Shown here piece after piece: positions 1-33,741 of a stretch of 33,741 bases of DNA. The stretch's first letter is position 1; the number at the start of each line of letters is the position of its first letter. Origin of the DNA: Alphaproteobacteria bacterium (lineage in GTDB: Bacteria > Pseudomonadota > Alphaproteobacteria > Geminicoccales > Geminicoccaceae); the NCBI GenBank assembly GCA_027045875.1, contig JALUAG010000102.1, positions 1 to 33,741 on the forward strand, read 5' to 3'. The translations under genes and the position numbers were made by a program. A model generated the notes under the pieces. It was not told the DNA's origin. It saw nothing but the letters and a program-made list of their open reading frames with translations, and did not search any database.

Positions 1-660
1 TCCCGCCCGCGGCGGCGGGAGGCGCTCGAGAGGGTGGCGGGGGAGATCGCCGCCGCGGGCGGGACGGCCCTGACCGTGCCCACCGACATCACCGATCCGG
101 CCTCGGTGGGGGCGCTGTTCGCCGAAATCGAGACCCGTTTCGGCCGCCTCGACCTGCTGTTCAACAACGCCGGCATCGGCGCGCCGGCGGTTCCCCCCGA
201 CGAGCTCACCCTCGAGGACTGGCGGGCGGTGGTGGCGACCAATCTCGATGGCGCCTTCTACTGCGCCCGGGAGGCCTTCGGCCTGATGCGCCGACAAAAG
301 CCGCGGGGCGGGCGGATCATCAACAACGGCTCGATCTCGGCCCACAGCCCGCGTCCCTTCTCCGCCCCCTACACCGCCACCAAGCACGCCATCACCGGCC
401 TCACCCGATCCCTGGCCCTCGACGGGCGGGCCTTCGACATCGCCTGCGGCCAGATCGACATCGGCAACGCCGCCACCGAGATGACCGAACGCATGGCGGA
501 GGGGGTGCCGCAGGCCGACGGCTCGGTGCGCCCGGAACCGCGCATGGACGTCCGGCGGGTGGCGGAAGCGGTGGTATTCATGGCCGGCCTGCCCCTCGAG
601 GAGAACGTCCTCTTCCTGACCATCATGGCCACCAAGATGCCCTTCGTCGGTCGCGGCTGA
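1..660 (+). CDS. Short-chain dehydrogenase/reductase, 5' end cut by window
   Basis: Classical SDR, an NAD(P)-dependent oxidoreductase. The reading frame is open from base 1, and codons upstream of the first possible start (GTG at 34) already read like SDR sequence ([18 protein letters not shown]). The gene therefore starts outside the window, and the TGxxxGxG cofactor loop is not visible. Seen here are the NNAG structural motif (codons near 160-175), the serine region NNGSISA and the catalytic YxxxK (YTATK, near 370-385), followed by a normal C-terminus ending MPFVGRG. The substrate cannot be told from the sequence. It converges with the next gene, with 13 bp between the stops. The family is clear; the function is not. 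Confidence 0.9.
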
Positions 661-673
661 GCCCGACGGTGCC

Positions 674-1051
674 TCAGTAGCGCCAGCCGGGGCCCATGGC
701 GCCCATCATGCCGACCATCCCGGCCATGCCGAACAGGAGGCCCAAGAGCACCAGCACCAGCACGACGAGGGCCACGATCCCCATCAGCACGAAGAAGGTG
801 CGCAGCTTGCCGAGGGAGCGGAGGAAGGACTCGCGGTCGCCCTGCAGGCCGGCGCTCTCCACCGCGCTCGCCGCCTGGTAGAGTAGTACGCCTGCCCAGA
901 TCGGCAGCCAGGCGACGAGAATGCCGATGATGCTCAGGGCCGTCAGCACCCCCTGGATGATCAGCAGGATGCCGAGGAACTTCATCCAGCCGCGGGCCTG
1001 GAAGAGCGGCATGCCGATGTCCTTGATCAGTTCCTTCTGCTCCTCGGCCAT
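674..1051 (-). CDS. Small membrane protein, DUF5362-like
   Basis: A 125-residue protein. The ATG at 1051 has a good ribosome site (GGGAG, 6 bases upstream), so longer upstream frames are rejected. After a charged N-terminus (MAEEQKELIKD) it has WMKFLGILLIIQG and a second hydrophobic stretch with WLPIWAGVLLYQAAS, a pattern I associate with DUF5362 membrane proteins. A third membrane segment lies near residues 90-110. The tail is rich in Met and Gly (GMAGMVGMMGAMGPGWRY). No function is known to me. It is transcribed divergently from folP, with about 176 bp between the starts. The family name comes from memory of the motif and is only moderately secure. Confidence 0.75.
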   Translation of the reverse strand: MAEEQKELIKDIGMPLFQARGWMKFLGILLIIQGVLTALSIIGILVAWLPIWAGVLLYQAASAVESAGLQGDRESFLRSLGKLRTFFVLMGIVALVVLVLVLLGLLFGMAGMVGMMGAMGPGWRY

Positions 1052-1227
1052 GATCTTCTCCCGATTTCCACATGATCCGGTGGGGTTCTCCACTCTGGTT
1101 ATCACAGTCGCCGGCCGGGCTCGATCCTCTTCTCGCCATCCGCCGCGGCCGTTGCCGGAAAGCCCCCGATCGGAGATACCGCTCGCCGTCGCCACCAACC
1201 CCCGTTCCCGCCCGCGGAGCCACCGGC

Positions 1228-2091
1228 ATGCCGCATCCCCTGACCGGGATCACCGGCTCGCCACCGCCCTGGATCATGGGCGTGCTCAACGTCACCCCGG
1301 ATTCCTTCAGCGACGGCGGCCGCTACGAACGCTTCGAGGCCGCCGTCGCCCGCGCCCGCGAGATGTGTGCCGAGGGGGCGGCGATCGTCGATGTGGGGGG
1401 CGAATCGACGGCCCCCGGCAGTCGCCCCCTCGATGCGGAGACCGAGCTCTCCCGCATCCGCCCGGTGGTCGCCGCCCTGGCCTCCGAGATCCCGCTTTCC
1501 GTCGACACCTACCACGCCCGCACCGCCGCCGCCTGCCTCGCCCTCGGAGCGCGGATCATCAACGACGTCTCGGCGCTCCGCGCCGACCCCGCGCTCGCGC
1601 GGGTGGTGGCCGAGGCGGGAGCGGTCTTGATGATGATGCACGCCAAGGACGCCCCCCTCCCCCACGCCGGCGACCGGCCCGCGCATTACCGGGATCCGGT
1701 GGCGGAGATCGCCGATTTCCTGCTGCGCCGGGTGGATGTGGCGCTCGCCGCCGGCATCGCGCCCGAACGGATCGTCCTCGATCCCGGCTGGGGGCGCTTC
1801 GTGAGCCTCGATCCCGCCCATTCCTGGGAGCTGCTGCGCCGCTTCGAGGAGCTCGCCGAGCGGCTCGCCCCCTTTCCGCTGCTCGTCGGGGTGTCGCAGA
1901 AGGGGTTCCTCGGGGTGCCGATGGCCGAGCGCCCTCCCCTCTCCCAGCTCGCGGCCCTGCACGCGCTCGAGCGGGGTGCGGCGCTGGTGCGCACCCATCA
2001 TCCGCGGATGATGCGCCGGTTCCTCGACGCGGCGGAGCGGATGGGACGGAGCTTTCCGGCGAGGGCCCGCTACGCCGCCGGCGCCCCGTGA
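1228..2091 (+). CDS. folP: Dihydropteroate synthase
   Basis: Condenses 6-hydroxymethyl-dihydropterin pyrophosphate with p-aminobenzoate in folate synthesis. The protein has 287 residues and a TIM-barrel pattern. The start is ATG 1228 with CGGAG 8 bases upstream; frames open further upstream lack conserved sequence. The N-terminal signature IMGVLNVTPDSFSDGG is intact. Later motifs diverge: DVGGESTAPGS where most enzymes have GGESTRPGA, DPGWGRF instead of DPGxGFGK, SQKGFLG instead of SRKxFxG, and LVRTHHPR in place of the usual RVHD end. The last 22 bp overlap the 3' end of folK on the other strand. The enzyme is recognisable, but its loops are unusual, so altered sulfonamide response or substrate handling is conceivable. 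Confidence 0.88.
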   Translation: MPHPLTGITGSPPPWIMGVLNVTPDSFSDGGRYERFEAAVARAREMCAEGAAIVDVGGESTAPGSRPLDAETELSRIRPVVAALASEIPLSVDTYHARTAAACLALGARIINDVSALRADPALARVVAEAGAVLMMMHAKDAPLPHAGDRPAHYRDPVAEIADFLLRRVDVALAAGIAPERIVLDPGWGRFVSLDPAHSWELLRRFEELAERLAPFPLLVGVSQKGFLGVPMAERPPLSQLAALHALERGAALVRTHHPRMMRRFLDAAERMGRSFPARARYAAGAP

Positions 2092-2585
2092 CGGTCGAGG
2101 GCCCGCAGGAGCTCGCGGGCGGTCCGGCCGAGACGGGGATGCCGCCAGTCGGGCCAGACCTCGACCAGGGGCGCGAGCACGAAGCGGCGTTCCTGCATCC
2201 GCGGATGGGGCAGCCGGAGATCGGGATCCTCGAGGAGGAGGGAATCGAGCGCGATCAGATCGAGGTCGATCCGGCGCGGCTGCCAGGGGCGCGTCTCGCG
2301 CCGCCGGTCGCGACCCAGCGCCCGTTCCGTCGCCTGCAGGCGGGCGAGGATCGCACGCGGTGCGAGAGGGGTCGCGAAGACGGCCACCCCGTTGAGGAAG
2401 GGCGGATGCCAGACGGCCTCGTCCTCCGGATGGAGGAGGGCCTCGGTCTCGATCCAGGCGGAGCGGGCGAGGAGCGGTCCGAGCGCCGCCTCCAGCATCG
2501 GCACCGCCCGCTCCAGGGTCGCCCGCCGGGGGCCGAGATTGGCGCCGAAGGCCACCACCGCCCGCCGGGGGCCGTTTTCCGTCAT
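2070..2585 (-). CDS. folK: 2-amino-4-hydroxy-6-hydroxymethyldihydropteridine pyrophosphokinase
   Basis: HPPK makes the pyrophosphate substrate used by FolP. It has 171 residues, slightly longer than the usual 155-165. The sequence shows VVAFGANLGPR at the N-terminus, then FLNGV, LGRDRRRETRPWQPRRIDLDLIAL (the Mg-ATP and pterin region, DxD in RRIDLDL) and LPHPRMQERRFVLAPL. The start codon at 2585 overlaps the stop of the upstream GntR gene (ATGA), so translation is coupled. The gene thus sits at the end of a dehydrogenase-regulator-folK operon rather than in a folate operon. It converges on folP with a 22 bp overlap. No folB was seen. Confidence 0.92.
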   Translation of the reverse strand: MTENGPRRAVVAFGANLGPRRATLERAVPMLEAALGPLLARSAWIETEALLHPEDEAVWHPPFLNGVAVFATPLAPRAILARLQATERALGRDRRRETRPWQPRRIDLDLIALDSLLLEDPDLRLPHPRMQERRFVLAPLVEVWPDWRHPRLGRTARELLRALDRHGAPAA

Positions 2586-3268
2586 GTCCCTTCTCCGTCG
2601 CGCAGCCGCCGGGCGAGGGGCTGGACCTTGTGTTCGAGATGGCGGGCCAGGGTGGCGGCCAGGGCCTCGCCGTCGCGGGCCTTGAGATGGCGCAGGATCT
2701 CCTCGTGCTCGGCGACCGCCTCCCGCCAGCGCTCGGGGGCCAGATTGGCCATGTAGCGGTAGCGCCGGATGTGGGCGTTGAGCCCCTCGTAGGTGTCGAG
2801 GAGGACCGGGTTGCGGCAGGCCCGCATGATGGCGAAATGGATCGCCTGGTTGGCCCGGAAGTAGCGGTGCAGATCGCGGCGGGCGTAGGCGCTCAGCATG
2901 TCGTAATGGAGGGCCTCGATCTCGCGCAGCTCCTCCTCCTCGATGCGCGACACCACGAGCCGGCCGGCGAGCCGCTCGAGGGCCGCCATCACCTCGACGG
3001 TACGCTCCAGCTCCTCGAGGCTCAGGGGCGCCACCCGGGCACCGCGATGCGGCTCCAGCAGCACGAGCCCCTCCCGGGCCAGCAGGCGGAAGGCCTCGCG
3101 CAGGGGCGTGCGGGAGATGCCCAGCCGGGTCGCCAGCGCCGTCTCGCCCAGCCGTTCGCCGGGCGCGAGCTCCCCTTCCACGATGAGCTCGCGCAGGTGA
3201 TCCGCCGCCCGCTCGCTCAGCGAACGGCGGGACGTCGCCGTCGCGGTTTCCCCGCGCCCGCTCTCCAT
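2582..3268 (-). CDS. GntR-family regulator with FCD ligand domain
   Basis: A 228-residue transcription factor. The winged helix spans about residues 15-80 (SLSERAADHLRELI, then LGETALATRLGISRTPLREAFRLLAREGLV, the classic GntR recognition region). An all-helical FCD ligand domain follows at about 90-215. HYDMLSAYARRDLHRYFRANQAIHFAIMRACRNP and the late AVAEHEEILRHLKARD carry the Asp/His positions that normally bind a metal and a carboxylate ligand. The start is ATG 3268, two bases after the stop of the dehydrogenase gene (TGAGGATG). The stop overlaps folK. FadR/FCD regulators typically sense hydroxy or keto acids, which fits the neighbours. Two operator-like motifs lie at 6207-6220 and 6303-6316. 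Confidence 0.93.
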   Translation of the reverse strand: MESGRGETATATSRRSLSERAADHLRELIVEGELAPGERLGETALATRLGISRTPLREAFRLLAREGLVLLEPHRGARVAPLSLEELERTVEVMAALERLAGRLVVSRIEEEELREIEALHYDMLSAYARRDLHRYFRANQAIHFAIMRACRNPVLLDTYEGLNAHIRRYRYMANLAPERWREAVAEHEEILRHLKARDGEALAATLARHLEHKVQPLARRLRDGEGT

Positions 3269-3270
3269 CC

Positions 3271-6171
3271 TCACGGCAGCGCCTCCGCCGCCAGCCGCAC
3301 GGCGTGCAGCGCCTCGCGTCCGGTCGCATCGCGGATCTGCTGGCGGCAACTCGTTCCGTCGGCGACCAGGATCGCTCCCGGCGCCCGCCGGATCGCCGGC
3401 AGCAGATCGAGCTCCGCCATGCGCATGGAGATCCCGTAGGTCTCCCGGCGGTAACCGAAGGCACCCGCCATGCCGCAGCAGCCGGATTCGATCATCCGCA
3501 CCTCCGCTCCCGGCAGCCGTCGCAGCAGCGCCACCGTATCCGCCGCCACCCCGAAGGCCTTCTGGTGGCAATGGCCGTGGACCAGGATCTCCCGCCCTTC
3601 CGCGGGCCCCTTCCGGAGAGCGATCCTGTCCTTTAGAAAGCTCGTGCAAAGCATGGCCATCTCGCCGATTTTCCTGCTCTCTTCACCCGGCAGCAGAATC
3701 TGCAGCTCGTCCCGCAGCGTCAGGAGACAGGCGGGTTCGAGCCCCAGGATCGGCACGCCCTCGGCGGCCAGCGGGGCGAGGGTCGCCACCAGCCGCCGCA
3801 TTTCCGCCCGCGCCTCCTCCACCATCCCGGCTGCGAGCCAGGTCCGCCCGCAGCACAGCGGGCGCCCGTCGCGCGGGTCCGGCAGCAGCGGTCGCGATCC
3901 GGCCGCCCGCAGCAGTCTCCAGGCGGCGTCCAGATTGGCGGGCTCGAAATAGCGGTTGAAGGTGTCGGCGAACAGTACCACCGGCTCCCCGCCCTTCCCT
4001 TCCGGCCCCTCGGCGGGCGGCCGCCAGGGGCGATGGAAGCGCGGCAGCGGCCGGCGGCGGTCGAAGCCCAGAAGCCGTTCGCGCAGGATGCCGGCTCCGG
4101 GCAGACGGTTCGCGAACGCGAGGAGGGGCGCCACCCGGGCCGCCGTTCCCGCCCAGCGCGGCAGCCCGGCCAAGAGCCGCTCGCGCAGGGGACGGGGATG
4201 GGCTTCGTAATAGTGGCTCAGCGCCTCGATCTTCATCCGCGCCATGTCGACCCCGGTCGGGCATTCCCGCCGGCAGGCCTTGCAGGAGACGCAGAGGGAC
4301 AGGGCCTCGAACAGGCTCTCCGAGGCCAGCCCTTCCCCGTCCGCCCGGCCGGTCAGCAGATGGCGCAGGAGATTGGCGCGGCCGCGGGTGAGATGCCTTT
4401 CCTCCCGCGTCACCCGGTAGGAGGGGCACATCACCCCGCCCGCGAGCTTGCGGCAGGCGCCATTGTTGTTGCACATCTCCACCGCCGCCAGGAAACCGCC
4501 CCATTCCCCCCAGTCGAGCCGGGGCTCCACTGGCAGCGGTCGATAGTCGGGCGGGTAGCGCAGGAGACGGCGGTCGTCCATGCGCGGCGGGCGGACGATC
4601 TTGGAAGGGGCGGTATTCAGCACCCCGTCGGGATCGAACAGCTCCTTGATCTCGGCGAAGGCCCGCACGAGGCGCGCACCCAGTACCCGCCCGTGGAACT
4701 CGGAGCGGACGATGCCGTCGCCGTGCTCGCCCGAATGGCTGCCGAAAAAGCGGCGCACGAGATCGATCGCCTCCTCGGCGATCGCCCGCATCTTCCCGAC
4801 TTCCACCGGATCCTTGAGGTTGAGCACCGGGCGGACGTGCAGGCAGCCCACCGCCGCATGGGCGTACCAGGTGCCGCGGGTGCCGTGGCGGGCGAAGATC
4901 TCGTCGAGGGCCGCGGTGTATTCGGCGAGATGCGCGAGCGGCACCGCGCAGTCCTCGATGAAGGAGACCGGTTTTCCGTCCCCCTTCATCGACATGACGA
5001 TGTTGAGCCCGGCCTTCCTGAGCTCCCAGATCTCCGCCTGGAGGGCGGGGTCGGTGACGGCGGTGACCGAATCCGGCAGGCCGAGATCCCCCATCGCCTC
5101 GCCGAGACGGGCGAGATCCCGCTCGAGGGGGGCGAGGGTCTCGCCGGCGAACTCCACGAGATAGAGGGCCTGCGGCCGGCCGCGCAGGAACTTCGGCAGC
5201 AGCCCCCGGAACTCGGGCATGCCGGCGGCGAGGTCGAGGATCGTGCGGTCCACGAGCTCGACCGCGGTGGGGCCGAGGGCGGTGATCGCCGGAGTCGCCT
5301 CCATGGCCCGGCGGAAGCTCGGGAAATGGCACACCCCGAGCACCCGGTGGCGCGGCAGGGGATGGAGTTTCAGGGTGATGCGGCGGAAGAGGGCCAGGGT
5401 CCCCTCCGAGCCCACCAGCAGGCTCGCCAGATTGAAGGCCCCTTCGGGATCCACCCGGTTCAGGGTGTAGCCGGCGACGTTGCGGGAACTCCGCGGCCAG
5501 CGGGCCCGGATCTCGGCCGCCTCGCGGGCGGCGATGGCCCTGAGGGCGGCGGCGATCTTCCCGAGCCTTCCGGCCGGCGGCGGCGCGGCGGCGGGCGGCA
5601 CCTCGCCGCAGTCGAGACGGGTGCCGTCGGCGAGGGTGGCCTCGATTGCCAGCACGTTGTCCACCGACACCCCGTAGCGCAGCGAACGCGCCCCGCAGGC
5701 GTTGTTGGCGGCCATGCCGCCCAGTGTCGCGCGCGAACCCGTCGAGATGTCGACCGGGTAGAAGAGGCCGGTGGGGCGGAGGCGCCGGTTGAGCTCGTCG
5801 AGGACGAGACCCGGTTCGACCGTCACCGTCCCCGCATCCCGGTCCACCGGCCCCATGCCGGTCATGTGCCGCGAGCAGTCGAGGACGAGGCCCCGCCCCA
5901 CCGTCTGTCCGGCCTGGGAGGTGCCGGCACCGCGGGCGATCACCGGCACCCCCGCTTCCCGGGCGATGGCAAGGGCCGCCTCGAGATCGGTCTCGTGCTT
6001 CGGGCAGACGACGCCCACCGGCACGATCTCGTAGATCGAGGCGTCGGTGGCGTAGCGGGCGCGGTCGGCCGCCGTGAACAGCACCTCCCCCTCGAGCTCG
6101 CGCCGCAGCCGGGCGGCGAGCGCGTCCCGTTCCCGGGGATCGAAGGCGGCCGGCGGGGAGGTGGCGTTCAC
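3271..6171 (-). CDS. FAD-linked 2-hydroxy-acid dehydrogenase with Fe-S/CCG domains (YdiJ-like)
   Basis: A 966-residue flavoprotein that oxidises a D-2-hydroxy acid and passes electrons through Fe-S clusters. The start is GTG 6171, behind GGGGAAGG. An N-terminal FAD-binding type 4 domain shows IARGAGTSQAGQTVG and VDISTGSRATLGGMAANNACGARSLRYG. A FAD-oxidase C domain contains HAAVGCLHVRP and GSHSGEHGDG. A cysteine-bearing segment lies near residues 565-585 (MCNNNGACRK, GVMCPSY) and a 4Fe-4S motif CVSCKACRRECP near 627-638. The C-terminal CCG half shows LEPAC (about 809), HGHCHQKA (864) and SGCCGMAGAFGY (895). The layout matches YdiJ and D-2-hydroxyglutarate/D-lactate dehydrogenases; the substrate is undetermined. 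It is the first gene of an operon with the GntR regulator and folK. Confidence 0.92.
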   Translation of the reverse strand: MNATSPPAAFDPRERDALAARLRRELEGEVLFTAADRARYATDASIYEIVPVGVVCPKHETDLEAALAIAREAGVPVIARGAGTSQAGQTVGRGLVLDCSRHMTGMGPVDRDAGTVTVEPGLVLDELNRRLRPTGLFYPVDISTGSRATLGGMAANNACGARSLRYGVSVDNVLAIEATLADGTRLDCGEVPPAAAPPPAGRLGKIAAALRAIAAREAAEIRARWPRSSRNVAGYTLNRVDPEGAFNLASLLVGSEGTLALFRRITLKLHPLPRHRVLGVCHFPSFRRAMEATPAITALGPTAVELVDRTILDLAAGMPEFRGLLPKFLRGRPQALYLVEFAGETLAPLERDLARLGEAMGDLGLPDSVTAVTDPALQAEIWELRKAGLNIVMSMKGDGKPVSFIEDCAVPLAHLAEYTAALDEIFARHGTRGTWYAHAAVGCLHVRPVLNLKDPVEVGKMRAIAEEAIDLVRRFFGSHSGEHGDGIVRSEFHGRVLGARLVRAFAEIKELFDPDGVLNTAPSKIVRPPRMDDRRLLRYPPDYRPLPVEPRLDWGEWGGFLAAVEMCNNNGACRKLAGGVMCPSYRVTREERHLTRGRANLLRHLLTGRADGEGLASESLFEALSLCVSCKACRRECPTGVDMARMKIEALSHYYEAHPRPLRERLLAGLPRWAGTAARVAPLLAFANRLPGAGILRERLLGFDRRRPLPRFHRPWRPPAEGPEGKGGEPVVLFADTFNRYFEPANLDAAWRLLRAAGSRPLLPDPRDGRPLCCGRTWLAAGMVEEARAEMRRLVATLAPLAAEGVPILGLEPACLLTLRDELQILLPGEESRKIGEMAMLCTSFLKDRIALRKGPAEGREILVHGHCHQKAFGVAADTVALLRRLPGAEVRMIESGCCGMAGAFGYRRETYGISMRMAELDLLPAIRRAPGAILVADGTSCRQQIRDATGREALHAVRLAAEALP

Positions 6172-6353
6172 GGCCCTTCCCCGCGTTCCACGCGGTGGCG
6201 CGATTCTGCATGCAATTCCGTACACGATATCCCGGTTTCCGGCATGGGATCACAAACCGCTTGATTTTTGGCCATCGAAAGGACAGGCTTCGATCCAAAG
6301 GTTGCATACAATTCCGACGTCCCGCAATCCATCTCGTGCCGGGGGAGGCGCAG
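6172..6353. promoter_or_regulatory. Divergent promoter region with paired operator-like motifs
   Basis: This 182 bp region separates the dehydrogenase (minus) from the aminotransferase (plus). It is visibly less GC-rich than its surroundings. The 14-mer TGCATRCAATTCCG occurs twice in the same orientation, at 6207-6220 and 6303-6316, 96 bp apart. The cores CTGCATGCAA and TTGCATACAA are near-palindromes resembling the TNGTATACNA half-sites of FCD-type GntR regulators. One copy lies near each gene, as expected for control of both directions. No convincing -35/-10 pair could be fixed. That the adjacent GntR protein binds here is inference. Confidence 0.6.
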
Positions 6354-7544
6354 ATGCCGCAGCGGCGTGCCGGACGCCATTTCCTGCAGATCCCGGGGCC
6401 CACCAACGTTCCCGACCGCATCCTGCGGGCCATGGACCATCCCACCATCGACCATCGCGGTCCGGCCTTCAAAGCGCTCGCCCGCGGCGTGCTCGATGGC
6501 ATCCGGCGGATCTTCCGCACCCGCGGCCCGGTGGTGATCTATCCGGCCTCCGGCACCGGCGCCTGGGAAGCGGCCCTCGCCAACACCCTGGCGCCCGGCG
6601 AGCGGGTGCTGATGTTCGAGACCGGGCATTTCGCCACCCTCTGGCGGGAGATCGCCCGCCGGCTCGGCCTCGAGCCGATCTTCCTCGAATCCGACTGGCG
6701 TCACGGCGTCGATCCCGAGGCCATCGGCCGGGCGCTGGCGGCGGACCGGGAAGGGCGCATCAAGGCAGTGTGCGTCGTCCACAACGAGACCTCGACCGGG
6801 GTCACGAGCCGCATCCCCGAGATCCGGGCGGCCATCGACGCGGTCGGCCATCCCGCCCTGTTCATGGTCGACACCATATCCTCGCTGGCCTCCATGCCCT
6901 ACGAGCACGACGCCTGGGGCGTCGACGTCACCGTGGGCGGCTCGCAGAAGGGGCTGATGCTGCCCCCGGGCCTCTCCTTCAACGCCCTCGGCGAGCGGGC
7001 GCTCGAGGCCCATCGCCGCCTCGCCCGCCGTCCGGCCTATTTCGACTGGACGGCGATGCTGGAGGCCAATGCCGAGGGGGTCTTTCCCTACACCCCGGCG
7101 ACCAATCTCCTCTACGGTCTCCGGGAGGCCATCGCCATGCTGGAGGAGGAGGGGCTCGAGGCCGTCTTCGCCCGTCACGCCCGCCACGGGGCCGCCACCC
7201 GCGCCGCCGTTGCCGCCTGGGGGCTCGAGATCCTGTGCCGCGATCCGCGGGAGCATTCAAACAGTCTCACCGCCGTGTGTCTGCCCGAGGGGTTCGATGC
7301 CGACCGGCTGCGGGCGCACATCCTGGAGCGGTTCGATCTCTCCCTCGGCAACGGCCTCGGCCGGCTCCGGGGGTGGGTGTTCCGCATCGGCCATCTCGGC
7401 GACTTCAACGATCTCATGCTGATGGGAACCCTGTGCGGGATCGAGATGGGGATGCGGGAGTTCGGCGTGCCGCTCGCCGGCAGCGGCGTCGCCGCGGCCA
7501 TGGAGCATCTGTCTTCGAAGGGGAACGGAGCGGCGACCGGCTGA
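6354..7544 (+). CDS. Class V aminotransferase, alanine/serine-glyoxylate type
   Basis: A 396-residue PLP enzyme of the alanine-glyoxylate / serine-glyoxylate / serine-pyruvate group. ATG 6354 sits 6 bases after GGGGGAGG, which outweighs the longer frame from 6195. FLQIPGPTNVPDRILRAM is the typical N-terminus. YPASGTGAWEAALANTL holds the phosphate-binding loop, VHNETSTGV contacts the cofactor, and VDTISSLASMPYEHDAWGVDV leads to the Schiff-base lysine in GGSQKGLMLPPGL (about Lys199). It most likely moves an amino group to glyoxylate or a similar 2-oxo acid. That fits a flanking hydroxy-acid dehydrogenase which could generate such an acid, and the TRAP importer that begins 33 bp downstream. Confidence 0.9.
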   Translation: MPQRRAGRHFLQIPGPTNVPDRILRAMDHPTIDHRGPAFKALARGVLDGIRRIFRTRGPVVIYPASGTGAWEAALANTLAPGERVLMFETGHFATLWREIARRLGLEPIFLESDWRHGVDPEAIGRALAADREGRIKAVCVVHNETSTGVTSRIPEIRAAIDAVGHPALFMVDTISSLASMPYEHDAWGVDVTVGGSQKGLMLPPGLSFNALGERALEAHRRLARRPAYFDWTAMLEANAEGVFPYTPATNLLYGLREAIAMLEEEGLEAVFARHARHGAATRAAVAAWGLEILCRDPREHSNSLTAVCLPEGFDADRLRAHILERFDLSLGNGLGRLRGWVFRIGHLGDFNDLMLMGTLCGIEMGMREFGVPLAGSGVAAAMEHLSSKGNGAATG

Positions 7545-7577
7545 CGGCGCCGCTCCACCAGACCAGGGAGGTCCATC

Positions 7578-8561
7578 ATGCGCAGACGGCTTTTCGCGAC
7601 GGTTCTCGCGGCGGCTCTGGGGTTCGCCCTCTCCGGCGAGGCCCGGGAGCTCAAGTTCGGCCATGTCGGGGCACCGGGCTCGCTCTTCGATCTGTCGGCC
7701 AACGCCTTCGCCGAGCTCGCCAACGAGCGGCTCGCCGAGGCCGGGTTCGACGACTGGACGATCACCGTCTTCGGCGCCAGCCAGCTCGGCAACGACAAGG
7801 AGCTCCTGCAGAAGCTCAAGCTCGGCACTGTCGACTTCTCTCTGCCCTCGACGGTGATGTCCTCGGTGGCCGACGAGTTCGGGCTGTTCGAGATGCCCTA
7901 TCTGGTCAAGGACCGGGCCCATATGGCGCGGATCGAGAAGGAGATCTTCTGGGACCGGATCGCCCCCGCCGCCCGGGCCAAGGGCTATGAGATCCTGGCC
8001 GTGTGGGAGAACGGCTTCCGCCACATCACCAACAACCTGCGGCCGATCAACCTCCCCGAGGATCTCAAGGGCATCAAGCTCAGGACGCCGCGCGGCAAGT
8101 GGCGGGTGCGGATGTTCGAGCTCTACGGCGCCAATCCGACACCGATGGCCTTCTCCGAGGTGTTCGTGGCCCTGCAGACCGGGGTCATCGACGGCCAGGA
8201 GAACCCCCTCGCCCAGATCTGGAGCGCCAAGTTCCACGAGGTGCAGAAGTATCTTTCCCTGACCGGCCACGTCTACACCCCCGCCTACGTCACCGTGGGC
8301 GCCAAGAGCTGGGCCAAGGTCCCGGAGGAGGTGCGCGCCATCATCACCCGGGCGGCCAAGGACAACCAGGCCTTCGTCTACGAGACGGCGGCCAGGCTCG
8401 AGACCGACCTGCTGGGCAAGCTCAAGGCCGGCGGCATGCAGGTCAACGAGGCCGACAAGGCGGCCTTCATCGCCGCCAGCACCCCCATCTACGAGACCTT
8501 CGCCAAGGAGGTCGAAGGCGGTGCGGAGATGATCGCCAAGGCCCAGGCGCTCGCCGAATGA
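7578..8561 (+). CDS. dctP: TRAP transporter substrate-binding protein
   Basis: Periplasmic receptor of a tripartite ATP-independent transporter, 327 residues. ATG 7578 follows GGGAGG. A signal peptide covers about residues 1-22 (MRRRLFATVLAAALGFALSG). The mature part begins ELKFGHVG and carries ASQLGNDKELLQKLKLGTVDF, the hinge-region LKGIKLRTPRGKWR (about residues 163-176, with an Arg of the type that salt-bridges the substrate carboxylate), and EVFVALQTGVIDGQENPLAQIWSAKF, all hallmarks of DctP. The ligand is probably an organic acid. It is the first transporter gene, separated from dctQ by a strong hairpin that may let it be made in excess over the membrane subunits. Confidence 0.95.
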   Translation: MRRRLFATVLAAALGFALSGEARELKFGHVGAPGSLFDLSANAFAELANERLAEAGFDDWTITVFGASQLGNDKELLQKLKLGTVDFSLPSTVMSSVADEFGLFEMPYLVKDRAHMARIEKEIFWDRIAPAARAKGYEILAVWENGFRHITNNLRPINLPEDLKGIKLRTPRGKWRVRMFELYGANPTPMAFSEVFVALQTGVIDGQENPLAQIWSAKFHEVQKYLSLTGHVYTPAYVTVGAKSWAKVPEEVRAIITRAAKDNQAFVYETAARLETDLLGKLKAGGMQVNEADKAAFIAASTPIYETFAKEVEGGAEMIAKAQALAE

Positions 8562-8569
8562 CCTCCCTG

Positions 8570-8593
8570 CGGGGCGGGCCCCGGCCCGCCCCG
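8570..8593 (+). promoter_or_regulatory. Intercistronic hairpin between dctP and dctQ
   Basis: Nine bases after the dctP stop, the arms at 8571-8580 (GGGGCGGGCC) and 8583-8592 (GGCCCGCCCC) are perfectly complementary, and C8570/G8593 extends the pairing. There is no following T-run, so it is unlikely to be a full intrinsic terminator. A stem this stable could block 3' exonucleases or cause partial termination, favouring dctP mRNA over dctQM. The dctQ ribosome site downstream is weak. Confidence 0.6.
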
Positions 8594-8622
8594 TCCCTTC
8601 CAGCTTCGGGATTCCGGCCGGC

Positions 8623-9144
8623 ATGCTCGGGCAGTTGCGTCGCTTCTTCGAGATCCTCCTCGCGATCTTCACCGTTTCCCTGCTGCTGATCCTGACCGGG
8701 GTGGTGGTGGTCGCCGTCGTCTACCGCAAACTCGGCGCCTCGCTTTCCTGGTACGACGAGATCGCCGTCATCCTGCTCGCCTGGATCACCTACTACGGCT
8801 CCGCCCTGGCCAGCCTGAAGCGGGCCCATATCGGCTTTCCCAACATCGTCCAGGCGATGCCCGCGCCGCTGCGCCTGGTGGCGGTGCTGCTGGCCGAGAT
8901 CGCGGTGATCGCCTTCTTCCTCCTGCTCGCCTGGACCGGCTGGTGGGTGATGGAGGTGCTCGAGGGCGACACCCTCGTGAGCCTCACCTGGGTGCCCACG
9001 AGCTTCACCCAGTCGGTGATCCCCGTGGCCTCCCTGCTGGTCGTCGTCGCCCAGCTCCTGACCATGCCGGAAATGCTGCGGCGCGCCCTCCACGGCAGGC
9101 GACTGGGCGATCCTCACGGCCCGGCCGCAGAGGAGCACCCATGA
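8623..9144 (+). CDS. dctQ: TRAP transporter small membrane subunit
   Basis: A 173-residue inner-membrane protein with four predicted membrane segments: LLAIFTVSLLLILTGVVVVAVVYR, EIAVILLAWITYYGSALASL, LVAVLLAEIAVIAFFLLLAWTGWW and a last one around VIPVASLLVVVAQLL. The SWYDEIAVILLAWITYYGSALA segment followed by KRAHIGF is the DctQ signature. The ATG at 8623 has only a weak upstream purine stretch. The stop overlaps the dctM start (ATGA at 9141-9144), so the two membrane subunits are translationally coupled. It partners DctM in the symporter. Confidence 0.94.
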   Translation: MLGQLRRFFEILLAIFTVSLLLILTGVVVVAVVYRKLGASLSWYDEIAVILLAWITYYGSALASLKRAHIGFPNIVQAMPAPLRLVAVLLAEIAVIAFFLLLAWTGWWVMEVLEGDTLVSLTWVPTSFTQSVIPVASLLVVVAQLLTMPEMLRRALHGRRLGDPHGPAAEEHP

Positions 9145-10424
9145 TCCTGCTCTGGATGTTCCTGGGGCTCGTCGTCCTCATTCTCCTCAACGTGCCCATC
9201 GCGGTGGCCCTCGGCATCGTCGCCCTGGTGGCGATGGTCGCCAGCAGCGGGCCCGACATCCTGCCCAACATGGCGCTCGTCATGTACGGCGGTGCCACCA
9301 AGTTCCCGCTGCTGGCCATCCCGCTGTTCATCCTGGCCGGCGCCATCATGAACAGCTCCGGCATCTCGCGACGGCTGATCGCCCTCGCCTCGGCCCTCTT
9401 CGGCTTCATCCGCGGCGGCCTGTCCATGGTCACCATCGGCGCCTCGCTGTTCTTCGCCGAGATCTCCGGCTCGGCGGTGGCCGACGTGGCGGCGATCGGC
9501 TCCATTCTCATCCCGGCGATGAAGAAGCGCGGCTATCCGGGCCCCTTCGCCGCCGCCGTCACCTCCTCCTCCGCCACCCTGGCGGTCATCATCCCGCCCT
9601 CCATCCCGATGATCCTCTATGCGGTGATGGCCGATAGCTCGGTGGTCCAGCTGTTCGTCGCCGGCATCGTGCCCGGCCTCTTGGGCGGTCTCGGGCTGAT
9701 GCTGATGGCCTGGCACTACGCCCGCAAGCACGACCTCCCGGTGGAGCAGATCTTCGAGCTGGCCCGGCTCCGCAAGGCGCTGCGCGAGGCGGCCTGGGCG
9801 CTGGTGCTGCCGGTCATCATTCTGGGCGGCATCTTCGGCGGCATCGTCACCGCCACCGAGGGGGCGGGCCTCGCGGTGGTGGCCGCGCTCGTCATCGGTC
9901 TCTTCATCTATCGCGAGCTCGATCTGCGGATGCTGGTCCAGGCCGCCATCGAAGGGGTGATCCAGACCGCGGTGGTGATGCTGCTGGTGGCGAGTTCGGC
10001 GCTTCTGGGCGTCTATCTCACCGAGCAGCAGATCCCGCAGCAGCTGGCGGCGGCGATCCTCGCCTTCACCACCAACAAATACGCCATTCTGGGGCTGCTC
10101 AACCTCTTCTTCTTGGCGGTCGGCCTGTTCCTGCATTCGGCGGCGGCGATCATTCTGGTGGTGCCCATCGTCATGCCGCTCATCCACCAGGTGGGGATCG
10201 ATCCCGTCCATTTCGGGCTCGTGGTCACCCTCAACCTCGGCATCGGCCAGCAGACCCCGCCCGTGGCCAGCGTGCTGATGACCGCCTGTTCGGTGGCCCG
10301 GGCCGACATCTGGGAGGTGAGCAAGGTCAACATCCGCTTCATCTCGGTGCTGCTGGTGGTGCTGCTGATCTCCACATATCTGCCGGCGGTGCCGATGCTC
10401 CTGGTCGAGCTGTTCTACCGCTGA
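9141..10424 (+). CDS. dctM: TRAP transporter large permease subunit
   Basis: A 427-residue transport subunit with about a dozen membrane helices. ATG 9141 has AGAGGAG about 7 bases upstream. Signature stretches are KFPLLAIPLFILAGAIMNSSGISRRLI, GSAVADVAAIGSILIPAMKKRGY, SSSATLAVIIPPSIPMILY and, near the end, LNLGIGQQTPPVASVLMTACSVA. These match the DctM GxIIPPS-type and GxxTPP elements that form the Na+ and substrate sites. Cation-coupled import of the acid captured by DctP is the family role. The final 10 bp overlap the 3' end of the patatin gene on the opposite strand. Confidence 0.96.
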   Translation: MILLWMFLGLVVLILLNVPIAVALGIVALVAMVASSGPDILPNMALVMYGGATKFPLLAIPLFILAGAIMNSSGISRRLIALASALFGFIRGGLSMVTIGASLFFAEISGSAVADVAAIGSILIPAMKKRGYPGPFAAAVTSSSATLAVIIPPSIPMILYAVMADSSVVQLFVAGIVPGLLGGLGLMLMAWHYARKHDLPVEQIFELARLRKALREAAWALVLPVIILGGIFGGIVTATEGAGLAVVAALVIGLFIYRELDLRMLVQAAIEGVIQTAVVMLLVASSALLGVYLTEQQIPQQLAAAILAFTTNKYAILGLLNLFFLAVGLFLHSAAAIILVVPIVMPLIHQVGIDPVHFGLVVTLNLGIGQQTPPVASVLMTACSVARADIWEVSKVNIRFISVLLVVLLISTYLPAVPMLLVELFYR

Positions 10425-11413
10425 AGCGCAGCCACCGCCCGGCCGCCGAGCAGCGCCTCGAGGGCGGGGCGGGCGCGCATCACCGTCTGGTAGCCCTCCT
10501 CGACGGCTTCGGATGCCCGGTGGAACTCGAACAGCCCGATCTCGCCGACCCGCGGCGCCAGCAGCAGATCGGGCGGATCGCCGGCGAGGCGACTGCGGGT
10601 GATGCGGTCCTGCATGATCAGGATGGCGCCGTAGACCACCTCGAAATAGCGGGGCGTCAGCGCCCCCCGTCCCGACAGCGGGCCGGCCAGATTCTGCAGG
10701 AGCTCGCGCAGTCCCCGGGGCAGGTCCGGCAGCAGCCTCTCGAGCTCCTCCCCCTCCTCCCCGCCCCCGTTCGCCGCCCACTGGCCGTGACGCTGGGGCA
10801 GCAGATCGCCGTTGACGTTGACGGCGATGATCGTCTCCGCACCGAGCGCCCGGCAGGCGGCGACCGGCACCGGATCCACGAGCCCGCCGTCGACCAGCCA
10901 GCGCCCGCCGTGTTCCACCGGGCGCAGGAATCCCGGCAGGGCGATGGAAGCGCGCACCGCGGCGAGCCAGGAGCCGCGCTCGATCCACACCTCCCGTCCG
11001 GTGGCGAAATCGGTGGCCACGGCGGCGAAGGGCTTGGGCAGCTCCTCGATCGGGCGGTCGGGCTGGAGGCCTTCGAGGAAGGTCATCAGCCGCCGCCCCT
11101 CGACGATGCCGCCACCGGCGAGGCGCACGTCGAAGAAGCGCACGATCTGCCGCCAGGTCAGATGGGAAGCCCAGTCCTCGAAATCGGCGAAGCCGCCGCC
11201 GACATAGAGGGCGCCCACCAGCGCTCCCATCGAGGTGCCGGCGACCGCGACCGGCTCGATGCCGAGTTCGGCCAGCCCACGCAGGATGCCGACATGGGCG
11301 AACCCGCGCGCGGCTCCGGCGCCGAGTGCCAGCCCCAGCCGCGGGACGGGAGCGCCTCCCCGGCGCGCCGCCCGCCTCTTCGCCCGTCTTCCGTTGCTGC
11401 CGGTCCTGGCCAT
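10415..11413 (-). CDS. Patatin-like phospholipase (RssA/YlbK-like)
   Basis: A 332-residue serine acyl hydrolase. The ATG at 11413 follows GGGGTGGG; a GTG at 11476 is the alternative. The N-terminus is very basic (NGRRAKRRAARR). The oxyanion loop is GLALGAGAARGFAHVGIL (about residues 27-44). The nucleophile elbow GTSMG places Ser at about 61, and the dyad Asp is in LVDGGLVDPVPV near residue 174. This matches bacterial patatins related to E. coli RssA. Phospholipase or lysophospholipase activity at the inner membrane is inferred from the family only. It is divergent from the yqjDE-like pair and overlaps dctM tail to tail. Confidence 0.93.
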   Translation of the reverse strand: MARTGSNGRRAKRRAARRGGAPVPRLGLALGAGAARGFAHVGILRGLAELGIEPVAVAGTSMGALVGALYVGGGFADFEDWASHLTWRQIVRFFDVRLAGGGIVEGRRLMTFLEGLQPDRPIEELPKPFAAVATDFATGREVWIERGSWLAAVRASIALPGFLRPVEHGGRWLVDGGLVDPVPVAACRALGAETIIAVNVNGDLLPQRHGQWAANGGGEEGEELERLLPDLPRGLRELLQNLAGPLSGRGALTPRYFEVVYGAILIMQDRITRSRLAGDPPDLLLAPRVGEIGLFEFHRASEAVEEGYQTVMRARPALEALLGGRAVAALQR

Positions 11414-11532
11414 ACCCACCCCTGCGGCCGTTTGTCGGATCCCCCGCGCCTTGCGGGGATCCGCCGCGATCCCCACACCAAGATCGGTGGTGCCGCTTCC
11501 ATACCGGCAATCACATGGGAAGGAACAGGGTC

Positions 11533-11877
11533 ATGAACCAGCAGGCTTCCGCTTCGGCGACCGGGAACGCACCCGAGGAGACGGATGAACTCCGGCTCCT
11601 CAAGGAGGATCTCGCCCGTCTGCGCGCGGACATCCAGGCGCTCAAGGAGCATCTGGCGTCGCTGGGCGACCGCAAGGCCGCCGAAGCCCGGGAGGCGGCC
11701 ACCGCCCGGCTCGAGACGCTGCGGTCCGAACTCGACCGCCTCGCCGAGGAACTCGGCGCCCAGGGGCGGGAGGCGGGGCGGACCCTCGAGGAGAAGGTCC
11801 GCGAGCAGCCGTTCGCGAGCCTGCTCGCCGCCTTCGGCCTCGGTTTCCTGCTGAGCCGCCTCCTGGAGCGGCGCTGA
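11533..11877 (+). CDS. DUF883 family protein (YqjD/ElaB-like)
   Basis: A 114-residue protein, ATG 11533 behind AAGGAACAGGG. A long charged coiled coil occupies about residues 18-90 (ELRLLKEDLARLRADIQALKEHL onward). It ends with REQPFASLLAAFGLGFLLSRLLERR, the tail-anchor membrane segment typical of ElaB/YqjD/YgaM. In E. coli this family sits in the inner membrane and binds stationary-phase ribosomes; whether that holds here is unknown. The next gene is a holin-like membrane protein, reproducing the enterobacterial yqjD-yqjE order and supporting the call. Confidence 0.85.
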   Translation: MNQQASASATGNAPEETDELRLLKEDLARLRADIQALKEHLASLGDRKAAEAREAATARLETLRSELDRLAEELGAQGREAGRTLEEKVREQPFASLLAAFGLGFLLSRLLERR

Positions 11878-11885
11878 GCGACGTC

Positions 11886-12278
11886 GTGGGACCGCTGCTG
11901 CGCCTCCTGGCCGGCCTGTTCGGCGGCCGGGCCCTCGCCCATCTGGGCCGTCGCCTGGCCCTGCTCGCCGCCGGCGCCGGGCTCGCCCTGGCCGGGCTGG
12001 GCTTTCTCCTGACGGCTCTCTATCTGGGGCTGGCGGCGGGGCTGGGCGCACCGCTCGCGGCCCTGTTCACGGGGCTGCTCCTGGCGCTCGTGGCCATCAT
12101 CCTCTTCCTGCTCGCCTGGCGCCTGCAGCCTCCGCCGCCTCCGCCGACCGGGGAGGCGCTGGACGTGTTCGCCCCCCTGCTCGCCCGGGGCGCCCGCGGC
12201 CGTCCCGTGGACATGCTGCTGCTGGCGCTGCTGGCCGGGATGCTGGCCGAACGGCTGGGCCGCCGCAGGGGCCGCTGA
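11886..12278 (+). CDS. Phage-holin-like membrane protein (YqjE-like)
   Basis: A 130-residue protein starting at GTG 11886, 8 bp after the upstream stop; no ATG is available and the ribosome site is poor, so translation is probably coupled. Two adjacent hydrophobic segments (RLALLAAGAGLALAGLGFLLTALYLGLA and PLAALFTGLLLALVAIILFLLAW) are followed by a proline run (QPPPPPPTG) and a basic C-terminus. Size, two-helix layout and position after a DUF883 gene match the YqjE / putative holin superfamily (PF07332-type). Despite the name, it is a housekeeping envelope protein with no phage context here. It ends 13 bp from the convergent L,D-transpeptidase gene. Confidence 0.75.
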   Translation: MGPLLRLLAGLFGGRALAHLGRRLALLAAGAGLALAGLGFLLTALYLGLAAGLGAPLAALFTGLLLALVAIILFLLAWRLQPPPPPPTGEALDVFAPLLARGARGRPVDMLLLALLAGMLAERLGRRRGR

Positions 12279-12291
12279 GGACCGCCCCCTT

Positions 12292-13914
12292 CTAGGCCCC
12301 TCCCCGGAAGAGGAGGGCCGCGAGCCGGGCATCGCGGCCGTAGATGTCGTCGCGGAAATGGGGGGTGCCATCCCTCTCCACCCAGGCGGTGAAATAGGTG
12401 ACGTGGACTGGCAGCGGCGCCGGCAGGCGGATCACCCGCCGTTCGCCGCTTCCGATCGCCCGATCGAGGCGCTCGCGGTCCCAGCCCGCCGGGGCCAGCA
12501 GCCGGACCGCGAGCCCCTGGGGATCGCGCAGCCGCACGCAGCCGTGGCTGAAGGCCCGCCGCGCCCGGCGGAACAGTTCCCGGGCCGGCGTGTCGTGCAG
12601 ATAGACGTGATAGCGGTTGGGCAGCATGAACTTGAGCCGGCCGAGGGCGTTGTCGGGACCCGGCTTCTGGCGGAAGCGGTAGGGGAAGCCGCGGGCCGGG
12701 GCCCTCTTCCAGTCGATGGCCGCGGGATCCAGCACCGGGGCATCCGCCTCCCATCCCGCCAGCACCTCGAACCCCTCCCGCTCGAGATAGCCCGGATCCT
12801 CGCGCAGCCTCGGCAGGATCTCCCGGACGGCGATGGAGGGGGGCACGTTCCAGTAGGGATTGAGCACGATGTGGGTCATCGGCCGGCTGAACACCGGCGT
12901 CTGATGGTAGGGGGTGCCCACCACCACCTCGGTGGCGAAGACGGTCTCCTCGACGAAGGGGGTGGCCCCCCGCTCCACCATCTCGAGCGCGAAGCCGGCG
13001 ATGTTGACGAGGATGTAGCGCTGCCCGAGATCCATGGGCAGCCAGCGACGCCGTTCGAGATTGAGGATCACCTGGCGGATCCGCACCTCCACCGGCGTGT
13101 TGAGGGCGGCCAGGGTGCGCCGACCGACGATGCCGTCCACCTCCAGCCCGTGGCGCGCCTGGAAGCGGCGGACCGCCGCCTCGAGCGCGGCGTCGAAGGC
13201 CGTCCCCCGGCCCGCCTCCGCCGGCAGATCCCCGCTTTCCGTCAGCCGCCGCCGCAGCACCGCCACATCGGGATGGACCATTCCCGGCTTCAGCACCCGC
13301 GTCTCCGGCACCCGGATCCAGCCGCCGCGGGCGGCGACCTCCCGCAGCCCGGCCAGCAGCCGCTTGAGGCGCAGATAGCGCGGACCCCGCGGCGCCTGGG
13401 CGGCCAGCCAGACGGTGAGATTGCCGGCGGCCGCCGCCTCGCGCAGGATGGCGAGCGGCGGGCGGGCGCGATCGGAGGGCGGCAGATCGGCCTTCAGATA
13501 TTCGGGATCGACGCGGCCGGTCTGCAGATCGTGGACATAGCGCAGCAGCGCCATGCTCATGTCGAACTCGAACTCGACCCGCTTCGCGAGATCCTCTGCC
13601 CGGGCCAGCCGCGCCAGATGGTCGGGACGGTAGAAGGCGGGATCGAGACCCTCCCGGTCGGCCGCCTCCAGGGCCGCCCGCAGATCGGCGGCCCGCGCCG
13701 CCGCCCGCTGCGAGCCCTGCCACAGGGGACGGAACTCCCGCTCGCCGTAGAACCGCTGCAGCGCCGCGACATCCGCCCCGGACAGCCGGGTCAGCTCCGC
13801 CTCGATGCGCTCCTGGAGGGCCTCGGCGAAGCCGGCCCCCGCCGCGGCCGGCAATGCCGTCGGCAGCAGCAGGAAGAGGAGGAGGAACAGGAGCTCTCGT
13901 ACCGGCGGTTTCAC
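12292..13914 (-). CDS. L,D-transpeptidase, YcbB/LdtD type
   Basis: A 540-residue periplasmic enzyme forming 3-3 (mDap-mDap) peptidoglycan cross-links. A signal peptide covers about residues 1-26 (RELLFLLLFLLLPTALPAAAG). An N-terminal scaffold domain (FRPLWQ, DGLDPAFYRP-like and YLKADLPPSD blocks) precedes a peptidoglycan-binding domain near 215-275 (VLRRRL to AVRRFQARHGLEVDGIVGRRTLAALN). The YkuD catalytic domain contains THIVLNPYWNVPPSIAVREILP and, around residue 454, FSHGCVRLRDP with the nucleophilic Cys and its His. YLHDTPAR lies just before. Length and domain order are those of YcbB, not of short Ldt proteins. It is divergent from the glycosyltransferase at 14046. Confidence 0.95.
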   Translation of the reverse strand: MKPPVRELLFLLLFLLLPTALPAAAGAGFAEALQERIEAELTRLSGADVAALQRFYGEREFRPLWQGSQRAAARAADLRAALEAADREGLDPAFYRPDHLARLARAEDLAKRVEFEFDMSMALLRYVHDLQTGRVDPEYLKADLPPSDRARPPLAILREAAAAGNLTVWLAAQAPRGPRYLRLKRLLAGLREVAARGGWIRVPETRVLKPGMVHPDVAVLRRRLTESGDLPAEAGRGTAFDAALEAAVRRFQARHGLEVDGIVGRRTLAALNTPVEVRIRQVILNLERRRWLPMDLGQRYILVNIAGFALEMVERGATPFVEETVFATEVVVGTPYHQTPVFSRPMTHIVLNPYWNVPPSIAVREILPRLREDPGYLEREGFEVLAGWEADAPVLDPAAIDWKRAPARGFPYRFRQKPGPDNALGRLKFMLPNRYHVYLHDTPARELFRRARRAFSHGCVRLRDPQGLAVRLLAPAGWDRERLDRAIGSGERRVIRLPAPLPVHVTYFTAWVERDGTPHFRDDIYGRDARLAALLFRGGA

Positions 13915-14045
13915 GCGGGATCCCCCTCCTCGCCCCGGAACATCTCCATGTACGAGTCCGCGCCCCCGGATGCCGTCGCCAGGACATTCCGCACGTGCTA
14001 TCTACGGTCGGCACGGATCGCTCATATGGGAACGGACGGCGAGGG

Positions 14046-15023
14046 ATGCCAGAGCGGCAGGACGGCCGGGATCCGGGGGCAGAGGCGGCGCCGGAGCTTT
14101 CGATCATCGTCCCCCTCTACAACGAGGAGGACAATGTCGGGCCGCTCTACCGCGCCATCCGCGAGGCGGTGCTGCCCCTCGGTCTCGCGACCGAGATCAT
14201 CTTCGTCGACGACGGCAGCCGCGACCGCACCTTCGAGCGGGCGGCGGCCCTGCCGCGCGACGACGGGGTGCGGCTGCGGATCCTCAAGTTCCGCCGCAAC
14301 TACGGCCAGACCACGGCGATGGTGGCCGGCATCGACCATGCCCGCGGCCGCATTCTCGTCACCATGGACGGCGATCTGCAGAACGATCCCCGCGACATCC
14401 CGCGCTTTCTCGAGAAGATCGCCGAGGGCTACGATCTGGTGGTGGGATGGCGCCGCGACCGCAAGGATCACTGGTCGCGGGTGCTGCCCTCGAAGGTCGC
14501 CAACTGGCTGATCGGCAAGGTCACCGGGGTGCCCATCCGGGACAACGGCTGCTCCCTCAAGGCCTATCGGGCCGACCTCATCAAGCGGATCCCGCTCTAT
14601 TCGGAGATGCACCGCTTCATCCCGGCGATGGCCTCATTGGCGGCGCCGCGCATCGCCGAGATCGAGGTGCGCCATCACCCGCGGCGTTACGGCACCTCCA
14701 AATACGGCTTCTCCCGCATCTACAAGGTGTTCGTCGATCTGGTGGCGATCCGCACCATCCTGAGCTTCGCCCGCCATCCTTTCGCCTGGCTCGGCACCAT
14801 CGGCGCCATCGCCGGCGGCATGGCGCTCCTCTATCTGCTGCTCGCCCTCCTCACCATGGGCGATCCGAACCGGGGGACGACGATCGTCTGGGGCGGCCTC
14901 GCGGTGCTCCTCGGTTCGCTTGCCATCTTCTCGCTGTTCCTCGGTTTCCTCACCCACCTCGTCTATGCCGGCAAGGCCCGATATCTGACCGCCTTCCGCC
15001 ATCTCTCGGTGCGGCGGCTCTGA
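14046..15023 (+). CDS. GT2 glycosyltransferase, DPM1/GtrB-like, membrane-anchored
   Basis: A 325-residue transferase of the type that makes polyprenyl-phosphate sugars. The start is ATG 14046 just after GGCGAGGG. The GT-A domain has all expected motifs: SIIVPLYNEEDNVGPLY, IIFVDDGSRDRTFE (nucleotide-binding Asp), FRRNYGQTTAMVAG, and the DxD in VTMDGDLQNDPRDIPR. It continues with NGCSLKAYRADLIKRI and HHPRRYGTSKYGFSRIYK. Two C-terminal membrane helices follow (about residues 235-305), as in GtrB/ArnC-like enzymes. The donor sugar cannot be predicted. It ends 6 bp from the convergent epimerase gene. A degenerate relative is encoded at 19430-20455. Confidence 0.94.
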   Translation: MPERQDGRDPGAEAAPELSIIVPLYNEEDNVGPLYRAIREAVLPLGLATEIIFVDDGSRDRTFERAAALPRDDGVRLRILKFRRNYGQTTAMVAGIDHARGRILVTMDGDLQNDPRDIPRFLEKIAEGYDLVVGWRRDRKDHWSRVLPSKVANWLIGKVTGVPIRDNGCSLKAYRADLIKRIPLYSEMHRFIPAMASLAAPRIAEIEVRHHPRRYGTSKYGFSRIYKVFVDLVAIRTILSFARHPFAWLGTIGAIAGGMALLYLLLALLTMGDPNRGTTIVWGGLAVLLGSLAIFSLFLGFLTHLVYAGKARYLTAFRHLSVRRL

Positions 15024-15029
15024 GATCCC

Positions 15030-16115
15030 TCAGCGACCCGGAGCGTGGATCTCCTCTTCCGGCGATTCGGACTCGCCGAGCCCGTTCGCGTCGATCAGCC
15101 CGTGCTCGCGATACCAGGCGGCGGTGCGACGCGCCCCCTCGGCGAAGCCGATCACCGGCTCCCAGCCCAAAAGACGCCGTGCCTTCCCGGTCCTGAGGGC
15201 GAAGCTCTTGGTGAAGAAGTCCAGCCGGCGGCGGTGCAGCGGCGGCTGGATGCCGAGCGGGCGCAGCACGGTTTCCATCAGCGCCGCACTCAGGGTGAAC
15301 GGCCACAGCGGCAGATGGAGGCCGGCGTGGGGTCGGTGCAGCGCCGCCGCCACCGCCTCGACCATCTGTTCGGTGGTCACCGCTTCGGGACCGGCCATCA
15401 CGAACAGTTCGCCCACCGCGGCAGGATGCCCGCAAGCGGTGAGCAGCCCGCGCACGAGATCGTCCACATAGATCGGATGATGGAGATTGCGGCCGGCACC
15501 GATCAGCGGAAAGCGCCCCTTCTGCACCGCCCTGAACATCTTGAGCAGGCGCCAGTCCCCGGGACCGTAGGTCTCGGCGATGCGGACCGCCGTCACCGGC
15601 AGCTCCCCGCCCGAGGCCAGCACCAGCCGCTCGGCCTCGAGCTTGGTGTGCCCGTAGATGTTGTCCGGCGCGGGCGGGGTCTCCTCGTCGGCGACCCCCC
15701 GATGGTGGCCGTAGACACCGATCGTGCTGCCGTAGACGAAGCGGCGGACGCCGGCCGCGCGGGCCGCCTCCAGCAGCCGCGCGGTGCCCTCGACATTGAC
15801 CTCCCGGAAGCGGGCGTCGGGAATGTTCATCTCATGCTGGGCGGCGGCCAGATGGACCACCACATCGATGTCGTCGAACAGCCGCTCGGGGACGCCGTCC
15901 CCGCCGATATCGAGATGCTCGATCGCGATGCTGGCCGCCCTGAGCTCCCGGAGATTGGCCTCCTCCGCCGGATTGCGCACGAGCCCGAGAACCACTGGCC
16001 GATGGCCCATGCTGCGGGCATGGAGGGCCAGACGGGAGCCGATGAAGCCGGTCCCGCCGGTGATCAGGATGCCCAGAGGGGAATCCGTCTCATCCGTGTT
16101 CGCGTCGCCGCCCAT
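15030..16115 (-). CDS. NAD-dependent epimerase/dehydratase (extended SDR), copy 1
   Basis: A 361-residue nucleotide-sugar-type epimerase/dehydratase. ATG 16115 is chosen because a perfect AGGAGGT lies 9 bases upstream (complement of 16125-16131); a GTG at 16145 would sit upstream of it. GILITGGTGFIGSRL is the NAD loop, VVHLAAAQ follows, YGSTIGVYG carries the active-site Ser/Thr, and YGHTK is the catalytic YxxxK. The C-terminal half shares blocks with the epimerase at 24390-25373, including GPGDxRLLKMFR, RPLGxxPPxxRRR and EGxxRTAAWYRExG. The two are clearly paralogs. It is divergent from the asnB-like operon. Confidence 0.93.
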   Translation of the reverse strand: MGGDANTDETDSPLGILITGGTGFIGSRLALHARSMGHRPVVLGLVRNPAEEANLRELRAASIAIEHLDIGGDGVPERLFDDIDVVVHLAAAQHEMNIPDARFREVNVEGTARLLEAARAAGVRRFVYGSTIGVYGHHRGVADEETPPAPDNIYGHTKLEAERLVLASGGELPVTAVRIAETYGPGDWRLLKMFRAVQKGRFPLIGAGRNLHHPIYVDDLVRGLLTACGHPAAVGELFVMAGPEAVTTEQMVEAVAAALHRPHAGLHLPLWPFTLSAALMETVLRPLGIQPPLHRRRLDFFTKSFALRTGKARRLLGWEPVIGFAEGARRTAAWYREHGLIDANGLGESESPEEEIHAPGR

Positions 16116-16306
16116 CTTCCACGCACCTCCTGTACGAAACGACACATGTCTTTTCGCCCATTACACCGTGGAAAATTACCGCGGATCACCCCTCGGTACA
16201 AAGCTTTCGCGCGACCTCCTGTCGCCACGACGCCACTTGTGTGATATCGGCGCATCACGGTGCGCCGTCCTTCCGGCGGCGACGGAATCATCGAGGCGAT
16301 CGGGCC
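16116..16306. promoter_or_regulatory. Divergent promoter region of epimerase 1 and the glycan operon
   Basis: These 191 bp between divergent starts must drive the minus-strand epimerase and the plus-strand six-gene run. The stretch 16140-16260 is more AT-rich than its surroundings, with CATTACACCGTGGAAAATTA and ACTTGTGTGATATCGG. The only element I can place firmly is the strong ribosome site of the epimerase at 16125-16131. No -35/-10 pair matched well enough to report. Confidence 0.45.
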
Positions 16307-18244
16307 ATGTGCGGCATCGTCGGCATCGTCGGTGGCAGATATCGCGATCCCGCCCGGATCGCGGCGATGCTGGCGCGGATCGCCCATCGCGGACCGGACG
16401 GGGAAGGGGTCCACCGCGCCGGGGAGGCGGTCCTCGGTCATCGCCGTCTGGCGATCATCGATCTCGCCGGTGGCCGGCAGCCGATCCTCAACGAGGACGG
16501 CAGCATCGTGCTGGTGGGCAACGGCGAGATCTACAACTACCGGGAACTGCTGGCGGAGCTGGAGGCGGCCGGCCACCGTTTCCGCACCCGTTCCGACAAC
16601 GAGGTGATCCTCCATCTCTACGAGCAGGAAGGGGTCGACTGCCTCGCCCGTCTGCGCGGCATGTTCGCCTTCGCCATCTGGGATTCCCGCCGCCGGCGCC
16701 TGTTCGCGGCCCGCGACCGGCTGGGCCAGAAGCCCTTCTACTACCGCCATGCCGGCGAGGAGTTCGCCTTCGCCTCGGAGATCAAGGCGCTGCTGCCGCT
16801 GCTCGAGGACGGGCCGGAGATGGATCCGCGGGCGCTGCACCAGTATTTCGCCCTGCGGATCGTGGCCCCGCCGCTGTCCATGATCCGCGGCATCGCCAAG
16901 CTGCCCCCGGCCCATTACCTGCTGTTCGACCGCGAGCGGGGCGTCCGCCTCGCCCGTTACTGGCAGCCGGTCTACGAGCCCAAGGAAACGGGTGGCGAGA
17001 GGCGGCTGCTCGACCGTCTCGAGGAGGCCCTGGTGGAGGCCGTCGATCTCCATCTGGTGAGCGACGTCCCCGTCGGCGCCTTTCTCTCGGGCGGCCTCGA
17101 TTCGACCCTGGTGCTGGCGATCGCCGCCCGGCATCTGGCGACCGGCCCCCTGCCCACCTTCACCATCGGCCTTCCCTACGGCGCCTACAACGAGGCCCCC
17201 GCCGCCCGGCTGGTGGCCGAGCGCTACGGCACGGTCCACCACGAGGAGGTGATGGTGCCCTCGCTGGTGGCCCATCTGTCGGAGCTGGTCGACTGTCTCG
17301 ACGAGCCTTCGGATCCCCTCGCCGTCTGCTCCTGGCTGATCAGCCGCATGGCCCGCCGCCATGTGAAGGTGGTGCTCGGCGGCGACGGCGGCGACGAGCT
17401 GTTCGGCGGCTACGACCGCTACTACGGCAACATCTTCGCCGAATGGTACGCCATGCTGCCGGCGCCCCTTCGTCGCCATCTGCTGGGGCCGGTGGTGGCG
17501 CGGCTGCCGGAGGGCAACTGGTACAAGAGCCTCGGCCACCGGCTCAAATGGCTGCACCGCGCCTCCTTCCTCTCGGGCGGCGAGCGCTATGCCCGAAGTC
17601 TCGGCTACTTCTATCTCACGCCCGATCTCCAGCAGCGGCTCTACGGGCCCCGACTCCGCGCCACCGCTCGCGATTTCGACCCCTACGCCTGCATCCGCGA
17701 GGCCTACGAGGCGGCGGCCGCCGAACATCCCGTCGATCGCATGCTGGCGGCCGATTCCGCGGTCCGCCTGCCGGATCATTCGGTGATGATCCTCGACCGC
17801 ACCTCGATGGCCCACGGCCTCGAGGCCCGCTCTCCCTTCCTCGACCACCGGCTGGCCGAGTTCACCGCCACCCTGCCGGTGCGCTACAAGATCCGCCTGC
17901 GGCAGCTGCGCTACCTGCAGCGCCGCCTCGCCGAACGCTATCTGCCGCCCGCACTGCTCGCGCGCCAGAAGCAGGGTTTCTCCTCCGCCCTGCCCTATCT
18001 CCTCCGGGAGGAATACCGCCGCCTGTTCGCCGGCTTCCTGCGGGATTCCCGGCTGGCCCGGGACGGTTTCCTCGACCAGCGGGCCCTCGACCGTCTGGTG
18101 GCGGCGCAGCTGGCCGGCACCGCCGATCACGGCAATCGCCTGTGGCTGCTGCTCAATGCCGAGGTCTGGTACCGGATGCGGATCCTCGACCACGACCGCC
18201 GGAGCTTCGAGGCCTCGCTCGAAACCGCGTCCGCGGGCGCCTGA
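16307..18244 (+). CDS. asnB: Asparagine synthase (glutamine-hydrolysing)-like amidotransferase
   Basis: A 645-residue class II glutamine amidotransferase. ATG 16307 is fixed because the mature enzyme needs Cys at position 2 (MCGIVGIVGG). The glutaminase domain (about 1-190) has AHRGPDGEG, NGEIYN and SDNEVILHLYE. The synthetase domain has the ATP-PPi loop FLSGGLDST (near residue 260), VVLGGDGGDELFGGYDRYY and SMAHGLEARSPFLDHRLAEF. All catalytic residues look intact. In glycan clusters such proteins often amidate something other than aspartate, such as a uronic acid or lipid head group; that role here is inference from context. It leads a same-strand operon and is followed 12 bp later by the flippase-like gene. 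Confidence 0.93.
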   Translation: MCGIVGIVGGRYRDPARIAAMLARIAHRGPDGEGVHRAGEAVLGHRRLAIIDLAGGRQPILNEDGSIVLVGNGEIYNYRELLAELEAAGHRFRTRSDNEVILHLYEQEGVDCLARLRGMFAFAIWDSRRRRLFAARDRLGQKPFYYRHAGEEFAFASEIKALLPLLEDGPEMDPRALHQYFALRIVAPPLSMIRGIAKLPPAHYLLFDRERGVRLARYWQPVYEPKETGGERRLLDRLEEALVEAVDLHLVSDVPVGAFLSGGLDSTLVLAIAARHLATGPLPTFTIGLPYGAYNEAPAARLVAERYGTVHHEEVMVPSLVAHLSELVDCLDEPSDPLAVCSWLISRMARRHVKVVLGGDGGDELFGGYDRYYGNIFAEWYAMLPAPLRRHLLGPVVARLPEGNWYKSLGHRLKWLHRASFLSGGERYARSLGYFYLTPDLQQRLYGPRLRATARDFDPYACIREAYEAAAAEHPVDRMLAADSAVRLPDHSVMILDRTSMAHGLEARSPFLDHRLAEFTATLPVRYKIRLRQLRYLQRRLAERYLPPALLARQKQGFSSALPYLLREEYRRLFAGFLRDSRLARDGFLDQRALDRLVAAQLAGTADHGNRLWLLLNAEVWYRMRILDHDRRSFEASLETASAGA

Positions 18245-18256
18245 ACGGGAAGACGC

Positions 18257-19297
18257 ATGAAGGACACCGCTTCCGACGAACCGACGGCCGTCCCGGCCGG
18301 GCGACGGTCGCGCAACTGGCTCGGCTGGGGGCTGGCCGTCGCCATCATCGCGACCTTGCTGCTGTTCCTCGATCCCCGCGAGCTGCTGGAGGCCTTCCGG
18401 CGCCTGTCCGCCGCCGAAATCCTGCTGCTCCTCGCGCTGATCACCCTCGACCGCATCCTGATGGGGGTGAAATGGGGCGTGCTGCTGCGCATCGCCGGAG
18501 TCGAACTGTCCTATGCCCGGATCGTCGCCATCTACTACCAGGGATCCTTCGTCGGCGTCCTGATGCCCAGCCATATCGGCGGCGATCTGCTGCGCGCCTG
18601 GCTGGTCGCCCGCGAGAGCGGCATCCGCTATCCGGTGTTCGCCTCGCTGGTGATGGAACGGCTGGTCGGCTTCCTGTCGGCGATCAACTGGGCGCTGCTG
18701 GGCGCCGTGCTGCTGACCATCTGGTTCGATCCCCAGCGCTGGCCGCTGTGGGCCGGGCTCGGCCTCCTGGCGGCGGTGGCCGGCAACGGGCTGTTCGCCC
18801 TTTCCCTGCATCCCCGTACCCACGATCTCGTGCTCGCCGGGCTGGGCCGCTGGAACCGGCTCCGCGTCGTCGGCATCCTCGAGAAGTTCTACGAGGCCTA
18901 TGCCCGCTTCAGTCGCGATCCCGCCCGGTTGCTGCTCAATTTCCTGCTCACCCTGCTCGAGCACTTCCTGCAGATGGGGATCGTCTTCGCCATCGCCATC
19001 GCCATCGACGTCACCGCCTCCCCGGTCATGTTCTTCGCGGCGACCGCGGTCTATCTGCTGATCTTCCGCATTCCCGTCGCCCCCGACGGCTGGGGAGTGG
19101 GAGAAGTGACGGCGATCGGCGTCTTCGCGCTGATCGGGATCAGCGCCGAGAACGCCTTCGCCATGAGCGTCACCGGCCATGCGCTGGTGCTCCTGGGCGT
19201 GCTGCCGGGGCTGCTGTTCTTCCTGCTGCACCGGCAGCGGCCGGCCGAGGTGGTGGCGCAGGTGGAGGCGAGCGAGGAGCGGGGCACCGCGGTCTGA
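18257..19297 (+). CDS. Flippase-like membrane protein (lysylphosphatidylglycerol synthase TM / AglD-like)
   Basis: A 346-residue polytopic membrane protein with about eight hydrophobic segments. ATG 18257 lies after GGGAAG. Family features are ITLDRILMGVKWGVLLRIAGVELSYARI, YYQGSFVGVLMPSHIGGDLLRAWLVA (the conserved PxxxGGDxxR block near residues 95-120), VMERLVGFLSA, and RIPVAPDGWGVGEVTAIG near the C-terminus. It lacks the soluble transferase domain of MprF, so it is the stand-alone form found in glycan and lipid clusters. Translocation or transfer of a lipid-linked intermediate is a proposed role, not demonstrated. It follows the amidotransferase gene closely. Confidence 0.9.
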   Translation: MKDTASDEPTAVPAGRRSRNWLGWGLAVAIIATLLLFLDPRELLEAFRRLSAAEILLLLALITLDRILMGVKWGVLLRIAGVELSYARIVAIYYQGSFVGVLMPSHIGGDLLRAWLVARESGIRYPVFASLVMERLVGFLSAINWALLGAVLLTIWFDPQRWPLWAGLGLLAAVAGNGLFALSLHPRTHDLVLAGLGRWNRLRVVGILEKFYEAYARFSRDPARLLLNFLLTLLEHFLQMGIVFAIAIAIDVTASPVMFFAATAVYLLIFRIPVAPDGWGVGEVTAIGVFALIGISAENAFAMSVTGHALVLLGVLPGLLFFLLHRQRPAEVVAQVEASEERGTAV

Positions 19298-19429
19298 CGG
19301 TAGGGTTGCGTACCGGAAGCTGCGACACGCGCAGATAATATGCCCGAAGTGGTGTTTCTCCTTGCAGTCGACCACGGACGGGGGCTTCTTCTTCCCCGGC
19401 AGAATGGATTCGTGGTATCGATCACGCTC

Positions 19430-20455
19430 ATGGCTTCGATCACCGATACGGACTCCCCGGAGAGCATCGCCGCCGACGCGGCCACCGTTTCCTCCCGCCC
19501 CCGGGAGGGCGCCGGATCGCGGGCGCGGGAGGCTCCGCTGCTGGACGCCCCGCTTTCGGTGGTGGTGCTGGTGGATCGTGAGCCGGACGACATCGCGAGC
19601 CTCCACCGCACCTATCGCGAGGCGACCCGCCCGCTCGCTCCCGAGGTCGAGTTCATCTACGTGGTGGACGGGCCGCTCGAGCGGACGATCGCCGCGCTGC
19701 GCGAGCTCGCCCGGCAGGGAGAGCCCCTCTCCATCCTCACCTTCCCGAAGGCCTTCGGCGAGGCCTCCGCCCTTTCGGTGGCCTTCCGCGAGGCGCGCGG
19801 CGGCTACATCCTCACCCTTCCCGTCGAGACCCAGGTGGAGCTCGACGAGCTCCCCGAACTCGTCACCGCCATCGCCGACGCCGATCTCGTGGTCTGCCGG
19901 CGCCTCACCGACCGTCCCCTGCGCCTCGGCAAGTCGAAGAAGCTCGAATATCTGAGCCGGCTGCTGCTGGGCAGTTCCTTCGAGGACCTGCGCTGTGCGG
20001 TACGCCTGCTGCGGCGCAGCGTCGCCGACGAGCTCGTGCTCTACGGCAACCAGCACCGCTTTCTGCCGCTCATCGCCCAGACCCAGGGCTTCCTCGTGCG
20101 AGAGGTGCCGGTGCGGGGGCGGATCCGCGAGAACCGCCGGCCGCGCCTCGCCGTCAATCTGCTGCTCGATCTGCTGACCATCTATTTCCTGCTGCGCTTC
20201 GTGCAGAAGCCGTTCCGCTTCTTCGGCGGCTTCGGCATGGTGATCCTCGCCATCGGCGGCCTCGTCACCGCCTGGCTGGTGATCGAGCGGCTGTTCTTCG
20301 GCGTCGGCCTCGCCGATCGGCCGGCACTCATTCTCTCCACCCTGACCATCGTCCTGGGGATCCAGATCATCGCGGTGGGGCTGATCGGCGAGATCATCGC
20401 CTTCGCCCACGCCCGCAATCTCAAGGACTACAAGATCGAGAAGATCCTCGAATAG
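19430..20455 (+). CDS. GT2-like membrane protein with degenerate catalytic motifs
   Basis: A 341-residue protein with the fold pattern and two C-terminal helices of the GT2 at 14046. The catalytic signatures are altered: FVDDGSRD corresponds to YVVDGPLE, the DxD block TMDGDLQND to TLPVETQVE, and HHPRRYGTSKYG to VRGRIRENRRPR. Structural parts persist (FGEASALSVAFREARGGYILTLP, LRCAVRLLRRSVADEL, NQHRFLPLIAQTQGF, KPFRFFGGFGMVIL). It is probably a non-catalytic partner or a lectin-like paralog. The start is uncertain: ATG 19430 is preferred because the upstream frame from 19340 uses codons unlike the rest. The 132 bp gap before it includes a GATAAT at 19334-19339 that could be a -10 element. Confidence 0.8.
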   Translation: MASITDTDSPESIAADAATVSSRPREGAGSRAREAPLLDAPLSVVVLVDREPDDIASLHRTYREATRPLAPEVEFIYVVDGPLERTIAALRELARQGEPLSILTFPKAFGEASALSVAFREARGGYILTLPVETQVELDELPELVTAIADADLVVCRRLTDRPLRLGKSKKLEYLSRLLLGSSFEDLRCAVRLLRRSVADELVLYGNQHRFLPLIAQTQGFLVREVPVRGRIRENRRPRLAVNLLLDLLTIYFLLRFVQKPFRFFGGFGMVILAIGGLVTAWLVIERLFFGVGLADRPALILSTLTIVLGIQIIAVGLIGEIIAFAHARNLKDYKIEKILE

Positions 20456-20615
20456 AGGAGAGCGAAGGGAACCGGCAGGAGACGGATCGATGGCCCGCGG
20501 CGCGCGCGTTCCGGCAGGAGGTCACCGCCTTCTGCAAGGGCCCCCGACCGTGTCCCGCCACCCGGATCCCGTGCCCTCCGTACCCGTCCCCCTGCGAACC
20601 GGATGACATCGTGCC

Positions 20616-21413
20616 ATGACGACCCATCATACCAGCTCCCACCATTCGGCCGTCGATCCGCGCCCGCCCCTGACGCCGGAGGAGGCCGCCGGCCTCGAGC
20701 TCGCCGCCCGCCTCGAGCCCTTCGATTCCTTCTGGGAAGGACCGGAGGACGTGGCGAGCGGCTACGCCCGCTTCGGCCAGTTCTACCGGGTCAACTATCT
20801 CCCCCGCCTGCCGGATTCCCGCGAGAGCCGGGCCCTGGTCGTCAGCTGCGGCCCCGGTTATTTCGTCGAGCTGCTCCACAAGGAGGGCTACCGGCACGTC
20901 ACCGGCATCGATTCCTTCCCCGACAAGGTGGCCCATGCCCAGAAGCGCGGCCTCGACTGCCGGGTGGCGCGCGCCTTCCCCTTCTTGGCCGAGCATCGCG
21001 AGCATTTCGATCTCATCGTCTGCGAGCAGGAGCTCAACCATCTCACCAAGGAGGAGATGCGCCGCTTCCTGACCCTCGCACGGGCCGCCCTCAAGCCCGG
21101 CGGCACCCTGATCGTGCACGGGCTCAACGGCGCCAATCCCATCGTCGGAGCGGAAACCCTCGCCCAGAACATCGACCATTTCAATACCTTCACAGAATAT
21201 TCGCTGCGGCAGGTCCTCGGCTATGCGGGCTTCGCCGACATCGAGGTGTTTCCGCTCCATCTCTACGTGTTCTACCGGAATCCGATGAACTACGTCGCCT
21301 GGGGAATCACGGCGATGTTCCATCTCCTGTTCCGCGCCTGCTTCGTTCTCTACGGCAAGTCGAACCGCCTGTTCACGAAGAAGATCGGCGCCGTCGCGAA
21401 GAAACCGGCCTGA
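20616..21413 (+). CDS. Class I SAM-dependent methyltransferase
   Basis: A 265-residue protein. Motif I is LVVSCGPGYFVELLHKEGYRHVTGIDSF (about residues 70-98; here SCGPG where the usual form is DxGxG). FDLIVCEQELNHLTKEEMRRFL follows, with ALKPGGTLIVHGLNGANP as the post-motif strand. The N-terminal 30 residues are His/Ser/Thr-rich and probably disordered. A short hydrophobic segment near the end (WGITAMFHLLFRACFVLYG) and a basic tail suggest membrane association. The target is unknown; methylation of a sugar or lipid in this cluster is inferred. The 160 bp before it has no convincing gene. Confidence 0.85.
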   Translation: MTTHHTSSHHSAVDPRPPLTPEEAAGLELAARLEPFDSFWEGPEDVASGYARFGQFYRVNYLPRLPDSRESRALVVSCGPGYFVELLHKEGYRHVTGIDSFPDKVAHAQKRGLDCRVARAFPFLAEHREHFDLIVCEQELNHLTKEEMRRFLTLARAALKPGGTLIVHGLNGANPIVGAETLAQNIDHFNTFTEYSLRQVLGYAGFADIEVFPLHLYVFYRNPMNYVAWGITAMFHLLFRACFVLYGKSNRLFTKKIGAVAKKPA

Positions 21414-21469
21414 GCCGTGTCCCCTCCCCTGCGAACGGACGCGGGTTCCGGCGACGGGAGCGCCGCCCG

Positions 21470-23167
21470 ATGACGGCGACCCGCCTGCAGCGCGATCTCG
21501 ACGCCCTCGCCGGCCGGCGCTTCGATCTGGTGATCGTCGGCGGCGGCATCTTCGGCGCCTGCGCGGCCTGGGACGCCGCGCTCCGCGGGCTCACCGTCGC
21601 CCTGCTGGAGCGGCGGGATTTCGGCGGCCAGACCTCGGCCCATTCCTTCAAGATGGTGCACGGCGGCATCCGCTACCTCCAGCACGGCGATCTCGTGCGG
21701 GTGCGGGAGTCCTGCCGCGAGCGCAGCGCGCTGCTGCGCATCGCCCCCCATCTCGTGCAGCCGCTGCCGATCCTCGTGCCGACCTACGGCCACGGCAAGA
21801 ACGGCAAGGCCCTGCTGATGGCTGGCATGCTCGCCTACGATCTGCTGACCTGGGATCGCAATCGGGGAATCACCGACCCGGAACGCCGCATCCCCCGGGG
21901 GCGGACGGTGTCGCGGGCCGAGGTGCTGGAGGCCTTTCCGGATCTGCCGCGGGAAGGCCTCACCGGTGGCGCGGTGTTCGCCGACGGGCAGATGTACAAT
22001 CCGCCGCGCATCGTCCTCTCCGTCCTCCGCGCCGCCGCCGCACGCGGCGCGGTGATGGCCAACTATGCCGAAGTGGTCGGCCTGCGCACGGACGGCAACC
22101 GGGTGGGCGGGGTCGAGGTCGAGGACCGGCTCGGCGGCGGGCGCTTTCCCGTCTTCGCGAGGGCGGTGCTCAACGCCGCCGGCCCCTTCGCCGAGCCGCT
22201 CCTCCAGCGCTGGCTCGGCCGCCCGCTGTCCCGCCCCTCCACCTATTCGCGCGACGCCTGTTTCGTGGTGCGCCGGCGGTTCTCCGCTCCCTGGGCGCTG
22301 GCGGTGATAGGGCGCTCGCGGGACGCCGATGCGATGCTGGCGCGGGGGGCACGCCATCTGTTCATCGTCCCCTGGCGGGAGTTCTCCCTGATCGGCGTCT
22401 GGCACCGGGTCTACCGCGACGATCCCGACCGGGTCGGGCTCGCGCGCCACGAGCTCGAGCGCTATCTCGAGGAGATCAACGCCGCCTATCCGGGTCTCGG
22501 TCTCGATCTCGCCGACATCCGGCTGTGGCACGCTGGCCTCCTGCCGTTCGGCGAGGAGCGGGCCGGAGGGAGCGAGCTCAGCTACGGCAAGCGCTCGCTT
22601 CTGGTGGACCATGCCGACGAGCACGGTCTCGAAGGTCTCGTGACCCTGATCGGCATCCGCTATACGATGGGGCGGGGTGATGCGGCGAAGGCGGTCGATC
22701 TGGTGACGAGGAAGCTGGGGCGCCGAACACCGCGCCCGCCGACCGATCGCCTGCCCGTGTTCGGCGGTCGTTTCGGGCGCTTCGCCGAGCTCGTCCGCGA
22801 TCTCGAAAGGCATCCGCGCGTTCCTCTCGCTCCGGCGACGGCACGGGCGCTCGCCCACAACTACGGCAGCGAGGCACCCCGGGTGCTGGGCCATGCCGCG
22901 GGCGATCCGTCGCTCGCCGCTCCCCTGCCCGGCAGCACCGTGCTGGGGGCCGAAATCGTGCACGGCATACGCGAGGAGATGGCCTGCAATCTCGCCGATC
23001 TGGCGTTCCGGCGGACCGATCTGGCGACCGGCGGCGATCCCGGTCGGGCGCTCGAGGTCTGCGCCGACATCGCGGCCCGGGAATTCGGCTGGAGCGCGGC
23101 GCGGCGGCAGCGCGAACTCGAGCAGGTGCGGGGGCAGTTCCCCCGTCTCGCCCGCCGGGCGGTGTGA
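21470..23167 (+). CDS. FAD-dependent oxidoreductase, glycerol-3-phosphate dehydrogenase (GlpD)-like
   Basis: A 565-residue DAO-type flavoprotein. ATG 21470 follows CGGGAG. The FAD motif is LVIVGGGIFGACAAWDAALRGL (residues 19-40), then KMVHGGIRYLQHGDL and NAAGPFAEPL, as in GlpD. The C-terminal helical domain (HNYGSEAPRVLGHA, GAEIVHGIREEMACNLADLAFRRTDL) is also GlpD-like. Regions that hold the substrate in GlpD differ: SGVRPL reads HAGLLPF, and GGKLTTYR reads IGIRYTMGR. A different substrate from glycerol-3-phosphate is therefore likely. It is not next to glpK or glpF but between a methyltransferase and a GT4, with one base before the latter. Confidence 0.87.
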   Translation: MTATRLQRDLDALAGRRFDLVIVGGGIFGACAAWDAALRGLTVALLERRDFGGQTSAHSFKMVHGGIRYLQHGDLVRVRESCRERSALLRIAPHLVQPLPILVPTYGHGKNGKALLMAGMLAYDLLTWDRNRGITDPERRIPRGRTVSRAEVLEAFPDLPREGLTGGAVFADGQMYNPPRIVLSVLRAAAARGAVMANYAEVVGLRTDGNRVGGVEVEDRLGGGRFPVFARAVLNAAGPFAEPLLQRWLGRPLSRPSTYSRDACFVVRRRFSAPWALAVIGRSRDADAMLARGARHLFIVPWREFSLIGVWHRVYRDDPDRVGLARHELERYLEEINAAYPGLGLDLADIRLWHAGLLPFGEERAGGSELSYGKRSLLVDHADEHGLEGLVTLIGIRYTMGRGDAAKAVDLVTRKLGRRTPRPPTDRLPVFGGRFGRFAELVRDLERHPRVPLAPATARALAHNYGSEAPRVLGHAAGDPSLAAPLPGSTVLGAEIVHGIREEMACNLADLAFRRTDLATGGDPGRALEVCADIAAREFGWSAARRQRELEQVRGQFPRLARRAV

Positions 23168-23168
23168 A

Positions 23169-24374
23169 ATGCGGATCCTGTTCTGCAACTACGAATATCC
23201 TCCGCTCGGCGGTGGCGGGGGCGTGATCAACGCGCTCCTCGCCGAGGAGCTGGCCCGCCGCCACGAGGTGGCGGTGCTGACCTCCCAGGGGCTCGACCTG
23301 CCACGACGGGAGGAGGTCCGGGGGGTGACCGTGCTGCGGGTGCCGGTGCTGTTCCGCAACGATCGCTCGACCGCCAATCTCCCCTCGATGTTCGCCTTCA
23401 TGGTCCAGGGCGCCCGCTTCGGCCGCCGGCTCCTGAGCGAACGGCGCTTCGACATCATCAACACCCATTTCGCCCTTCCCTCGGGGCCGGTGGGAGCGGC
23501 CCTCGCCCGCCAAGCCGGCATTCCCAACGTCCTCTCCCTGCACGGCGGCGATCTCTACGATCCCAGCAAATGGACCTCCCCCCACCGCCATGCCCCTCTC
23601 AGGAGCTGGGTGCGGCGGCTGCTGCGGGAGGCCGATCATCTGATCGGCCAGTCCGCCAACACCATCGCCAACGCCCGGCGCTTCTACGATCCCGACCTCG
23701 AGATCTCCTGCATCCCGCTGGGCATCCGGCGGCCGGCGGCGCGGCCCGCCGACCGGCGGGCGCACGGCTTTTCCGACCGGGAGGTGCTGCTCGTCACCGT
23801 CGCCCGGCTGATCGCCCGCAAGGCCGTCGACCAGCTCATCGCGACCATGGCCCATCTGCCGCCGAGCACCCGTTTGCTGATCATCGGCAGCGGGCCCAAG
23901 GAGGAGGAACTGCGCGCCCAAGCGGCGGAACTCGGGATCCTCGAACGGGTCCGTTTCCTGGGGTACGTGCCGGAGGAGGAGAAGTACGCCCTCCTGCGGA
24001 TGGCCGATCTCTACGTCTCCACCAGCCAGCACGAGGGCTTCGGCCTCGTCTTCCTCGAGGCCATGGCCTGCGGCCTGCCGGTGATCTGCTACGATCACGG
24101 CGGCCAGACGGATTTCCTCGAGGACGGCGTCACCGGCCTGCTGCTGCCGCTCAACGCGCGCGAGGCCTTCCTGCGGGCGGTGGCCTCCCTGATCGCCGAT
24201 CCCGGGCGGCGGCGGCGGATGGGACAGGCGGGGCGCGAACGGGCCGAGGGCTACTACATCGACAACTGCGCCCGGCGCTACGAGGCGGTGTTCGAGCGGC
24301 TCTGCGGCGCCCGCCGCGACAGGAGCCCCTCGCCCCTCGCCGCTCCCCTCGACGGCCGGCATTCCTCCTGCTGA
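23169..24374 (+). CDS. GT4-family glycosyltransferase
   Basis: A 401-residue GT-B transferase. ATG 23169 begins one base after the upstream stop, so translation is coupled. The N-terminal domain opens MRILFCNYEYPPLGGGGGVINALLAEEL with a glycine-rich loop, then FDIINTHFALPSGPVGAALARQAGIPNVLSLHGGDLYDP. The C-terminal domain has VARLIARKAVDQLI, LLIIGSGPKEEELR, VRFLGYVPEEEKYALL and HEGFGLVFLEAMACGLPVI, the E-x7-E donor-binding motif near residues 288-297. It is a retaining transferase of the GT4 family, with donor and acceptor unknown. It is the last gene of the plus-strand run and stops 15 bp from the convergent epimerase. Confidence 0.95.
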   Translation: MRILFCNYEYPPLGGGGGVINALLAEELARRHEVAVLTSQGLDLPRREEVRGVTVLRVPVLFRNDRSTANLPSMFAFMVQGARFGRRLLSERRFDIINTHFALPSGPVGAALARQAGIPNVLSLHGGDLYDPSKWTSPHRHAPLRSWVRRLLREADHLIGQSANTIANARRFYDPDLEISCIPLGIRRPAARPADRRAHGFSDREVLLVTVARLIARKAVDQLIATMAHLPPSTRLLIIGSGPKEEELRAQAAELGILERVRFLGYVPEEEKYALLRMADLYVSTSQHEGFGLVFLEAMACGLPVICYDHGGQTDFLEDGVTGLLLPLNAREAFLRAVASLIADPGRRRRMGQAGRERAEGYYIDNCARRYEAVFERLCGARRDRSPSPLAAPLDGRHSSC

Positions 24375-24389
24375 CCGGCGGCCGCCGTC

Positions 24390-25373
24390 TCAGAGGTGGC
24401 CGTTCTCGCGATACCAGGCAGCGGTGCGGGACAGCCCCTCCTCGACGCCGACGGTGGGTTCGAAACCCAGCCGCGTGCGCAGCTTGTCGATCCGGTAGTG
24501 GCGGTTGGCGATGAAGAACTGCACCCGGCGGCGGTAGATGGGCGGGCTCAGCCCCAGCGGCCGGAATCCGGCCTCGCAGAGATCGGCGAGCATCAGCATC
24601 GGCCAGACCGGCAGGCGCAACAGTCGCGGATCCTCGTTGCCGAGCAGCCGGGCGAGCAGCAGGAACAGATCCTGGAGGCTCGGTGCCTCGGGACCCGCGG
24701 CCAAGAAGGCCTCGCCGCTCAGGCCCGCGGTGCGGCCGGCACGCAGAAAGATCTCGGCCAGATCGTCGATGTAGATCATGTGGTAGCGGGCGGTGCCGGG
24801 CCCGACCATGACGATCGGGTTCTTGCGCGCCATCCGGAACATCTTGAGAAGCCGCGGGTCGCCCGGCCCGTAGACCGGCGCCGGCCGGACCACCACCACC
24901 TCGGGCTCGCCGCGGCGGCCGTATTCGAGGGCCAGCCGGTCGCCCTCGGCCTTGGTGACCTCGTAGATGCCCTCCGGCACCACCGGCGCGTCCTCGTCCA
25001 CCGGCGATCCCTTGACGTCGCCGTGGATGCCCACGGTACTGCAATGCACCACCCGCCGCGTGCCGTGATGTCGGGCGGCCTCGATCACGTGACGGACGCC
25101 GTCGACGTTGATCGCGCGATAGCGCGCGTCGGAGAGATTGGGCTCGCGGAAGGTGCCGGCGATGGCGTAGACGCAATCGGTTCCCCGGACGGCACGGGCC
25201 ACCGCCTCGGCATCGGTGATATCGCCCTCGAGGACCTCCACCCCTCCGATGCCGAGGGCAGCAAAGCGTTCGCGGCTGCGCACCAGCACCCGAACCTCCT
25301 CCCCCGCCGCCAGCAGGCGACGGGTCACCGCCTGGCCGACGAAGCCACTGGCGCCGGTCACGAGAACGGTCAT
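24390..25373 (-). CDS. NAD-dependent epimerase/dehydratase (extended SDR), copy 2
   Basis: A 327-residue paralog of the protein at 15030-16115. The start is ATG 25373. It shows VLVTGASGFVGQAVTRRLL, CSTVGIHGD, and YEVTK as the YxxxK motif, and shares the distinctive GPGDPRLLKMFR, RPLGLSPPIYRRRVQFF and EGLSRTAAWYRENG stretches with copy 1. The shared C-terminal RRRxxFF region is not a generic epimerase feature, so both probably act on similar substrates. It lies 24 bp after the acyltransferase stop, in the same direction. Confidence 0.93.
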   Translation of the reverse strand: MTVLVTGASGFVGQAVTRRLLAAGEEVRVLVRSRERFAALGIGGVEVLEGDITDAEAVARAVRGTDCVYAIAGTFREPNLSDARYRAINVDGVRHVIEAARHHGTRRVVHCSTVGIHGDVKGSPVDEDAPVVPEGIYEVTKAEGDRLALEYGRRGEPEVVVVRPAPVYGPGDPRLLKMFRMARKNPIVMVGPGTARYHMIYIDDLAEIFLRAGRTAGLSGEAFLAAGPEAPSLQDLFLLLARLLGNEDPRLLRLPVWPMLMLADLCEAGFRPLGLSPPIYRRRVQFFIANRHYRIDKLRTRLGFEPTVGVEEGLSRTAAWYRENGHL

Positions 25374-25397
25374 GGCCGGTTCTCCCTGGTCCCGTTG

Positions 25398-26190
25398 TCA
25401 TTCCGTGGATGCCGTCTCCGCCCCTCGCATCCGCAGCACCCGGGCCGGACTGCCGGCGACCACCGCCCGGGCCGGCATGCTCCTGGTGAGGACGCTGCCG
25501 GCCCCGACGATGGTCCCCTCTCCCACTTCGACCCCGTCGAGCACCATGGCGCCCATACCGAACAGGCAGCGGTCGCCGATGCGGATGGCTCCGCTCGTCA
25601 CCCGCGCCTGCTCGCGGGAGGCGAGGACGCCCCCGCCCTTCATCTCGGCGTGGACATCGAAGGCGCCGCCGCTGATCTTGTAGCCGCCGCCCAGCACCAC
25701 CTCCCGACCGAGATAGATCTCACCCTGGGAGTGGACAACGCTCATCGCCCCGATATCGCAGTCGTCGCCGATGGCGATCGGTCCGATCTTGGCCTGCATC
25801 ATGGCGGGCCTGCCGATGACCACGCGGTCGCCGATCCTCACCCCCCTCCTCGTCGGCGCCGCGACCGTCGAGTACGCAGCCGTCGTCGATCACCACCCGG
25901 TCGCCGAGGCTGATGCGATGGGCGTTGCGGATCACCAGATGACGGCCGAACACGAGTGCCCGGCCGACCCGCCGGAACAGCATCGGATAGAAGAGGCGCC
26001 GGAGCGCCAGCCCCAGGGCACCGGGCAGTCCGCCCAGGAGTCCGGTCACCAGCTCGTACTGCAGCAGCCGCCAGTAGGATCGCCCGGGCCCCACCACCAG
26101 ATCGGCATAGCACCGCATGCTCGAGCGGCCGTCGGCGAACATCTGGGTACGAATGAAGGAATCATCGGCGAGACGCCGCCTTTCGGCCAT
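25398..26190 (-). pseudogene. Hexapeptide-repeat acyltransferase, interrupted by a frameshift
   Basis: Two overlapping frames together form one left-handed beta-helix acyltransferase of about 263 residues. The first part starts at ATG 26190 and runs through FGRHLVIRNAHRISLGDRVVIDDGCVLDGRGADEEG. The second resumes with VRIGDRVVIGRPAMMQAKIGPIAIGDDCDIG and ends LRMRGAETASTE at 25398, including GAGSVLTRSMPARAVVAGSPARVLR. The frames switch exactly at a run of six G (minus strand, 25841-25846). Removing one G joins DEEG to VRIGDR in frame. It is either a real slippage mutation, a sequencing error, or ribosomal frameshifting. The family resembles sugar or serine O-acetyltransferases; the acceptor is unknown. 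It is followed by epimerase 2. Confidence 0.85.
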
Positions 26191-26345
26191 CGCCGGCCTC
26201 TCCCTGGAAGGCGGGCTCCGCGAAGTCGCCAGTCACACGCCGGAGATGATTTTCTCTCAACTCGGGCGGTTTTACAACCCGTCCGGCAATTTCCCCATCG
26301 CGCCCGTCCCCGGACGGGTTTCCCCGCCCGGGTCCCGTCCCGTGT

Positions 26346-28610
26346 TCAATCCACGTAGTATTTGGCGGCTTTTCTGTAGTATTGTGCGAGGTCGCCGTAT
26401 CCGTACTTGGCGTGTTTTTTGAGGTCGACCATGGTGAAGACGGCGCCGGCGGGTTCGACGCCGATTTCGCGCAGGAGCTGGACGCTTTCGGCGGCGGCGC
26501 CGGCCTCGGTGGCGCCCCAGCGCAGCACGAACAGCACCTTGTCGGCCAGGAGGGCGGCGAGGCGGCTGTCGGCGACGCTGGCCAGGGGGGCGGTATCCAG
26601 CACCACGAGATCGAAGGTCTCGCGCGCCCAGGCCAGGAGTTCGGCCGTGCGGGGGTGTTCGAGGAGGTCGGTGGGGTTGGTGGTCTGGCCCTTGACCGGC
26701 AGGAAGTAGAGGCCGCTTTCGAGATCGTGCTGCACGACCTCCTCGCGGCTGCGCTCGCCGCTCACGTATTCGACGAGGCCGCTCGAGATCTGCCAGCCGA
26801 GCTCGCGGTGGACCGAGGGGTGGCGCAGGTCGAGGTCGATCAAGAGCGCCCGCTTCCGCGCCCGGGCGGCGAAGATGGCGAGGCTCACCGCGAGCGTCGT
26901 CTTGCCCTCCTCGGGCAGCGAGGAGGTGACCATCACCACCCGGGGCGGACGGTCGCCGGCCCCCAGCTTGAGGGCGGTGTAGATGCCCCGGAGCGCCTCG
27001 GCGTAGGCCGAGAGCGGCTTGTCCATCAGATACCGGTGGGGCTTCCTGCCGCGCCCCAGCCGCTGCAGGAGCGGCACCCGGGCGAGGGTGGGAAGACCCA
27101 GCAGCGCCTCCACCTCGCGGGCGCTCCGGAGCCCCCGGTCCATCCGCTCCAAAAGCAGCGCCAGGACGCTGCCGAGCACGAAGAACACCCCGAAGCCGGC
27201 GGCCGCGAACAGCTTCGGCCCCGGCGTGCTGGGCGCCGCCGGCGGCGTCGCCTTGGCCACGATGCGCACGTCCGGCTCGACGATCTCCTGCTGCGCCCGG
27301 GTCTCCTTGTAGCGCTGCAGGAAGGTCTCGTAGAGCTGGCGGCTGGCCTGCGCCTGGCGCTCCAGTTCGCGCAGCCGCACCTCCGCCTCGCGGTTGACCG
27401 CGGTCCGCCGCTTGACCCCCGAAAGCTGCTCCTCCAGCGCCGCCACCCGCGCCGCCACCCCCCGCACGTCGTTCTCCAGCGTCCGCAGAATGCGCGCGAT
27501 CTCGGCCCGGATCTTGGCCTGCAGATTGGCCTTCTCGCGCCGCAGCTGGACCATCCGCGGATGCTTCTCGCCATAGAGCGTCGACAGCTCCGCCTCCTGA
27601 CGCAACAGCTCCGTCTCCTGGTTGCGCAGATTGGTGATGATCGGCGAAGCCGCCACCTCCGGCACCGAATCCAGCGACCCCCCGCGCCGCTCCAGATCCC
27701 GCACCAGCGACAGCCGCGCCCGCTTCTCCGCCAGCTCCGCCCGCGCCTCGATCAGTTGCCGGTTGAGATCACCGAGCTCCTGCTCGCTCAACGTCGGCCC
27801 CTCGGCCTCTGCCGACAGCAGATTGTGCTCCGCCCGATAGCGCTCCACCGCCGCCTCGGCATCGGCCACCTCCCGCTTCAGGGACGCCAGCCGCTCCTCC
27901 AGCCACAGACTGACCCGGCTGGTCGCCAGAAGCTTGGTCTTGAGCTGGTCGTCGACGAACATCTCCACCATCCGGTTGGCGATCAGCGCCGCCTTGACCG
28001 GATCCTCGGAGGTGAACGACAGACCGATCACATAGGAAAGATCCCCCGACAGCTCGAGCCCCGACGCGAACCGCGCAAGCGCAATCTCCCGCGCCCGCGC
28101 CGCCGCCTCGCTCTCCAAAAGCGGCCGCGGCGGATCCTCGAGACCCACCGCCACCAGCCAGTCGCGCGGCACGAAGAACAGCGCCCGCGCCAGACCCTCC
28201 CGCGGCGCACGCGGCACCGCCCCCGGCGGCAGCGCCGCAAAGGGATTGAACTCCGGATCATCGAACAGACCCAGATCCTCCATCACACGGGCATGGAACC
28301 CCCGCGACTGCAACAGACGGATCTGCGTCGCAATGGTCGCCGAATCCGCCGGCAAACCCGACAACACCGCCTGCAGATCGGCATAATTGGGCTGCCGCGG
28401 ATCCAACACGATCTGCGCCCGCGCCGTGTACTTCGGCGTCACCAGCAACGACACCGAAACACCCAACACCACACCCAGCACACAACACGCCACAAGCAAC
28501 CACTTGCGACGACGCAAAACCGAAAACACACTCCCCACATCAATCACCTCCCCACCCTCGAACATCCGATCCGAAAGCGAAGGGGAGGTCTGAACGATCT
28601 CACCGCGCAT
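26346..28610 (-). CDS. Wzc-type polysaccharide co-polymerase / tyrosine autokinase
   Basis: A 754-residue inner-membrane protein controlling surface polysaccharide length and export. ATG 28610 follows GGAG 8 bases upstream. A Wzz domain begins after TM1 (about 36-57, WLLVACCVLGVVLGVSVSLLV). The long periplasmic coiled coil covers about 230-460, ending in APSTPGPKLFAAAGFG and TM2 (463-487). The BY-kinase domain has Walker A SSLPEEGKTT (563-572), Walker A' LLIDLDLRHP (about 586-595) and Walker B LVVLDTAPL (664-672). The C-terminal YGYGDLAQYYRKAAKYYVD carries six tyrosines for autophosphorylation. No Wza, Wzx or Wzy was seen nearby. The first third uses T/G-ending codons unlike its neighbours. 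Confidence 0.95.
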   Translation of the reverse strand: MRGEIVQTSPSLSDRMFEGGEVIDVGSVFSVLRRRKWLLVACCVLGVVLGVSVSLLVTPKYTARAQIVLDPRQPNYADLQAVLSGLPADSATIATQIRLLQSRGFHARVMEDLGLFDDPEFNPFAALPPGAVPRAPREGLARALFFVPRDWLVAVGLEDPPRPLLESEAAARAREIALARFASGLELSGDLSYVIGLSFTSEDPVKAALIANRMVEMFVDDQLKTKLLATSRVSLWLEERLASLKREVADAEAAVERYRAEHNLLSAEAEGPTLSEQELGDLNRQLIEARAELAEKRARLSLVRDLERRGGSLDSVPEVAASPIITNLRNQETELLRQEAELSTLYGEKHPRMVQLRREKANLQAKIRAEIARILRTLENDVRGVAARVAALEEQLSGVKRRTAVNREAEVRLRELERQAQASRQLYETFLQRYKETRAQQEIVEPDVRIVAKATPPAAPSTPGPKLFAAAGFGVFFVLGSVLALLLERMDRGLRSAREVEALLGLPTLARVPLLQRLGRGRKPHRYLMDKPLSAYAEALRGIYTALKLGAGDRPPRVVMVTSSLPEEGKTTLAVSLAIFAARARKRALLIDLDLRHPSVHRELGWQISSGLVEYVSGERSREEVVQHDLESGLYFLPVKGQTTNPTDLLEHPRTAELLAWARETFDLVVLDTAPLASVADSRLAALLADKVLFVLRWGATEAGAAAESVQLLREIGVEPAGAVFTMVDLKKHAKYGYGDLAQYYRKAAKYYVD

Positions 28611-28862
28611 GCGCACTTCTCCGGCGGGCCTGCCATCCCTGCGGGGGCGGCGGTCCGAAATCGATCCGTCCGGGCATGTCTTCTTGAACCGGCGTTCCTC
28701 TCCACGACGGGGGGGGTCGGGACGGCCCCGAACCAACCCGGGGTGATGTGCCATGCCTCACCGCGGGGAACAATGCCATATCTCACGGATGCGTACCCAC
28801 AGGCGAATTGCCCGGGCCCGGAGCTGTGGTGGCGGTTTGGCGAACGCCGCCGCATCCTGCCG

Positions 28863-28898
28863 CCGCGTATACGGGTTCGCACGTATCCGCGTATATGC
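28863..28898 (+). repeat. Two copies of CCGCGTATA motif
   Basis: CCGCGTATACGG at 28863-28874 and CCGCGTATATGC at 28887-28898 are direct repeats 24 bp apart. The first contains the perfect palindrome CGTATACG. Related sites occur at 32303-32314 (complement CCGCGTAAACGG), 32341-32352 (CCGGGTATACGG) and 33425-33436 (CCGCGTACACGG). All are outside genes. They look like binding sites for one DNA-binding protein. Confidence 0.55.
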
Positions 28899-28954
28899 TC
28901 CGAAACCTTCCGCCGCCCGCGGCGCGGCGGACTCCCTCCGCCGGCGCCGGGGGG

Positions 28955-28985
28955 CGGGAAAGAACGCCCCGCGGCCGCGGGGCGT
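28955..28985 (-). terminator. Intrinsic terminator of hsp20
   Basis: Bases 28964-28985 form a perfect 22 bp palindrome centred on GCGGCCGC, 34 bp past the hsp20 stop. On the minus strand it is followed by TTCTTT (complement of 28958-28963). A very stable GC stem followed by a T-rich stretch fits a Rho-independent terminator. Confidence 0.6.
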
Positions 28986-29019
28986 CGGTCGATCTCGGGA
29001 TCGCCGGGCGATGCCGGGA

Positions 29020-29505
29020 CTAGCCGCCGGTCTTGATGGCGATCCTCTTCGGCTGGGCTTCCGGCCTCTTGGGCAGGGTGACGGTCAGCACGCCCCTGTC
29101 GAAGACGGCCCGGATCCCGTCCTCGTCCACCTCGGCGGGAACCGGGATGCGGCGGAGGAAGCTGCCGTAGGAGCGCTCCATCAGATAGTACCCCCGCTCC
29201 TTCTCCTCCGCCTCGCGCTCCTGTTTCTTCTCGCCGCGCAGGGTGAGGACGCCGTCGGCGAACTCGATCTCGACGTCCCTTTCCTCGACGCCCGGCAGCT
29301 CCGCCTGGACGACGATGGCGTCCTCGGTCTCGCGCACGTCGACCCGCGGCGCCATCACCCCCTCGCCGAAGGATGTGCGGGGCAGTCCGAAACCGCGGGT
29401 CATCTCGTCGAACAGGCGATCCATCTCGCGCCGCATGGCGGCGAAAGGATCTTCGGCGGGCCTCGTTTCCTGCCGGCCGAACGGCATCAGGCTGCGGAAG
29501 GTCAT
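29020..29505 (-). CDS. Small heat-shock protein, Hsp20 family
   Basis: A 161-residue ATP-independent chaperone that holds unfolding proteins. Two ATGs compete: 29511 and 29505. 29505 is chosen because AAGGGGAG then lies 6 bases upstream; 29511 would leave no spacing. The N-terminus has PFAAMRREMDRLFDEMTRGFG. The alpha-crystallin domain (about residues 50-150) starts MAPRVDVRETEDAIVVQAELPGVEERDVEIEFADGVLTLRGEKK, and then YGSFLRRIPVPAEVDEDGIRAVFDRGVLTVTLPK with the conserved GVLTxxLPK. A C-terminal basic tail follows. It has a heat-shock-like promoter and its own terminator, so it is probably monocistronic. Confidence 0.96.
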   Translation of the reverse strand: MTFRSLMPFGRQETRPAEDPFAAMRREMDRLFDEMTRGFGLPRTSFGEGVMAPRVDVRETEDAIVVQAELPGVEERDVEIEFADGVLTLRGEKKQEREAEEKERGYYLMERSYGSFLRRIPVPAEVDEDGIRAVFDRGVLTVTLPKRPEAQPKRIAIKTGG

Positions 29506-29590
29506 GGCCATCTCCCCTTCGTCCTGGATCCTTCCGGGGCGACCCGGAATGTTCCGCCGCTCCCCCGGGGCGTCGCCACCCCACCGGTTC

Positions 29591-29619
29591 ATAAGGGCAT
29601 CGGCGCGCCGGGCTTCAAG
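29591..29619 (-). promoter_or_regulatory. Sigma-32-like promoter of hsp20
   Basis: On the minus strand CTTGAA (complement of 29614-29619) is followed after 16 bases by CCCTTAT (complement of 29591-29597). This resembles the RpoH consensus CTTGAA ... CCCATAT-type. It would place the transcript start about 75 bases before the hsp20 start codon. The long GC-rich leader could fold over the ribosome site, but I cannot show a thermometer structure. Confidence 0.55.
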
Positions 29620-29823
29620 ACGGGCCGGAGCGTTTTTCGCCGTATGGTCGAAAGCTCTCTGGACGAAGCCCCGTCGTTGCCGCTAACTGCGTGCCACCAT
29701 CGCCGGTTCCGGGACGGCCATGCGTCACCTTCCGGCACCGCGGACCGGCCGGGCACGCCCGTCGGCCAAGAGCGCCGTCCCGGCCGCACCGGTCGGCGTC
29801 CCGCGCCGCGGCGCTCGGGGCGA

Positions 29824-29840
29824 TTCGGTACATCGTTCAC
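29824..29840 (+). promoter_or_regulatory. Single iteron in the initiator-gene leader
   Basis: TTCGGTACATCGTTCAC, identical to the origin iterons, stands alone 22 bp before the initiator ATG and 6 bp before its ribosome site. Bound initiator here would block transcription or translation start, a standard autoregulation arrangement in iteron replicons. Confidence 0.75.
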
Positions 29841-29862
29841 TCCGGCGGGAGGCGGACGGCTC

Positions 29863-30762
29863 ATGAGCATGGCGGAAAAGCAGGTCGACCTCTTTCTCGA
29901 CAGCCTGATCAACGCCCCCTTCAAGGACGATCGGGCGCTGATGGAGTTCCCCTTCTTCTCCCTGCAGAAGGCGCCGCGGATGAAGCCGCTCGTCTACGAC
30001 GACGGCAAGGTCAAGATCGAGGTGCGCCCCGGCGAGAAGGGGCTCGCCACCATCTGGGACAAGGACGTCCTCATCTACATCGCCTCGATCATCAACGACC
30101 GCCTGGAACGCGGGCTGCCGGTGGACAAGACGGTCCGCTTCAACGCTCACAACTTCCTCAAGGCGACCGGACGCGGGACCGGCAAGCGGGCCTACGAACT
30201 GTTCCTGGACGCCATGTTCCGGCTGCGGTCGACGACCATCCTGACCACCATCGAGGCGGGGGACATCAAGGAACGCCGCGGCTTCGGCTGGATCGAGACC
30301 TTCCGCATTCTCGAGCGCCGCACGAGGAGCGGCAAGAAGATCATGGGCGCCTGCGAGATCTCCCTCAACGACTGGATGTTCCGGGCCATCGTCAAGGACC
30401 GCCGGGTGCTGACCATCAACCAGCGCTACTTCGCGCTCTCCATGGGCCTCAAGCGGCGTCTCTACGAGCTCGCCCGCAAGCACTGCGGCCACCAGGAGAA
30501 ATGGGTCATCACCCTGCCCAAGCTGATCGAGAAATGCGGCTCGGTGCTGGAACCCCGCTTCTTCAAGCCGCAGCTCAAGAAGGTGGTCGAGGACGACGAT
30601 CTGCCCGACTACCACATCGCCATGAGCTTCGATCCCAAGGACAAGCAGGCGGCAGCCGAGGAGGGTTTCGATTCGCGCCGCTGGTCGACCAACGAACGGA
30701 TCCTCGTGAGCTTCTGGCCGCGCGGGCAGCGCCCGCCGGAGATCATCGCCCCCCTCGCCTGA
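29863..30762 (+). CDS. repA: Plasmid/chromid replication initiator protein A (RPA family)
   Basis: A 299-residue initiator that binds the adjacent iterons to start replication. ATG 29863 has GGGAGG 10 bases upstream; a second ATG at 29869 is less well spaced. Recognisable RPA-family blocks are MEFPFFSLQKAPRMKPLVYDD (about residues 27-47), ATIWDKDVLIYIASIIND, RFNAHNFLKATGRGTGKRAYELFLDAMFRLRSTTI, GFGWIETFRIL, SLNDWMFRAIV and RRLYELARKHCG, with a basic winged-helix-like C-terminal half. The family is known mainly from alphaproteobacterial plasmids. The stop codon abuts the first downstream iteron (two bases between). No parA/parB partition genes follow, unlike many replicons of this class. Confidence 0.9.
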   Translation: MSMAEKQVDLFLDSLINAPFKDDRALMEFPFFSLQKAPRMKPLVYDDGKVKIEVRPGEKGLATIWDKDVLIYIASIINDRLERGLPVDKTVRFNAHNFLKATGRGTGKRAYELFLDAMFRLRSTTILTTIEAGDIKERRGFGWIETFRILERRTRSGKKIMGACEISLNDWMFRAIVKDRRVLTINQRYFALSMGLKRRLYELARKHCGHQEKWVITLPKLIEKCGSVLEPRFFKPQLKKVVEDDDLPDYHIAMSFDPKDKQAAAEEGFDSRRWSTNERILVSFWPRGQRPPEIIAPLA

Positions 30763-31279
30763 CTCGGTACATCGTTCACGCCGCCCTTCCGTGCCGGCAC
30801 TCCCTCCGCCGGCCGGTGAGCCCGCCCCACCGCCGGACAGGTTCGGTACATCGTTCACATCTCCCGGGATGTCCGCCTTCCGGCGCCGGCGACGGGCGGT
30901 TTCCGATTCGGTACATCGTTCACGGGGCAAGGCCCCGGGATTCGGTACATCGTTCACATCTCCGCCGCCCGGCCGGCCGGCTTCCATCCCTCTTCCGCCG
31001 GTTCGGTACATCGTTCACATCGCGTCGGCGCCCGCACGCCGCGGCGCGATCCTCCGGCAGCCCGATTCGGTACATCGTTCACATCGTTCACGGCGCACCG
31101 CCGCGCCTCCCCTTCCCGCAGTCCCGGAAAATCGCGCCAAGACGGCGTTCGGTACATCGTTCACGCCTCGGACGTTAAACCGGAAGTCACGCGATTCGGT
31201 ACTTCATTCACCGATGTTCGGTACATCGTTCACGTTTCGATTCGGTACTTCATTCACCGATGTTCGGTACTTCATTCAC
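30763..31279 (+). repeat. Iteron array, 11 copies in two sequence classes
   Basis: Consensus TTCGGTACATCGTTCAC. Cores CGGTAC..TTCAC begin at 30765 (flank CTCGG), 30844, 30909, 30943, 31004, 31068, 31150, 31197, 31219, 31243 and 31265. Those at 31197, 31243 and 31265 are the variant TTCGGTACTTCATTCAC; the others are canonical. Spacing between cores is 34-82 bp on the left but 22, 24 and 22 bp for the last four. The copy at 31068 carries an extra partial tandem (ATCGTTCAC repeated to 31091). All share one orientation. Not CRISPR: spacing is irregular and the units are short. It directly follows the initiator gene. Confidence 0.95.
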
Positions 31280-31390
31280 AATTTTTCCCGCAAGCCACTG
31301 CGGATACACGAGGAATCCGATCGGTAACTTACTAACGGGAATCTATTTAACGTTCTAACGCCCCGGCGGCGCCGGCGGCTGTGGATAACT
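31280..31390. other. Predicted DNA-unwinding region of the replication origin
   Basis: This is the most AT-rich stretch in the window. It begins just after the last iteron and ends at a DnaA box. It contains two related 13-mers, TAACTTACTAACG (31325-31337) and TAACGTTCTAACG (31348-31360), which differ at two positions and start 23 bp apart, close to the iteron period. Position, composition and repeats fit a duplex-opening element. Replication from here is inferred. Confidence 0.75.
31380..31388 (-). promoter_or_regulatory. DnaA box
   Basis: The plus strand reads TGTGGATAA, the exact complement of the consensus TTATCCACA. It lies 20 bp right of the second 13-mer and 30 bp from the aroE stop, at the edge of the origin, where host DnaA commonly assists iteron-type initiators. 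Confidence 0.8.
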
Positions 31391-31418
31391 CCCGGATCGC
31401 GACGCCCGTTCGCGCTCA

Positions 31419-32273
31419 TCAAAGGGCTTGCAGAAGACATCGACGGAGATCCGCATCGACGGCGGGCTCGACACCGCCCCAGTGGCGGAAACCGGGCACC
31501 GCCTGCCAAAGCAGCATGCCCAGGCCGTCGACCACCGGATTGCCACGACGACGGGCGGTACGAAGCAATGCGGTCTCCAGCGGAACATAGACGATATCCG
31601 CCACCACCGCCGCCTCCGGCAGACGATCGAGCGCGAGATGCAGGGGCTCCTGCCCCTTCATGCCGAGACTGGTGCAGTTCACGCAGAGGACGGCACCCAC
31701 AAGGGCCCGCGCGCGATCCTGCCAAGGCACCACCACGACCGCGGTGCCGAAATGCTCTTCCAGCCAGGCGGCCAGGGCACGGGCCCTCCCCTCGCTGCGG
31801 TTGACGATCCGAAGCCGCGGACAGCCGGCCTCGCAGAGCGCCGCCGCTACCGCCCGGGCCGCACCGCCGGCACCGAGCACCACCGCCGGGCCTGCCGTCA
31901 ATGCGAGCGCCGGCGCCTGCTCCCGGAGGCTCGCGAGGAAACCGAAACCGTCGGTGTTGAGGCCGCGCAGCCTCCCCCCCTCCCCTACCAGCACCGTGTT
32001 CACCGCCCCGATGCGGGCCGCCGCGGAATCGAGCTCCTCCACCAGCGCCGCCGCCGCCTCCTTGTGCGGCAGCGTCACGTTCCAGCCGCGGAACCCGAGC
32101 CGTGGCAGCAACGCGAAGGCCGCGGCGAGATCCTCCGCCCGCACCCGGAGCGGCACGTAGGCGCCGTCGATGCGGTAGCGTTCGAACCAGTAGCCATGGA
32201 GCCGCGGCGAGAGGGAATGGGCCACCGGATCACCGAGCACCGCCGCCAGGCGGGCCTGCCCCGAGATCAGCAC
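31419..32273 (-). CDS. aroE: Shikimate dehydrogenase
   Basis: NADPH-dependent reduction of 3-dehydroshikimate in aromatic amino-acid synthesis. 284 residues; GTG 32273 follows GGGAGG by about 6-7 bases. The substrate loop HSLSPRLHGYWF (residues 19-30), the catalytic Lys in NVTLPHKE (about 65-72) and catalytic Asp in LNTDGFGF (about 104-111) are present. The nucleotide loop is VVLGAGGAARAVAAAL and the NADP-type NRS follows. The C-terminus GLGMLLWQAVPGFRHWGG is that of true AroE. The gene reads toward the origin and ends 30 bp from the DnaA box. coaE/dnaQ, often neighbours of aroE in alphaproteobacteria, are absent on that side. Confidence 0.96.
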   Translation of the reverse strand: MLISGQARLAAVLGDPVAHSLSPRLHGYWFERYRIDGAYVPLRVRAEDLAAAFALLPRLGFRGWNVTLPHKEAAAALVEELDSAAARIGAVNTVLVGEGGRLRGLNTDGFGFLASLREQAPALALTAGPAVVLGAGGAARAVAAALCEAGCPRLRIVNRSEGRARALAAWLEEHFGTAVVVVPWQDRARALVGAVLCVNCTSLGMKGQEPLHLALDRLPEAAVVADIVYVPLETALLRTARRRGNPVVDGLGMLLWQAVPGFRHWGGVEPAVDADLRRCLLQAL

Positions 32274-32302
32274 CCCGCCCTCCCGTTGCCGCAGAGCTCC
32301 AC

Positions 32303-32352
32303 CCGTTTACGCGGACACGCGTCTCCGGCTTTCACTGCACCCGGGTATACGG
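32303..32352. repeat. Two CCGCGTATACGG-like motifs between the SDR gene and aroE
   Basis: The complement of 32303-32314 is CCGCGTAAACGG, and 32341-32352 reads CCGGGTATACGG; the second abuts the SDR stop. Bases 32308-32321 (TACGCGGACACGCG) are repeated exactly at 33245-33258, so this 14-mer flanks the SDR gene. These sites lie upstream of aroE and could influence its expression. Confidence 0.5.
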
Positions 32353-33033
32353 TTACCATGGGCATTCCCGACCGCGCGGGTCGAGAAAGCAGCCGCTGCG
32401 CCCGAGGTCGAGACCGGCGATCAGCGCGAACAACGCTTCCGCCGCCTCGCCCGGCGCGAGGGGCGCCCCCTCCCCTCCCATCGCGGTGCGGATCCAGCCG
32501 GGGTGCACCACCGCGCAGACGATGCCCTCGCCGCGCAACTCGCAGGCGAGACTGCGCCAGGCCATGTTGAGCGCCGCCTTGCTGCAGCGATAGGCGTAGA
32601 GCCCGCCCGATCGGTTGTCGCCGATGCTGCCCAGGATGCTCGAAATGGCGATCATCTTGCGTTCGGCACTCCGTGCCACATGGCGGCGGAGGGCGCCGGC
32701 CAGCACGAGCGGGGCGATGCTGTTGACATGGAAGGCCTCGAACCAGGCCGGGACGTCCAGCATCTCGATGCGGTCCTCGGGGCCGGGGATGCCGGCATTG
32801 GCGATCAGGACGTCGATCGCCTCGCCGACCAACGCATCGGCGAGTGGACGGTAGGCGGTCTGATCACGCACGTCGAGCCGGTGGAGGACGACATCGCCGG
32901 CTATCCCCCGCAGCGCATAGGCGCGCTCGGGATTGCGGCAGCAGGCGTGGACGCGCCAGCCGCGCCGGGCGTAGGCCTCGACGAGGGCGAGACCGAGACC
33001 GCGGCCGGCACCGGTGACGAGCATCGTGGGCAC
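32353..33033 (-). CDS. Short-chain dehydrogenase/reductase (sniffer/carbonyl-reductase-like)
   Basis: A 226-residue classical SDR. GTG 33033 is preferred (MPTMLVTGAGRGLG) because GGAG lies 10 bases upstream; ATG 33024 is the alternative. The cofactor loop is TGAGRGLG, LDVRDQ fits NAD(P) binding, IANAGIPG is the NAG motif, the Ser lies in ISSILGSI and YRCSK provides YxxxK. VHPGWIRTAMGG matches the C-terminal region of the sniffer/CsgA-like subgroup. The substrate is unknown. It lies 79 bp upstream of aroE in the same direction and may share its transcript. Confidence 0.92.
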   Translation of the reverse strand: MPTMLVTGAGRGLGLALVEAYARRGWRVHACCRNPERAYALRGIAGDVVLHRLDVRDQTAYRPLADALVGEAIDVLIANAGIPGPEDRIEMLDVPAWFEAFHVNSIAPLVLAGALRRHVARSAERKMIAISSILGSIGDNRSGGLYAYRCSKAALNMAWRSLACELRGEGIVCAVVHPGWIRTAMGGEGAPLAPGEAAEALFALIAGLDLGRSGCFLDPRGRECPW

Positions 33034-33741
33034 CGCGAACGCGCTCCGCTCCTGCGGGTGACGGGACGTGCCATGTATCGTGCGGTGCCGCGGCGCGGGC
33101 AAGGGGCGAGGTGACGGCGGCCATATCCGCCGCGACGGAGGCGGGTCCCCGGACGCCACGACACGGTGGTACGGTCGCGGCCCGGGCGGCGGCCTCAACG
33201 GACTTTCCTCGGTGTGCCGCGAAGGCGGCCACCGGCGACCAGGCTACGCGGACACGCGGACGCGCGGAGGCCATTCTACAAGTCCCGACCGTTCGGGTCT
33301 CGTCGCCTGCGGTCGGCACCGCAGCAGCATGGCAACCGGCTGCCGGTGAGACGGTCGCGTCGCTTCCGGCCGTCCAACGCGGAGACGCGCAGTCAACGAC
33401 ACGGGGACGTCGTTGTCACATGATCCGCGTACACGGTTGCGGGAAGGGGCCGCTGCTCGTCGATCCCCGCGAGGGAGGTGGGTTCTACGGCCACCGGCGA
33501 TCGAGGGCGCGCGGCCACACGGGCCACCCTCTTCACCGGAACATGGCAAACGCGGAACATGGGATACGCGGAACCGCGGATACGTGTATCGGTGTGCGGC
33601 GCGAGGGAAGACCGTGGTGGGGTGCACGGGAAGCGTGCCCAGCGCGCCCAGGAGGGGAAGGACCGGGTCGGCGGCGGATCTGCGGGAACGGCGGATCGCG
33701 CACCGCGATGCGGCGATGACGGCGCCGTGGGGTGGGGAAGG
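33034..33741. other. Gene-free right end, about 0.7 kb
   Basis: No frame here shows family motifs or normal codon use. The stretch contains CCGCGTACACGG at 33425-33436, TACGCGGACACGCG at 33245-33258 (matching 32308-32321) and a clustered TACGCGG/CCGCGGATACG group at 33561-33590. It also has an inverted repeat with CAACGAC (33394-33400) and GTCGTTG (33409-33415). The last bases (GGGGAAGG) resemble a ribosome site for a plus-strand gene beginning just beyond the window. Otherwise I see nothing I can name. Confidence 0.45.

Follow-up and report, generated by a model that had tools for sequence, protein, structure and literature searches.

The definition of the chromid is said to go back to Harrison and colleagues in 2010. 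As set out in passages of two sources, chromids combine a plasmid-type initiator, chromosome-like GC content, core genes and vertical inheritance (PMC9025767, PMC12456017). The pSymB chromid of Sinorhizobium meliloti, as described in a passage of PMC4207669, measures 1.68 Mb and carries repABC. The RepABC-8 chromid of Sulfitobacter (201-268 kb) is presented as an ancestrally recruited plasmid retained by a clade of four species of one genus, and the same passages name a biofilm chromid of 65 kb (PMC9025767). Related in kind are the rrn plasmids of Persicobacteraceae and others, which, in the part of PMC10645730 quoted here, have Rep_3 initiators and have long held indispensable rRNA operons found on the plasmid alone.

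Here, we analyze a plasmid-type origin in a genome of the Geminicoccaceae, a family that has been little studied. The window, which is the whole stretch of DNA analyzed, is an entire contig of 33,741 bp, and it is very probably a fragment of an old, vertically inherited chromid in which aroE moved beside the origin. The original prediction of an RPA/iteron origin with a DnaA box 30 bp from the aroE stop was confirmed by domain, iteron and box matches (Table 1). The initiator scores 244.5 bits against PF10134, whose gathering score is 27; a profile search against solved structures gave no match at E <= 0.1. Twelve iterons of the form TTCGGTAC[A/T]TC[A/G]TTCAC, each with at most one mismatch and all on the plus strand, lie between 29824 and 31279; when the window was simulated 20 times under a first-order Markov model, none arose, even with two mismatches allowed. 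With directly repeated iterons and an AT-rich region adjoining the initiator, the locus has the makeup of an RPA-type (PF10134) iteron replicon, and thus the plasmid-type replication system expected of a chromid. The AT-rich stretch (56% AT, compared with 30% for the window) is probably the unwinding element.

Table 1. Features of the window, in coordinates of the 33,741-bp contig.
Feature	Coordinates	Strand	Remarks
folP, dihydropteroate synthase	1072..2091	+	TIGR01496 above cut-off
folK, HPPK	2070..2558	-	TIGR01498 above cut-off
Aminotransferase and TRAP transporter genes	6195..10424	+	Also together on the HR40 circle
Polysaccharide cluster	13854..20455		Glycosyltransferases at 13854-15023 and 19340-20455
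Wzz/tyrosine-kinase-type exopolysaccharide protein	26346..28754	-	Left of the Rep gene
Hsp20 small heat-shock protein	29020..29592	-	Homologue on the replicon of HR40, G012, G016 and g5
Single iteron 5' of the RPA start	29824..29840	+	Position of an autoregulation site; putative function
RPA-type replication initiator (PF10134), 299 aa	29863..30762	+	E 1.3e-72
Seven iterons, at 30763, 30842, 30907, 30941, 31002, 31066 and 31148	30763..31164	+	
Core origin, iteron quartet	31195..31279	+	Spacing 22-24-22 bp
AT-rich stretch	31280..31360		Holds TAACTTACTAAC (31325-31336) and TTAACGTTCTAAC (31347-31359)
DnaA box TGTGGATAA	31380..31388		Perfect match; 30 bp from the aroE stop
aroE, shikimate dehydrogenase	31419..32273	-	Shikimate_dh_N, E 7.6e-26
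Short-chain dehydrogenase	32353..33198	-	Homology to the HR40 protein stops at 33033

The same anatomy is found in relatives. In an alignment of 11 origins, TAAC/CTAAC repeats and the iteron quartet recur throughout. The quartet keeps the 22-24-22 spacing in nine of the 11, with 22-23-22 and 22-33-22 in the remaining two; we found no quartet in G018, nor in G022, whose contig stops there. A DnaA box with at most one mismatch lies 100-102 bp past the quartet in six of these origins and was not found past it in the other five.

We looked for second intact copies of aroE, folP and folK, which would have spoken against a chromid, and found none. folK has a single match in the whole genome, as does folP at E <= 1e-15, both on the window contig. 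The window AroE scores 210 bits against TIGR00507 (cut-off 200); the sole other AroE-like protein found in the genome, on contig C65, is 36% identical to it and passes no NCBIfam cut-off (101 bits for TIGR00507). The statement that folP and folK share a stretch with the origin held in that both genes are real and on the same contig, but they lie 27-29 kb from the origin, outside the segment from 28611 to 33741 for which it was made. Copy numbers differ among relatives. In the metagenome-assembled genome (MAG) HR40, of the same family, C4 holds another folP and C3 another AroE-like gene. The protein encoded by this AroE-like gene scores above a cut-off for a shikimate dehydrogenase subfamily, and an AroE paralogue in G006 passes one subfamily and one equivalog cut-off, so there may be genomes in which the canonical aroE is dispensable. 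Geminicoccus roseus has both folK and folP on its large contig, and four of the 13 genomes with RPA have no folK match.

In two relatives, the locus lies on a contig of its own. HR40 contig C5, which holds RPA, the origin, aroE and ParA, closes into a 188.5-kb circle through a 99-bp repeat at its two ends that matches nowhere else in the MAG. Its detrended GC skew has a minimum at 69.4 kb and a maximum at 155.2 kb, with the origin at 63-64 kb, and none of 1000 block shuffles reached its range. In G. roseus, RPA and aroE lie 31 kb apart on a 128,736-bp contig (C1), separate from the contig of 5,421,495 bp. In G. roseus C1 and G012 C106, the skew maximum is not opposite the origin, and a 45-bp terminal match in G012 C106, which may not be unique, is not claimed as a circle. 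A separate replicon can be assigned in relatives only, namely HR40 C5, by its unique end repeat, and G023 C54, when set against G017 and G027; for the window genome, we infer an extrachromosomal state, low copy number and essentiality. The first reading of the original prediction, a chromid, is supported by the sole folP and folK, the sole aroE above cut-off and the circle in HR40.

HR40 C5 also carries seven tRNAs, called by two programs, whose anticodons are absent among the other 37 tRNAs; they comprise the sole detected tRNA-Phe of the MAG and six other sole tRNAs. We found no tRNA-Ile in the HR40 MAG, so a second tRNA-Ala(TGC) may hide in unassembled rRNA regions. An eighth tRNA, Ser-CGA, was left out of the count, being called by ARAGORN only and having a further copy on C2. 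tRNAs as conserved cargo were ruled out: compared with seven in HR40, there are none on five replicon contigs (the window, C89 of the same genome, G. roseus C1, G012 C106 and G023 C54). ARAGORN alone calls one tRNA each on G016 C22 and G017 C54.

The chromosomal origin of Alphaproteobacteria (Cori) is, we assume, linked to dnaA or to a maf-aroE-coaE-dnaQ block. The maf-aroE-coaE order is taken as ancestral in the class, G003, G004 and G005 being its sole backing here: in these three of 28 genomes, aroE sits between maf and coaE. It is absent from the slot in the other 25, the window genome among them; in 24, maf directly adjoins coaE, and in G025 an unrelated ORF lies between them. A literature search for aroE, coaE, dnaQ and maf jointly found nothing. 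Like a chromid, the replicon carries core genes that relatives keep on the chromosome, to judge from the aroE slot and the sole tRNAs of HR40. The slot also bears on whether a plasmid origin was captured at, or replaced, the chromosomal origin, as had been proposed as a second explanation. With dnaA and maf-coaE-dnaQ as linkage markers, the window shows no link to Cori: the single dnaA of the genome is on C41, and maf, coaE and dnaQ are on C49, without aroE. We reject capture because dnaA and the block that houses aroE in three relatives lie elsewhere, and the separate contigs of G. roseus argue against it too. The ends of the window contig, which have no exact overlap of 16-200 bases, leave room for a chromid integrated in the chromosome here; with separate contigs in HR40 and G. 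roseus, one having a closing end repeat, capture and integration are both highly unlikely.

The initiator has been inherited together with the chromosome. RPA orthologues (78-91% identity) occur in 12 of 30 other Geminicoccaceae genomes, hence 13 of 31 with the window genome, and RPA distances track CoaE distances (Mantel r 0.63, p 0.0002, n 11). Canonical aroE is present in all 13 and shares the RPA contig in seven (G000, G009, G012, G014, G015, G016 and G019), lying on another fragment in six. RPA, canonical aroE and folK are all missing from 10 of the 31 assemblies, possibly through failure to bin the chromid. The gap includes the same-genus assemblies G001 and G002, in which either the replicon is missing from the assembly or it is dispensable. 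The absence of the locus from these close relatives, together with an estimated contamination of 2.29%, could be read as a sign that the contig was misassembled or misbinned from another organism. This is hardly credible, as the RPA is closest to those of HR40 (91%) and of genus g15 (85-87%), aroE groups with those of HR40 and g15 (98/96), GC content is within one point of other contigs, and the genome, 99.93% complete, would without the contig have no folP or folK match and no aroE above cut-off.

GC content also resembles that of the chromosome. HR40 C5 has 68.75% GC compared with 68.87% in a 140-kb sample of other contigs, and the window 69.9% compared with 70.8% in 100 kb. Measured against chromosome samples of 80-140 kb, the gaps in HR40 (0.1 points), the window and G023 (0.9 points each) are within the roughly 1% that marks a chromid, and that in G. 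roseus (1.2 points) is just outside it. Dinucleotide distances of the replicons, as means over 16 dinucleotides, are 0.030-0.048, larger than those of all 20-kb pieces of chromosome in HR40 and G023 and of four out of five in the window genome. The chromid threshold is given as a relative abundance distance of at most 0.4, in a passage silent on mean or sum (PMC12456017); as sums, our values are about 0.5-0.8, above it. GC content also weighs on an ordinary accessory plasmid with spare biosynthetic genes, which would fit with the frequent occurrence of RPA initiators on plasmids (matches in 1,162 plasmid records), with the two same-genus assemblies that lack RPA and with cargo that differs between genera. 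We consider such a plasmid very unlikely: the genes are not spare here, given the only folP and folK matches, the only aroE above cut-off and an empty maf-coaE slot; the initiator tracks the chromosome from genus to genus; and GC content is chromosome-like, unlike the 52.5% of G. roseus C4, another small contig with an RPA relative.

The absence of parAB from the window, noted at the outset, was borne out, the best match to the HR40 ParA (E 1.4e-4) being part of the Wzz/kinase gene. In this genome, the ParA orthologue lies on a separate contig, C89. In G012, G014, G016, G022 and G026, it lies within 4 kb of aroE, and in four genomes aroE sits between the iterons and parA. We did not find it in five of the 13 genomes with RPA, including G. 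roseus, whose only ParA-like proteins are less than 40% identical, and we identified no ParB in the RPA group; both ParA and ParB are present in genus g5. Other window genes have counterparts on related replicons, as called on fetched contigs with a home-made caller rather than a standard program. The short-chain dehydrogenase gene lies between aroE and parA in HR40, both glycosyltransferases of the polysaccharide cluster are matched by homologues on the replicons of HR40, G. roseus, G012 and g5, and Wzz is also left of the Rep gene in g5, there with another Rep.

From this anatomy, we propose that RPA binds the iterons and then, joined by DnaA in origins that have a box, would open the AT-rich element, from which theta replication would start; this is consistent with the GC skew seen in the HR40 circle. 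The ParA orthologue would segregate the replicon. In an ancestor shared by most of the family, aroE would have moved out of the maf-aroE-coaE block to a place next to the iterons, which would tie the cell to the replicon. Lineage-specific cargo includes folP and folK in the window genome and HR40, and the seven tRNAs in HR40. As genes for aromatic amino acids and folate sit there, the replicon is probably one that the cell cannot do without.

Genus g5 has overlapping cargo and Wzz-Rep-aroE in the same order, with a different initiator (RepA_C/ParAB). BLASTP finds no similarity between RPA and RepA_C, and a comparison of their profiles, which are very shallow, gives a probability of 0.3%; they may share a distant common fold. 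There are no RPA iteron remnants with up to two mismatches on C54 of G017 or G023. G012 has a RepA_C orthologue on an 11.7-kb contig on which no further g5 replicon genes were matched, and that the g5 replicon arose as a co-integrate is a guess. Our judgement is evenly balanced on a broader reading, in which a family-wide chromid has cargo that outlasts its own engine. RepA_C/ParAB would have replaced the RPA/iteron engine in place in g5, between Wzz and aroE; in g15, aroE would still lie beside iterons from which the initiator gene is gone; and short-read binning would tend to lose the replicon. Such loss would be why canonical aroE and folK are missing from about a third of family assemblies, one of them a single contig, although these score as nearly complete. 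A valuable replicon may thus be absent from genomes with such scores, which would make inferred auxotrophies unsafe.

Accounts of how plasmids turn into chromosomes usually rest on few genomes. The family studied here seems to preserve the state before (aroE in its operon), the state after (an empty slot, aroE now lying by a plasmid origin) and a later exchange of the engine. Since these coexist, the order of events should be readable, and testable in a cultured type strain.

How does this replicon compare with described systems? Similar in initiator are RPA plasmids of Kozakia, Rhodovastum, Magnetospirillum and Thalassospira (55-63% identical to the window RPA). Three of the four have ParA and/or ParB annotated near the initiator and the fourth an AAA ATPase; they carry other cargo, and their gene tables, which are incomplete, list no aroE in the 8-12 kb around the initiator. 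The rrn plasmids share plasmid-only indispensable genes over long times, but here the genes are biosynthetic, with tRNAs, and the initiator is RPA or RepA_C. At 66-189 kb, the replicon is small, which is not new given the 65-kb chromid. It shares with chromids a plasmid-type initiator, with a nearby ParA in several genomes, as well as chromosome-like GC content, core genes and vertical inheritance, and differs in having aroE beside the origin and an initiator type that varies between genera sharing cargo. Unlike pSymB, it has aroE on an RPA or RepA_C replicon and, in HR40, seven sole tRNAs. Finally, whereas the Sulfitobacter chromid, likewise recruited in an ancestor and retained by its clade, is confined in the passages cited to a single genus and RepABC, the replicon described here spans many genera and two initiator types.

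We read the window as part of a putative chromid, an old inherited second replicon with a plasmid-type origin to which aroE has relocated. It is the entire contig C102 (33,741 bp) of the source genome (3.53 Mb, 110 contigs). The original prediction, which placed aroE, folP and folK on one stretch with an RPA/iteron origin, was borne out in its anatomy except for folP and folK, which lie 27-29 kb from the origin with a TRAP transporter and a polysaccharide cluster in between. It had also treated these genes as possible sole copies, and the genome agrees: folK has a single match and folP a single match at E <= 1e-15, both on the window, and aroE has one full match, again on the window, besides a distant paralogue on contig C65 that falls below every model cut-off. 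The window AroE exceeds two shikimate dehydrogenase cut-offs (NF001312, 344 vs 295; TIGR00507, 210 vs 200). The C65 protein (36% identity across residues 60-270) reaches no cut-off among the 17 models it matches (TIGR00507 101, cut-off 200); it clusters in the tree with an AroE-like gene of family genome G002 (100/100), and its adjoining ORFs, judged from their translations, look like ABC-transporter parts.

Coordinates of features in the window and on related contigs
Feature	Contig	Coordinates	Remarks
folP and folK	window	1072-2558	overlapping tail to tail
RPA-family initiator gene	window	29863-30762	then iterons, AT-rich stretch, DnaA box
Contig end	window	33199-33741	no nameable gene
Divergent AroE-like gene (L004)	G000 (source genome) C65	3350-3964	
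coaE	source genome C49	10369-11028	home-made gene call
maf	source genome C49	11033-11662	home-made gene call; 4 bp from coaE, then dnaQ
glgA, glgB, glgC, glgP, malQ; also type II secretion-type genes	HR40 C5	101226-104019, 8663-11155, 157404-163548, 169228-174010	
Two extra iteron-like sites	Geminicoccus roseus (G019) C1	117578-117616	<=2 mismatches; ~50 kb from RPA
RPA relative (46%)	G005 C36	143844-144695	198-kb contig

The 12 iterons lie on a single strand (0 in 20 Markov simulations), and 30 bp separate the end of the DnaA box from the aroE stop; such a box stands 100-102 bp after the iteron quartet in 6 of the 11 origins compared. RPA would bind the iterons, with the predicted start site made up of an iteron quartet (22-24-22 bp), adjoining TAAC/CTAAC repeats and, where present, the DnaA box. 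A lone iteron upstream of RPA suggests that the initiator may control its own gene. In genus g15 the RPA gene is separated from its iterons and the origin still lies beside aroE: RPA is ~31 kb off in G016 (C22; L054, L225), where the first iteron and the array have a different ORF between them, and on another contig than the iterons in G026 (C35/C144; L055, L110). The extra iteron-like sites of G. roseus are a possible control or incompatibility site.

The order maf-aroE-coaE-dnaQ is taken as ancestral in Alphaproteobacteria. In the 28 family genomes whose locus yielded both maf and coaE (G024, G026 and G028 have no usable coaE), aroE lies between them in G003, G004 and G005, an unrelated ORF does so in G025, and in the other 24 the two genes are adjacent (gap -1 to 138 bp) without aroE. 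They overlap by 4 bp in Bacterium HR40 (G014; home-made gene calls). Within seven genomes (G000, G009, G012, G014, G015, G016, G026) aroE is instead ~1.3 kb or less from iterons, and in G. roseus aroE and RPA share a 129-kb contig, 31 kb apart. The AroE tree groups the three operon-linked genes (98/96) and the three genes of genus g5 (100/99); its deeper forks are unresolved, so a single move of aroE is not proven.

Ten of the 31 genomes (G001, G002, G006, G008, G010, G011, G020, G028, G029, G030) have no RPA orthologue, canonical aroE or folK, and the maf-coaE slot is empty in nine of them and not readable in G028. Canonical aroE is present in 14 of 14 folK-positive genomes (Fisher p 0.0005, optimistic as the genomes are related). 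In our view the likelier explanation would be that the chromid was not binned in these assemblies. Several observations speak against it: folK is also missing from seven genomes that have canonical aroE, two of the ten (G008, G028) have a folP match, and the paralogue of G006, whose assembly is a single 3.76-Mb contig, scores above shikimate dehydrogenase cut-offs (PRK12549, 442 vs 235; NF001319, 278 vs 252), so that G006 may not need canonical aroE. The alternative would be a true loss of the genes in these lineages.

The corresponding replicon of HR40, contig C5, carries the same 99 bases at both ends, with no further match in that MAG; identical contig ends are the usual sign of a closed circle in de Bruijn assembly. 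Its detrended GC skew has a minimum at 69.4 kb and a maximum at 155.2 kb, which would fit two-way replication from the iterons (origin 63-64 kb, opposite point ~158 kb). The RPA contigs of G012 and G. roseus do not show this symmetry. By Rfam search, 7 of the 44 HR40 tRNA genes are on C5 (Lys-CTT, Ser-TGA, Ala-TGC, Gly-GCC, Leu-TAA, Ser-GCT, Phe-GAA), and none of the seven anticodons occurs among the other 37. tRNA-Phe is the clearest case, since no other tRNA reads Phe codons. No tRNA-Ile was found in this MAG, and rRNA regions are therefore probably missing from it. C5 further carries aroE, folP, folK, ParA, GTP cyclohydrolase II (RibA), glucose-6-phosphate isomerase and an RlmE-like protein scoring below its cut-offs; elsewhere HR40 has another folP on C4 and another AroE-like gene on C3.

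In HR40, ParA comes next after a short-chain dehydrogenase, the counterpart of the window's last gene; past the counterpart of the window's contig end come ParA and two tRNAs. Eight other genomes have an orthologue of this ParA (67-75%): G012, G016, G022 and G026 carry it on the contig with aroE, the source genome on contig C89, and G013, G021 and G025 on further fragments. Five of the 13 RPA-positive genomes (G009, G015, G018, G019, G024) have only ParA-like proteins below 40%. Where present, ParA would segregate the replicon. As ParA follows the dehydrogenase in HR40 and starts 198 bp from the end of C89, that contig may continue the window; the two share no end overlap, and C89 holds seven more homologues of HR40 C5 genes.

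RPA matches were found in 19 of 115 genomes searched. The orthologue set comprises 13 genomes, all within the 31 of the family, taken to be Geminicoccaceae, and including the source genome, at 78-91% identity to the window RPA; the best matches in other families of the sample reach 40-43%. Of 1,162 matching plasmid records, the best eleven reach 55-63% (Acetobacteraceae, Magnetospirillum, Tateyamaria, Thalassospira). Four plasmid RPA neighbourhoods examined have no annotated aroE; three of them have ParA and/or ParB annotated close to the initiator, and the fourth an AAA ATPase. RPA distances correlate with AroE distances (r 0.66, n=13) and with CoaE distances (r 0.63, n=11, p 0.0002); the initiator is better conserved than CoaE (mean difference 0.19 vs 0.41). 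Judged from these comparisons, the initiator appears to follow the family. Arboricoccus pini (G015) has four RPA and five RepA_C matches and thus probably several plasmids besides the chromid. G005, which retains aroE beside coaE, has a GC of 0.54 near its RPA relative, similar to the 0.56 of a 20-kb stretch around its aroE.

Genus g5 has no RPA orthologue. In both G017 and G023 a 66-kb contig carries homologues of HR40 C5 genes: aroE, folP, folK, a cysN/cysC-type gene and its neighbour, Wzz, two glycosyltransferases and Hsp20 (17 of 146 called C5 genes matched in G017, 16 in G023). The two appear to be a single circle cut at different places: an adhesin gene that the ends of G023 C54 interrupt is a single ORF in G017, its two parts are adjacent in G027, and ~2 kb of the G023 contig is absent from G017. 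Skew on both is symmetric around the RepA_C module. G023 has a RepA_C initiator (PF04796), with ParA and ParB after it; identity to it is 94% in G017 and 91% in G027, and G012 (82%) and G007 (70%) have RepA_C orthologues as well. In G027 the replicon is split: one of its two contigs (90 and 48 kb) holds RepA_C, and its partner holds ParA, ParB and aroE. Wzz(-), Rep(+) and aroE(-) are arranged in the same order in G023 and in the window; the window has Hsp20 in the Wzz-Rep interval, and G023 has ParA, ParB and a urate-oxidase-like gene in the Rep-aroE interval. Replacement of the initiator in place is the simplest account, but the arrangement may also have been assembled independently.

Among the open-access papers listed, none describes a chromid of Geminicoccaceae, and no title on a chromid with aroE is relevant. 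The main text of the G. flavidas/G. harenae paper (PMC9659566) lacks the word plasmid, and that of a chromid survey (PMC12456017) contains no Geminicocc- name. What appears to be new is the combination of features: aroE lies at the origin and its chromosomal slot is empty, some tRNAs have their sole copies on the replicon, and one replication engine seems to have been exchanged for another beneath a cargo that overlaps.
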